From NCBI GenBank assembly GCA_037042915.1, contig CM073194.1, positions 3,782,001 to 3,846,000 on the forward strand: DNA of 64,000 nucleotides, written 5' to 3'. Positions 1 to 64,000 of this stretch are shown here, one piece after another. Under the pieces are notes generated by a model. It did not search any database. It saw nothing but the letters and a program-made list of their open reading frames with translations, and was not told the origin of the DNA. The stretch's first letter is position 1. Every line of letters begins with the position of its first letter. A program made the translations under genes and the position numbers. The stretch comes from Auricularia sp. M13. Its lineage: Eukaryota > Basidiomycota > Agaricomycetes > Auriculariales > Auriculariaceae.

Positions 1-280
1 GACAGTGATAACATTGTACACTGTCAATCAGCCCGACGAAATGCGGATAACCTTGTTATCTGGCGTCGCCTAAGTGCTCCATAAAAAAAAAAAAGTTCCT
101 GCCTGCCGTCGGTTTATCCCGCTGCATTCCCACGACCCGCATCGTCACCAAAACCAAGCCGTCACTCCATGGGAAAGATTTCAATACTTGGTGCGCCATT
201 TGATTCGACGTTTGGGCCTTGAGAGTTCACCGCGGTGCTGTACGTGCTAATATTGTCGGAGAGGTCTGACCATCAAGTCC
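1..280. other. Intergenic, nothing recognised
   Basis: No coding pattern or known element is seen. A weak short inverted repeat lies at 1-25 at the window edge. Confidence 0.4.
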
Positions 281-288
281 GTGCTACC
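281..288. repeat. 8-bp target site duplication, left copy
   Basis: GTGCTACC lies directly before the left terminus of the element at 289. The same 8 bases follow its right terminus at 1371-1378. Confidence 0.9.
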
Positions 289-1370
289 TAGGATGCTGTT
301 AAAAAGTCGCCAGGACTTTTCAACGAGTTTAAAACACAATGTGTTTAAAACAGGCCGTTAAAAACAGTGTCAAAAACATATATATGCTATATATAGACTA
401 TATGAGCAGGTGCTGCATGCTGAGACTGACTATTGTATGGCCCAATTCGCAGCCATCCTGCGAATTGGGTCCATAATAGTCCCGAAACGTTGGCGCGCCC
501 CGGAACCAGCCGAAGTGCGCGCACCAGCGGCTCAGGGCCTCGATCCCGGGCGCGTATCCATGCGCCAATGACAGCCGCGTGTAGTCAGCGGGCGCCCAAA
601 CGAATCCCTGCGCCGAGACGCGGTCCAGGAGCTCGCGGAGCCGCCGCTAGCGCCATTGCTATCCCTGTTACCAGCCACCGTTTCCTGCTGGTACTCATGC
701 CCGGAGCCGACTTCTCAGTATCCTAGTAACTCAGTGACTTGAAATGACTCGGAATTGATACCGCTTTTGTATATAAGAGAGAGATCCAGGCCAGAATATG
801 ATCATCCCCCGAGCAGAGCAGCTCAGAGTTAGTGTCACAAAAGCGGCCTTGAGCCTGAGTGATCAAGACCAATACCAGCTATTTCATAGCCTCGATCTCG
901 CGTCGTTCTCACGCGTTCTTGGCGGCCAAGAGTCCGATTCTCCGTATTCAGCAAACGGCGGCTTGAAGCAATTTGCCTCACTGTTCCGCAGCAAACCGAA
1001 CCTACAATCTATACACTATATGAAACAAAACTGATATATTGCGAGCGCACTGTGTGTTAAGAGTGAGACTTCACGCCTCGAGATGCCTGTCTCAGCCTAT
1101 GTGGCTCAATTTCACCTCTCACTCAGTGTCTGATGGGTATCTCAGCTGCTGAATAATCATGGAGGGCATTGGAAGACTGGATGAAGTAAGAACAAGTGGG
1201 AAAACATGTATAGGCCACCCATTGAGTGTTCTCATGCAGAATCTCAGCTGCACAATAGGTATATACTGAGTTAAAAACAGGTTTTGGGTTGCCGCCGGGT
1301 GTTTTAAACGTGTTTTTAACAGCCTGTTAAAAACAATGTTTTTAACTTTACCCTTTTCCACAGCATCCTA
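289..1370. mobile_element. Non-autonomous hAT-like DNA transposon (1,082 bp)
   Basis: The element starts TAGGATGCTGT and ends with its inverse, ACAGCATCCTA. After two mismatched bases the two ends share AAAAG. It is flanked by perfect 8-bp direct duplications (GTGCTACC). Both subterminal regions carry many copies of a GTTTTTAAC/GTTTTAAAC-type motif (about 325-375 and 1272-1350), as hAT elements often carry subterminal transposase-binding motifs. No transposase is encoded; the open frames inside are short and show no family motif. An 8-bp duplication also fits the P superfamily, so hAT is the preferred but not the only assignment. The perfect duplication suggests a fairly recent insertion. Confidence 0.85.
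428..481. repeat. Internal hairpin of the hAT-like element
   Basis: Two arms of about 25 bases (428-452 and 457-481) are near-perfect inverse copies around the core CCCAATTCGCAG/CTGCGAATTGGG, with a loop of about 4 bases. It sits inside the transposon, not at its ends. Confidence 0.8.
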
Positions 1371-1378
1371 GTGCTACC
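1371..1378. repeat. 8-bp target site duplication, right copy
   Basis: GTGCTACC follows the right terminus of the hAT-like element and is identical to 281-288. Confidence 0.9.
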
Positions 1379-2579
1379 TCGCCCTCCAAGCGGACTCGCA
1401 ACATTCGCCGCCTAGCGGGCCGCAGACGCCCCGTGGCGTGCGCTGGACGTCGGATGCTGTCGGCGCATGCTCTGATCGCTAGATTATCGTCAGCTGGCCA
1501 ATCTGGACCGTCGGTCACCCCCAGCTCGCCAGGTTCCAGCTTCCTGGAACCTGAAGGCGTGCACGACTTCCGGGACTTTGATTCTCGGCCCCATGACCAC
1601 CTACTACATTGCCCGGGATGACTGCGTCTGCCGCAATGTTCAGCGCTTCAACACGCCGAAATGCATAAACAACCGTCCGACAGCCGCTGTTCCCGTGCTC
1701 TGGCCGGCCAGGGGTTGGCAGCAAATTTTATGTCACTGTTTCTGGAAATCTACATGCGAAGCAGCTTGGATCTCTGTTGGTTTATTAAGCTACAGCGCAT
1801 CTCGGGTGTCGAGACTGGATACAACGGCATTCCACCTGTTGAGTCGGCCCCCTTATCAACGGCTAAACACCCGGGTTCGGTGGCCGTTTGCTTGCTGGTG
1901 GTCGTATGACACGGCAGTGGAATGTTTGATCAGAAATTCCTGCCATATGGACACGCTGGGCTCATGGCGCCGTTACCTCGGCTGCTACTCGTTCCCAATG
2001 TCCCGGACTTCGAAGGTCTGCCTTACATTAGAGGAGGCCACGGCAATGGTCTTATGACGGAGAGTGGCGATAAGGCATTGCCTACTCTCGGCGGCTGTAT
2101 TCTGTTGGCCACCCGGAAACATGTAAAACTCCGTTGATCAATTGCCTCTCAACACCCTCCCTGGGCCCTTGAAGGCGATTCATCCCAGCCCCTTGCAGAT
2201 GGTGCCCATTATGTGCGACTCTGTCGTCAAAATCTCCTGCAAGTCGCGCCATTTGCTTCTCCTTGCGCGACTGATGGCAGCTTCATAGACCTCTTTTCCC
2301 GGGGTGACCACGGCCGCGGGATGCTCCCCTCACGTCTATTCTTCGTCGCCTACTATCACATGTCTCTGCTCAGTATAGCGACCCGCATTTCACCCCCTTT
2401 TCGCCTCGCCGCCATGGTCACCAGACTGGCAAGGCAACTCGCCGTCCACTGAAGGCTCGCGGGCCCGCAGTTTCCGTGGTCACTTTTTCCGCATTTCCCT
2501 TTGCCTCTAGCTCAACTCTGGAGCATCTACCTGCCCACGGAATCCCGCCTCGAAGCAGCAGCCGCAGTCAAGTATGCCC
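1379..2579. other. Intergenic / upstream region, nothing recognised
   Basis: Open frames here are short and overlap in several frames without recognisable motifs. The downstream end is probably the promoter of the caspase-like gene. Confidence 0.4.
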
Positions 2580-2589
2580 TATAAATTAA
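2580..2589 (+). promoter_or_regulatory. Candidate TATA box of the caspase-like gene
   Basis: TATAAATTAA lies 118 bases before the ATG at 2707. A pyrimidine-rich stretch (about 2620-2690) follows, common just upstream of fungal start sites. Confidence 0.45.
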
Positions 2590-2706
2590 ACCTTTGCTTC
2601 TACGTAGCCTACCATATACCCTGTCCTGTTCCGCTCCCCCGTTCCTCCTTCCCACTCTCTCTAATCGCGCTTTCCTCGCTTCGTACCACCTTCTTCGCCC
2701 TCGGAT

Positions 2707-5519
2707 ATGCTTGAGTCGTGCGTGTTAGCCGGCACGCTCGACTCAACGGCGTTATCATCGGCCACTGTAGCGGCTTCATCGCCCCTCGCTCCCTTCTTTT
2801 GTGACAAAGTTACAGGAGGCAGGAAGAAGCTACTCGCAGTTAGTCGTCGGCCCTTTGTCTACAACATGCTACATGCTGACTCCCGCGATTAGATCGGCAT
2901 CGCGTACAAGAACGACCTGCGATTCCCACCCCTACCGTTCACCCATAAAGACGTTCTTGCTTTCTCCAGGCTCTGTGAAGGTAAGCACATTTCTCTGGCA
3001 CGTCATGCAACTGGAGCTTGTCACAGAGAGACATTTTGATACTCGCATCATGCTCGACACCCCAGGGCATCCTGATGACTTGAAGCCCACGCGCCGCAAT
3101 ATTGTGCGTGTTAGATGTTCACCAAATGTCATTGACCGACGTCCCCAGCTGCAGGAGTTTTTGACGCTCGTACTTGGAGCTCGTGCGGGCGACACCCTGG
3201 TAGTCTGCTGTAAGTTCGATGGCATATTCTCGTCGCACTCTTGGTAAACGCCGCTTTTCAGTCAGCGGACACGGAGTGCAGCTCCCTAGCCTCGGGGATG
3301 AAGAAGAGGATGGTATGGATGAACGTGAGCATGACTCAATGGTTTCGCCCCCGATGTCCACCAGTTCTTGAAAGGTGTTCATTGCAACAGACCTCGTCCC
3401 GTGCGATTCGGAGTCGGGTTACATCAGCGACAATGTGAGCAGTAATCAATTTACCGGTCTACACGCCTCAACAACAGCGCGCTCAGCTGCTGCATCGTAT
3501 CGTTTCCCACCTTCCGGCCGGCGCAACACTTCTTGTAAGCTTCGCGGGCCGTGGACTCAGTTGGCTAAAGACTCACAGGTCATCGTGGACGCTTGCACCT
3601 GCGGTACCATCCTCGGTACGTATACAGTATAACCATTGCTAGGCTTTTGCTGAGGCACTACAAGACCTCCGCCACAACTGGTACATTTTCGGAGGAGCGA
3701 TTTCTGGTCCTTCTCATTTCCCGCGCCTCTCCCCCACGGAGGCCATAATGGACATGTGCATGAACAGATTTGGCGGCGCATGGATCATGCCGCGTGCTGA
3801 AGTTGTATGCGCATACACTTCGCCTTCATGAATGGCTGCGTTACTGATTTGCTCAAGCTATGCCTTTCTGCTGCGCAGGATTCATCGAATGCCTATCAGG
3901 CGCCACGCTACTCATACATCCGATTCCTTCTCGAGGCGTACGGTAAGAATCTGATTTGTTCAACGAAGATTTCCATAAAGCTGAGAAGGATGCATGATCT
4001 CAGAGCACAACCCTAACCTGACGATTGGACAGGCGTTCCGTTGTGTTGAGTAAGTCGACTCTATTTCAACAGGATCAAAAACAGCTGAAGGATTGCGAAG
4101 GCGCAGACTGAGAGTCAACGCAGCCAGGTTTCCGAGCTTCGACGGAATACAAATGCCACAGGTATGCCGTCAGATTCAGATATCCATACTTGCTCCGGAC
4201 CCTTCTCTCACGCTCTATGAAAGATCTCCTCGAATAACCGCTACCTCGTGCGTGAATCTGCATGCTTTGCTGCCTTCTCATGACAGCGTCTCTCTCCAGG
4301 ACCTCAACAGGAGGCTTACAGACTTCCTATGAATCCATTCACACGCACCATCCCCAGAGGTCCCAACCCACGCATTGGCCTTAAACCGTTCTAGGCGCAC
4401 CGTAGGTTGTGGCGATCGAACCCTATCTCTCGCAAGACCATTTTTGTGACCCTTTTACTCGATTACCCCTTCTCTGGTGTATCTTGTCCCATTCCCAACC
4501 CCTGCATTGGCTTACGACTATCTGAAGGCTCCAGCCTGCGCATGCACGTTCAGCCCTCAGCATTGTACTTTGTTGCATCTCACATTTGTCATGAAGCATG
4601 GGCTTCGCTGCTCACATGTTTCATACACAGTCGCATTCTTATGATAAAAAATTGTTGGATGTCCAAATTCTCGCGGTCATGGTCGGAGTGGGAAGTGGCG
4701 TCTACTCTTGGCTCCCAACCGTGTTTCTACGAATCTTGGAACCCGACTCGTTGAGCCGTAGTTTGCGATTGCGAATGTCCTCGATATTGAGACGAATCCT
4801 GGCCTTTGTGAGGTCTCCGGTATGCTTTACAATCTTTCACAGGAAAATAGTAAAAGTCTGAACATGCACCGGGCAGACAGCTTACGTTGGACGCGACCTG
4901 CAAGGCTCGTAAGGCCTATCTGTTGATATATCCGCTCACAGCGGCCCTAGGTAACCGCTTCTATGAGTACAGCACGCCATTTGGAGGTGCGTTGTCCGAA
5001 CCCGCCGTTGCAGTTGCTTATGCAGTCGTACCTCAGAATCGAGTCTGCGGAAGTCTCGGCGCGTTGTCAAGTACGCGAAGACACATGGAACGCCTTGGGA
5101 GCACGCTCAGTATGCTAGAGCACTTCCTGCGCAATGGCAAGCTTGGTTGAGCCACACACGCTTGGAAGCGCCTACTTTCGAAGTAAGGAATGTTGTCGAT
5201 ATACAGCCAACTCTCCTTTTGACTGGTGCACCATATATAGGAGCTGCAGCGTGATGAACTGCGACAAGAGCGACTGCGAATAAACGTCGCTCGGCTGAAG
5301 GCACAAGACGAGGAATTGCGGCTGCTGGAGGCAGCACAAAACATGCCCGCCGTCATGTCGCCAGCTTCCAGAGCTGCAGAGACACCAGCAGATTTGACCG
5401 CGAATACTGTGCAGGACCAAGACGTGGCTGCGAACAACCCACGTCATCATACTGAACTCCCACCGCCGCCCGAAGTTCGGACAGAGACATGGACGCCAAA
5501 GCTTTCGCGGCGAAGGTAG
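2707..5519 (+). CDS. Caspase-fold (peptidase C14, metacaspase-like) protein with coiled-coil tail
   Basis: Eight exons can be chained in phase: 2707-2838, 2893-2980, 3027-3103, 3149-3209, 3262-3324, 3391-3434, 3478-3534 and 3579-3615. They read the caspase p20 core: a first strand KKLLAIGIAYKNDLRF, then PTRRNI, then the catalytic His in FSGHGVQLPS, the acidic GDEEEDGMDEHLVPCD, and the catalytic Cys in VIVDACTCGTIL, which matches the family DSCHSGT pattern. Metacaspases are Cys/His proteases that usually cleave after Arg or Lys; DSCHSG has become DACTCG here but the Cys is kept. Downstream exons (about 3640-5519) are less certain. They contain heptad-like, charged segments (4083-4160, and 5242-5330 with ELQRDELRQERLRINVARLK) and end at the stop at 5517-5519. 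The ATG at 2707 opens the first exon. Whether the 3' part belongs to the same transcript is inference. Confidence 0.65.
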
Positions 5520-5666
5520 CTACTCACATTGCGCTTCGACTGTCTCGTAGCCTGCTGTTTGCAACCCGTATAGAATTCATTTTCATTTACATTCAGGTCT
5601 ACCTAAGGTGACGTATCATCAAGCAACATGAGAACATAGCGAGTATACGGATATTGGAATAGGAAT
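5520..5666. other. Short convergent intergenic spacer
   Basis: This stretch lies between the end of the caspase-like gene (+) and the end of the nucleoporin gene (-). The two 3' UTRs probably share it. Confidence 0.5.
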
Positions 5667-8600
5667 TCAGCCCAGAACACTAATGAATGAATCAAACGCA
5701 AGGCGCGAGACATGCCGCGCACGGCTCGAGTCGTCCACCAAGTCAATTTCTCCGCGGTCGGCGTAACGCTGGAAGGAGGGGTCCGTCACCAGCCGCCAAG
5801 AAAGTAATTCATGATATCCACCCACCATGCCAAAGCGATCCGTGACCTCGAGCAGGTTGGAGATCATGCGCGCCCGGCACGCAGCCCAACGGGCATCATG
5901 CTTGCCTTCTTTATCGGCAGTCGCGCAAGGTATAGCGGCCAGAAGCTGCTGAGCTGTCTGCGTGAGCTCGTACGAAGGTTGCGCTTCCATCATCTCGATG
6001 TAGTCGACGAACAGCTGAAGACTGTTTTCAACCCATGCGCGAAATACAAGCTAAAGAGCGCACCTTGCCGTTCGTCGACCATCCATCCACAGTTTCGGGA
6101 TCGAAGTGAGAAGATGTTGCGCAAGAGCTCAAGATCTTCCCGAAGAACTGCGTCAGGAACAAGATTGTTCACGGCAATCTCGTAAGCCATTTGTTGCTGG
6201 TTGGCGTCGATGAAGGCGTGGAATGCCTCGTAGAAATTGCCTTGCGAAACGAGTAGCGCGGCCTTCTTAAGGTCAGCATGAGGAAGATAAAGATATTGAG
6301 TAGCGTGCCTTCGCCTCGTGCAACCAGGACTCGGGAATGAGCAGTTGGTCAAGTTCCTGTAGATGGTCCTGACTCAACCGCGTGTAGTTCCTAGAAAGAA
6401 GATCCTTGATGGCCTGTCGACGGCTGCACAGAACTTAGCATCGCCAGGCGTTCAGGGTGGAAGAGCTTACCCATTGGCAGACTCCAAGTGAAGCAGTACG
6501 AAGGCTGCTTCGGAGTACAGACCCGCTGACTCCAACTGCAGCGCGTATGCGGAAGTGACCAGATCGGCCGTCGGGCTGTGCCCAGTCGCCGCACCGAAAT
6601 CCTCTTGCTGACTAGGCTGGCGGTCGGCAAAGTCGCGCTGCTTCAACACGCGCGACAGGACTACATAGATGTGCCACGACATGCGATAGTCGAGGGCATT
6701 TCCCGCGAATGCCTTCGGGACGAGGGCGGAGTCTAGCGGGATTTCGGGATGCAGAGCGGCGTGGATGAGCTCGTAGGCGGCGTCGCGCTCGCCGCCGCGA
6801 ATCGGCAATGCTGTCTTCGTCTCATTGAAGAACTCCTCGTATTCGTCAAGGGCCGGGACGGCGTCGTGTGAAATTGCACTTGGGCTGAACCAGAGACGCA
6901 GGCCAAACGCGCGGCGCCAGTCGAGCGAGCCGGTAACAGCGATGTCGGCGGATGACTCGAGCGGGTCGCTGCTGCGGACACCAGGGAGCGTATTTAGGAT
7001 CCCAGCGAGGAGAGCATAGACGCGCAGAAGGTTTGGATCCATCTGCGCCGCCGCACGCTGCTCGCGCCAGAGTTCCAGCTGGGCCGCAATATCGGCAGAA
7101 AGCTGTGCGTCGCTGCCATGCTGCGCGATCAGGGTGGCGAGGTGAACGTTGCCAGTCTTCGACGCCTCTTCGACCGCTCGAGCAACTTGATTGCCGCTCA
7201 GGTAGGCAAAAATGCGTTGGGCGGCCGCGCTGGACTGCACTTCCGCGTCCACGGCGGCGCTCACAGCGACCTCCAACCAATCCGACAACGCTTGACGGCG
7301 GCAGACTGCGGCGATCTTCTCGACCACGGCGTGCTCAGTCCCCTCAGGCAGTCGAATCGGTATTTCGTCAAAGAGGGCAACAAGGAGGCGCCAGAGGAGA
7401 GCCTCGTTAGTCCTGAGTTCAGGGACGAAGAGCCCTGCGAAGTGGCGAAAGCGTAAATCATCCTTGGGGGAGGCCACCGGCACATCGTCGTCGTCGACAT
7501 GCACATTTGAATGGGCGAACTGCAAACGAACAAGTTTCTGCACGTTCTCAGGGAGCGAAGCCTATCACCGCAATTTTCAGTCCTCGGAAATCATGGCTAG
7601 CAAAAAACACAAACCTCCTCGGTGGACGCCAGTTGCACTCGGCGAACTGTCACAATAGACTTGACTCCAGGCTCACGGCTGCGCAAAACAAGAAAACATC
7701 CATATTAGACATGATACGCCCTAACGCTCGTGCTGTACATACATTGAGGATTCAGACGCCTTTGCGAGACGACCCGCACCTACGAGCCGCCCACCTGGCC
7801 CCCAGCTAACACGAAACGAGCGTCCCATGGCAAGTCCTGCATCAAACACGTTGCCTTCTGCACCGATTCCAGTAGATCGAACGGTGGTCGGGCGCGTGAA
7901 CTTGACGCGGCTCGTTGCAGGGACGACAGAGGTGGAGGCCTGAGGTTTAAACAGAGCTGTGGAGGTCGAAGCCGTTGAGGTGACAAACGGCTGCAATCAA
8001 GTCAGTTGGTCAGGTAGTTGAACGATCAGGCTGATAACGACGCACGTTATTAACGGAGGCCTTGAGTGAAGAGCGTGATGCGTGTGGCTGGGCATCCTCA
8101 ACGGCAGGCTTCGTCCCATTGGACGTCTTCGGCGCAAAAAGACCGGGCCTGGGAGCCGCATCGGCCGCGGCTGCAGCTCTGGCCTCTGGGACGCGGAATA
8201 ACGACGCCTGCATGGTATGGACCTTTTCCGCCTCAACACCAACTCGCACATTCCAAGGCACGGCGCGCGGGTTGACCTTTGACGCGGGCTCCTTCTCCTT
8301 CTCCTTGGCCCTCGGCGGCGGCTGGTGCCTAACCGTCCTGTCTTTCAACGGGCTGGTTTCAACATCCATGCCCTCCTCCTCGCCATCCTCCTCCTCATCG
8401 CTATCCTCGCCCAATCCATACTTGCTGAAATGCTCGACGGTAAACGTCCACAAGCCCGTCTTGATGTCGAACGAGATAAACTTGGTGTCCGGCATCTCGC
8501 GCAGCTTACGGAGGTGCGAGATGTGCTTGGGGTGGTTCTCCTGCTTGATCGGCTGCCGGTTGGCCTTGTCGACGGCCCAGCAACCCTCGAGCGCGATGCG

Positions 8601-11600
8601 CGCGCGAACGTTCAAGCCGGTGCCCTCGTTCGGCTTTGAGTCCTCGTCGGGGTACACCGTACACTCCTTGGGCGTCAGCAGCACCGTCTTGCCCGCAAGC
8701 TCGTTCACCGGCGGACACTCGCTCAGGTCGACAGGCACGAGGAACGTCACACTCCCCACGCCCGTCCGTCCAATCGTCAGACCGTCGATAGGCTGCGTCG
8801 CGCGCTCCAGCGCCGCGATGCTGGGCCGAATCCAGTACCCGTCGGCAAGGTTGCTCTGTTGCGGGAATTCCTGGGCTGCAGGTTCGGGCTCGGGTGCCGG
8901 TTCCGAGATGGCAGGTCCGGCGGGAGGCGCCCTCTCGCGCTCACGCTCCCGCTCGCGCGCGCCAGCGGAGGGGTTGAACGTGACCTTGCTCGGGCTGCTC
9001 TTGGATGGCGAAATGCCGGCGGGGCTGGGGCTACCGGGTTTCTTGTCCAGCACGAGTTTCTTGACGCTCCTCCTTCCACCACTCAGACTCAGGCTGCTTG
9101 AGCTCGTCGCAAACGCCTCGGGGCCCATGGAGCCCATGGAGCTGAGCGTCGGGTGCTTCGCAATCGTGCCGAGGCTGCCGCTCGAGCCGAAAGGCGAGGC
9201 GGTAGACGTGCGCGACGGGCTGCCTGTGAGGTTGAGGGAGGAGACGCTGCCGGACAGCGACGCGCTCGACGCGAACCCGCGCAGCTTGTTCGAGCCCGGC
9301 GGCGTGTAGCTGCTGGTGCCCAAGCGCGGGATGGGGGTCCTCGTGGGCAGATCCGCAAAGTAGCTCGGCTTTTTGTTCGGGTTGGGCGTGCCAATGATGC
9401 TGTTCGTCGACGCGGGAATCGCGCGCGGTCCCGGCGGGAGGAGCGAGAAGACCGGCAGGGCGTGGTTTACGGGCTGGTCGATTGATGCGACGAGGCTGGG
9501 CTGCTGTTGCTGTCCGCCGAGCATAGACGCGCCGAAGATGGAACCCGTCGCGCCAGGCAGACCCGCGGTCGACGTGCTGCCGCCAAAAAGCGATGGTTGT
9601 CCCGTCTGCGCGGGCTGTTGAGACTGGAAAAGCGAGGGAGTAGTACCCGCAGGCTTTGCACCGAAGAGACTGCTGCCAAACCCGCCGGCAGCTGGCTGAG
9701 CGGGCTGCGCAGTGCTGTTGCCAAAAAGGCTTGGCTGCGTCGCCTGCGGCATAAGCGGGTTCGTACCAGCCTGTGGCTGTTGCTGCTGGTTCTGTTGACC
9801 AAATCCACCGAACAGCGAGGGGGTTGTGGTTTGCGTGGCGGGTTTCTGTCCAAAGAGACCGCCGCCGCCAAAGCCGGTTTGCTGCTGCTGCTGCTGTCCT
9901 TGCGGCTGTCCGAAGAGACTGGGCGTCGTCCCTGCCGCCGGCTGACCAAAGAGGCTGGTCGTTTGCGCAGGTTGCTGACCAAATGCCGGCGTTTGCGTAG
10001 GTTGCTGGCCGAAGCTACCGAAGAGACCCGTTGCCTTGTTCGGGTCTTGCTGCTGCTGGGCAGGCTGACCAAAACCGGGGGTCGTAGTTGTTGTCGAACC
10101 AAACAGACCGGGTTTTGGCTGATTGTTGTTCGCGCCGAATGCACCAAAGGTGGAGGTCTGTCCCGCTGGCTGACCAAAGCCGCCAGCGGCGTGTTGCGCT
10201 TGCGGTTGACCAAAGGTCCCGCCTCCAAACGTTGAGGTGGGTTGCGTAGTCGCTCCGGTACCTGCAGGACCATTGAGTAAAGATTGAGGAGAAGCTAAAC
10301 GGCTGACTGACCAAACCCGAAACCTGTAGCTGGCTTGTTTTGAGTCTGCCCAAAGGCACCAAAACCGCCAGTCTGCGTACCAGCAGCGGGCTGTCCGAAA
10401 GTGGAACCACCTGCGCCGCCTCCAAAGAGCGAAGAACCTGCCTGCGGTTGTGCAGCGCCGAATCCGCCGGCAGCGGGCTGGCCAAAGGTACTGGTGCCAG
10501 CGGCAGGTTGGCCGAACGTGCTGGTTCCAGAGCCAAAGGTACTCGTTGCTGCGGGGGTAGAGCCGAAGGTAGAACCGAATGCGGGGGTTGGATTGGCTGG
10601 TGCAGCGGGCTGTCCGAAAGTCCCGCCGAAGATGCTGCCACCAGCTTGCTGTGGTTGTTGAGGCTGAGTACCAAAGGCTGCACCCTGGCCAAATCCGCCA
10701 GCTGTTTTCCGACCCTGGGCGTAGTCTTGGACACGCAATTCCTGTCATCACTGTGAGCAAGGCTTCCAACAGAGTCTATGTTTGCAACTTGCCTCAAACG
10801 ACATGTTCTTATACGCGGGCATGCAGGAGATGGATTGGTAGTGCAGTGTGACCGACTGGGCGCCGACATTGTCGCGCTCCTGAGTCACTTCGTAGGCGGG
10901 AGACGCTGTGCCGTTCGCCACGGCAGGCACAAGGGCTGAAGTTTCCCGTCAGCGTCGCGTAAAGGATGAGTTGATACAAATGTGGCCCTGCTGCGAAAGA
11001 GACCGCTGCCCTCAAAACGCCTCGCCATCGTGTTGAATAGCTCCCGGTCAAGTTGCCCGTTGCCACTATATGGCTCTTCAAACCAGAATGCGAATCGCTG
11101 CTCACCATTGGATGTGCCAAATCCCACAGTGCCCGCCGGCTTTGCGCCAAAGAGGCTAGTAGTGGGTTGGCTGCCGAACGTCGTCCCCGTCTGACCAGAC
11201 GACCCGAACAGACCGCCGCCTGTAGCTGCTGGCTGGGCGCCAAATGCGCCGGTGCCCGTGGAGGACCCAAAGCCGCCGAAGCCGCCGCCCGTCGTCGCGG
11301 TTGAGCCAAACGCGCCTGTCGTCGCGCCGAACCCGGTTTTGTTCTGAGTCTGGCCGAAGCCGCCACTGCCTATATCGCCATAAAAACGCGTCAATTAAAT
11401 GAATTAAAGGGCGCGCAGAGCCTGGACGCACCGAATGCTGGAGTCGTAGCGGCAGCAGACGCGCCAAAGGCGCCAGTTGCTGGTTGTGTCTGCCCAAAGG
11501 CCCCTCCAGTGCCAAAGCCTGGGTCACAATGCTCAGTGCGTGTCGCTTGGATGGCCGGAGATAACGCACCTCCAAAGCCTGAAGGCTGCGCTGGCTGTCC

Positions 11601-11669
11601 GAACGCGCCAGGCTGCTGAGGCTGCTGCTGCTGCTGGCCCCAACCGCTACCTGAAGTCGAGCCGAACAT
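5667..11669 (-). CDS. NUP98: Nucleoporin Nup98-Nup96 precursor (Nup145 homolog)
   Basis: This is the precursor of two nuclear pore proteins. From the N-terminus (MFGSTSGSGWGQQ, start codon 11667-11669) it has: FG/GLFG repeats; a GLEBS-like Gle2-binding segment around 10830-10700 (LHYQSISCMPAYKNMSFE then RVQDYAQGRK); a second GLFG array (about 10270-9480); a Ser/Pro linker; and the autoproteolytic domain ending in the cleavage motif VEHFSKYG. In this family the chain is cut between F and S, here codons 8427-8429 and 8424-8426. The Nup96 half follows (GLAMGRSFRVSWGPGG at about 7840, then a helical scaffold from 7543 down to 5667). Nup98 fills the pore channel; Nup96 joins the Y-complex scaffold. 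Several short introns split the 5' FG part and the 3' Nup96 part; the exon from about 10270 to 8050 is unusually long. A run of alternating Arg-Glu lies near 8930-8960. The fused layout is usual outside a few yeasts. Confidence 0.93.
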
Positions 11670-11990
11670 CGGAGGCAAGAAACAGCGTGTCACGGCTTGA
11701 TCCGGTCCCGCTTTTGACCGACATGGCAAAGTCATTTCAGGGCCTCGCACTACGGTTGCGAGCGGCCCCTAGCTGCCTCGGTGGCCCATTGACTCGTTCC
11801 CAATGCATCCCGGTTCCGCTTTGCCAATCTTCAGGAGTATACGAGCGCAAAAGAACGTGCATTTGAGGGACCGACGCATAAAAGAGCGTGGCGACTTTCG
11901 AAGTCTTATACATGGTACATATATAGGTTCGATTCAGTTTTCCTTCGCTCTGAGACTCCTCAGAGCAGCGCTTCATCCGCAGACGCACGC
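11670..11990. other. Intergenic spacer
   Basis: This holds the 5' flank of NUP98-NUP96 and the 3' flank of the mannosidase gene, both read on the minus strand. No further feature is seen. Confidence 0.5.
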
Positions 11991-14900
11991 TCAGGAGAAC
12001 GGCGCAAGGCTCCGCGACGTCGAGATACTCGGCGGCAAGTCCTCCTGGCGCGTTCCCCACCTGCTTGGCCGCGGGCCAAGGACGAGCTGGAGCGTGGCTC
12101 CGACACCGAAGAACTCGTCGTGGCGGAACCAGTTGCGGTTGAACGGACGGCCGTTGAGCGTCGCGGACTGGATGTACTTGTTCTTCGTCGCGCCGTCGAA
12201 GTTGACCGTCTTGATCACGGCGTGCCTGCCCGGGATGGAGGATGGGAAGGTGATCGTCTTGAAGAGGGGCGTAGAGAGGACGTAGACGCTCGTTCCTTCG
12301 TTGAATGGATATGTTAGCCACAGTGCAACGCGAGGAGAAAAGGGAACGTTAATATGTACGTACCGGCCATAGGGTAGAAACCGAAGGCAGAGAAGACGGC
12401 GAACCCGCCCATCGCACCCGACTAATCGAATTACCATCCTGTCCGCCATGAAAGCGAGGGACAACTTTGCACTTACATCGTCGTTTCCAGGAAGACCATC
12501 AATGCCCGTGCTATAGTTCGCAGCCAGCACCGACAGCACGCGATCGGCAGTCTTGTCAGGACGTCCTGCATAGTTGTACAAGAAGCAATGCAGGAACCCA
12601 GGCTCGTCGCCGATATCATGGAAGCCAAGCTCAAAGAGCGCATCGAGGCGCTTGACATAGGTATCAGGTCCGCCCATGAGCTTGACGACAGAAGCCATGT
12701 CGTGCGGGACGTAGAAGCTGTACTCCCAGCTCGAAGCCTCATAGAACTCGCCGCCGTGGTCGTTGAGGAAGCAGCTTGTGTGGCCCAGCACGGGCGAGCA
12801 GAAGCGGGGGTCGACGAAGCTGAAGGAGCCATTCAGGAAGCGCGGCTGGATGAAGCCCTTGAATCCCGAGTCGGTCACGTTCGGGTCCCACAGGTTCTTC
12901 CAGTCGGCCGAGACGTCGGTGTAGTGCTTGGCCTGCGCGGGCTTGCCCTGGCCGTTCGCAACTAGCGCCTGGTGGCGAAGAGTCAGTGGTCGCAACTCGG
13001 ATGTGTGACGGCAAAGCATGGTGACATACAATGCCGAAATCGTTGAAAGCATATTCAACGGTGCGGCTCGCACTCCTATAAAGCGAAGTCAGAGATCATT
13101 GGGCGTGAGAGCGACGCCGGTGACTGTAGTGCACATACCGGCCACGGATACCTCCTGGAGTATCGTCGTCCTGGGGGACGTAGCCCAGCTTCTTCCGGTT
13201 TACAATACCACCACGCCCCTCGACAGTCCAGTCGGGAGGAGTGACCTCAGCGTCTTTAATCATTGCACTCAGACCATCGTTCCAGTTGATACCCTTGCGG
13301 ATACCCTTGACGTAGGAGTCCGAGAGAAGGCTGTCTGCGTTCGAACCCTGCATATGATCAGAATCGGCTTAAGGGTTAAAAGTCGGTGACACTGACTCCC
13401 TGAGTCAAACCCTTGTCGAGGGACATGCGGCAGTCGGGGAGGAATCCAAGGTGGCGTTCGATGTCGATGAGAGCGCGGACGACCTCGGCCTGGGTCTCAC
13501 GCTGAGTAATGGCATAGAGAGGGTGTACCTTCGCGAAAATAACGTCAGAATGGGCTTACTACGAGACCTCGATGTACTCACAACGCGGAAAGAATCCCAG
13601 ATGCAGTACCTGTGTATGTTTCTTCAGTATATGGTCAGCGATGCAAAATGCTATACACTCACAAGCTGTCGTAGTATGGCTCCGTGCTCTCATAGAGGGG
13701 GTTGTCGCCGGTAATGTTAGTGGGCGAGATGTACGAGCGGTAGAGCGACGACCAGAAAAGAACTACATGCTCGTTACTCGCTCCGGTCGTGTCAATCTGC
13801 ACCGTGCTGAGTGTCTGATCCCACTTGGCCAACGCGGCTTTGCGCGTCGTATCGAACTGCGCGGTGTCGATGTTCGGGATCTCCGACGCCGCAAAGGCAC
13901 AGGCCTTCTCGACGGATGTCCAGGACACACCCGTCCTGACAATCGCGGTGTTTTGAGACGACGCGAGGAACTCATCGGAAATCTGGGCGATGGCGCCGGC
14001 CTCGCCAGTCGGGAAGGAGCTAAGAAAAAGGAAAATTTCAGACATGCAGGAAGACGCAAAGTAACTTACGTCGTAGTATTCTCAGTAACTGGTGTCACTT
14101 GGTCGTTGATCCAGACCGCTGCGGCCGACGCGTTGGGGATGTCCGTGCAGAAGTATGCCTAATGTGGATGGAACCGCATCAGTGACAGCTGTCAAAGGAG
14201 AATCCCGGGATCACCGATCACCTTGTAGTTACCCACGCCAAACGACGGGCCAAACGTGCCGAAACCACTGATGCGCAGCTGTTGATCATCGAGGAACTCA
14301 ATTGTTTGCTCTCCACCCTGGAACGAGTGCGAGAGATCGTTGGTGAGGTCGAACAGGACGACAGGCTTGGCGGTCGACTCCGCAGAGAAGTTGCTGAATG
14401 TCAGACGGTAAAGCGCGACGTGGTCTGTCACCGTCACTTCGGCTTGGGTGTTGGACGCGAGGTTTATCGTAAAGTATCCAGGTGTAGCTTGCGCGGAGCC
14501 TTCGACGCGGTCGACGGCTCTGTTGCCCTCGCGGCCATCGCAGCCCGCAGGGCCACCTTCGCAGAACATCGGGAGAATTTTAAACTGGGTAAGAATTAGC
14601 AATTTTGAAATTGGATTGACCTGAATCCCTACCTCGCCGAGCGAAGGACCGCCACCAGTACCATCGTCATGCAAAGGCGATAATCCACGAATGCGCGAGC
14701 CATCCGAGACAAAGCCGCCTTCATGCAACCGTCAGTGCCTATCAACCGCGAAAAACACTTAAGCGTACCTTGGTTCTCGCCAGAGTCACAATCTGCTACA
14801 GCTTTCACGGATCCCCAAGGCAGGGTAGCGCCTGCGCAAACCAGCAACGTCAATCGTGCGACATGTAAGGCAGCACCATATTACACACCGGGGAAGACGT

Positions 14901-15048
14901 GTCCACCATTCGTTGTACCAATGAATTGGTCGACTGCAAGCCTTAGTACGATGCTGGTCTCCTAGCCAGTCGTGCGACGCGTACCGAACTGCGTCGGGCC
15001 AGCTTGCGCCAGGCCGAAAGCAAAGGAGAGTGCTGCGAGCGACTTCAT
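11991..15048 (-). CDS. Secreted GH92 alpha-1,2-mannosidase
   Basis: Family GH92 enzymes remove alpha-linked mannose from N-glycans or fungal mannans, with Ca2+. The start (15046-15048) opens a signal peptide, MKSLAALSFAFGLAQAGPTQ. The C-terminal catalytic half is plain: DWKNLWDPN around 12890, FLNDHGGEFYEASSWEYSF, GDEPGFLHCFLYNYAGRPDK around 12560-12620, GLPGNDD, an intron with a GTAAGT donor, then GAMGGFAVFSAFGFYPMAG around 12380-12425. The GDEPGF, GLPGNDD and GAMG blocks are family signatures. About ten exons with short introns are implied. The stop at 11991 falls shortly after a C-terminal beta-domain (ATLNGRPFNRNWFRHDEFF). An extracellular or secretory-pathway role is expected. Individual 5' exon edges were not fixed. 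Confidence 0.9.
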
Positions 15049-15158
15049 GCCGAAGGAGGAGTGCTGCAACGCGGAGAGCGCGAGCAGGTCAAGCAGACGA
15101 CAAGGCGACGTGGTCGGTTGACTACACGGTCGCTGGGGAACACAAAGCTGGACCGCGC

Positions 15159-15166
15159 CTTATATA
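15159..15166 (-). promoter_or_regulatory. TATA box of the GH92 gene
   Basis: TATATAAG on the minus strand, 110 bases before the GH92 start codon. Confidence 0.6.
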
Positions 15167-15204
15167 TCACGACGCTGTCACAAGCCGTGGACGGGTAAGA
15201 TTTG

Positions 15205-16047
15205 CACCACGTGAACCTCGAAGCTTCGGCAACGCAGGGAGCTGATCTATACATGCGTCATGTCATTGTGCATTGCTGGCACTGTGCAGGCAGTTCCGAA
15301 AGGCGACGCCGGTGCGCGCTGTGAGCACCAACGAGTCGACGAACTCGACACCAGTCAGAAGCAGCGCGCGTTGGAGCAATATGATAATTTTGCAGCACTG
15401 CCGCTCAGTCGAAGGCGGGGGGTGGGGTCAACTGCAAGCGCTCATCAATCATGGCGCAGAAGCAACCCCGCTGACCCAGCGACCACGCGCGCCGTCTGCC
15501 AGACTGCGTCCCGTGTTCCCGGGCATTACGTTTAAATATTACAGTCCATTGAAGTAGAAGCCAGCATGCGCGTCCCGAAGGAGGAAGACGGACGGTTCTG
15601 ACCGGGAGGAGAAGAGCGATCGCGAGCGACGGCTCAGCACGGATGCACCCGTGGAATGTATAAAAATAACCTTGCATGATCCCAGCTTTGATCCATGAAG
15701 ATATTATCGTACAATAATTACATATCCTGGCCATGGAATAAGTACGGCAGGGATGGGCATCGACATGTCGAGCATCCTTCCATCAGCTCGCAATGTTCGC
15801 GAAGCCAGCACGGAGTTTCCTGTGTCCCCGTTTAACCTCCAGAGCTGGATGCGAACGTCGTCCACAGGCGAAAGCCCTGGCGCGAGGTGAGTAAGTTAAC
15901 AGCCGGAGGTTGTGATTATAATTCAGCATAGAATCATCTCGTTCGAAATTATAATCGGCGTTCTCAAAGTATTCTATGCATTTTACAACCTTCGGCGCGT
16001 CTGAAGAGAGTCCAAGTTCTTACAGCAGAAATCCTCGCTTGGAAGTT
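15205..16047. other. Intergenic region
   Basis: No coding pattern is seen. It holds the upstream flank of the GH92 gene and the downstream flank of the lipase gene, including the inverted repeat at 15903-15995. Confidence 0.4.
15903..15995. repeat. Imperfect inverted repeat, 3' flank of lipase gene
   Basis: The outer arms pair GGAGGTTGT and GCATAGAAT (left, 15905-15934) with ATTCTATGC and ACAACCTTC (right, 15971-15993). An inner GATTATAATT pairs with AATTATAATC. It lies about 50 bases past the lipase stop and could fold in the transcript's 3' end or be a small element remnant. Confidence 0.5.
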
Positions 16048-18223
16048 CTACGCCCATTCAGCGTGACTGGGGGCCTTGACCTCCGTCAACGCCACCCAGT
16101 ACGACACCGTAGTGTGCGCAAGCAGCGATCCCACGAGCGGAATCTTCTGTGCGTCCTTCAACGCCTGGCGCGCAATGGCCCGACGATGCTCATCGTCCAG
16201 CGACAGTGTACCAGGCTTGCGGCTGTAGCGCGATACAATGCTGACGTCTGAGCCGGGCGTAACGTGCGTGCCGCGGACAAGGCAAACGTCGGGTTTGAGG
16301 TCAATCTCAGCGCCTATGTAAAATGAGCGTCTGAAGCCGCGGAGAGTGAGACGACTAACCGAGATGCGCGAACGAAAATGCACTGGAAGACGAAATGCCC
16401 CACTGAGGATAATCGCCCATGTGCGGCAACCCCGTGGCAACGATATCCTTGCCCTGAGGACACATGAGCATCGATTCGCGAGAGACAAAGATGGGTATTC
16501 GCACATTGCTCACGCGCCACATTGTGCGTGGCTGCGCATGGTGCCTCATCCGATTGTCAAATGCTGCGATAGAGGAACGTCAGGCATAGCCGTGGTTTAC
16601 AGTAAGAGCAATATTGCTGACCATTTACGGAGGTGATATCGCAAAGAATGGGCGCCGCAAATAGGTACGCGTCCCGAATGACAATCGAACGCATGTTGTC
16701 GGCTGGCTCGTTAATCTGGCGCGCGTAGACGAGACTCGCAAGCGAGCATCCAAGGGAGTGGCCAGTTGTCCACTAGAGAAGGCAATTTAGGAACTGGGCA
16801 TCTTAGGAAGGAATGAGCATATATGAACGCACGACGTTAATCTCAGTGCCAGGTGGTTTGCCGCGCAAAAGCTGTTCCGCGAGCGTGCTGATCCCGTGTT
16901 GGATGGTAGCTAGAGGCCGAGTTAAGTGCTGGTAATGGAACTGGAATAAAAATGCGCACTATACGGCATCTTGCTCTTGCGTTCAAGGCGAGCAGGAAAG
17001 ACCTTCGAGAAGAACCCTCCATGGACCCTATCGAAGCCATTAATCCAGCCGCCCGCGTGCTCTATGAAGGAGTGTCAGCATATGACGGCCCGAAAAAGAG
17101 GAAGGTGACCCACTCGGCGCGTACATAAGGTCGGTAACCCATTCACTGTACTCTTCAGGTGATGTTCCCTTATATGCGAGGATAATGAAAGTCTTGTCGG
17201 GGTGGTAAAAAATCCCGCAGCTCGAGCTCGATTGGGAGTTCATCTCGCTCAGCGTACTGTACTTCAGACCATACTTCGCGGCGAATTTCACTATGCTGAT
17301 CTCCTCGGGATGCTTGTGCAGGGCCGCGTTCACTGTCATCGCAGCGCCTTGCCCGATCCCGCTCGAGAGCTGGGCGCCGGGTATCGATGGGTCCAGCTCT
17401 TCGCCCAGCGAAACGTCCATGCCGCCTTTAACGAAATAGTTCCAGTTGGTGAACCGTGTGTCCACATTGAGCGCGTACTCGAGAGGGGCCGACGTGCGCT
17501 CGTACATGACCGCCGCGCATTGCAGCCTGGTAGTAATCAGCGCATGAATAGCGCGCCGAAAGGCGCGACGCACAAGAGTTTGGCAATGTCGACGTTGAAA
17601 TCGCGCTTGGTGTCCGTGTCACGGCTTTGAGAGATGGGCTCCGAGAGGGCGTCACAAGCATACATAACCTCGTCGTCTGAGAGGACATCGAATAGTCCGG
17701 GGAGAACTTGACGAAGGTTAGACCATGCCCCAATACGAGTTCTTAACGCATCCGCTCACCTGAGTTTGCCCAAGATGCACCATGGAGAACGTAGCGCGAC
17801 CAGAGGTCAAATACGATGTCGACAAAGGGAAGCTTGCAGAAAAGGCACCAAAGCAGAGCGCCGTACATGATGAATGAAGCGATAATCGCGCAGAGAACGA
17901 TGACAATTCGGTCGAGCAACACTACAACGGGGGGCTCAGGAGTGGCCCCTAGCTAACGCTGAGGCTAACGCACCCGTTGGAAGCATGGTGACATCCCAAA
18001 AAGTCCGAGCCCAGGTAGAAACGAGAAAGCCAATAAAGTCCTTGGTCGTGTCGAGCGCGAACAAGAAGTAGTTGCGGTGCTTTCTGCGAATTTCCTTGCG
18101 GTGCTTCAAGAGATACGAAAGCTCGTCCGAGTGTAACGCGTGAAGGGCTTCAGGGACTGCAAGGCTGCGCACAGGCATCGGCGTCGAGGCGCCGGATGGC
18201 GCCTCAAGTGTCTCCAGGCCCAT
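16048..18223 (-). CDS. Membrane-anchored class 3 lipase (diacylglycerol lipase-like)
   Basis: The start codon is at 18221-18223 (MGLETLEAPSG). After a cytosolic-looking N-terminus with a basic stretch (KHRKEIRRKHRNYF) come hydrophobic segments (about 17800-17920: RIVIVLCAIIASFIMYGALL), suggesting one or more membrane passes. The lipase core follows: FIILAYKGTSPEEYSEW at about 17150-17200 (oxyanion-side strand of class 3 lipases) and TTGHSLGCSLASLV at about 16735-16780, the GxSxG nucleophile elbow with Ser as nucleophile. The end is ...TEVKAPSHAEWA with stop at 16048. Class 3 lipases with this layout hydrolyse acylglycerols at membranes. The exact substrate cannot be read from sequence. About eight short introns are implied. 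Confidence 0.85.
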
Positions 18224-18264
18224 AGCAAATGGTGGTAGGAAGGAAGGAGGCGATTAGGAGCCGC

Positions 18265-18273
18265 AGCCATATA
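18265..18273 (-). promoter_or_regulatory. TATA box of the lipase gene
   Basis: GTATATATG on the minus strand, about 42 bases before the lipase start codon; a very short 5' UTR is implied. Confidence 0.5.
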
Positions 18274-18289
18274 TACCCCTGCTTGACTT

Positions 18290-19150
18290 CCATGACGAAG
18301 TTGCCCCTGTTGAGTAGGCTCCGGTGGCGCGGGCCAGTGGAATCAGGAGGTCAAGGTATTCCGAGCTCCGCTTGAAGCGTTCCTCTTCCTCCGTCGTCGC
18401 CATCACTTTCCCCAGCTCACGCACGTTGCATAATTCTCATACTTAGTCTGCTCTCCGTATTCGCCCCAATTATTGCCGACAACGCCGAACCTGCTGGCTT
18501 ACTGGCGTTTCCACTTCTGGACGGTTCTGTACACGAGCTCAGGGCCCAGGATCGCACAGATATCCGATTAGGGATGACCACGCTACTCCCAGCGCGTAAG
18601 CCACCTCTGCCTCATTTTCCTTCCTGACCCATGATGCTTTGCTTTGGGCGGTCCGACCTGAAAGGGATCTAGTTCTTGGATCTAAGCGCGCGAGCAAACC
18701 TGCTCGTTGAGTTGCGCCTGATACTGTATGTCTGTTTCAGATATATCGGTGCGTCTTCGTTGATCCTGTGTCTGGTCCCATACCTTTGGTCGCCGCACTG
18801 CTTTCGAAAGTGACAGTTCTCGGGCCAGGTTCCAACTGCTCCCTCTAGTCGCTCGTTAATTTAACGGCTAGCTTATGTTCATAGGCAGGGACTTGGGCAC
18901 TCAGCCTGCTTAATAATCACAAAACCCTTGCCCGTAGCCTCGTCTTTCGACCATAACCTGGCGAATATGTTATGTTCTGCAACCTACACGCCTGAGCGCA
19001 TAATATCCGCGGCTCATTCGGCCTTTGCTGTTTGTCGCGATGTCCATCCAATCGCCATCCTGAGGCTCGCTTCTCTCGGATTCTCACACGCTTGACGTCT
19101 GCCCGTGTCAGAGAGATCACCGTGTACATATGACCTTGGGTGGTCTCTGC
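18290..19150. other. Divergent intergenic region
   Basis: This lies between the start of the lipase (-) and the CBM1 protein (+). A CCAAT-type pentamer occurs near 18466. No gene is seen. Confidence 0.4.
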
Positions 19151-19158
19151 TATAAAAT
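19151..19158 (+). promoter_or_regulatory. TATA box that decides the start of the CBM1 gene
   Basis: TATAAAAT lies only 17 bases before an ATG at 19168 and 35 before a second in-frame ATG at 19186. Transcription normally begins 25-35 bases after a TATA box, so the second ATG is favoured. It also gives a cleaner signal peptide. Confidence 0.6.
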
Positions 19159-19185
19159 AGGAACACGATGGACTGTCTAGACCCA

Positions 19186-20770
19186 ATGGCGTCCAGCTAT
19201 CCCATCGTTCTGGTCTTCTTCGCCGTTGCTACGCTCCTCTCGCGTGCGAATGCGCAGGCACCTGCGTTCGGACAATGTGAGTGGACTCGTGATATCTTTC
19301 ATTTGCTAGCTGAGCATTTCTTCAGGCGGTGGGATTGGATGGAGTACGCTCCCACCTGCCCCGACAAAACAATGCTGATATGGTCTGATTGACGAAGCCG
19401 GGCCTACGACCTGTGTGACGGGATACACCTGCACCATTCTCAACCAATGTGCGTCATTCCCAATCGATTTTGCGGGCCTCACCACTAACGATCCATCAAA
19501 AGTCTTTAGCCAATGCCTTCCCAGTGCGACCACAACCACAACCACAACTGCAGGGCCAACTCCAACTTCCCCAAGCCAGCCTACCATTGCTCCGCTGAAT
19601 GCATTCAACCAACCGCCTCCACCCTCCGATCTCGATTACATCCACATTATCGACCCCAACAGCCTGCAGACGGACAACTTGCACTATCCCGTACTGGTAT
19701 ACCAGGGCTTCAGCTTCTGGGGCGCGTCTCTTCTCGCCCTGTCGTCATAAGCTGACGGCGACTTCTACAGCACTCAGCTTCATCGACAACCGCGAAGCCT
19801 TCTCCATCCTCGCCTACGATACCAACGGCCAACTGCGCGGGAGAATCGACCGCAGCGGCGCGCGGTATCTGTATACTATCAAGGTGACTGCAGATGGAAA
19901 AAGCGTTGCATTCATCGGGCAGAGCTCTCTCAGCGTGACGTTCACCCTCGCCGAGTTGCTAGCGCCACTGAATGGGCCGAGCGTCATCACGCGCAACGCC
20001 AACCTGCAGCCAGCCCTCCCCGCAATCCTACAGCTCAAGTACATACACCTGACGGACCCGAACACGCTCAACGTGGACAACACGGTGTACCCCGTCCTGC
20101 AGCTCGGCAACCTCTCCCTCTGGGCGGCCAGCTACTTCGACAACCGCGTGAGCTACAACATCCTCTCATACACCGCGGGCGGGAGGTTGTGGAACGCGTG
20201 CGAGTTCCCCGGCGCGCGCTATGTGTACTCCATCGGCCTGACGAACACGAGCGCGACGTTCTTCGGACAGTCACTGAACGCGGTGAGCGCGACGTTCGCG
20301 CAGCTGCAGACACTGTGCGGCACAGTCTTCATCCAGAATGCGAACCTCCAGCCGCCGCCGCCCGCGGGCGTCGACTACTTTCACCTCACGGACCCGTTCA
20401 CGCTGAATGGCGACAACACGCAGTACCCCGTCCTGCAGATCGGCGAGATGACGTTCTGGGGTATGTTACTGTTAGCCTGCTCAGAGATCGTGCTGACGGT
20501 TTGTGCGTTATAGCACTGGCGTTCAACGACAACCGCGAGTCGTTCGCCATCTTGGTGTACGACGCGGGCGGCGACCTCGTCGCGGCGTTTGAGCTACCCG
20601 GCGCGCGCTACATCTACCAGATCACCGTGCAGAACGGTGTCGCGACCTTCATCGGTCAGGTGCTCGACGCCGTCACCGTCCCGCTCACGACACTGCGCAA
20701 CACGGCGGGCTCAGACGAGCTTCCTGGGACCTTTGCGTCACCCCTTAAGAAGCTCTCGTTCGTTGCGTAA
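19186..20770 (+). CDS. Secreted CBM1 protein with three tandem copies of an unknown module
   Basis: A signal peptide (MASSYPIVLVFFAVATLLSR) is followed by a cellulose-binding CBM1 (QCGGIGWTGP then TTCVTGYTC then NQFFSQCLP, aromatic W/F/F face), a Thr-rich linker and three copies of a ~105-residue module. Each module follows the pattern YxHLxDPxTLxxDNxxYPVL, then FWALxFxDNRExFxIL, GARYxYxI, FxGQSL and NANLQP. I do not recognise the module. In-phase exons: 19186-19276, 19326-19343 (18 nt), 19398-19448, 19503-19721, 19771-20460, 20514-20770. The intron at 19722-19770 starts GC, not GT. It sits at the same codon and phase as the GT intron 20461-20513 of module 3; module 2 has none there. An extracellular role on plant cell wall is inferred from the CBM1. 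Confidence 0.8.
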
Positions 20771-21685
20771 ACTGCGCCAGAATCTTCATCGTAGTTGATG
20801 ATAGCCAACGCCATGTATTGCAGGGCCTCCATGAAAATGATGATTCATCGTGGAGAATGGCTGAGTTAATGATGGGCATCTACCACGAGCCAGCGGAGAC
20901 GGAGGGCTCGGCGCATGGAGACAGAATCGAGGCGCGCCGACGAAGAGTTAGCCTGGGAACTATTTCCCTGCCCAGGCTGGAAGGAAGTTGTAGATTTCAT
21001 TGACAGGAAGGTCATAGCGTCGTACTCATCCGTGAAGGTACTGCTTCGCTGGCCCCGCAGCGTCCGAAGGAACAAGAGATATCGAGACGCAAGCCTCGTA
21101 AAATGTTCGTTGAATCGAAGCAAGCTAGCCGAGGCACTAACGTTGAGTATACAACGCCGCGCGACTGGTGACAGACTCGAAGAGTTGGCCTATGAGGCCA
21201 GCATACACAAGTCCCTGTATCCTCTTGCGAACGGGAGCTGAGCAGGCGCCATGGCGTGCGCAGAACTCAGAGCGTACTTGAGCCCGAGGTAGCCGTTTAG
21301 TGCGCAGCGTGCTGCGCGAATCGTCGAGTCATCGTCCTGTTCGTGAGGAGGAAAAGAATGCACACAAAGCACGCAACTCCGCTTCAAGTTGTCTGCCGCA
21401 TAGACTCAGACCACGACCCGTTTTCGTTCGCTTTCACCAACTCGGGAGCCTCGTGCACTGAGCAGCATAAAACAAGTGGTCAAATCTGCACTACTGGCTC
21501 AGAGCAGGCCGGCTACGCTTTGTAGAGCGGCGAGGGCGCTATGGGAAGGGAGGGATATGCATCCTGTGACTCGAAGCGTAACGAGGAAGGCATGGTGAGT
21601 GGTATCATAGCTAAAAAGAGAACATAAAATGACAAAGAGCGGTTGCATGGGCTGTTTCCCGTAGAGTGTTTGTCGCCGCGTCGGA
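20771..21685. other. Intergenic, one doubtful small ORF
   Basis: An ATG-initiated 108-codon frame at 20915-21241 (+; METESRRADEELAWELFPCP) has no recognisable motif and may be chance. The homology to the second Cys-rich gene copy extends about 70 bases past its stop, here down to about 21610. Confidence 0.3.
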
Positions 21686-22491
21686 CTACTCAGCATCGTC
21701 GTCGGCGTCCTCCTCGAGGTCTCCATCGTACCCATCCTCTCGGGCTACGATGCTCGTCATACCTGGGAAGTATCGAGGCGGATAAGGCGGGTCCTCGACT
21801 TCCCGGGACTATCGAAGCCATCTTCAACAGCTGCACAAGTACGTTGGCAATATGCATTACTTACCAGGCAATATGCCTCGTAGGTCATCGCTGGGGCAAC
21901 GACCTGCTGAGGAACAATCGTCGCGGTCTTGATATAAGTGATTGTTGGGGTGGCCGGCGTGTGCGAGGCGCGCGCGTCGTTGGCGTTCCTGTCATCGGAC
22001 GAATCATCTTCGGCGTCGAGATCGGATACATCGGCGTAGCCTGCCCATCGCGTCGTCAGCGTCGGTGCCCACCCGAACTCCGCTTATATCAGGACTCGAC
22101 GTCTGCTTACCCGCACGCTCGCTCTCGTCGTCCGACCCGGACTCCGAGCTCGACTCCACCACGCTGTTGGACGATACGGGCGCTGCACCAACCGTCAGGC
22201 CTCGATATCAACATCATTCATAGCATGACCAGTACTACTCACAGACACCAGATACCGGCGTATTGCGCGCGCGGGCAGCGCGCAGGAGCGATCGAAACTG
22301 TTCGAAAAGCGCGCTGCAATCGGCGCATTCGCGGATGCACTCCAGGCAGCCGAAGTGGTGTTGCACAAAGGCCAGCACGCAGGTGTTGCACTCTAGGAAG
22401 CACTGCAAGCAGTTGTGGGTGTGCATTGCGCGCGTGGTGGAGAGGAAAGGGCCGGTTCGTGTTGTTTGCAGCTCCGCCGAAGCGCGTTTTA
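21686..22491 (-). pseudogene. Cys-rich gene, copy 1: main part, 3' of a LINE insertion
   Basis: This is an unrecognised host gene. The main exon (about 22491-22225) encodes a Cys cluster (NCLQCFLECNTCVLAF, then CLECIRECADCSALFEQF). The next exons are acidic (SSESGSDDESERAG; DVSDLDAEDDSSDDRNAND). The last (from about 21777) is Pro-rich and acidic (EDPPYPPRYFPG, GYDGDLEEDADDDAE) with stop at 21686-21688. A paralog in the opposite orientation lies at 61407-62294, similar through all exons, splice sites and about 70 bases of 3' flank. The LINE at 22492-30116 has split the first exon after LKRAS; the first ~20 codons now lie at 30117-30200. This copy has no evident ATG at the place where copy 2 has one. 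The Cys spacing suggests metal binding, but no known finger fits. Confidence 0.7.
22477..22491. repeat. 15-bp target site duplication of the LINE, left copy
   Basis: CGAAGCGCGTTTTAA is identical to 30117-30131 after the poly-A tail. The second copy of the host gene has the same sequence once, uninterrupted, around 61480-61495 (inverse). Confidence 0.93.
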
Positions 22492-23090
22492 AGAGCTTCT
22501 TTTCCTTTTCCCATGTCGGTGGCAACTAGGTGCCACCGAATGCCGCCCATGGGAGCGCCGGTCCCGCTGTGCCCGACGAGCACGGTGACGAGGAGGACGC
22601 CTGGGGGAGTGTCCCAGATAACGGTGCAGCATCTGCAGCAAGTATCGTGCAGTATGCCTTCTGTTCTAGGCGCTATTGAGTTATGCGACCTTACGAACTC
22701 GTCTTGCCAGTCCGAGTACGCTGAGCAAAGAAATATACGACCAGAACACACAAATTCCAGGGCTACTGCACGGTTACTAGATGATGCACCTTTGAGATCT
22801 CGCCCGGGCAGACCGTCGCCGCTTGGAAGGCGCAGCGGGTCCGTCGTTCCCAGAAGCGAACGGAATGAGAATATAGAGCCTTTTTCGAGTCACCTCGAGC
22901 TCATAGCGAAAAGCACACACACACGCGATCTTCACAAAAAGAGGAGTATATCCTCCAGAACGAGGCCGGCGATGCCTAAAGCGTGGCACTCGATGCGGCG
23001 TTTCCCGCACCGCCTCCTTTGTTCTACTACGCTCGTACAAAATGCGCGCACGCCACGCGGCGGCGCGCCGATTATCCTTACCCACCGACC

Positions 23091-24464
23091 ATGCCTGACG
23101 AGATGGACACTGCGTCGGGCCCCAACCCGCCCAACCCCACCCAAGAGCAGATCGATAGTGAGGCTCAGAGTCGCAAGCGCGGGCGGGACGACGCTGCTGA
23201 CGAGGACCCAGAGCGCGTCCGAGAGATCCGCGCCATCGTACGCCGCGCGGATAATCGCCACCTTCGCTCGGCGGTCGTGCCGATCCACCTCTCTGAGGAC
23301 GCGCAGCCGCGTACGGCGTTCCACGCTGCGAATTGGAAGTCGGAGAGCCCGCCTTGCGTCATTGCCAGCCTGCCAGACGACGCTATACAACCCTCGAGCC
23401 TCACTCTCGAGGAGCTCGTCTACTACAGCCAGAACGGGAGCACCTGGCTGGACATCCTCAAAGCAGCAGTACAAGACCCGTCCTCGACGACGGGGTACGC
23501 ATGCCTCGTACAACCGCTCAACTGGTACTACGACGAGCGCGACGTCCCGTACACGCGCGCGACCCTGGAGGAAGCACTGCGCCGATATTGCAAGATGGCC
23601 TGCGTCTCCGTCATCGCCCCGCAGAAGCGCGTTGTCGAGCCCCAGACCCAACAGGCCGCGAGCCGCCCGCCGAACGCGCACTGCCCGCCTCATGCATTCC
23701 TTGTCCGCGACATTTCGCTCGAGTGCGTCAATGACCTCGCTTCTAAGTACGCGCACCACGTCTCGTGGCCCGAGAACACGGTCGGCATTTCCTTTACGGT
23801 CTTCCATCCGGACCTGGCGCCTCCAACGCATGTCGGCACCTACAAAAACTTGTTCAACTTCCCGAAGTTCACCGACAATCTTCGCCGTCGCATTCTCGAC
23901 AAGACAAGGCAGCAGATCGCCGAGAATTGGGACAAAATCAAGAACTTCATCATCGTCAACAAGGCAAAAATCTGGGGCGGCGGCGAAATCGAGCCGTGGA
24001 GCCTGCAGCTCGTACAAGCGTCGCTGCGTCTGCATGTGTGGGAAGGCAAGATGCGCGACGGCCTGCCCGAAGTCTCGCTCAGCCTCTACTTCTTGGGCAT
24101 CTTCGATGCCCCCTGGCTTCACTCCGAGTGGGAGAAGACTCTCCTTGGCGACGAGCTCGATCTCGGCGAGTACGGCAAAATCACTCGCTGCACCGGCGCC
24201 GATGTCCCCACTTGCTCCGTGTGTTACGAGCATGACCACCACGCTCGCATCTGCCCCATTTGGAACCATCAAGATTGGCCCGAGCACCTTCGTCGTGAGC
24301 GCGAGCTTAAGATCCAGGCGCAGCGTTTCGCATCAGGCCGCGGCAGCGGATCTCGCGGCGGCGGATCTCGAGGCGGGCGAGGCGGAGCCACTCGAGGAGG
24401 AGCCCCGCGAGGCAGGGGAAGGGGCGGCCGAGGACGGGGCGGCCGCGGCGGCAGGGGAACCTAG
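23091..24464 (+). CDS. LINE ORF1 protein (CCHC knuckle, RGG tail)
   Basis: 457 residues starting MPDEMDTASGPNPP. There is a hydrophilic N-terminus with a basic patch (SRKRGRDD), a mid-domain without recognised fold, and one retroviral-type knuckle CSVCYEHDHHARICP (CX2CX4HX4C) at about residue 375. The tail is rich in Arg-Gly (about residues 410-457). This layout suits an RNA-binding protein that coats the LINE transcript. The ATG at 23091 is preferred to the open frame upstream because that has only non-ATG starts. The stop is 22 bases before the first ATG of ORF2. Confidence 0.88.
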   Translation: MPDEMDTASGPNPPNPTQEQIDSEAQSRKRGRDDAADEDPERVREIRAIVRRADNRHLRSAVVPIHLSEDAQPRTAFHAANWKSESPPCVIASLPDDAIQPSSLTLEELVYYSQNGSTWLDILKAAVQDPSSTTGYACLVQPLNWYYDERDVPYTRATLEEALRRYCKMACVSVIAPQKRVVEPQTQQAASRPPNAHCPPHAFLVRDISLECVNDLASKYAHHVSWPENTVGISFTVFHPDLAPPTHVGTYKNLFNFPKFTDNLRRRILDKTRQQIAENWDKIKNFIIVNKAKIWGGGEIEPWSLQLVQASLRLHVWEGKMRDGLPEVSLSLYFLGIFDAPWLHSEWEKTLLGDELDLGEYGKITRCTGADVPTCSVCYEHDHHARICPIWNHQDWPEHLRRERELKIQAQRFASGRGSGSRGGGSRGGRGGATRGGAPRGRGRGGRGRGGRGGRGT

Positions 24465-24486
24465 AGACGAGTGCAGCGTGAACCCG

Positions 24487-27400
24487 ATGTACAACAAAGA
24501 GCGCACCGCCGCGAGAACCGGTTCTCCCTCTTCCCAGACTTACGAGCCCACGACTAATACTAGTTCTTTGCCTGAGTACGATCTACCAGCCAGTCAGCAG
24601 AGACGCAATCATGGCATAATTAACGACGATGGCGGTGTACTAGAATCGAACCAACGGATACAGAGACACGATCTACTGCCAGAACCACCGCCCGAACCAC
24701 CGCCTGAGCAGAGATCCCGTCCGAGGCGGCGTCAGCGAAGAGGTGACCGGGTCCGCGTCATGCCGCGACGAGGCAGTGATACGCAGCAGCCATTCCTGCG
24801 ACTTCATTTATCGCAATCTGTCTCGGGATTCAAAACCAAGGCGCACCTGCGTGTTGAATCGCAAAATATGCGTGGCAGAGGCCATGCTGGCCACGATATG
24901 AGTAAATGGCGGGAACTGAACAGAGAAATGCGTGAATCGAAGATCAGCATCCTCGCTGTTCAAGAAACTCACTTGTCTGAAGCCGCGATTGACAAGGTGA
25001 ACCGCGATTATCGTGACATCAAGCTGTTCTGTTCCCCGAACCCGGAAAATGACACAGGCCGCGGAGGCGTTGGAGTTGTGTTAAATAAACGTCTCGTGCG
25101 CGCTCAGGAGGCTCAAATGTGGGAAATAGTACCTGGACGAGCGATTGTGGTCAGCATTGACTGGCACAGGAGGCAAAAACTTGCGTTGTTGGCAGTCTAC
25201 GCACCAAACGACCACGGCGAGAACAGAGATTTCTGGGTTCAGATACGAGAGGAACTTCAGCGGCAAACAGACGTACCGAAACCGCACTGCCTCCTTGGAG
25301 ATTTCAACATGGTCGAGTCTGCAAGCGACCGGTTCCCAGCGCGTCTGCTGGATGCAGATATGTCTGCGGAATTTCAAGAGTTGATTGCCTGGCTGGGTAT
25401 GGTCGATGGGTGGCTGGAAACACATCCGCGGACCTTCACGCCGTCGTACCGTGACCCGAATGCGGAGAAATACGCCCGTCTGGATCGGATCTATGTAGCT
25501 GAACACATTTTCATTGCGAGTCGTAACTGGAAAATAGACGGCGTCAGAAACTGGGCAAATTCGGACCACTGGCCGGTTCACGTTGAATTGATCAACCCTG
25601 CAATGCCTTTCGTGGGTAAAGGTCGATGGACAATGAACGTAGGTCACCTGCGCATAAAAGAATTTATCCAGGAAACGATAGCGAGAGGCAAGAAGCTCGA
25701 AGAAGAGGTAGATGCTTTGGCAAATGAGCCACGGAACCCTGAGAGGAATATTCAGCATCTCTGGGCGGAATGGAAAGAGGCGACAAAGGAGAGAGCGCAG
25801 TACTATGCGAGATTACAGGGACAGAAGCGTGAGAGGGTGATGAAGGCCCTGGAGAAGGACAAGCTATCAGTATTGCAACGAGCTGCTGAAGGGGAATTTG
25901 AACGCGAAGACGTCCCTTATGAGATACTCGCACTCGACGACCGCATCGAGGAGCTCAGTAAGAGGCAGCGAAAGAGACGCAAGGAAAGAGCGCTAGCGAA
26001 GCGGTTTGCGTATAATGAAACAAACAGTGGCGAATGGTTCAGATTGGAACGGGACAAGCGACATGCGGACATCATCCCGCACCTGAGAGACACTAGACCG
26101 GAAGGCGAGCGACTACGCGACAGGCGCGAACGAGCAGATGGTGCAAACTTGCCTGACACTGAGCGTTCAACTCAACAGCCAGACCATCAAGACGGTGAAG
26201 CTGACGATGAGCTTGTGCGACGTACCGAGGAGATGGTTGACATTGTGCGTTCGCACCACGCGACACTACAATCGCGCGATATACACCCAGACGCTGGCCA
26301 GCGTGAGGAGAAGATCAATGAGGTGCTGGGATACATTAGAACTCGCCAAGACGCGGACCATAATGGGTTAGACAAGTACCTGTCGGAAGATGTTGTTCAG
26401 CAGACTCTGCGCCATGCTCCCTGCGGCAAAGCCGCGGGTATAGACGGGATGATACATGAGTTATGGAGAGAGTTAGATGCAGAGTTTCGGACGTCCGAGG
26501 AGAAGGGTTTCAATATTGTTCGAATACTCACAAAGGTGTTCCGCGATGTCCAGGAGTACGGACTTGTCGAAGATTCCAACTTTGCGGAGGGCTGGCTCTG
26601 CCCTCTTTATAAAAAGGGAGACCGGGCGGATATCGCTAATTACAGGCCGATTACATTATTGAACACGGATTACAAACTTCTCACGAAAGCTCTCACCAGT
26701 CAACTTGGTGTAATCGCTCCGGCCATGATTAATAAAGCCCAGAGTGGTTTCGTCCAAGGACGCCAAATTACAGACACAACGAAGCTGGTTCGCTTAATGG
26801 TCAGCTATGGTGAGAAAACGGGAAGAAACGGAGCCATATACTCACTCGATCAAGAAAAGGCATACGATAAAGTGATGCATGACTACCTTTTCCGAACTCT
26901 GCGACGTTTCGGGCTGCCGGAGCTTTTTGTCAAGACCGTAGAAAATTTGTACAAGAATGCGCATACTAGAGCAATGTTGAACGGAGTCTTAAGCAAGCCG
27001 TTCCGCGTCACGAGAGGCGTGAGGCAAGGAGATCCTCTGAGTTGCCTTCTATTTGACTTCGCCATAGAACCCTTGTCACTCATGCTCCGAGAATCGGGAG
27101 AGCTAAATGGTTTCTCACTCCCTGGGATGAACGAGGCCCTGATTGCGACTCTATTCGCGGACGACACCACTGTATACTTGTCTGAGAATGACGATTTTGA
27201 AAGTCTGGATAAATTATTACGTACCTGGTGTATTGCCGCTGGTGCAAAGTTCAATGTAGCAAAGACCGAATGCATCCCGATCGGCACACCTGAATTTCGC
27301 GAGCGTTTCAGGCAGGATAGACGAGCACTCGCACACCATCGGCGCTTACCTGAGACTGTTAGAATCGCTGACGATGGCGAAACAGTGCGTATCCTAGGCG

Positions 27401-29895
27401 CGTGGGCAGGAAACGATGCCCGCGACGATGATACCTGGGAGAAAGTGTTCAAGAAGACTGCAGAGAAACTCTTGAAATGGGACGAACGGCATCCATCAAT
27501 GGAGGGTAGACGTCACCTCATCCAGGCATATATTGGCGGTGGCACGCAGTATTTGACTGCTGCTCAAGGAATGCCACCGGATATCCTGAAGAGATTCGTC
27601 AAACTTGAACTCGACTTCTTTTGGGAATATAAGAAGCATACCGTGAACGCGGACACACTGTACCTCCCGCTTGACAAGGGCGGCGCAAACATCCTCGATC
27701 TTGCGACGAGGAATGAAGCCATTTACCTAGTCTGGGCACGCAAATACCTAAAACCGCCCGAGGAGAGGCCAACTTGGGCTTTCGTGGCAGATGAGATATT
27801 CAGACATACGCTCACATTGGAATGGCAAGACAAAATCGGCGAGGATACACATATTCTGACGAATTTTATCATGCAATCTTGGAATCCTATGGAGAGAAGT
27901 CGTCGGACCGTACATGCCAATCACCGCGAAAATGCACAAGCAGGCCTACCACTAGAACTTGAGCTGATGTATAAGGCCATGAAGGACAACGATGTCAGCC
28001 TGCAAGCAACCTTTGTAAGCGAGCAGGCAAGACGTCTCGCGCCTGCGTGGTACAGTGCTGAGCATGATGTGAGCTTCCGGCAGCACCATCGAGGCGACGC
28101 TGTCACTTGCCTGCGTAGAGTTCACCGCGTTATCACAGTCCAAGATGCGATTGATTGCTACGATGACGGTCGTGAGCCCGAATATGATGCCATCGACCAC
28201 GTTCACAGCGGCAATTGCCCGTGTGAGCGATGTGAACGACAGAGGAACTCAGGCTGCGCACATCCTCACCTCTGTCAGGATTTGGCCCGAAACCTCGTGC
28301 AATCGAAACGTGCTAAATGGCGGCCGGGATGGGGAACCGTAGACCGCTCGAACAATCTACAGGAAGAAGATCTGCGGCAAAATGAGCTAGCTGAGCTGTA
28401 CCAAGCGCCTGTTGTCTTCGACGCATCCGCTCCTGAACCTGAACGACCTGAGCACTACATACGAGTATTTACAAAGGAACTTAGCTTCTTCCCAGACTCG
28501 GATGTTCCGGCGAACGGGCATCCACAAGGGACACACACGCAGATCGCACCTCCGGAAAACGAAATCACAGTAACGTGCTGTGGTGTGGTCAGAGCTGCCC
28601 GAAGCCATAGAGCCCGTGCTACGTACGCAGTCCATTGTGCAGAACTAGGCATCAGCGTAGCCAGGAAGGTCGGTGCGGACAGTCCTCAGACACGTGAGCG
28701 CGCCGCGACTCTTGCGATTTTTGACGCAGCAAGCCGTATTCCTCGGGACCGTCCACTCCTTATCAAGACAAATGCTAGGAGAGCGATCACCCGCCTAACC
28801 AATGCTAAAACGAAGTTGGAACTCACCGGCTGGGTAATGTGTGGAGAAAACGCGGATGTGTACAGAGCGACGGCAGCGGTTCTGCGAAGCCGGTCAGCGC
28901 GAACGAGACTCCAATTCGTATGCGAGGAAGACATTGACCAGGACTACGAGCAAGCGTTGAATAGGGCAAAAGAGGCCATGGACGATGAGGCCACGCTGAG
29001 AGCGCCTCTCCTCCGAGCGCCCGCTGCCTTTGACGCGCCAGGGATCCCCCTGGCAAATATATCTCAGCGACTGGCAACGAAAGTAATCAGGAATGCCAAA
29101 TCAGTCAGAACGGACCCACGCACTGCTACGATGGAGAACCTGACGCGCACAAGAAATGACATGGCGAAGCTTTTGAAATATCGGCTCCCTGACGCGAAGA
29201 TCTGGAAAGCCATCCAGCATAGGGACTTTGGGAAGGAAGTACGCACATTCCTCTGGCGAGCCATGCATGGTGCCCATCGCTGCGGACAGTTCCTCGCCAA
29301 TTGGGGCGGGGAGTGGATTGAGAAGTCGAAGTGTAAGGCTTGTGGGGGCGGCCCGACCGAGTCCATAGAGCATATCTTGCTGAGATGCTCCGACCCAGCA
29401 GCGGCGCAAATCTGGAGCCTGGCCGAGGATCTATGGTCGTCATCAGGAAGACCGTGGCCGAAGCTGACGTTCGGCGTTATACTGGGCTGCGGCGCCGCGC
29501 GCTTTACGGACAAGGATGCGAGCGGACGGGACAGAGAAGCGGTCGGCATATCGCGACTGTACCGGATTATCATATCGGAATCGGCTAGGCTGATCTGGAA
29601 ATTGCGATGCGAACGAGTCATTGGCCACGAAGACACTCCAGATTGGCAACATCCTCCAGCCCTCGTCGAGTCGGAGTGGTACCGCGTGATAAATGAGCGG
29701 TTCACGTGCGACCGTCTCCTCACAAACCGCCGAGTATATGGCAAAAGAGCACTACGGAGATCTCTAGTGCTGGCAACTTGGTCCCGTCTAATAGACCTGA
29801 GCACAGTACCTGAGGACTGGCTCACTTGCTCCGGGGTTTTAGTGGGTAGACAGCGTCCGCTGGAGCCCCACACTGCCCGTCACGGGCGTGCGTAA
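24487..29895 (+). CDS. LINE ORF2 polyprotein: APE endonuclease, reverse transcriptase, degenerate RNase H, zinc knuckle
   Basis: About 1,802 residues from the first ATG after ORF1. APE endonuclease (about 125-375): QNMRG, VQETHLSE, GRGGVGVVLN, LLAVYAPN, LLGDFNMVES, RLDRIYVAE, SDHWPVH. Reverse transcriptase (about 640-1000): LYKKGDRADIANYRPITLL, QSGFVQGRQI, SLDQEKAYDKV, GVRQGDPLSCLLF, and the catalytic FADD at about 890. A Cys-rich patch CPCERCERQRNSGC sits near 1240. An RNase H-like stretch (about 1355-1440) has LLIKTNARRAI where the fold normally has a TDS-type catalytic Asp. A C-terminal zinc motif CKACGGGPTESIEHILLRC lies near 1615. ORF2 is in the +1 frame relative to ORF1, and that frame stays open upstream across ORF1 as far as 21643. 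Reinitiation after ORF1 is the simplest mode of expression. Confidence 0.93.
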   Translation: MYNKERTAARTGSPSSQTYEPTTNTSSLPEYDLPASQQRRNHGIINDDGGVLESNQRIQRHDLLPEPPPEPPPEQRSRPRRRQRRGDRVRVMPRRGSDTQQPFLRLHLSQSVSGFKTKAHLRVESQNMRGRGHAGHDMSKWRELNREMRESKISILAVQETHLSEAAIDKVNRDYRDIKLFCSPNPENDTGRGGVGVVLNKRLVRAQEAQMWEIVPGRAIVVSIDWHRRQKLALLAVYAPNDHGENRDFWVQIREELQRQTDVPKPHCLLGDFNMVESASDRFPARLLDADMSAEFQELIAWLGMVDGWLETHPRTFTPSYRDPNAEKYARLDRIYVAEHIFIASRNWKIDGVRNWANSDHWPVHVELINPAMPFVGKGRWTMNVGHLRIKEFIQETIARGKKLEEEVDALANEPRNPERNIQHLWAEWKEATKERAQYYARLQGQKRERVMKALEKDKLSVLQRAAEGEFEREDVPYEILALDDRIEELSKRQRKRRKERALAKRFAYNETNSGEWFRLERDKRHADIIPHLRDTRPEGERLRDRRERADGANLPDTERSTQQPDHQDGEADDELVRRTEEMVDIVRSHHATLQSRDIHPDAGQREEKINEVLGYIRTRQDADHNGLDKYLSEDVVQQTLRHAPCGKAAGIDGMIHELWRELDAEFRTSEEKGFNIVRILTKVFRDVQEYGLVEDSNFAEGWLCPLYKKGDRADIANYRPITLLNTDYKLLTKALTSQLGVIAPAMINKAQSGFVQGRQITDTTKLVRLMVSYGEKTGRNGAIYSLDQEKAYDKVMHDYLFRTLRRFGLPELFVKTVENLYKNAHTRAMLNGVLSKPFRVTRGVRQGDPLSCLLFDFAIEPLSLMLRESGELNGFSLPGMNEALIATLFADDTTVYLSENDDFESLDKLLRTWCIAAGAKFNVAKTECIPIGTPEFRERFRQDRRALAHHRRLPETVRIADDGETVRILGAWAGNDARDDDTWEKVFKKTAEKLLKWDERHPSMEGRRHLIQAYIGGGTQYLTAAQGMPPDILKRFVKLELDFFWEYKKHTVNADTLYLPLDKGGANILDLATRNEAIYLVWARKYLKPPEERPTWAFVADEIFRHTLTLEWQDKIGEDTHILTNFIMQSWNPMERSRRTVHANHRENAQAGLPLELELMYKAMKDNDVSLQATFVSEQARRLAPAWYSAEHDVSFRQHHRGDAVTCLRRVHRVITVQDAIDCYDDGREPEYDAIDHVHSGNCPCERCERQRNSGCAHPHLCQDLARNLVQSKRAKWRPGWGTVDRSNNLQEEDLRQNELAELYQAPVVFDASAPEPERPEHYIRVFTKELSFFPDSDVPANGHPQGTHTQIAPPENEITVTCCGVVRAARSHRARATYAVHCAELGISVARKVGADSPQTRERAATLAIFDAASRIPRDRPLLIKTNARRAITRLTNAKTKLELTGWVMCGENADVYRATAAVLRSRSARTRLQFVCEEDIDQDYEQALNRAKEAMDDEATLRAPLLRAPAAFDAPGIPLANISQRLATKVIRNAKSVRTDPRTATMENLTRTRNDMAKLLKYRLPDAKIWKAIQHRDFGKEVRTFLWRAMHGAHRCGQFLANWGGEWIEKSKCKACGGGPTESIEHILLRCSDPAAAQIWSLAEDLWSSSGRPWPKLTFGVILGCGAARFTDKDASGRDREAVGISRLYRIIISESARLIWKLRCERVIGHEDTPDWQHPPALVESEWYRVINERFTCDRLLTNRRVYGKRALRRSLVLATWSRLIDLSTVPEDWLTCSGVLVGRQRPLEPHTARHGRA

Positions 29896-30083
29896 CGCAT
29901 TTCCCCGGACGTGCCCTTTGAACTAGCTTGCTTATACATTAGTGACCCTCAGTATCGCGGGCAAACGCCTGTGAACCACGCCGGAGCCCCAGTTTAGATG
30001 GAGTTCTTCTTGTTCTTCTCTTGTAGACGAACTTGACTCAATGCAGCAACACATCTCATGTGGCTGGCTGTATTGCAGGGCAC

Positions 30084-30084
<1 letters not shown>

Positions 30085-30116
<32 letters not shown>
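30085..30116 (+). repeat. Poly-A tail of the LINE (32 A)
   Basis: An uninterrupted run of 32 A residues follows GGGCACC and directly precedes the right target duplication. Confidence 0.95.
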
Positions 30117-30117
<1 letters not shown>

Positions 30118-30131
30118 GAAGCGCGTTTTAA
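30117..30131. repeat. 15-bp target site duplication of the LINE, right copy
   Basis: CGAAGCGCGTTTTAA, identical to 22477-22491. Confidence 0.93.
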
Positions 30132-30200
30132 CCCCCGGTTCCGCAGCATGCTCCATCCGTTGGTGCCCATAATACACTTACCGGCTCTCAGTGTGCTTCC
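30117..30200 (-). pseudogene. Cys-rich gene, copy 1: separated 5' end
   Basis: Read on the minus strand, this codes for a segment ending in LKRAS that aligns with the N-terminus of copy 2 (MLSAGRCSMC... at 61407 onward). The DNA similarity runs from the LINE junction outward for about 80 bases. The position of the copy-2 ATG is not an ATG here. Confidence 0.65.
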
Positions 30201-30711
30201 CGCTTTCAACCTGTGGCAGTCAGGGACCTTCGTACCCCTTGAGCGGTATACATACTGTGCTTACTCGCCCGGACCGTGTATTCCGTGTCATACATCAGCA
30301 AACCATAAGAACGCGCATTTTCCGTGGCCTCTGGACATCTTTCCACATCTTTTCGGGTACACATCTTGGAAAAGCGAGTGCTCACAGTTGATTCCGCTGT
30401 CCAACGAACAAGCATCACGTGATCGTGCGAATCGACCTCCGTCACGACTGGCGCGAGTAAGTTGACATTTAAGCAGCATAATCCCCGCGCAATGAAATTT
30501 GAGCGCAGTTCAGTCCACAAGACGTTTATATGGGATTCATTATACATTGCACACCATTGAAACGGAAGAGCAAGAGAGCGCGAGATACAGCCAAGGAGAC
30601 ACAAGATCGCAATGCCCTAGGCAAGGCGGAGCAGGAAAGCACGACGTACTATACATTCCAAAAGTTAGCAAGTTGGATTCCTCCTCCGCCAAGCCTCCAG
30701 CAAGGTCTAAT
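30201..30711. other. Intergenic region
   Basis: No supported feature between the separated 5' end of the Cys-rich gene and the end of the FYVE-SAP-RING gene. Confidence 0.4.
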
Positions 30712-32297
30712 TCATGTGCGGTAGATTCTGAGTAGACGCGCGTCCTGCAATGGAACAGAGGATGAGAAGATGGCCTAAGTGGAAGAGTGAACATACCGAG
30801 ACAATACGCGTGCGGCATAGCGGGCACTCGCGCGTCGAGTTCATGATGAGGTCCGAGCACGCCTTGCACATGCACAGATGCCTGTCGCTAGTCAGGAACG
30901 TAATTCATCGATTGAATGAATGAGCAAACGCACCCGCAATCGATGATCGCAAGACACGAGTCCTCGTCCTGGCACACGACGCACACGCCCTGCCGCTCGG
31001 GCGGCAACACAGGCTTGGGCTTCTCCACCGCCAGCGCCGCCGCCGCATCGCCGTCGCCGCCGCCCGCGTTGGCTTCCCGCAACTTGCGCTGCCGCTCCTC
31101 AATCTCCTGCATAACCCGCATCTGGCGCTCGCGCTCCTCCCGCGCCTCGAGCTCCTTAATCTCCTCCGCGCGCGCGCGCTCGCGCCGCTCCTCCTCGAGC
31201 AGCGTGCGCACCTTGGCCACGAGGTCCGCCTTCTCAAGCAGCATGCGCGCGTTGACGTGGTTCTCTGCGAGCACGGCTTTCAGCGTGTGTACGCTCAGCG
31301 CACTCAGCGCAGCATCGTCCATCGCCAGCAGCGCATCCATAGTCGGCAACGGCGCTTGCGCCGGCGCTCTTGGCGCAGCAGTCGCTGGCCGCGGAGGAGG
31401 CGCAGGCCGCGGTGGTGCAGGGCGGGGCATCGTCGGCGGCGATGGCGCGCGTTGCGGATGCGGGCGACTAAACGGATTCCACGTCGGCCGCGTCTCCGGG
31501 CGGTGCGGCGGCGGGCCTGATGGGGGCGGCGCCGCTGGCCTGGACGTCGGCGGTGCAGGCGCAGGTGGGCGACGCGCCTCGGGGTTGAAAAAGTTGGAAC
31601 GTGCACGCTGACGGTCGCCAGGATTGTCGGGCACGCTGTGCTCCCTGTAATATTTCTTCCAGCGGATTCACATCAGCCCCTATCCGCCACCGCGCACTCC
31701 ACAATGGAATCATAACCGAACGAACCTCACATTCAGCAGGTAGACAGCCCGCTGGTGTCTGAGGCAGCATATAAGCTGAGAATCAAACGGAGCAAAAGCG
31801 GCGTACGCGGGCGGCGATGATGGTGTCGATGAGGTCGTCCTTCTCAAGCGTGTTGCCCATCCGGATGTTGTACGCGTGGCAATAATTCCTCAGCTTCGAC
31901 AGAGGCATAAGCCTCAGGTGGCCCTTCCCGCTCGCAGTGACTGTACAGTCCGCGATGGTCAGCGCCGGCGCCGGCGCTCAGCCAAAGTCTTACTCATCAG
32001 CATCTCGATGCACAAGCTGCACACCGGCTGCACGTCGTAGCCGTTCCCGCCGGGGCGCGGCATGAGCGCCTGGTTGCCAGAGCACGCGCTGCTCGAGCAA
32101 TACGAGTAGCCTGGGACGTAGTTGAGCGCCGTGGTCGCCGTGCACAACGACGGCGACGCACCGCAATGGAAACAGCGCTTGGGGCGGGCAAAGATGACGT
32201 TGAACTCCTTGCAGCAGTTCCTGCAGTGCGTCTCGCCGCCGACTTCGGGCGGTGGCGGCCCGCTCAGCAGCGGCATCCCGCGCGTCGCGCCGTCCAT
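30712..32297 (-). CDS. FYVE-like / SAP / RING E3 ubiquitin ligase (RNF34/rififylin-like)
   Basis: The start is at 32295-32297 (MDGATRGMPLL). Domains in order: a FYVE-like zinc finger (HCRNCCKEFNVIFARPKRCF, then SYCSSSACSG and VCSLCIEML; 31980-32250); a SAP-like helix pair (LRLMPLSKLRNYCHAYNIRM, about 31800-31930); a long Pro-rich stretch; a second SAP-like segment (LSVHTLKAVLAENHVNARML, about 31220-31310); a charged coiled coil; and a C-terminal RING (CVVCQDEDSCLAIIDCGH, LCMCKACSDLIMN, CPLCRTRIVS). The last exon ends LLRIYRT with stop at 30712-30714. The same order is known from animal RNF34/RFFL, which attach ubiquitin at endosomal or plasma membranes; that function here is inference. A decayed 5' copy lies at 34715-35215. 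Confidence 0.88.
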
Positions 32298-32762
32298 GAG
32301 AGAATGCGCGAGAAGGTCAAGGTACGGTGGCAGCGGCTACGCCCGACCGGTTCCGGACGCCGACTATCGTGGCTAGGTACCAATTGGCTGGAGGCTGTCG
32401 AAACAGTAATACAGCTCGTCACGGTGGCAGATTCATTCTTCTTAACATTATACCAGAGTCCGAAGCTGGGAAATGGGACAGTAAGTGCTTTCCCAACGCA
32501 ACAGTTGCCTATATAGCAGTCAAGTACTTAGCTCAGCGTCGATCTCTGAGAATCTGAGAAGACATGTCCCAACTTAAGCACTTAATCCCAGCTTGCCTGA
32601 GAATTGAGCATTCCCCACGGATGAACCGGGGCTTGGATATCTTCCCCGGTGTTCACAAGGCTGCTTCCAGCAAAGGCAACTGTTGGATATGGTACATACA
32701 CAATGCGGTAAGTCGCTATAGCAGTGTATTCACTGCCATTCGATATTGGTGCCCCTTCACCA
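32298..32762. other. Intergenic region
   Basis: This holds the 5' flank of the FYVE-SAP-RING gene and the 3' flank of the HExxH gene. No further feature is seen. Confidence 0.4.
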
Positions 32763-33762
32763 TTACAGCGTGAAGGGACGCTTATCTGGGAAGCACGTGG
32801 CAGAGCTCTCGGCGTCTCGGATGCGAGCATCGTTCTTCATATAGTCGAGCTGAGGACGCAGGCAGGTCGTGTCGGCGGGAATCGGGCCATAGCGCTGCTG
32901 GTAGACATAAAGCACCTCGACCTGCGCGAAGTCCTCCGCGTTAGACGAGTTGGCGTAGTCATCGGGAACACAGCTGCGAAGTTGAAAGGTGTGAGAGGAT
33001 GTCCCATGCATCGCGAGAGCCAGAGAGAACTGCAAGTTGACACTCACGTGGAGTTCGCGAGGGCACTGTTCCACGCCGAGGATGCGCTGGTGCCCTTGTC
33101 GAGAGAGTGCGATGCTTCGTGCAGGAAGACGCTGCGAGATGGGGGGTATCATGATAAGGGGATGTCCATGCGGAGAGAAGCAGCTGGGCCTCACGAGACA
33201 CCACAATCACCGTTGAAGGTGATGAAGTCGCCGTTTGAGCCGGCGCTCGCACCGCTCGCACTCGTCGCGAGGAGGGAGCCGACGTAGGAGCGCACGCCCG
33301 GCGGAATAGAACCGAATCTTCCCAAGGACAACATTCAGTCAATCCGTTGGCAGGTGCATAGCCAAACAACAGCAAGCTGACCTATCGACAATCGTGTCCA
33401 TGCTAAACAAGGCATGTGCATCAGCAACGGCTCCGAAGAAAGCGTGTGGCGACGCGGAGAACGAACCTCATGTTGGCGTCGTTGCAGCGACAGAGCACCC
33501 ACGGTGCGTCGCAGTCGTTGTACTTAACAGTGGCGGCTTCGATCTGGTTTGCCGCGCACTTGCCGCTCGCGCGGTCGATGCAGATCTGTGGCGCAGAGCG
33601 CGAGGTGCGCGAGCTCGGCGGCTTGGGAATGTTGTGGTAGTAGGCCGCCAGCGGCTCGTCCAGCCCATTCTTGAACAGGGTTGCCTTGCCGAGGGCCGCG
33701 GATGCGAAGGATGTGCCCGCAACGAGCGCGATGGCAAGGGAGACAAGAGCCTGGGGCAGCAT
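32763..33762 (-). CDS. Secreted HExxH protein, putative zinc metallopeptidase
   Basis: The start at 33760-33762 opens a signal peptide (MLPQALVSLAIALVAGTSFA). The mature part has even Cys use. A central SVFLHEASHSLDKGTSASS carries HEASH (33107-33121), matching the HExxH zinc-binding and catalytic motif. The C-terminus reads VLYVYQQRYGPIPADTTCLR and ends FPDKRPFTL with stop at 32763-32765. About five short introns are implied. The layout resembles small secreted fungal proteins of the conidiation-specific CON-13 type, which have a similar His-rich helix. Protease activity is not proven by the motif alone. Confidence 0.72.
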
Positions 33763-33827
33763 GGCGATCGTGAGAGAAAGGCTGGAGGGGTGGGACGAGG
33801 AGCCTCTTCGCTGGAGATCCACCCAGG

Positions 33828-33835
33828 CTTTTATA
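33828..33835 (-). promoter_or_regulatory. TATA box of the HExxH gene
   Basis: TATAAAAG on the minus strand, 65 bases before the start codon. Confidence 0.65.
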
Positions 33836-33839
33836 CAAA

Positions 33840-34714
33840 CGAAATTGTGGGGATTTGTTTGATACCCGCAGCCGCGTGTAACTGCAAGACCCACATGATG
33901 ACGAAGATCATGCGCCGGGCTTCGAAGGTGAATCTCGCGGCATCATTGAAACCGCGCGCCTTCTGCAGCTTCTACCCATACCATTTCCTTCCTAAACTGG
34001 AAGCTCCGCTGACCAGCGAGCACGCTGCCCCGCAAATCGGACAGGCTATTCGAACACTTCAGTGGTCAGCATTGTCTGATGGTTGTGGCGCGGTGCAGAA
34101 GGCGCGTACGCGCGTGACCGCAAGTGCTGACGACCTGCGTCACCTCCGGCCCTCTTGCACTGGAATAGACGGGCTTTAGCAGTGCTTATGCCAGGTACGT
34201 GGAGCATGCCATTCAGTGGTCTCCATTGCCGGATGGGAGCCTAAGCAATGCTGGACATCACTACTCCTGAGCCCGACGCCGTGTTCGAAGGTCCTGATCA
34301 AGGTCCGGGCACCAGCAATGCGCATGCCGCCGTAGGCCTTGCATTCAGCCAACGCGTGAGAAGGACGTTCTACACATTTCAGCTATGTTCAAAACGATAG
34401 ACCCCACGGCCGATTTCTGCGTTTTGACGCGGCGAGGTGGCGCCTACCATACGAGGTATCCTAAGCGAGCAGCCAGCCAATCCGGTGGCGAGTTGGCTCG
34501 CTTAGGACGTCCGGATCAGCTGTTCCGACGTAGTTCACTTTTTTCGGAAGGGGTCTATCCTGGGTCTATCGTTATGAACATAGCTGTTATTGATGAGTCT
34601 CCCACTCGACTTACGGTTATGACGTAACGGTGTCGCGAATGAACGATTGCGAATCAATGCTTGACCCTATTGTCAGTTTAAAATTCGAATGAGCAATACG
34701 GACAGATCACGTAC
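33840..34714. other. Intergenic region, nothing recognised
   Basis: No coding or repeat signal is seen. Confidence 0.4.
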
Positions 34715-35215
34715 GGCCATAATGGTGCTCACCTCGTCCTCGAGCGCCACGGTGCTGACCGCCCCGGATGCTGTACGCTTGGAAGGAGTTTCGGTTTTCG
34801 GGTTGGATAGCATTATGAGCTCTTCCTGACTGCACAAGCCCCTTAGTTGCCTGTCGACCTTCGCCGATAAGAAACGGTAGACTTGTTAACCAACATCTGG
34901 ACGCACAAGCTGCATATGGATTGCACATCGCACCTATTGCCCCGACGTGCGGTATGAGCACAAACACGTAGTTACTAATGCAGCTGAAGCAAAACGCGCA
35001 TTTTTCCCATTCATATGAGCCATGCGCGCGCGCGAGGTTAAACGAAGACTGACTCGGTGGCCATGGGGAAAGTAGCGATTGGGGCGAGAAAACATATCGT
35101 CGAAACTATCGCAACATTTTCCTCCGTTACAACTCGCCAAGCTCGGGTTGAAGCAGGCCGCTCAGCGTTAGGTACGCGGTGTTGCAGCGTGCATGAGAAA
35201 AGGCGCAAGCAAGAG
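34715..35215 (-). pseudogene. Decayed partial tandem copy of the FYVE-SAP-RING gene
   Basis: The DNA aligns with 31810-32320 of the intact gene on the same strand. The SAP part (ATAATGGTG at 34719 versus GATGATGGTG at about 31813), the FYVE part (CGCACAAGCTGCA at 34910) and the start codon region (CATGAGAAAAGGCGCAAG from 35192) correspond. The distance from the SAP block to the start codon is almost the same in both (about 475 and 480 bases), so the intron was copied and this is an unprocessed duplicate. Zinc ligands have been lost (CFHCG has become YFPHG). The RING part was not found. Confidence 0.75.
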
Positions 35216-35783
35216 CATGCCGCGGCCGGTCCCGAAGCTCGGCCGCGCCATGGTCCCGCTCTCCGGCAGCCCTCCTCCGTCCTGGAGCTGAGTTGATTTC
35301 AAGTGCAGACGCGAGTCCAAAGTTGGAGCTGCAGGGCAGCGTTATGAAAAGCCCGGGCCTGGGCTATTTCTCACTTGTTTCCGAGTCTCTCACAGTCAAA
35401 GTGCGCTTCGAAGACGAACTCCGCGCTGGTGAGATCTCTTCACGTGTTCGGCTTTTGCGCACTTGAGTATTGCAACTCGCTTTTGCTCGGCAGCCAAGGC
35501 CGAGTTGCGCTGTCTTTTGTGCTATCTTTCGCTGACTTCTCTGGCTGGTCCGGCTCGCCTCGACGCTCGAGGATCTGAAGGTCAAACAAGAAAAAAAAAA
35601 AGGAAACTCCGTTGACTCTAGCAACAGCTGGCGGCTTTGCGCGCTCGTCTACACAATATCAGCGATCGCCGCGCTGCCGGTGGCTAACAGGTATGCCGGG
35701 AATGAACCTGCAGCTTGTGGTACTTCTCATTTGTCTACCGTTGCTCTTGCCAGTGTTCAGCTAGAAATGTTAGGCGTGAGCAG
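35216..35783. other. Intergenic region
   Basis: No gene is seen. A short A-run (35589-35600) has no matching element structure. Confidence 0.4.
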
Positions 35784-37638
35784 CTACTTGGAATACATCC
35801 AAGCCTGCCAGCGCGGGAACGTGCATCGCCACCAGAAGACGACCTGCGACCACGGATAGACTGCCGTATTCCATCCGTCGTCCCTGCTGTACCACTGCAG
35901 TGGCGAAGCATGAACACAACAGTACAACACGAGAACGCGGTGGGAAACATCGGGCTCACGTTGCGACATCCTGTAAATATCGTCTTGCGAAGCTTGCTCT
36001 GCACGAGCTTCACGTACGATGCCTCGCGCTGGAGGTTGACCTCGACGGTAGCCTCGCGACCGGAGAGAATGGGGCGCATGAGCTTCATGAGCAAGTTGAC
36101 CGTGCTAATGAGGGTACCGTCAGCATCGAGTTAAAGTGAGGAATGACTTTGAAGAGACGGACTTTTCAATAGCAACGATCGTGCTCGTGTGACCCGTGAG
36201 GGAGTTGGGCCCGAGAACCATGAAGAAGTTAGGGAATCCCGCGCACGCAGTGCTCTCGAAGGCGCACGGTCCGCCGAGCGCCGCCCAGTGCTTGTGTATG
36301 CTCTCTCCGTCGCGACCGATAAGCTGGAATGGCACGTGGCTGGCCTGGATAGAGTATCCGGTTGCCAAGATTATAACGTCGGCAGGGTGGACGCCTGTGT
36401 CGGTGCGAACGGCGTGCGGGAGGACCTCGCGGATGCTACTGCGGATGAGACGTATGTGCTTCAGGTGCAGGCTCTTCAGATATCCCGCCGAGTCGAAGAT
36501 CCTGCGCTGCAGATAGACAAGACATCAGTCAACCACTGCGGCTGCTGACAGAATATCTCAAACACAGAGACGATGGACGGACCTTGCACCCCATCTCGTA
36601 TTTCGGGATGAGGATGTCGTGGTACTCTTTGGGAGCCGTGCTGCACACGTAGTCCCGCGACTGGCCCGCCAGCTTGTTCCTGCCCCAGCGACCGACGGCG
36701 GTGTTAAAGAATATAACGAAACTGATCTCGAAGAACGCCGCGATGAGGAAACGCATAACGCGCTGCGCCAGAGGGAACTTCCCGAAGAGTTCCTGCTGGT
36801 TGAGTCCCGGCGGCGCGATGGCTCCGGGCTCGAGGATCCAGTGAGCAGAACGCGAGATCTGTGTCACCGAGCGTGCCAAAGGGGCGATTGCAGGGACTAC
36901 CTGGTTGGCTGAGCCTGTCAGTCGCACACATCAGCCTCGACCCAATAACTAATACGTGTCTAAGTTGGACAAGGAAGCGGACTCGTCTAGTACTCACATC
37001 CGTTCCCGATGACCACAACGTCCTTGCCATGGAGGTCGACCGAGTGGTCCCAGCGGCCAGAATGAAATACCGGGCCCTTGAACGCGCTGAAATCCGCGGT
37101 GAGGCTCGGGGGGTGCGGCTGCGTCAGGACGCCAACGCCAGAGATCAGGACGCGACACTCCTTCTCGAACATCTCCCCCGGTCCCAGGCCCGAATCGACG
37201 TGTGACAGCCGGACGCGCCAGCGCTTGCGCCCGTCGTCCCACGTCGCGCCAACGCATTTGGTGCGGAACGTCGTGCGCTCGCGCAGGCCGTGCGAGTCCG
37301 CCACGGATATGAGATATTGGAGGATTTCGGGTTGCGGGGGGAAGGCAGCTGTCCAATCTGGTTTTTGCGCGAAGGACAAGGAATATAGCACGGCGGGAAT
37401 GTCGCAGGCGCAGCCTGGGTGTCACGGTCAACTTGCGAAAATGATCGTGTTGGGGAGTACGAAGGGCAGGATACGCACCGGGGTAGGTATTGACCAACCA
37501 GGTCCCGCCAAAGTCGTGCAGCTGCTCGTAAATCCGGAAGTCTGTGAACCCAAGCTGGCGCTGGAGCTGAACACCCAAGCAGATGCCGGAGACACCGCCG
37601 CCAATACAGATGACTGGGATGTACTCGACCTCGTTCAT
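35784..37638 (-). CDS. Flavin monooxygenase, Baeyer-Villiger type
   Basis: The start is at 37636-37638 (MNEVEYIPVICIGGGVSGIC), which places the FAD-binding GGGVSG at once. Next come the family DFGGTW block and AVLYSLSFAQKPDW. The Baeyer-Villiger fingerprint FxGxxxHxxxW(D) reads FKGPVFHSGRWD at about 37040-37080. The NADPH-side Rossmann motif VVVIGNG follows, then VIILATGYSI and NFFMVLGPNSLTGH. The C-terminus reads WYSRDDGWNTAVYPWSQV and ends at the stop 35784-35786. At least six short introns are implied (one is GTGAGC..CAG before WYSRDD). Such enzymes insert oxygen into ketones using O2 and NADPH; the substrate is unknown. No biosynthetic cluster is seen around it. Confidence 0.88.
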
Positions 37639-38005
37639 GGGGATGAAGGAAGAAAGTCAGTCACAAGTGGGGATACTTGCTAGGTCTTTATGTCCATTTC
37701 TGTCACGTCTGCAGGCGCCACCATTGAGCAGAATTCGAAGGGCGATCGGACAGTTCAAATGGAGATCGGCGCATGACCTTGAACGTCCTTCGTGCGCCGC
37801 CACACATGTCGCGGGACAACTTGTACAACGAAGCGCAATCACCAGAGTATCGGTCGCGTGACGATTAATGACAGCGCGGAGATATTAGAGCGGTCTTCGG
37901 AGCTCCCGTCCTTCCAAAGTGTGAACTCCCCTATCATTAGTAGATTGTACAGACTGTACAGAAAGCATGCAGAGCGAGAGAGAGCAGAACGAACAGCATC
38001 TTGGG
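37639..38005. other. Intergenic spacer
   Basis: The 5' flank of the monooxygenase gene; nothing further recognised. Confidence 0.4.
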
Positions 38006-38873
38006 TCATTGCGCGGCTCGGCGCGCCTTGAGCGCGCGCGCGCTGTACAGATGGACTTCGTTGAGGAGGATGATATCGTCCGCATCGTCGACGTTGGCGC
38101 CCTCGCGTCTCGCCCGCTTCTCAAATTCCTGCACCAAACGCGCTGCAACGGGCTGCGGCAACGACGAGCCGTCCTCCCATGTTGCCTCGTCTATGTCGTA
38201 CCTGCAACCGCACCATCGCAAGCATTGGTCAGGGCGAATAATGTAACGGGACGAGAACAAGACGCACCCTTCCCACTTGATATAATACTGACACTCGGCG
38301 TCCACAGACTCAGGCGACGGTCGTCGACCAATGATGCGTTCTACGAAGAACTCGTTTTTGTCGAGCGGCGTTGTGGCGAGCGGGCAGTTCTGATCGATAT
38401 CGCAGGCAACGATGAGCGCTGAGCGTCAGCCTTGTCCGCTTCACCCAGCACAAGCGCGTAATCAAACTCACCGGTCGCGCACAATAATGCTCGGGGTCAT
38501 CGTGCTGCTGCTCTGTCTGCACCTCAGCACAAGCCGTCAACAAAATTGCGTTCGATGCACAACTCACTTCTATCACCGACGGTCAGCACAAGCATCGCAA
38601 ACTGGCACCGCAGCGCACCTGCCAGGCGCAGCGCCAGCGATGCACGGCGGGCATGCAAACGGCGCGTCCTCGTCGAGCACGACGTCCGCGCTGAGCCCGA
38701 CGCAGCAGAAATGATACCACGCGTCACACCAGTCGCACTGTACCGCGTTCGTGTAATCCTGAATGCACAACTAATCAGCCGGTATCATGGCGCTGGAGTC
38801 GCGCGAAAGTACGCACCGGATGGACGGGCGCGAGCGCTGGCCAGTCCACCTTGACCTCGTACTCCGAGTTCAT
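38006..38873 (-). CDS. Short PHD finger-chromodomain protein (paralog B)
   Basis: The start at 38871-38873 (MNSEYEVKVDWPALAPVHP) is followed by an intron and a PHD-like finger (VQCDWCDAWYHFCCVGLS, then PFACPPC). A linker leads to NCPLATTPLDKNEFFVERII, and then a chromodomain with QYYIKWEG, an intron, and YDIDEATWEDGSSLP. The end is ILLNEVHLYSARALKARRAA with stop at 38006-38008. It matches gene A (39592-41611) block by block from the PHD onward but lacks A's long Ser/Pro-rich N-terminus. PHD fingers and chromodomains bind histone tails, so a chromatin reader is likely. The start was chosen by alignment with A; a longer 5' exon cannot be excluded. Confidence 0.75.
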
Positions 38874-39591
38874 AGTCGATAGGATGGATGGATGGGTTGA
38901 ATTCGTGCTTTCTGAGGTCCTCTTTGCAGGTTTGAAGCCTACGCAGTTCACAGGGGGCAAGACTGATGGGTATCTCGAGCTTTAAGAAAGTGAGATGAGA
39001 GTCGGAGGTCAAGGTGGCGGCGGAGCCGCGGACCGACTGCCGGCGGCCATCATCCAGAATTCGCATTCGCATTTTCAAGTTGGCATCGAGGACATGACGA
39101 TCCAATGAGGGGCACAGGCAGGTGAAGCACTAATATTAGTAGGACAAAGTTCGGAGGGCACGTGACTCTTCATATGGCACGTGCGGACGTGCTCATAAAA
39201 CTCAGCCGAAGACCTCCCCAGCAGCGGCATCAATACACAACTCATAATACTGTAGAATATCCTGCCGCGTTCGACATACTTACAGGCTGTGGTACGGAGG
39301 TAGCAATATGTACACAAAGCATGCAGAGCAGAGCGAGCAAACGACAACAACTAAGCAATAGATGTGGGAAGCGGGACAGAGAGTCGAGACATGGGATGAG
39401 GACGGGAACAAGAAACAGAGGGATGCATGCGCTACGGCATATATAGTAACGAGGACGCGGTGCGTATACGGTATGGGTCATCAATAATAAATCCGGGGTG
39501 GAGAGTGTAGCGATGTAGGTTGAGACTGAGATAATAATGGCGAAGCAGTGTGATAGAGTATCGATATCCGAGCAGGGCAGAAGCAGCGGTG
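38874..39591. other. Intergenic region between the tandem PHD-chromo genes
   Basis: No coding signal is seen. Confidence 0.4.
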
Positions 39592-41611
39592 TTAATCCAC
39601 GGCCTCCTTCGTACTGCGCTGCGCCAGCTCACGCGCGGCGGATAGAGGGACTTCGTTTAGCAAGAGGATAGCGTCAAAGTCCTTGACGTCGATGCCTTCG
39701 CGGATGGCCTGCGCCTCGAACACCTCGATGGAGTGCCGCGGGAGGGTGTCTTGCTCCTCCCACGTCGCGTCGCCGATGTCGTAGCTGCATGCACCCAGTC
39801 ATATGTCAGCAGCTGAGCTGTTTGTAGGAAATGTGCGAACAGCAACACACCCTGCCCATCTGACATAGTACTGGAAAGCGCCCGGCGTCTCCTCCGACGG
39901 CTGCCGCCCGATGATTCGCTCACAGAAGTACTCGTCTTCAGCAAGACGTCGGCCGGTAAGCGGGCAGTCCTGCGAACAAGGATCAGCCGAGCAGCTAACC
40001 TACCGTCGATAGTGGACGCACCAGGCGGGGACAACGCTGAATACGACACTTCGACAGCCGTTGGCGCTCCGGGTCGATATCTGCCTCTGAAGTCAGCAGC
40101 GTAATCGGGTGCACGCGCGCGAAACACACCTTTACCCTGGCGACTGCGCGTACCACGGCGGTGTCAATCGCAGGAGACAAAGCAGGGCATAGCGACACTG
40201 GTCAACGCACATCTCAGCCGCGCACGGCGGGCACTCGAACGGCGTGTCCTCGTCCAAGATGGCGTCCGCGGCGAAGCCCACGCAGCACCAGTGGTACCAC
40301 ACGTCGCACCGGTCGCACCCAATTGTCTTGATGTTTTCCTCCTGCAATCGCACGGTACACGCACTGAGTATCGAGAGTTCGGCAGAGCATGGAGGAAGGG
40401 CGCGGGCTCACCGTATCATGGATGACCGCGGGCCACAGCACGGTCGCCTCTGCGATCTGGTCCTCCGGCTCGACGTCCATTTTGCGCTTCTTCCTACGCC
40501 CAAACGCGCCCCTGTTGGTGCGAACCTGGGGCTGCTTTATTCGCACGGCCGCCGGATGCTGGGGCGCGACCGAGACAGGATTGGCGTACAGACACTCATC
40601 GGGGACTTCGAAGTCGTTTTCCCCGCTGAATCTGGCAGCGATGGTGCCCAGGCCGGCTGCGAGCTTCGTCGCTAGCGGATGGGGGTTGTCGAAGTCCAGC
40701 TTGATCGGGGCACGGGCGGGCGACGGCGAGGGGGAGAGCGAGCTGAACCGGCTGCTGCTCGGGCGAGACAATGCAGACATGCTACTGCGTCGGGTGCTGC
40801 TGCGGCCGCGCGGCGCGAGCGGGGACGACACGGAAGGTGCGGCGGACAGGCGGTTGCGGGTCGTGCGCGCGGCAGCGGCGGAAAAGCCGCTCGGCGTGGA
40901 AGCAGTCTGGGTCTGCGAGCGCGTCTTGCGCGGCGGGATACGCCGGTACGGGCTGCCATCGCTCGGCGCGGGCGTCGGAAGCGCAGGCTTGTGCTGCACC
41001 GGCGAGCGTACGACGGGCTTCTTGTCTTCTTCATCTTCGTCGTTGTCGCTGTCGCCGACTTCGGTGAGCGGGGACATGGGCTCTTGGCCAAAGTCGTCAA
41101 AAGAGGGTCCGAAGTCGTCCATCATTACGGCCGAGTTCGTGATTGGCAGCGTGGTGGCTGGTTTAGCGTGCACGTCACTGCTAGACGCGGCGCCGGCGAT
41201 CTCTTCCTGTTGTGCGGCGAAGTCGAGTGTATGCTGTGATGAGCAGTCTATCACGACTCAGCCTCAGTGAAACTGATCCAATAAGCGGCCGTGGTCATGA
41301 CCACCCACCGTCCGTTATGGTGTCGCCGCGGGGCACCGTCGAGCTCAATGGGCTCGCGCCCGGCGTCATCGTCGAGGGTCCTGGTTCTGCACAACGTCAG
41401 GACCACTGACACAAGACACAGAGCCGCCAGCCTCCGTACCTTGCTTGCTGCACACGGCGTCGCGTGGGCCGTCAGGGTAGACCGCCAGCACCGCGTCGCT
41501 GTTCGTGTGTGTCGTGTCATCGCCGCCGTGGAGCAAAGCAAATAACCGGTCCATGGCGGCCAAGCGTTCCTCGACCTGCTGCATCATTTCATCGTCGACG
41601 TAGGCAGCCAT
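39592..41611 (-). CDS. PHD finger-chromodomain protein (paralog A, long form)
   Basis: The start is at 41609-41611 (MAAYVDDEMMQQVEERLAAM). A long disordered Ser/Pro/Arg-rich region follows (41250-40500) with acidic (DSDNDEDEEDKK) and nuclear-localisation-like (GRRKKRKMD) stretches. Then come a PHD-like finger (IGCDRCDVWYHWCCVGFA, PFECPPC; 40200-40330), a Cys linker and a chromodomain (EYFCERIIGRQPSEETPGAF, QYYVRWAG, intron, YDIGDATWEEQDTLPRH). The end is ILLLNEVPLSAARELAQRST with stop at 39592-39594. It is probably a nuclear histone-mark reader. With paralog B it forms a head-to-tail tandem duplicate. Confidence 0.82.
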
Positions 41612-42413
41612 GCAGGGTGTTTTAGCGAGAAAACGGCGAGCTGGGAGTTGGGCCCTTGAGCTGGCGGCTGTCCGCGCTCAGCAGAAACGCGTGAGGAGGG
41701 CGGTCACGACGAGTGGAAGCGTGCGGAGCGGTTTCAGGTTCCGCGCAGGACGCGAAACTCCGAAACTCTATTTTCTTCGTCTTTCTCGCACGCCTCAGGA
41801 CGCATTTCAGCCTGTGAAGCCACGAGACCTAGTACATTCTACGTAGCAAGTGTGGGCCTGGTCTCAGTGTCCGTAGCCTCGCGACTGGGCGAGTTTTTCG
41901 CGAACTTTTCTGTTGCCACAATTTTGAAGACGGCGTCCCAGATTCGCTCATTGAAAGAAATGTACCCGCAAAATCGCGTATATAGCTACTTTATGCTTTC
42001 ACCATGCACGACCAAGTCGATTGGAGGGTCCAGGTTTGCTCAGTCTCCAATGGGCCCCCCGCGGAGGTATCTTATGGCTCCGTTCCCACGGTCATTGGCT
42101 CCCACAGTCGCGTCTTGCACGCTCGCTCGAGTACTCTCAATCGTGTATGTATTAGAGAATGGTCACATATATCAGCGCGTTGGTTACACTAACTTTGTAA
42201 ATATATTGACATCGGCAAAGCGAGCGGCGTGGGGAACGAGTGGACGACCACAAAGCGGGGTCAGCATACTGTGTGCGTAAATACGAGGCAAGACATGAGA
42301 GGTGCACATTCCTAGACATCACTGGGATTCTCGATAAAGGACATCAACTACCACAACAGACTGTCCGACGTCGAAGAGGGAGAGTGGGTAGGTGGGCATT
42401 GAAACTGGCAAAA
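41612..42413. other. Intergenic region
   Basis: The 5' flank of PHD-chromo gene A and the 3' flank of the WOPR gene. No gene is seen. Confidence 0.4.
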
Positions 42414-44148
42414 TCACGCCATCTCGCTGCCCCACGCGCTCTGGACGAGGTACTGCGACATGTCGTCCAGGACGAGCGCGTCGTGCTCCGCGGCGAACTT
42501 GCCCGCCTCGCCCTGGCCGGGGCCCGGGTTGAGGTCGAAGTAATCGAAGCCGCCGACGCTCTGCGGCGTGATGGGCCCGTAGTAGTACGCGTCCTCGAAC
42601 TCGCTCAGCGTCGCGCTCAGCGGCTCCGAGCCGTACACGCCGACAGGCAGCAGCGGCGGCGGGATCAGCTCGAGCGGCGTCGGCGCCGAGCGCGTGCGGA
42701 CGAGCGCGGGCGTCTGCAACTGCAGCTGCTGCTGCGGCTGGTGCTGGATCGGCGACGACTGCTGCTGCTGGGGCTGAGGCTGCGAGTAGGACGGCGACGA
42801 GTTGGCCTGCGGCTGGTGCTGCTGCTGCTGCTGGGGAAGCTGGGCGTGCGAGTGTGTGCCCGTCTCAGGCGCGGAGGCGCGCGTGCGCAGGGCGTACGGC
42901 GCCCAGCGGCTGCTGGACGCCGTGCGGGTGGAGCGGCGGCGGCCCAGCGGCGAGCCGGACGATGGCACGACGCTGACGTTCCCGAAGCCGTCCGGGAAGA
43001 ACTCGAGCGAGTTGAGCGCGGGCTCCTGCGGGTCGAACGGGGGGAGCGGGCTGGGGAGGTCGTTCACGTGGAAGAATCCGCCGTCCGGAGAGTGGCCCGC
43101 CAGTGAGACATCCTCGTTCTGCGGCACCGCGAGCGCGAAGAACTCCGGGCCGGGGTGCAGGCGCGGCGGGGAAGGCGAGGCACGCGAATGCGGGTTCGAG
43201 TGCGAACGCGGCGAGTCGGGCGGTGGCGTCACCTGCTGCGAGACAGGCCCCGAGCCGTCCTCGTCAGGGCTAAAAAAGGAAACCATGAAAGTCAGACACC
43301 GAGGATTTTTTCACGCGGGAGATAGGGAAGTGAGACGCCCGTCAGCGACGTACATGGGAACGCGGGTGCCGTTGGAATCAATCTCGGACTTGAGGGGCTC
43401 GCGCAGCATGCGGCAGTCCAGGATTGAGTCGCGAATCTGGATGTCCTTGAACTGGGGCAGACGCGAGGGACGCTGCAGCTGCCCAGTGAGCACCTCCTGT
43501 GGCGCGGTGAGACAAAATGACGCGAGAAATGCTGGTGAAAAATGACGTACCTGCGGGTAGTAGTACGACACGAGGTGGTAGTTGAGACCGTCGATGGAGA
43601 GGCAGATGGTCTTGAGACGCCCATGAGCAACGAAACGGCAGCGAGGGAGACTCCCCCTTACCTTCTTCACAAGGCCGTCTTGCTTGATCTCCGGGGTATT
43701 GAGCGTGCCAACCAACCAGTTCTCGTAGTCGCGACGAGGGAGGTTGTCCGGCCGCGGCTCATCCGACGCGTAACGTTCCCGGTAAATCTGCGAACTGTGA
43801 GCTACGACAATATTACAAGGTAGCATAGCACGCACGAGGAAGTTCTTGTTTATCCTGCTCGGACTCCAAGTGATTCCGTCTCGAGAGAAAGTGAGCCAGG
43901 TTCGCGAACGAGATGAGACGGTGCGCACCCGTCCAACGCTTGATCTCCGCCTCCTCCTCTCCAAAGACGAAGCAGTACCCGCTTCTAATGTCGTTGCGCT
44001 TTTCGTTATCCGTGAAGCGGCGCGTCACGCGAGGGATGCGTCCGCTGAGGGCGGCCTCGAAGACCAAGAGCGCGTCGTACGTGCTGCGAATGAAACCACG
44101 GAAGACTCCTTGCTGAGGGGAGTCTGAGACTTCGCGAGCGCGGACCAT
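42414..44148 (-). CDS. Gti1/Pac2 (WOPR) family transcription regulator
   Basis: The start is at 44146-44148. The N-terminal WOPR half reads GVFRGFIRSTYDALLVFEAA, GRIPRVTRRFTDNEKRN, SGYCFVFGEEEAEIKRWT, an intron, DGITWSPSRINKNFL, then a second WOPR block (YASDEPRPDN.. to GLVKK) split by further short introns. The C-terminal half is low-complexity, rich in Gln, Pro and Ser (42700-42900), and ends YLVQSAWGSEMA with stop at 42414. WOPR proteins (Wor1, Ryp1, Sge1) bind DNA and switch fungal morphology, development and secreted-effector programmes. The long, gene-free upstream region (about 2 kb) fits a heavily regulated gene. Confidence 0.9.
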
Positions 44149-44243
44149 GGTGAGATATTAGGATGAGGAAGAGAGCGGACGACGGGAAAGGACGAGGGCA
44201 GAGAACAGAGAGAGAGAATGCCGAGAAGAGCACGCGCCGGTTC

Positions 44244-44253
44244 GATTATATGC
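44244..44253 (-). promoter_or_regulatory. TATA-like box of the WOPR gene
   Basis: GCATATAATC on the minus strand, about 95 bases before the start codon. Confidence 0.45.
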
Positions 44254-44292
44254 GACCGGCGTTCGGTAGGGGAATGGCGGAGTTGACGTGGG

Positions 44293-44306
44293 TGACATGC
44301 ATGTCA
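44293..44306. promoter_or_regulatory. Perfect 14-bp palindrome upstream of the WOPR gene
   Basis: TGACATGCATGTCA is self-complementary and lies 145 bases before the start codon, just beyond the TATA-like box. It could be a site for a dimeric regulator. Confidence 0.4.
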
Positions 44307-46109
44307 ACTTTGTTTTCCTAGTTTCGAACTGCTGCACCGGGGGCGCCACAGCGCAATCCCCGTCGAGCTGGGCATCGTGCGGCCCGTCGTTGCGACGAGG
44401 GCAGGCGCATTTTATGGAGAAATACTGCGTGTGCGAGCATAAGCATATACAACTGCGTCTGCGCATAACTGTGCGTGCCTTCTTGCGTCGCGCTTGAGTG
44501 TCTTGGTCTGGTGGCTACTCCGAAGCGAGCCCCGAGCACAGCACGCGACCGCGTCCGATACCTCCCAACTTCTCCGAGGCCGTGATCGTGTCCTTCGCCT
44601 TCAAAATACCTCGAATGAATGGGTGGAGCCAACAACCTTGCATGTTGTGTCGCATGCCGGGAGCGGGCGGATTGCCGCCGGAATCTCGCTGTCAAAACAA
44701 CTTACATCCGCGGACCCGGGCACGAGCTGGGCCGCGTACAACTTGCTCGCACAAGAGGCCTCCCGCGGATCGTGCCCGTTCGACCGTTCTGGCCCGTACA
44801 AGGCACCCGACCGCGGGCTTTATGAGCTCGATACGATCACTAGGCGCCAGTGTGTCTATTGTATTCATCGCCGCCGAGGACCGAGCAGAGAGCCTGAGCG
44901 ACAGAAGAGTCCGGAGGGTTTCCACAGTTCCTAGGCAGGTTTTCCAACGACCTCCTACTCGTGACGGTGGTGGCCTCAGGAATCGCGCCTCGATTTCTAT
45001 TCGACACAGAAGCGACGACCGCACGGCGCAGACGTCTTCGATGCAGCAGGCCGCCAGAAGCCCGGCTCCACCGTTTGCGTCATATATATCGCCTATTTTG
45101 GACGGAGCATGGACACTGCCATTGTCAAGAGTTCCGCGGACAGCACGAGGTGATTTCATATCCCGTCATTGAAGCAGAGCATGCCAAAACTCGATGGAGA
45201 CTGACATCAAGGCGAGAACAAAGAAGTCCACATAGGGGGGAGAAGACCACTGACAAGGCGCGGGGGTCCGGGAATCGCAGAATGAAGACAGCCGTTCAGC
45301 CGTCCTCCGTGTTTGAAGCGACGTACGAACTACCTCCAGGGCCTAGCAGTGTAATCCGAGTGCAGCAGACGCTCACTCGTTGTTGAAAGTCCAGGCCGTC
45401 AGATCGAAGCCAGAATGGAGGTCGGAGCAGTCAGCGCAAGTCAACGAAGCTCGAGCTAGGCCTTGGATAGGAGATGCACAAGTACACGACCTGCGATAGC
45501 GCCGCATGTTTACCGCGAAGCATAGAACATAGGTATCAGAGTACGATGGTCTGGACGATGACAGTCACCGAGACGGAGGCGGGTGACATCGTGTTGGTGA
45601 TGGTCAAGGCACCTGCGGGGTTTGAAATTTGGCTTTGTTTCGACCTGGGAGACTTTACGTAGGAGCGATGCAAGATAGCTGGAAATATGGTAGAATCAAC
45701 TTGCTGTTTTCTATTTAAGTATGAGAAAACTTCTCAGGCCGTCCAAAAAATTTCCAAACTTCTTGAAAATGACTATGAAGTGTACGTACACCCGAATCTG
45801 GCCGACTTGCGCCAAGCCCGGTTTCGACGTCTGCTCACAGATTCCAGTCTCCCATATTTGGCGCCACCCTTAATGCGGAGGTGCTGCTTCAGGGAATGTA
45901 CGTAAAAAAGAGCCGATATGGCCCTTGACAGCGGCGCATCGCGATACCGGTTGTTGACTGCGCAATCCATGCGCGGAAGCTGTATCGTGTCAGAAGCTTA
46001 TGCACAGGACGGGAGCTAGCGGCACTGAACGAAGGGTGACAACAAGCGCACAGAGAAAAGAGAAAATCACTGAGAGGTACAGTATTATACGATTGCGGCC
46101 TCGTCGGTT
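44307..46109. other. Long intergenic region
   Basis: Open frames up to 224 codons overlap here on both strands but show no domain motif and no splice-phased extension. Part is probably the extended promoter of the WOPR gene. Confidence 0.4.
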
Positions 46110-47650
46110 TCAGATCTTGAACGCCCAGGCGTAGTGCCACTTGGTGTACATCCGCTTGGCCCCGATCGAGCCCTGGAGTTCCTGCTCGGCGTGGTGGACC
46201 CATTCGTCGACAATCATCCGGGGATGCCCTTGACTGAGAAGCAGCGGTCTCCAGGCCTGCACAAACGTCTGGAAGGCCCAATATGGAAGAGAGTTCAGCA
46301 TTCCCATGGCATCAGGGTCCCGGGGAGCATGAAGCCCACGCGACTCGGATGCATGACGTACCTGAGTATTTCTCAGCATGAGCTTCCCCAGTTTCTCGCC
46401 ATTGCGTCCGAAGCCGTCGTCGCGGGCTCCAGACCAGCCAATGGGACAGTGGAACGCCTTGTACATCGGCGTCGAGAGCGTCGACAGTGAGGCCATCATG
46501 CTGGCGAAGTCGTTGCTCCTTCCGCGGACCCCGCGCATTTCGTCGACGGCGCGAACTTGCAGGAGCAGCCGCGCGACGTCGGATTTGGTGTTCTTGGCGA
46601 CAGGCCGCTTGTCCGCGCTGTAGAGGGAGAGATCGCCTCCGCACAGGACGAACAATCCGCCTTGTCGTGCACACATGAGGTCGGGGAGAAGGCTGGCCGA
46701 CTCAATGCGGCGCACCTGGCTTCAGGCACCTCGCCATCTCCCGCACCACGTGTGTGAAGTCCAGACTCTAACGTATACGGTGACGGCGGTCAGGGACTAC
46801 TGCCACAGTTGCAGCGAAGGCACCTGTGCGCCGTGACGAACCCCGTGGGCCATGCTCCTGCAGTGGACGATGTCGAACTGGCCCGCGAACTGCGCCAGGT
46901 CCTTCTGCGCGTCTCCCTGCACGAACCTGCGGCGGGGTTGGAGCTGGAGCTGAAGCCTCCGGGCGGGACAAGGTTCGGTCGGGGACAATGCTTACGTGCA
47001 GTTCGCCGGGGTGCCTCTGCATTTGGGGACGATACTGTCAACCGGCGGTCTGGCTCGGATGGGGGGGACGGGCCTTACATAGGGCGTGCGGGGACCAGAT
47101 CGAGCCCAACGACACGGGCGTGGGGGTGTTGCAGGGCCATGTCAACCGCCCTGCCAGTGGCCCAAATGCGCGTCAGACGATAGCGAGCACAATGTAAAGG
47201 CCGTAGCCACCGGTGGCGCCATGCGTTACACGCACCAGTGCCCTGAGCCAGAGCCAACGTCGAGGACGGCGGGGGCGCCGTCCCGCGCGAGAAGTCCCTG
47301 CACGACGTCTCCCGGCACAGGTAGCAGGCCGCCGACGAGAAGGCTCAGCATGACGTGCTGCACATTCAGGCGCTGTTCAAGTTCGCCCATCGCCCAATCC
47401 CACCGTGACGGAGCATGGAATGGAAACCAGCGAGAGAGAGCAGTGTGAGACGACGCAGCGTTCTCTCCGCCGGGAGAGGACGCACGTCAAACTCCTTATC
47501 GTCGGCGGGAAGCATGTAGGTCTGCGGATCGTGGTAAATTGCATGCATGAGGGCGCCGTGGCGGCCGCCACTGACGTTGTTGATGCTGCTGAACGTGCGC
47601 CCGTGGAGCTCGCGCAGCGTATCCGGGGCGACGACGGGAGCGAGGGCCAT
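46110..47650 (-). CDS. SAM-dependent methyltransferase (class I)
   Basis: The start is at 47648-47650 (MALAPVVAPDTLRELHGRTF). An N-terminal helix region (RLNVQHVMLSLLVGG) leads to the SAM-binding motif I VLDVGSGSG around 47255-47270. An intron follows, then RAVDMALQHPHARVVGLDLV, with the acidic residue of motif II in GLDL (about 47100-47150). FDIVHCRSMAHGV (46850-46890) fits the post-II/III strand of fungal UMTA/LaeA-like methyltransferases. The C-terminal helical part ends RMYTKWHYAWAFKI at 46110. Around six short introns are implied. The substrate is not evident. Confidence 0.82.
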
Positions 47651-47742
47651 GCCAGCGGATGGGGCGGGGGGATGGACGGAGATGTGTTGGGTGGTGGTTG
47701 GCAGGACAGATACGAAGCACCACCGCCGGCACTGGCATGCCG

Positions 47743-47750
47743 CTTATATG
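47743..47750 (-). promoter_or_regulatory. TATA-like box of the methyltransferase gene
   Basis: CATATAAG on the minus strand, about 95 bases before the start codon. Confidence 0.45.
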
Positions 47751-47759
47751 TTAACCAAA

Positions 47760-49703
47760 GCACGGTGCGCGGGCCGCAGACCAGACAGAAGGGGGAAGGT
47801 AGGAGGCCCAACACAGGGTGTGATCCCACCCACACGCTCACGCAACAACCAACAAGCACTGAACAGGGTGATGGCCGCCGCCACCTCCGCCCATGCGTGC
47901 CGGGATACAGTACAGCCTAAGAGACGCTCTGACACACGTGAGCACGCCGGAGATGAATCTGTGGCGTCAGATCCCAGCACCGTACGTGATTGAAGCTCGT
48001 GAGAAGAGAACCAGGATTTGTTTGTACGTGATTGCGGGGATTGCTTTACGTGTATGGATATTCCGGCCACCGGGCAGAGGCACACCGCGAGTGCAGACCC
48101 AAGTCGGAAGCGCGGGGAAGCCTCACGTGCTCAGTGATGTGTCTCTTGAGGAGCGATGTTAGTCGGTATTACACGTAATGTTATAGGTACGTACTCAGTG
48201 ACGAAGCACGCTGCAAATGCCACCTCATCTCCTTCGGCATCTGCAACTATCTGCTACCGTACAGCTTAACGCCCTTCCTGGTCTTGAACGTCCTAGTTAG
48301 GCCACGACGTGATTGTGGTCCGCGTCTTCCGGGATGGCTCAGAGCGCCGCCGTTCCAAATGCGATGCCGCGCATGATATGATAAGAGAGATCTAACCGCC
48401 AGTCTAACGGATCTCGTATGCACACGGTGGCTTGGTGAGTAAAGATGAAGGAGATCTCGAGGGAGTGTACCTGAATTATGAACGAATGGGATGCCCTTGC
48501 GATATTGACCGAGCACGAGGCTCAACCAACATTAACAAAATAATTCCTCCCGGTTCTGGCTGAATCTCCTGACCGGAGCTCCCGGTTCAACATCCGATGT
48601 TGAGGACGTGGATCGCAGTCTCGCAGATCCCGTCAGAGCGCGTTGTCATGCATGTCAATAATCATGCGTCACGTCTTGCTCTCGCCTTGGACTCTGGAGC
48701 AGCTGTCGCGGATTCCCGGCTGGTTCAACTTGCCGCACGCTCGTACCAACGTGATTCACGCTGGAGAGAATCAAGTGCTTAAGTACCCTGTCGACTTGAC
48801 TTCCAGCGCTCAGGCTCTCAGCCCACAGCTTCTGACATTTTCCGAGAACCAGCGATGGGAAGCCTGCCACAGACGAATACCACTAACGGTGCAATTGAGC
48901 CCGTTGTTGCTATAAAGCCACTGTATCGACCGTGTAGACGAACGAACCAAGGTATCGACAAGGACACACTGCGGCGCGCGGTGAGACGATATACGAGGAA
49001 ACTCCGAGAGACCGAAATAGCTGCGGGTTATTCCTAGCGTGCGGTGTTTATCGTATCTGCGATCTTCAGGGAGCTGACTGGCGTCTTTTTCTGAAGCGCT
49101 GGAAGTTCCAGACGAGAAGACAGCACAAGTGCTTTCACTCGACTTGGAGTCGTACAGCATCGCTCGGGACCGACGGCATGCATGGATTGTATGACGACGA
49201 GTGAGCAGAGTGAGCCCCTGAACGACCACACACAACTCGTCTTTCGCCCAAGAGTGCATTGCGCGCTTGACGTGCGTCGGGGATTGGATCACCGAAGAAG
49301 CATGATGAAGCATCCCGGACTGCGTAGGTGCTGCGTCCAGCGTGGGTCAGACTAGGTTGTTCTACTGCGTAGGTGCACAAAACGGAGAGTTCTCGAGCAC
49401 AAGAACTCAGAAGATAGCTCCAGAAGGAACCATGTGGGGGAGCTGCGCCACGCAGGACCGGGCCGACATGACATGGTGAGATCGTGCATGAGCTCATGGG
49501 CCGCAGACGCGGAAAACGGGGCCGGCAGCGAGTGCAGCGATCGCCAGGCGAGACCAGAACGGCGAAGCGGTGCCAAGGTCGCGGTCAAGAGTTTGAAACG
49601 GGCTGAACGGGAATGAGTCCGGCGCGGACATTGCCGGGGGACGCTCGAGGCCTCTTAGTTCAGCTCCAACCGCGCTCCAACTGACATCAACGCACCTCCC
49701 GCC
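47760..49703. other. Long intergenic region, nothing recognised
   Basis: Only short open frames without motifs. One ATG-started frame at 48661-48915 (+) shows a protein-like composition but no homology I recognise and no consistent splice extension. Confidence 0.35.
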
Positions 49704-51251
49704 ATGTTCAGTCCAGCGGCCATCGCATTGGCAGCGGCCCTCGCGCCGTCGCTGGCCACGGCGTACTCCTTCACGTTCGGCTCGACGCCCACCCAGTGCC
49801 AGAACGCAACCATAAATATCATTGGCGACGACGGCGTGCCGCCCTACAACATCCTCATCCTCGCCTACGGCCACCCGCCTGGCGGTAACGAAGTCCGCAA
49901 GATTATCTCGCACGACTGGACCGGTCAGTCGACCAGCGTGCAAATTGCTTTTCCTTCTAATTCCCAGTTTGTGGCCGTGGTGAGTGCAGTTTGGCTGCTT
50001 GCTTTTACTCGAATTAGCATTTATATTTCCAATACAGGTCAGCGACTCCAAAAGCGTGGGCTCTGGCGGCACCAGCGTGTCGGTCAACGTCGGGGTATCC
50101 GACGACACCTCGTGCCTGCCGAAATCCGTCACGCCGGCCTTCTACCTCTTTGTCGGCGACGAGACCAACACGGAGGACCCCGAAATCGACCAGTGCACGC
50201 CCATACGTCTCGCCTGGAGCAACACAGCGACCAAGTGAGCCCTGAGCACAATGTGCTACGCCGCAGCACCGCTAACGCGACGCCGAGCCAGCCCGGTATC
50301 AATTATCTGCGTCATCCCTGGCGGCAACTCGTTCAGCATCGACACGACCGCTGGTAAAGACATTGGCGACAACCAGATTGGCTTCAACTGGACGCCCGAC
50401 GTGCCTCAGTTCACGGACATTATCCTCGTTGCAGGTGATGCCTCTGGGCGCGGCAGCGGCGGCTCCACCGGCATCATCAACATTGGCGGCGGACCCAAGG
50501 ATTGCCTCACGGGAACGTTCCCATCCTCGACGCCGGGCACACCCGCGGGTGGTGTCTATGCAACCAACTCTAGCGGTGACAAGTCGCAGGGCGGCGGTGG
50601 AGCGTAAGTCATTGCTCACATGCAGCACACGCGAGAACCGTGCTGACTCCTGCCAGCAACATTGGCGCCATTGTCGGCGGCGTCATTGGCGGGCTAGTCT
50701 TTATAATCATCCTCCTGGCCGGCCTGCTGTTCTTCTTCTGGCGCCGGAGACGCGAGGCGCAGCGCATCAAGGAGAAGCCCGACCTGGCGGACGACCCGAC
50801 CACAGCCAACCAGCTCATTAACGCGAATAGCGATCCCCACCACCAGCTGCCCGCGGGGTACGAGCCGGAGCCGTTCATCGTCCCACCGTCGGTGCACTCG
50901 GGCTCGCGCCCGGGCACGCCCACGACGCAGACTGGTGGCATGGTGCTGCCCGCGAGCGCTGCGTGGCAGCGCCGGATGTCGAACAACTCCGCGAGCCAGC
51001 CGCGGCAGAGCACGGAGGGCGGCGACTCGAGCTCGTACGGCAACCTCTCGTCCGACCGCAAACACTACAACGGCCCGGGCCCGCTGCGGCCCGTCAACAT
51101 CATCCAGCACGACGACGGCGGCGCCATCTCGCCCGACGGCGAGGCCGAGACCGTCGAGCTCCCGCCCGCGTACGGCAACATCCGTCCGAGCGGCGCGGCG
51201 GGCAGCTCGTCGAATCCCGCGCCGCCGCCGATCGACCCGCCGCCAGCCTGA
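49704..51251 (+). CDS. Type I single-pass membrane protein, unknown function
   Basis: Four in-phase exons: 49704-49979, 50038-50234, 50292-50603 and 50657-51251. The signal peptide MFSPAAIALAAALAPSLATA is followed by an ectodomain of about 240 residues with few Cys, beta-rich in character (TPTQCQNATINIIGDDGVPP; VIPGGNSFSIDTTAGKDIGD). A Gly/Ser-rich juxtamembrane stretch precedes the membrane helix (IGGLVFIIILLAGLLFFFW) with RRRR right after it as stop-transfer. The ~180-residue cytoplasmic tail is disordered, Pro/Ser-rich, and ends PPPIDPPPA. The layout resembles fungal cell-surface sensor-like proteins with a SKG6/AXL2-type helix. Function is not known. Confidence 0.85.
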
Positions 51252-52077
51252 TCATCCAGCCGCATTCCCCGGTCTGTCATCCCGCCAATCCAGTGTACGT
51301 GTCGCAAAATTCCCACGTTGAACGTCCTCAATTGCATCCTCCCGCCTCCACACCACGGACTACCCCATTGTTTATCTTGCATCTTCCCGGGACAATCTGC
51401 CTCTGCCTTCTTGTTCACTTCCACACGTTCGCTCGTGCGCACACCTCTACTTTATACGCATTAGTTCTAACTTGTGTTTTCTTCGGCAATGACATGACTT
51501 CTGCAGCATCTGTACGCTCACACTGCATTTTATCTTACTCGCCGCCTTGGCTAATACTGAGGCCATGTTTTGCAGGCACTGTCGTAACTGATCAATTAAC
51601 TGAAGGAACTGCTCGTCTCACCATTCGTTAGCCCTCATCTCCAACCATCGCTCCGGCATGAATGAATGTATAGTATATATTAGGCCTTGTATGATGGCCT
51701 ACACGTAGAATTCAATGTGTTCTGGATAGCACGAAGTATGCACTGGCTCCGAGAATTTCGTTAGGTACGAGTTACTGCAGCGGTTCTCACATTGTCCGCT
51801 TGTGAGAAAAGTAACTCAGTTCGGCTTCTGGAATTCCCTCGGACTCCACGTAAGATTGGCTCATTCTCAGACTCAGGATCTGCTCACAGTGCGATCTCCA
51901 GCTGGAGCAGATCGTGCTCACTAGTGCAATCTTCATTCGGACTGCATAGCTCGGAGATAACGCCGAAAATGCCGAAGGCGCTTCGGAACGCCGTTGACAG
52001 GGTTGCGATACTATCGCTCCGAAGAATGATTATCGCATTTGTCATCACCGCGCTTTCCTTTGCTGCTGCACTCTCCC
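51252..52077. other. Intergenic region
   Basis: The 3' flank of the membrane protein gene and the promoter of the kinase gene. No further gene is seen. Confidence 0.4.
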
Positions 52078-53303
52078 ATGGCCGCTAACGATGATCCTGT
52101 TGTCATCCTAGTAGGCGTCGGGTGCGTTCGTCCGCGCAGAATACTGGAACGACGATAATGCTGACCGGTTGACTTAGAGGCGCAACGTGCAGCGGCAAGA
52201 CAACGCTCGCGAAGCAGCTGCGGCGTATACTGCCAGACAGTGTCATCGTGCACCAGGACGTGCGTCCAGACAGGCCGTGCTCTAGTCGTCGATATTGACG
52301 TTGAAGCGCGAAATTTACCAGGATTTTGCACCAGTGCGCCCGGCGCTGCAGCCACATTTTTGCTGCCAGTCGCTGGATCTGACTCTGCGCTGCTTGCTTC
52401 GTAGCCGCAAGAAACGCTGCCCATCCACCCGGTGTACAACGTGCAGGACTGGGACGACCCGCCCGGCGCGATCGACTGGCCGCGCTTCAGCGCCTTCCTG
52501 CGCACCGTCAAGCGCACCGGCGCCATCCCGCCCGACCACCGCAGCCACGACCACATGAACATCCAGCAGGAGGTCGCCTTCGATAATGAGCGCATCCAGC
52601 GGTGGCGCGAGCGCTTCCACGCCGAAGCCCGCAACGTCAAATGGGTCCTTGTGGACGGATTCTTGCTGTATTGGCTGAAGGTATTTCAGGGACTTGAACC
52701 TTAGATGCGCAACTGCTAAGCTATATTATAGGAAGCTGTCGATACGCTCGACGTGCGCTTTCTCCTGCGCGTTCCGAAGGACGTGCTCGTCCAGCGCCGA
52801 ATAGCCCGCCAGGGGTATTATACAGCAGGTTCGTGTCGTTCACATCCTCTCGTAGACCCATACTGACAAGCTTCAGGTGCGTCCTTCCTTCACGCTCGCC
52901 GCAGCTCTCTCAAAGCTCCTCCTTCCGGTGCTGCTTGCGCCTTTTATCTGTGTGTCCGCCTCCCGATCCCGCGCCGCGTTGCATTCTTGCTGACTCCCCC
53001 GACAATCAAGAACAATCCTCGGCCGCAGAGGGCGAGATGTGGGTCGACCCGCCGTACTACTTCGACGGCATCGTCTACCCGGCCTACGTCAAGGCGCACC
53101 AGCACCTCTTCGAGAACGGCGACGTCGAGCACGGCCAGCTGGTCCCTAACCCCGACGTCGGCAATGTCGTGTTGTTCGACGCGCTGACTATGAGCGCGGA
53201 CGAGCTGCTTGAGCGGGCGTGTGAGCTGCTTTATGAGCACGTCGAAGCGAGATTGGGTAAGGGCGAAGGGAAGGAAGGTCAGGGTGGCGCCCCTGCGCAA
53301 TAG
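52078..53303 (+). CDS. NRK1: Nicotinamide riboside kinase
   Basis: It phosphorylates nicotinamide riboside to NMN in NAD+ salvage. Six in-phase exons, 786 coding bases, 261 residues: 52078-52121, 52178-52259, 52322-52333, 52405-52680, 52732-52828 and 53029-53303. The start reads MAANDDPVVILVGVGGATCS, continuing GKTTLAK as the P-loop. The substrate-binding block HQDDFAPPQE comes next; its DFAP is a 12-nt exon of its own. Then come YNVQDWDDPPGAIDWPRF, WVLVDGFLLY, a lid-like LVQRRIARQGYYTA, and a C-terminal WVDPPYYFDGIVYPAYVKAH. All are typical of fungal NRK1. The stop at 53301-53303 is only 31 bases before the insertion point of the 6.2-kb transposon, which therefore displaces its native 3' UTR. 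Confidence 0.92.
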
Positions 53304-53326
53304 CATTGGATTTGAGGTGTGTTTGC

Positions 53327-53334
53327 CTCGTACC
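53327..53334. repeat. 8-bp target site duplication, left copy
   Basis: CTCGTACC directly precedes the left terminal repeat at 53335 and recurs at 59531-59538. Confidence 0.93.
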
Positions 53335-53352
53335 AGGCCCCCGGCTTATCCC
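53335..53352. repeat. Left terminal inverted repeat
   Basis: AGGCCCCCGGCTTATCCC, an exact inverse of 59513-59530. Confidence 0.93.
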
Positions 53353-53359
53353 GATAAGG

Positions 53360-53475
53360 CCCTCATCCAAAACTCCACACTTCGGGCCCGATTTGGGCGC
53401 CAACCTTGGATCCAAAAGTCCACACCTGGCGCTGCCGCTGGCCGGCAACATTCATCCAAAACTCCACACCACGGC
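53360..53475. repeat. Left subterminal repeat cluster
   Basis: Three copies of a CCAAAA(C/G)TCCACAC motif (near 53367, 53410 and 53457), each preceded by AT. They are probable transposase-binding sites. Confidence 0.75.
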
Positions 53476-53980
53476 ACCAGGCGGCACCACGTTCGAGCAT
53501 TGCGAGTCGGCAGGGTTTGGGTCAGGTGCGTGCTCGGCATCCCACCCCCACGCTGGGCACCTCGGCTATCCATGCACTTACGCATTGTCCGCGCAGATAT
53601 CGTGGTTCACGGGCCATGTAGCAGTGCAGCACTGACGTCGCGCGTCCACGCATCACAATATATTTCATTTCCACTTATTTTGCGTCTGATGAGCCGAAAT
53701 GCACCACGTTTGACTACACCACGTACCAGCGCAATAAAGGGAGCCCGTTACATGATCTTTTGCCAACGCTCTCTGATCCAAAGCGCTTTTCCCCCTGCAC
53801 ATTGCGCAACATGCTCCTTGGTGCCCATCGGCATCCCGCATTCCCGTCATCCGCTATTTGTCGTGCGTGCAGTTTCTGCAATGCTTCTTGCACTATCTAA
53901 TCGGCTCTAGCTTCTCTGCCCAACGCTGGCTTGTCCTTTCTGGAATCCAACTTCGTCAATGGTATGCATATTCATTCCAC

Positions 53981-56900
53981 ATGTTCCGAACGTCGACTGA
54001 CGTTGGTGATGTAGACCTCGTCGGCGGCTCTGCTGTTTCATCTGCACTGCCGTCGCGCGGCCCTCCTCGTTTCGACGAGCTCAAAGCCTCTGCTATAGTT
54101 TGGCTCAACGACATCCTCGCGACTCCAATAGGTCCTCGTGCTGCACTCGCTCGTGATTGTCTTGATATCGTCCAACGTCTCCCTGCCGGTGCTTTTGTCT
54201 CTGGATTTAGCCGCCATGTGTGTCTGACGACAGCTCATCTTCTTGAGTTCCTTGGCACGCATTGGATGCGCGATGAGCAGATCAACGCTGGCTACGAGCT
54301 TCTCCTTCGTGAACTGGGAAATAATCCACGCATTGCGGTCATGCCCTGCTGGCAGCTTGTCATTCTGGATTCATTCCGTTATGGTGTGGATGCCAACGAC
54401 GTTGACCGGGATCCCAATCGCCCCTACAACCCTCAGCGCCCGCGTCCTGGCGACGAGTGCATCGGGACGCTTACTGTAGACAGTGTCGTGGTGCCTGCGC
54501 ATGTTAACGGGAATCACTGGACGCTATTCATTGTGGACCTTCGAGCACGGACCGTCCTGTACCGTGACTCACGGAACACGCTAGCTTCACCTAACCGTCG
54601 CATGCTTTCGAATTTGACTTGGTGGCTGAGCGGCCTGCTTCCTGGTGCGAGCTGGGAGTACATCACCTCTGGTCCCCTCCCGCCTGTGCAGACCGATTCC
54701 CATTCTTGCGGGATCGTTATCTTATCTCACGTTGCGACGCTCTTCATGGGATACCCGCCTTGGACCCAGGAACAATGGCGGGAACACCGTATGGAATGGT
54801 TTATCCGGCTGTCCAAGATCTGGTCTGAAGATAGTATCGTAAGTCACCGCAGACAAGTTTGGATTGGCATGATTACTTACTCTTGACCTGTAGATGTCTG
54901 AGATGGCTGGTGCCATCGCCTCAAGCGAGATTGACGTGCCCATGGACGATTTGAACGATCTCTGCGCATTTGATTGCTCTGATATGACCGACAGCGCCGA
55001 TCTCGACGATTGTCGGCTGGCACCTGACGAGGCGGCCGAGCCGTGCGCGCCCTGGATTGCGCGTCTGCGCGCTCGTCAGGCGTCGGTCGTGCCAGACTCT
55101 GTTTCATCTTCTATGGATGCAGATCCTTCTCCAGACTATGTCCCATGTGGAGAACAGTCCGAGGACGACAGTGACTACGATTCTGATGCTACGGTACGCC
55201 CTGGATCTTCGGCTGCTGGTGCGGCAAAGGCAGCGCCGAAACGACAGTCCAGCTCGCGGCTTCCCGATGCGCCGCCTACGAAGAAACGCAGGCTGAACAC
55301 AAGCACTCATTCTTCGAAGGACAAAGCAAGTGCGCACCATTCGCACAAGCCCAACGCACAGCCGGTCGACCGAAGACTGGCGAAGTTTAGAGACAAGATC
55401 CGTGCTTCTGACCCAGCGGCGGCCTTCCCGCCCGACGATATTCAGTCCGTTCGCTGTGGGCGGTGTCTCGCGACAATCAGGATGCGCCGGCCATACGAGA
55501 CGGACCGCTTCACGCAGCATCGGCGCAGCACGTCATGTCTCTCGAAGGCCAAGGATGGCAGCCAGCCATCTGCTTCCGACGTCTTTCGCGCCTTTCTTGC
55601 TGCTCCCCGCGTTGGTCCCTCCGGCCCGCCAGCGAAGCCCCGTTCTGTGCCTTGTCCTGGACTATCTGCCGCTCGGAATGAACGCATTCGTGTCTACCTA
55701 GCCCGTAGTGCTGCGCCAGGCGGCGGTGCTCCTGCTCGTCACCTCATCGCTCTGAAGCTGTTCTCTGCTACCTGGGCTGACCTTTCGGACAATCAAAAAG
55801 ACACTGTGTGTGTTGCAGAGTCTCATCGGTATTCCTGGACCAACCGGCATGGACTGCAGACTGTATTCTCGACGGCCTGCAAGCAGACTGTCTCCGTACT
55901 CGGAGACGGTGAGCCCGTACCTTGCACTGCTTGCCATGCTCTTCTCTCGCTCAAATCGTTCAAGAACGCGCTTGCTCACCCAACACCACTCGCTAAGGAT
56001 CTTAAGTTCGTTCCAGCTGCTTATCGGCAACCTGAGATTGGCAATCTCTACATGCGCTTCCATGGACTGTCCGAACTCGTCGACAAGAATCTCACAAACG
56101 AAGCTCAGGTCTTGCACGATTTTTCTGCCGGCGTTCTCAGCGGTCGCTACAAGGACTGCGACGTTCTTCTCGGAGCGATTCAGGCGACTGTGATGAAGAA
56201 GAAGCGCGACGAGCGTGGAAAGGGTCTACAGAATATGCAGTATTCACCAGCCTTCGACAACGCTGGCATGGCTATTCGCGGCATCTCTCAGCGCGCATAT
56301 CAGGTCTGGTTAACTGTTTTCGGAGGACGTTCTGTTCGCAGCATTCGAGCGGTGCACGCAAAGTCCCTCAAGTTTGTGCCGGGTATCGACCGCGCTAATG
56401 TCTCTGCTGCCGCCGACGTTCTTGCATCCTATAACTACACCGGCCCTCTGATCCTTGCCTGGGATGATACCAAGCTCGAGCCGACTCTCCGCGAGATCTG
56501 TGTCGGTGCTGGCGTCTGGGTCGTCGTCGGCCAGGCTGGAGATCCTGTTTATGTTAAAGATCAAGCTTCACTCGAGGCTCTGCTTTCTGACAATGAGACT
56601 GAACTGGCGGATAAGGTATGTGGATGCACCTCCAGCTCAGTAGTAGCTCGCGCTAACCTTTCCACCTTCTAGCTGAGACTCTGGGTCTTGATTGTACCAG
56701 TACCGACAGTCCCACCGATCATCGTTGCTTCACAGTCGCGCGGCTCATCAGTCTCGGCGGCTGAGCTTTTCGGTGCGCATTGTCAACTTGAGCGGCTCCT
56801 CCACGAGCACAACCTGTTCCCAATTGCCTATGCGGCTGATGGGACTGAGACGGAACGGAAGCTCCAGCGTCAGATATCGGAACGATACAGCTCGACTGCG

Positions 56901-59334
56901 CGTACATATATCATTCCGAACGACCAGCCTGGCTGTGAACTCCGGCTGGTAGTACCTCTGGTGCACGGCAGACCTCTCGTCATGGCACAGGACTCAAAGC
57001 ACAGCTTGAAAACGGCTCGGAACCAATTGTTTTCGGGTGCTCGTATCCTCTCTCTCGGTACCGGTGCAATATTCTATTCCCTCATCCGCGACCTCGCCAA
57101 TCATCCCAGCTCGCCACTGTTCCGCCGTGATGTCGAGAATGTTGACAAGCAGGATGATCCTGCCGCTTCGCGTCTCTTCTCTTCCGAAACCCTGCAACTA
57201 CAGACTACACGGTTCCCGCAACGCCTTTCTGTGACGCTGTACCTGTACTTCGTTGGTGGTCTTTTCGATGCGTGGCAGAACCGTCAACTCGGGCACGGTG
57301 TCCGTATCCTTCTCGCCCTTCGATGCCGCTTCTTCCTCCAGGCATGGCGAGCGCATGTCGTTGCGCATCCGGAACACACTCTCGGGAAGAACTACATTTC
57401 CCGCGAATCCGACGACATCTTCCGCACCGTGTGCGAGAGTCTCATCTCGCTCATAATTTCTTACCGCGACTACTATCCTGCCGCACCGTTCCTACCCTGG
57501 GTACACACAACCGAGCCTGGAGAGCATGTTTTCGGCGTCACAAGGTTCCTCAAGGACAACTTCAACTACGCCGATTTTCTCCACTTGGTACCCAAGCTCT
57601 GCGCCTTCCTCATGGGGAGCTTTGCCTCCGTAAAGACGCAGGACCGTGCAAATATTACAGCGTCGGGATACTGGCATACCTGGGCGGATACACGCGATCT
57701 AGATGTCGCAGCCCTTAGTACGTGGCCATCCGATGCACAGCTTGCGATTCTGTCGCGGAATGCATTCGCGGACGTGAAGTTGATCCTGCGATCTGTCGGT
57801 ATCAAGGCAGAGCGTCTCATGGCGCTGTCACGAGATGTGAAGCCTGCCCAGGTACAAGCTGCATTTGCAGGCAATGCTGTTGCAGTACCGAGGCAGGCGA
57901 AGGCTCCTACTGTGCAACGTCGGGAGCAGCCCAAGCGTAAAGCGAAGACGCTGGGTAGATTCTCTGGCGGGCTCCTCTATGAATGGCTCGAGAAGGACCG
58001 CTTCTCGTCCATGTCCGAGATGGTTGCGGAGCGCGAGCGGCTTGGGATCGACGACCCAGGTCTTGACCAGCAGCTTGATGCAACAGCAGCTGCGTATGCG
58101 GCAGCAGACTTGCATGCGACGGATAAAATGTGAGTGAATTACTTGGAACATTGTGTAAGAAACTCACTCAAAGTGATTAGAATGACGCTTCCTGACACGG
58201 AGGACGATCATGTCGCATCCAACGCCGCGACAATCAAGGAATTTGCAGCTCCTTCCGTCTCGACGTCGGTGAGATGCTCTGTCTGGTTCAACAATGTTTC
58301 CGCTAACGTATCCAGGGCGAATGCTTTGTTCCAGAGCCTCTTTTCGCCGAGGGCGAGAAGTTCAGCCTGGGGAAGTTGGTATCTGAGCGCCGCGCATACC
58401 AGAACCATTTCACAAGCCACGCAATTCGCAAAGGGACTCAGAAATTAGGAAAGTTCGAGACAAGTCAATCGGAGAAGGCCCTCACGAAACGGCTCAAGGA
58501 AAAGTTTGGTGAGCTCATGGCAAAGGCTGGAACGACAAAGGGAGCCGGCTACACACGCAAACTGCGTTGGACGGGCAGCATCCAGCCTGATGAAGCGAAG
58601 GCAACGCTGGCGCTCAGTAAGCGCATTGAGGTAATGAGTCTATGCTTTTTAACCCCGCGATTTAACTGATTCACTGTGCAGAAATATACGAAGGCCCGTC
58701 GCAAGGCATTTTCGCCATTACTGAAGCTTCATCCGCACATGGACACGGGGAACGTTAGCTCGATTCTGCCGCTCTCACTTGCCGCGACCGACCAGCCGTG
58801 CTATGTGGCAATATGGACGACTGCAACGCCTGGCCGAGTTGCGTTTGGCGAAGGTCAGTCTCAATTTCGGTGGGCCCGCGGACTAGTTGCTGAAGGCAAC
58901 TTGCTCTAGTTCGTGCGGTGTATACATCAAGCAGTGGCCGTCATGCCTCCCTCGACAAGGTTGACAGTCTTGGAGCAATCTCGTATCTGACAGTTCAAGT
59001 CTACACTCGGCAGTCAACATCGTCATTTACAAGCATTGGCACAACTCTCACAACAGCAACGTACGCGCACGTTCCGCCAACCAACGTACTATTTGTGTTT
59101 TCTCGGTTCAAGATCATTCGGACGGAGATCGAGAACGACTCGCTTGTCAATCTCACTCTCAGTTCGGCAGCTTCCTCGCTTTTGGAAGAGCTCGAGGACT
59201 CGGACGTGCAGAAGTGTGTCACCAACTTCCGAAAGAGTCTTCGCAATGCTCCTGTGCCTGCAGACAAAAAGGAAGTTTCTGAACCAGAGGATGACTTCTT
59301 TGAGGTCGACAGTGACGACAATAATGTAGAATAG
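53981..59334 (+). CDS. Ulp1-like protease/transposase fusion protein of the transposon
   Basis: Seven exons chain in phase: 53981-54838, 54894-56615, 56673-58129, 58181-58268, 58316-58630, 58682-58853 and 58910-59334, about 1,678 residues without a stop. Residues 1-286 hold a C48/Ulp1-like domain: GNHWTLFIVD (His179), LYRDS (Asp196) and QTDSHSCGIV (Cys243 plus the oxyanion Gln). An acidic region, a basic nuclear signal (PTKKRRLN) and a C2HC-like finger (CGRCLATI..HRRSTSC, about 472-500) follow. The transposase part has LILAWDDTKL (Asp810), IAYAADGTETERKL (Asp916), QDSKHSLKTARNQLFSGARI (Asp967) and EPGEHVFGVTRF (Glu1144). These resemble the DDE and DxxHxxKxxRN signatures of P-element/THAP9 enzymes. 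The ATG at 53981 is the first in frame, but a 5' intron (GTATGC near 53962 to TAG at about 54014) could move the start. Confidence 0.85.
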
Positions 59335-59429
59335 AGTGTTTTCTGTACTTTCGGCCGTATATAGCTGCGCCGCACGGACTTTTTTTCTGCAGACGGACTT
59401 ACCGGCGATAGCCGGAAACTTCCGATCTT

Positions 59430-59490
59430 TCATCCAAAACTCCACACCTGGCGCCGGATTTGGTGATTTTGGTACTCCACACCTGGGCGA
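59430..59490. repeat. Right subterminal repeat cluster
   Basis: One full CCAAAACTCCACACCTGG copy near 59437 and a partial TACTCCACACCTGG near 59473, in the same orientation as the left-end copies. Confidence 0.7.
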
Positions 59491-59512
59491 CCTTCTGGAT
59501 GAGGGCTCAGAT

Positions 59513-59530
59513 GGGATAAGCCGGGGGCCT
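59513..59530. repeat. Right terminal inverted repeat
   Basis: GGGATAAGCCGGGGGCCT, the inverse of 53335-53352. Confidence 0.93.
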
Positions 59531-59538
59531 CTCGTACC
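59531..59538. repeat. 8-bp target site duplication, right copy
   Basis: CTCGTACC, identical to 53327-53334. Confidence 0.93.
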
Positions 59539-60473
59539 CTGCGCGGTTCGCGAAGCTGACAGACAAATTTTGTGCAGGGTCTCCATGGCGCCTGCGGCTG
59601 TATTATACTAGACTAGAGGTGTGTAGTTTATCCGTATTGAATGCAATTCAGCTTCGTTGACCCTGGATTTTGTCAGGTCCTCGTCAGATCTCAGAAGAAC
59701 GGCGGCTCATTTCACGGGCCCTGAGGAATGCAGCTCACGTGCATTCCGTATCCGTTTTGCAGTGAGCGAAGCGTCGCATGCGCCTGTGATGAGGGTGTCC
59801 GTCTTATCATCCAAGAGGCAGCCAATTATCTCTGAAGGCTATGACATTTCGCGCATCTGCACAAGTTTACTGAGCACGCGCCGGCGGGTACGCCAACGCG
59901 ACCCGGCTTTTGCTGATACCAACCGCCTTCGGGATTAGGTGGGGCTGACTGTTGCGCGGCTGAGAGCATCTTGAAAGCCCCTAACACCCGTCTGCGGCGG
60001 CTTGGACTGGTTTGGCAGATTACTAGAACCTTTGCCGACTCGCAGCTCAGCCTGTGCGTATTGCTCTCCTCCGGCTATCCTGCCTTGCCAAGTACACTGT
60101 CTCGAGCTCCACCGGTATCGACGCGACTCGGTACATGCTGTCCTGGAGCGCAGAAACTGACGCACGGAACAGTGTGCTCGGGTAGTACAGCATTCTTTTT
60201 GTGCCATAGTCACACTCGACTGTCAGTACTAATTGACATCGAGTGAGATCAAGTGACCTGCGACCAGCAGCAGATGCGTCTATGGTCTCTGGCTCCATCT
60301 CGCTCCCCTTCGTTCCGATTTTTATTTGCCAGTGTATATAATTAACAGTCTGCTGCATATAGGACGAGAAAAACTGCATTCACCCTGCGTTCCTTCAGAA
60401 TGTATGCAACGCGCCGGGTCTTGCCGTCCGCGGCATCAAAGCTCTTTGCCTCCTTCCCCAACCTTTGACGAGA
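59539..60473. other. Intergenic region; original 3' flank of the kinase gene
   Basis: Before the insertion this lay about 40 bases after the NRK1 stop and probably held its 3' UTR. A TATATAAT stretch (about 60334-60341) may serve the next gene. No coding signal is seen. Confidence 0.4.
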
Positions 60474-61004
60474 ATGACCGTACCGTCCTCCGACGCCAGC
60501 AGTACCGCAGCCGGCTCCCCAACGCACCATTCCAACGCGAAGGCCGCGGTCAACGCCAGCGGCGACGAATCCGTGAGCCTGGAGACGATACACACGCCGT
60601 TCCCGCCGTTCAGCCCGGCATGCGTGAGCGACCCGTTCGACGACGACGCGCGCGGCGCAGCGCAGCACGAGAGCGAGATGGTACGCGCGCTACTCGAGAC
60701 GACGCTGGCGTTCCACGCGTGGGCCAACGCGCGGCCGCGCGCGGCGACAAGGGCAGCGGGCGAGGCGCTGGCGGGCGAGGTGCGGGCCATTGCGGACGAG
60801 GAGGAGCGCCAAGGCACGTCCAGTTCCGAGTCTGCTTTTGGTGTGCATGCGTGCAGCCGATGCGATATACTGCTCTGACTTACCATGGCTGCTGCTTTTG
60901 CTTCGATAGAGATGGCGCGCCGCCGGCTCGTGGCGTTCATCGCGCACATCAAGTCTGCCGTCGTTGCTCTGACTATGCTCCCGGATGCTGTGGGACTGGA
61001 GTAA
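60474..61004 (+). CDS. Small hypothetical protein, two exons
   Basis: Exons 60474-60840 and 60910-61004 join in phase (donor GTGTGC, acceptor GATAG), giving about 153 residues. It begins MTVPSSDASSTAAGS with a Ser/Thr/Ala-rich N-terminus. It continues FPPFSPACVSDPFDDD and an Ala/Arg/Glu-rich helical segment (MVRALLETTLAFHAWANARP; EALAGEVRAIADEEERQ), and ends MARRRLVAFIAHIKSAVVAL then TMLPDAVGLE. The helical stretches could form a small bundle or coiled coil. I recognise no family. Confidence 0.5.
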
Positions 61005-61406
61005 GATCGGTTAACATCTCTTGCCGTCATTGCGCTGTCGTTTCTCTCTGAATGCTCATCCTGATGATCATGAGCTGCTACTCATCCTGTTCAGATAAGA
61101 ATTCATTTTATTCCGTGACTATGACATCGCCAGCATGGAATCAACTTGCTACCAGTTGACGATCTGGCAGCGCGTAAACGCTGTCACGCGCATTGATTCA
61201 CACGATCACGTGATTCAGCCTTCGCATAGAAACATTTGAAAACATCTAATGAAAGGACTACAAAGGAATGAGAAAGACATAAAGAGAGCGCGACAAGCTG
61301 GAGTTCAGATTTCTTCCCACTGTATGCTTCTACAGCCGGCCCGGGGACGCACGCAGCTAAAGTCATACGATATTTCCCAGGAACCACCGACTGTAGGCAG
61401 TGCAAG
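61005..61406. other. Intergenic region
   Basis: No supported feature upstream of the second Cys-rich gene copy. Confidence 0.4.
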
Positions 61407-62294
61407 ATGCTGAGCGCAGGCAGGTGTTCTATGTGCACAATTCATCCGGAAACGGATGGAAAGTGCTGTGGATCCGGCGGGTTAAAACGCGCTTCGGTGG
61501 AGCTGCAAACGCCACGAACCGTTCCCTTTCACTCCACCACGCGCCCATACAGACGCAGATTTTCTTGAATTACTTCCTTGACTGCGCCGCCTGCGTTTCT
61601 GCCTATGTGAACTACCACATCTGCTGCATGGAGTGCGCCCGCGAATGCGCCGCGCTTTTCGAACAGTTTCGATCGCTCCTGCGCGCTGTCCGCATGCAAA
61701 ATCCGCCAGTGTCCGGTGACCGTAAGTAGCCCGAGATGCCGTAATCGATATCAATTCCTAAACGGTTTGTGCAGCACCGGTGTACGAAGAATCGAGAGAC
61801 AGCGTGGTGTGGTCGAGCTCGCAGTCGGACGACGAGAGCGATCGTGCAGGTTAGCGGACGTCGAGTCTTGATATAAGCGGCGTTGGGGTGAGCGCTGACG
61901 CTGACGACGCGATGAGCAGGCTACGCCGACGTATCTGACCTCGACGCCGAAGATGATTCGTCCGATGACAGGAACGCCAACGACGCGCGCGCCTCGCACA
62001 CGCCGGCCACCCCAACAACCGTTTACCTCAGTACCGCGGCGACCGCTCCTCAGCATGCCACCACCCCTAGGGACCCCAGCGATGAGCTATGCGCCCTACC
62101 GCCTGGTGAGTACTGCATGTTTTCAACGTACTTGTAGTTGTGCATGTGCTGAACATAACTTCAATAGATATTCGAGGTTGAGAGCCCTAAGTATCCGCCT
62201 CGATGCTTCCCTGGGGCTCAATCCCGTTGAGGCCCGGGAAGACGGGTACGACGGAGACATCGAGGAGAAGGTCGCCGACGGCGTTGCTCAGTAG
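61407..62294 (+). pseudogene. Cys-rich gene, copy 2 (frameshifted)
   Basis: It is a paralog of the gene split by the LINE (21686-22491 plus 30117-30200). It has an ATG (MLSAGRCSMCTIHP) and the same exon layout: 61407-61721, 61775-61849, 61920-62105 and a last exon from about 62168 to 62294. Compared with copy 1, single-base length differences shift the frame near 61548 (before FLDCAACVSAYV), near 62070 and near 62213. The conserved blocks (CCMECARECAALFEQF, DVSDLDAEDDSSDDRNAND, ESPKYPPRCFPG, DGYDGDIEEK) therefore do not all lie in one frame. It is probably no longer translated as a whole. Splice donors and acceptors are kept, so decay is recent. Confidence 0.65.
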
Positions 62295-64000
62295 TCGCCG
62301 ACGCAGCGACGAACAGTCACGGGAAATGACCCATCGAACTGCAATACCTATGTCTCATTATGTTCTCTTCCTTAGAGCTTCCCCGTTACGCTGCGAGCCA
62401 CAAAATGAATGTTCCTTTGTCCCCATTCCACAGCGTCTTTTACCGCTCTCTTGAGCTCAGCCCGCCAGTTGCGAGGCCGAAATATAGAATTTCGTTCGTC
62501 GTGGAGGCTGATGTCAACGGGATGGGTGGCTCGAGTCTGTAGAAGATAACGGATACGTGGTACGATGACAAGCGGAGTTGCGTGCTCTGCTCCTCTTCCT
62601 CCTCAATATACAACGATCCGCGTAACATGCCGCTTGCCGAACGGCTGCCTAATCTTACACTCCACGTGCTGCTCGTGCATCCTCAGGCTACAGCGTGACG
62701 CTTTCAGCTCCTCCAGCTTGCTACCAGTCGCATCGAAGCTGGCCAAATGAACGGCGCTCTAACTTGTGACACTACCTTTCGACAATCCGTGTGCAACCAT
62801 GTTTCGGATGCGATTCAGCGACGTCAGGCTCAGGCAAAGTCGCGCCCTGCCTCGATGTGGTCGTTTTTCTGTGCTCCAAATGTGTCTGAACGCACCTCCA
62901 ATTTATGATGCCCAGCATTCGTCTCGACGGGTTATTATCGGCTCGTTCTTTCGGTTTGGATATGGGCGACCTGGTGGACGCGCCTCGATCCAGGCAGCTT
63001 GAACGATACGGAAGAGGCTGCCCACGTCATTGTCCAAGAGCGCGAGTGGTAAAACATGCCGGCCTGCAGCACGCACATTGTCCCGAGAGCAAATAGTGCA
63101 CTCCAGAGGCCATCGCGCGATGTAGGACAGGCGCTGCGGGTGTTATTGAGCGCGAACGGATCGGTCAAGAGAAGCTCTGTTGACCCCCGGGTCGGCGACA
63201 GCGGCTGAACCCCATTTCGGAGGACTTCACAGACGGCGGTATACGAGAGCATACCAGCTGACCGTCCAGTGTCACTGTGAGTCCTCACCGTGCATGCATA
63301 TATTCGAACAGCATCCAGGTCAGCGCTCTATGCTTAGTCCGGTTCAATCCGCGCCGGTCCCATAGGCCTTCGCGGTTCGGGGGCAAACCTTAAGAACGCG
63401 ACGCGACGCGGCGAGCAGAGGCATCGAATAAAAGTCGCATTGTCAGCCTATGGCGTACATGGCGGACCCTGATGTCAACTGGACCCTCGAGAGACATTAG
63501 ACTGTGAACAGATGCGAAAACCGGTGTCTGTTTCAAGTGGCCATGGGCCTGCCACCAGCGGGCTTTTGGCCCTACTGTGGTCTGCGCAACAACTCAGAAA
63601 ATGGCCAAAAGATCTCATAGATAGTATTGGCACGATTAAGACCTCCAGCATATCTACTGGTGTCGTGCCAGAGCCTGGATGGTCGACGACCTTGGGCTTT
63701 CTATACGCGCAGCTTCTAACGCATGAACATATACGAGGGCTTTGAAATTTCCTCCTCCTGGCTAGTGAAAGGACCTTCACCGAGTAATAGAGGAGTTCTC
63801 GCGGACGTAGAGTAAGACTGTGCAGACGGGCAGGTGTTGGGGACATTTTCGGCAATGATGACGCTCTTCCAGCGGGAAAAAGCAGCATGCAATTTTTGCT
63901 TGAATTATCATGATTTAATGTCTATCTCCCAGGTTGCTCCTTGTAGTTGAAATTGAGATATTGACGTTCATGGCCGGCCCAGCGCGCCCGCGTTCGAATA
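62295..64000. other. Region without a confident gene
   Basis: Minus-strand segments look mildly protein-like (about 62760-62630, LASFDATGSKLEELKASRCS; and about 62465-62405, AELKRAVKDAVEWGQRNIHF). I could not chain them into a phased gene or a known family. A host gene fragment is possible. Confidence 0.3.

Follow-up and report, generated by a model that had tools for sequence, protein, structure and literature searches.

P-type transposases and THAP9 have been described from animals in the literature passages considered here, and a review, in the part cited, confines the THAP domain to animals (PMC7776569). The zebrafish element Pdre2 carries 13-bp terminal inverted repeats (TIRs) and inverted subterminal repeats, together with an 8-bp target-site duplication (TSD) (PMC10983969). 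Ulp1 (C48) protease domains are known in Mutator and Ginger1 transposons (PMC2836005), for both of which the role of Ulp1 and OTU domains has been raised as an open question in the passages cited. The original prediction for the locus described here had named Zisupton/KDZ and some Mutator-like elements as carriers of Ulp1; the literature passages bear this out for Mutator (PMC2836005) and lend no support for Zisupton/KDZ. Here, we analysed a 64-kb stretch of DNA (the window) that contains one copy of a 6,196-bp element at 53335-59530. We consider, with a probability of about 0.6, that it is an autonomous cut-and-paste transposon of a fungus, encoding a DDE transposase with a P-like core and an N-terminal Ulp1 domain on the same chain. 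Its ends, the flanking duplication, an open gene model, a Ulp1 domain and P-type residues in the order found in P are all present.

The element is delimited by the following features:

53327-53334, no strand: left TSD CTCGTACC, identical to 59531-59538
53335-53352, plus strand: left TIR AGGCCCCCGGCTTATCCC, 18/18 perfect
53365-53381, plus strand: subterminal repeat ATCCAAAACTCCACACT, 1 mismatch
53410-53426, plus strand: subterminal repeat ATCCAAAAGTCCACACC, 1 mismatch
53454-53470, plus strand: subterminal repeat ATCCAAAACTCCACACC
59432-59448, plus strand: subterminal repeat ATCCAAAACTCCACACC, oriented like the left-end copies
59475-59486, plus strand: half subterminal repeat CTCCACACCTGG
59513-59530, minus strand: right TIR, reverse complement of AGGCCCCCGGCTTATCCC, 18/18 perfect
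59531-59538, no strand: right TSD CTCGTACC, exactly 8 bp

Thus the perfect 18-bp inverted ends and the exact 8-bp duplications on both flanks were confirmed as originally predicted. The inverted-repeat arms extend further, over 38 nt at 82% identity (left arm 53335-53372). When up to three mismatches were allowed, the 18-bp end matched twice in 64 kb, where 0.03 matches are expected; given the base composition of the window, chance would yield about 0.013 perfectly inverted 18-bp pairs spaced no more than 10 kb apart, and the chance of an abutting 8-bp duplication is 1.8e-5. Neither the element nor its ends recurred elsewhere in the 64 kb. The subterminal repeats amount to five copies, four of them full length, and all point in one direction at both ends; within the window the full-length copies are confined to the element, with 0.11 expected in 64 kb. 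Taken together with the open gene model, the ends and the duplication support the earlier claim of an intact DNA transposon, and the element looks like a complete, undamaged one of a fungus.

A single gene of seven exons was predicted in the element:

53981-54838, plus strand: exon 1, with the Ulp1/Peptidase_C48 domain; start codon uncertain
54839-54893, plus strand: predicted intron 1, GTAAGT..TGTAG, 55 nt, connecting the Ulp1 and transposase frames
54894-56615, plus strand: exon 2, with linker, finger-like stretch, pre-core region and putative D810; no significant Pfam match
56673-58129, plus strand: exon 3, with D916, D967, S1030, D1059 and E1144
58181-58268, plus strand: exon 4, no Pfam match
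58316-58630, plus strand: exon 5, no Pfam match
58682-58853, plus strand: exon 6, no Pfam match
58910-59334, plus strand: exon 7, with the stop codon TAG at 59332-59334; no Pfam match

With the predicted introns removed, the exons joined in phase without an internal stop, as had been claimed, giving 1,678 codons spread over more than 5 kb, and each of the seven scored best in its own frame when judged by codon usage in three ORFs nearby. All introns are GT..AG and 47-57 nt long. Donors are weaker in the final two, and the final one, 58854-58909 before exon 7, contains no branch-like motif and is weakly supported. Translation may start at ATG 53981, or at ATG 53811 if two further small introns are assumed. 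The motifs cited in the original prediction all occur in the predicted protein. Exon 2 encodes an acidic/basic linker, a CxxC-H-C finger-like stretch at 55455-55538 and a second CxxC from 55923, as well as the first putative catalytic Asp, D810 (codon 56463-56465). The further candidate residues lie in exon 3: D916 at 56838, D967 at 56991 within DxxHxxKxxRN, S1030 at 57180, D1059 at 57267 within FD, and E1144 at 57522.

The Ulp1 domain in exon 1 was borne out by a match to PF02902 (Peptidase_C48) at 54263-54805, with an E-value of 2.8e-8 and 34.3 bits against a cut-off of 20.7, and by PDB matches to SENP3, SENP1 and yeast Ulp1. The putative catalytic residues are H179, D196, Q237 and C243. H179 and D196 are paired in the SENP3 alignment; Q237 and C243 were placed by the string QTDSHSCG, where we take them to be catalytic and spaced as in yeast Ulp1. 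An AlphaFold model of the domain built without an alignment reached a pLDDT of 39.8, too poor for a fold search.

The fusion of protease and transposase, also part of the original prediction, agrees with the in-phase splice model and hangs on one predicted intron, the 55-nt intron 1; that both parts share a mature mRNA is predicted from the sequence. If intron 1 is retained, the Ulp1 frame ends at TGA 54884-54886, only 7 nt ahead of ATG 54894, an arrangement that would suit two separate genes, a Ulp1 protein ending at this stop and a transposase starting from that ATG. Against two genes, intron 1 carries a GTAAGT donor and a branch-like CTTAC at -18 and is similar in size to the other five introns, and its splicing brings two different frames together in phase. 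Moreover, bicistronic mRNAs are rare in fungi, which also counts against two genes, and we regard the two-gene reading as unlikely. The fused protein could even belong to a new fungal P-type lineage in which THAP was lost, the SUMO protease became permanent and intron 1 acts as a switch between a Ulp1-only and the full protein, a scenario that we find improbable as a whole. Such a switch would be comparable to that of the P element, in which intron retention switches between repressor and transposase.

We then turned to the transposase. Pfam searches covered the exons separately and sub-fragments, plus exons 4 and 6, and none of the exons other than exon 1 matched a model significantly, P and KDZ models included; the profile check proposed along with the original prediction thus returned no significant transposase model. 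Drosophila P matched all three TNP-like models (PF21787, PF21788 and PF21789), and the element protein matched none. Neither a THAP domain nor a hAT dimerisation domain was matched in Pfam, both models being assumed to be in the library. PF18758 (KDZ), a model that is in the library, was likewise not among the matches, which argues against a KDZ (Kyakuja-Dileera-Zisupton) element, a known fungal group with 8-bp TSDs. The TSD length, shared with Zisupton and Cryptococcus KDZ1 in the passages cited (PMC12730594, PMC12810828), would fit KDZ, but Cryptococcus KDZ elements are described there as 9-11 kb long with TIRs of 139-241 bp and a CxC1 domain (PMC12810828), against 6.2 kb and 18 bp here, and we consider this assignment very improbable. 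A phmmer search of exon 3 against PDB returned no transposase, and the single-sequence AlphaFold model of the core was unusable at a pLDDT of 35.5. In that model, to which we give no weight, a short strand precedes D916 and a helix begins at E1144, in an RNase H-like manner.

The P/THAP9-like character claimed in the original prediction held for the order of the acidic motifs, which is that of P; it did not extend to the TNP-like models or to pairwise alignment. As many as 165 of 500 shuffles aligned with Drosophila P at least as well as the real sequence, and another aligner gave an E-value of 0.31; neither score is significant. In both alignments, the second Asp lined up with its counterpart in P, as did DxxHxxKxxRN and KQ..LFS..T. 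The motifs claimed to be shared, KxxRN after DxxH and EHxFGxxR, do occur in Drosophila P. The D-D-D(2)H-E order is P-like with approximate spacing, the successive distances being 106/51/92/85 in the element, compared with 73/36/105/87 for Drosophila P and 70/40/105/94 for human THAP9 as given in the passage cited (PMC8230255); the first stretch, from D1 to D2, is longer in the element (106 vs 70-87). In the GTP-binding insertion of P, for which residues are listed in the cited part of PMC7776569, S409, F443 and D444 have identical counterparts, D528 is replaced by E, N447 is one residue off and K385 could not be placed. K400 and V401 of P both correspond to D in the element protein.

An ordered chain of six anchor residues, published for the transposase of Drosophila P, was then sought in the 1,678-aa protein; one of these residues, S409, was added after its match had been seen, and the test was run with Drosophila P alone, without a second P protein as positive control. 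The chain fell on D810, D916, D967, S1030, D1059 and E1144, with six of six identities at half-widths 5-7. Six identities occurred in none of 400 shuffles, and the score was reached by 5, 19 and 38 of 400 at half-widths 5, 6 and 7, respectively. Five of the six placements held at half-width 8 and four at 4, and the chain lay in a different place at 3. Of 300 sets of six anchors drawn at random from P, not one yielded six identities at either half-width 5 or half-width 6; the real score was reached by 0/300 and 12/300, respectively. Without S409, the remaining five anchors lay elsewhere at half-widths 4, 5 and 6, with one or two identities of five; at half-width 7 the chain was back on D810, D916, D967 and E1144, with D1108 replacing D1059, and all five were identical (0/300 shuffles), yet the score was reached by 109/300. 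The three catalytic residues with D339 only were placed elsewhere at half-widths 4-6 and gave three of four identities at 7. Omission of D230 left five anchors whose score was reached by 2, 14 and 45 of 300 shuffles at half-widths 5, 6 and 8, and at half-width 6 the window's LINE protein scored 68 vs 66 for the element protein. With both D230 and S409 left out, the four anchors gave Z values of 2.83, -0.03 and -0.21 at half-widths 4, 5 and 6. Among single windows, K400-S409 was reached by 3/300 shuffles and D(2)H by 11/300, the highest-scoring position of the latter being a different one, residue 79; the three remaining windows of the five were at chance level. Since the anchor chain rests on S409, we describe the protein as P-like by motif order and as a candidate member of the P group.

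These results bear on whether the transposase belongs to another or a new DDE superfamily (hAT, MuDR, Kolobok, Dada or an unnamed one), its likeness to P arising from shared motifs and chance. The C/DxxH motif is common to five superfamilies according to the passages cited (PMC9587614, PMC3706591), 8-bp TSDs are made by hAT too, the anchor test fails at most half-widths once S409 is removed, and the P profiles were unmatched. On the other hand, no Pfam transposase model matched significantly, MuDR, Kolobok and Dada being judged by Pfam alone, and the hAT Hermes anchors (D, D, CxxH, RW, E) fail, staying at chance level (Z -1.29 to 0.15) in a test without a hAT positive control. KxxRN after DxxH and EHxFGxxR, shared with Drosophila P, speak against it as well. 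We rather doubt that another superfamily accounts for the protein, while granting it a substantial chance. The reading that we prefer is a DDE-type cut-and-paste transposon that is P-like by motif order, from which we infer homology to P; the element may represent an unnamed branch of the P group.

It is quite possible, at somewhat less than even odds, that the literature or Repbase already has a name for this family. Many proteins with comparable strings occur in the proteomes of Agaricomycetes without being named, which counts in favour of this; against it, no fungal P-like or Ulp1-bearing transposon was named in the titles or abstract openings of the literature matches listed. Peptide-pattern searches of viral contigs gave 1, 0, 8 and 1 stretches, none confirmed by tblastn, and a degenerate-motif search gave 1, 0 and 0 matches in viral contigs and 5 in genome contigs. 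Six candidate loci (L001-L006) were rejected as chance matches, the best tblastn E-value being 4.2. No relatives were thus found in the collections searched; these are all non-eukaryotic, hence we place no weight on the absence.

Based on these features, we propose that the single predicted gene would encode a DDE transposase whose RNase H fold carries an insertion between DxxH and the final Glu. The transposase would bind the subterminal repeats, bring the two 18-bp ends together, excise the element and insert it via an 8-bp staggered cut, and it may be active at present. The N-terminal Ulp1 domain of the same polypeptide would most likely strip SUMO or a related modifier, its substrate being either the transposase itself or host proteins of silencing and repair at the transpososome. 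If this is true, an intact deSUMOylase joined to a P-like transposase would make the role of Ulp1/OTU domains testable by mutating one cysteine, and the element could extend the P group with a fungal branch.

Compared with known systems, the element resembles KDZ/Zisupton in its 8-bp TSD and large fungal transposase and differs from them in its short TIRs, the lack of a CxC domain match and the unmatched KDZ profile. Mutator is likewise a DNA transposon with C48/Ulp1, but has its own transposase type in the cited description (PMC2836005). Ginger1 also carries C48/Ulp1 on the transposase itself (PMC2836005); as far as the cited passages describe it, its core is a Gypsy-type integrase with Ulp1 at the C-terminus, whereas here Ulp1 lies N-terminal of a P-like core. 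With the P superfamily the element shares an 8-bp TSD and short TIRs, a combination not exclusive to P, and the company of subterminal repeats beside short TIRs. Unlike P elements, it has no THAP or TNP-like match and an extra N-terminal Ulp1, its subterminal repeats are direct, and its host, judged by small introns and gene content, is a fungus.

The 18 bases that open the transposon (53335-59530) recur at its other end as an exact inverted copy. This terminal 18-mer, allowing up to three mismatches, matched the window at just two places, the two ends of the element. The inverted arms reach 38 nt at 82%, and the target duplication CTCGTACC abuts the element exactly at both flanks. From base composition, about 0.013 perfect 18-bp inverted pairs within 10 kb were expected in the window and the flanking duplication had a chance of 1.8e-5, indicating that neither is accidental; the perfect inverted ends and exact 8-bp duplications of the original prediction are both present. 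The subterminal repeat ATCCAAAACTCCACACC has four full copies in the window (0.11 expected), all inside the element, and one more half copy lies inside the element ends. The 12-mer of the half repeat matched the window eight times, five of them in the two subterminal regions, with 5.15 expected window-wide and at least eight matches in 16 of 100 shuffles. All five repeats run in the same orientation at both ends, unlike mirror-image transposase sites, and may for that reason have a regulatory role as well. The insertion lies directly downstream of an open frame (52698-53303, +) which stops 31 bp before the left end. Given the duplication, the inverted ends and the general biology of the group, the element would move by cut-and-paste with an 8-bp staggered insertion; duplications of about 8 bp are described for P and hAT elements in an excerpt of PMC3706591.

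Elsewhere, the window holds the following features:
6470-10775 (-): Nup98-Nup96 nucleoporin in two frames (Pfam Nucleoporin2 with FG repeats; Nup96)
11994-13088 (-): glycosyl hydrolase family 92 gene fragment
20040-20108 and 20376-20444: short direct duplication, 83% identical
21628-29892 (+): LINE-type retrotransposon, one uninterrupted reading frame, 2,755 codons between stops
38642-38738 and 40222-40318: short direct duplication, 78% identical

Nup98-Nup96 is an ordinary host gene and marks the window as eukaryotic. The LINE frame matched endonuclease (Exo_endo_phos), reverse transcriptase and zf-RVT, with its N-terminal 1,000 residues or so free of matches, and the retrotransposon is apparently intact. 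A 0.9-kb inverted stretch (61482-62369, -) is 75% identical to the 5' part of this frame (21616-22492, +) and, judged by that likeness, is a diverged second copy or fragment.

The predicted gene of the element comprises seven exons and six introns of 47-57 nt, which join in phase, as originally proposed, into 1,678 codons with a sole terminal stop. Scored against codon usage in three neighbouring ORFs, the chosen frame exceeded the other two in 7/7 exons. Introns 5 and 6 have weak donors (GTAATG and GTCAGT), and a branch-like motif was not found in intron 6. Translation may start at ATG 53981, or at ATG 53811 with two extra small introns. Intron 1, of ordinary length, carries a GTAAGT donor and a plausible branch site; its predicted removal brings two different reading frames together. 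With intron 1 retained, the Ulp1 frame terminates at TGA 54884-54886, and exon 2 opens with an ATG at 54894, 7 nt past this stop. The predicted protease-transposase fusion is to be treated with caution, although we consider it likely, at a probability of roughly 0.8. Across 54839-54898, keeping or removing intron 1 might serve to switch between the fusion and the protease by itself.

The Ulp1 domain of the original prediction was borne out by a Pfam Peptidase_C48 match of 34.3 bits against a cut-off of 20.7. Comparison with the PDB gave 48 sequences at E up to 1, headed by SENP3 and two NopD-kind effector proteases, with SENP1 and yeast Ulp1 lower. H179 and D196 pair with SENP3 in the alignment, while Q237 and C243, which we presume to serve the protease, sit in the string QTDSHSCG. 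Designed armadillo-repeat proteins had similar scores over a partly different stretch and were taken as spurious.

For the remaining exons, the Pfam search proposed at the outset gave no significant match, the few rows below E 10 being noise (E 0.16-0.3), and Drosophila P transposase as a control hit its three models in the same run; since HMMER filters discard most matches above about 0.1, a missing match is not proof of absence. The library included the KDZ model and is assumed to hold those for hAT, MULE, Plavaka and THAP. Direct alignment to P was not significant (score 35, reached by 165/500 shuffles; E 0.31 with a second aligner), yet both aligners place the second Asp, DxxHxxKxxRN and a KQ..LFS..T string in register. 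Modelled by AlphaFold without homologues, the core and the Ulp1 domain scored pLDDT 35.5 and 39.8, too low for fold reading.

We then sought the best ordered chain of P anchors in the 1,678 residues, with spacings within 60% of those in P and each anchor scored with a few neighbours on either side (the half-width). The anchors were six functional residues, D230, D303, D339, S409, D444 and E531 (portions of PMC8230255 and PMC7776569); S409 was picked from eight published GTP contacts after two alignments had revealed its match, and the test was run without a second P protein as positive control. At half-widths 5, 6 and 7 the chain was D810, D916, D967, S1030, D1059 and E1144, identical at 6/6 anchors, which 0/400 shuffles equalled; the scores of 85, 78 and 74 were reached by 5, 19 and 38/400 (5 and 16/400 at half-widths 5 and 6 in an earlier run). 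Identities fell to 5/6 at half-width 8 (score reached by 65/400) and 4/6 at 4, and at 3 the chain was located elsewhere. When 300 sets of six anchors were drawn at random from P, six identities were never obtained at half-widths 5 and 6; one set at each gave at least five, and 0 and 12, respectively, reached the real score. Without S409 the chain lay elsewhere at half-widths 4, 5 and 6, returning only at 7 with 5/5 identities (but a score reached by 109/300 shuffles); the three catalytic residues with D339 alone likewise placed it elsewhere at 4-6, with 3/4 identities at 7. Without D230, 2, 14 and 45/300 shuffles reached the score at half-widths 5, 6 and 8, where the element protein had 72, 66 and 58 versus 65, 68 and 56 for the LINE protein. 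Without both, half-width 4 gave Z 2.83, but E1144 alone was on the expected residue, and at 5 and 6 the chain, on the expected residues, had Z -0.03 and -0.21. Anchors from Hermes, a solved hAT transposase, fell at scattered places (Z -1.29 to 0.15), and by this method neither Hermes nor P picked out the other (Z 0.26 and 0.06). These results argue, with weak to moderate force, for a P-like core, more than for hAT, the other group compared. The P-like transposase originally proposed gains partial support from a six-anchor chain in P order, but this depends on S409, and the alignment to P is not significant.

Mushroom genomes encode many unnamed proteins with strings of this sort, and the family may therefore be large; Repbase may have an existing name for it. 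Neither the Pfam P profiles nor a THAP domain (its model assumed present) was matched by the element protein, so we withhold P membership; the element probably works like a P-type element. Titles and abstract openings among the literature matches listed named no P-like or Ulp1-bearing fungal transposon. Ulp1 is already known in transposons from Mutator and Ginger1, and it is suggested that Ulp1-type domains could switch on repair factors while an element transposes (both from part of the Ginger paper, PMC2836005). The Ulp1 part here, likely acting on SUMO, may do as suggested for Ginger or, equally, could free the transposase or silencing proteins from SUMO.

The insertion domain of P binds GTP via D528, K385, K400, V401, S409, F443, D444 and N447, according to sections of PMC7776569. 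K385 was not placed in the element protein, which has Asp, Asp for K400 and V401, Glu for D528 and an N447 counterpart shifted by one residue, whereas the counterparts of S409, F443 and D444 are identical; should the core derive from P, the way the predicted transposase uses GTP may have changed.
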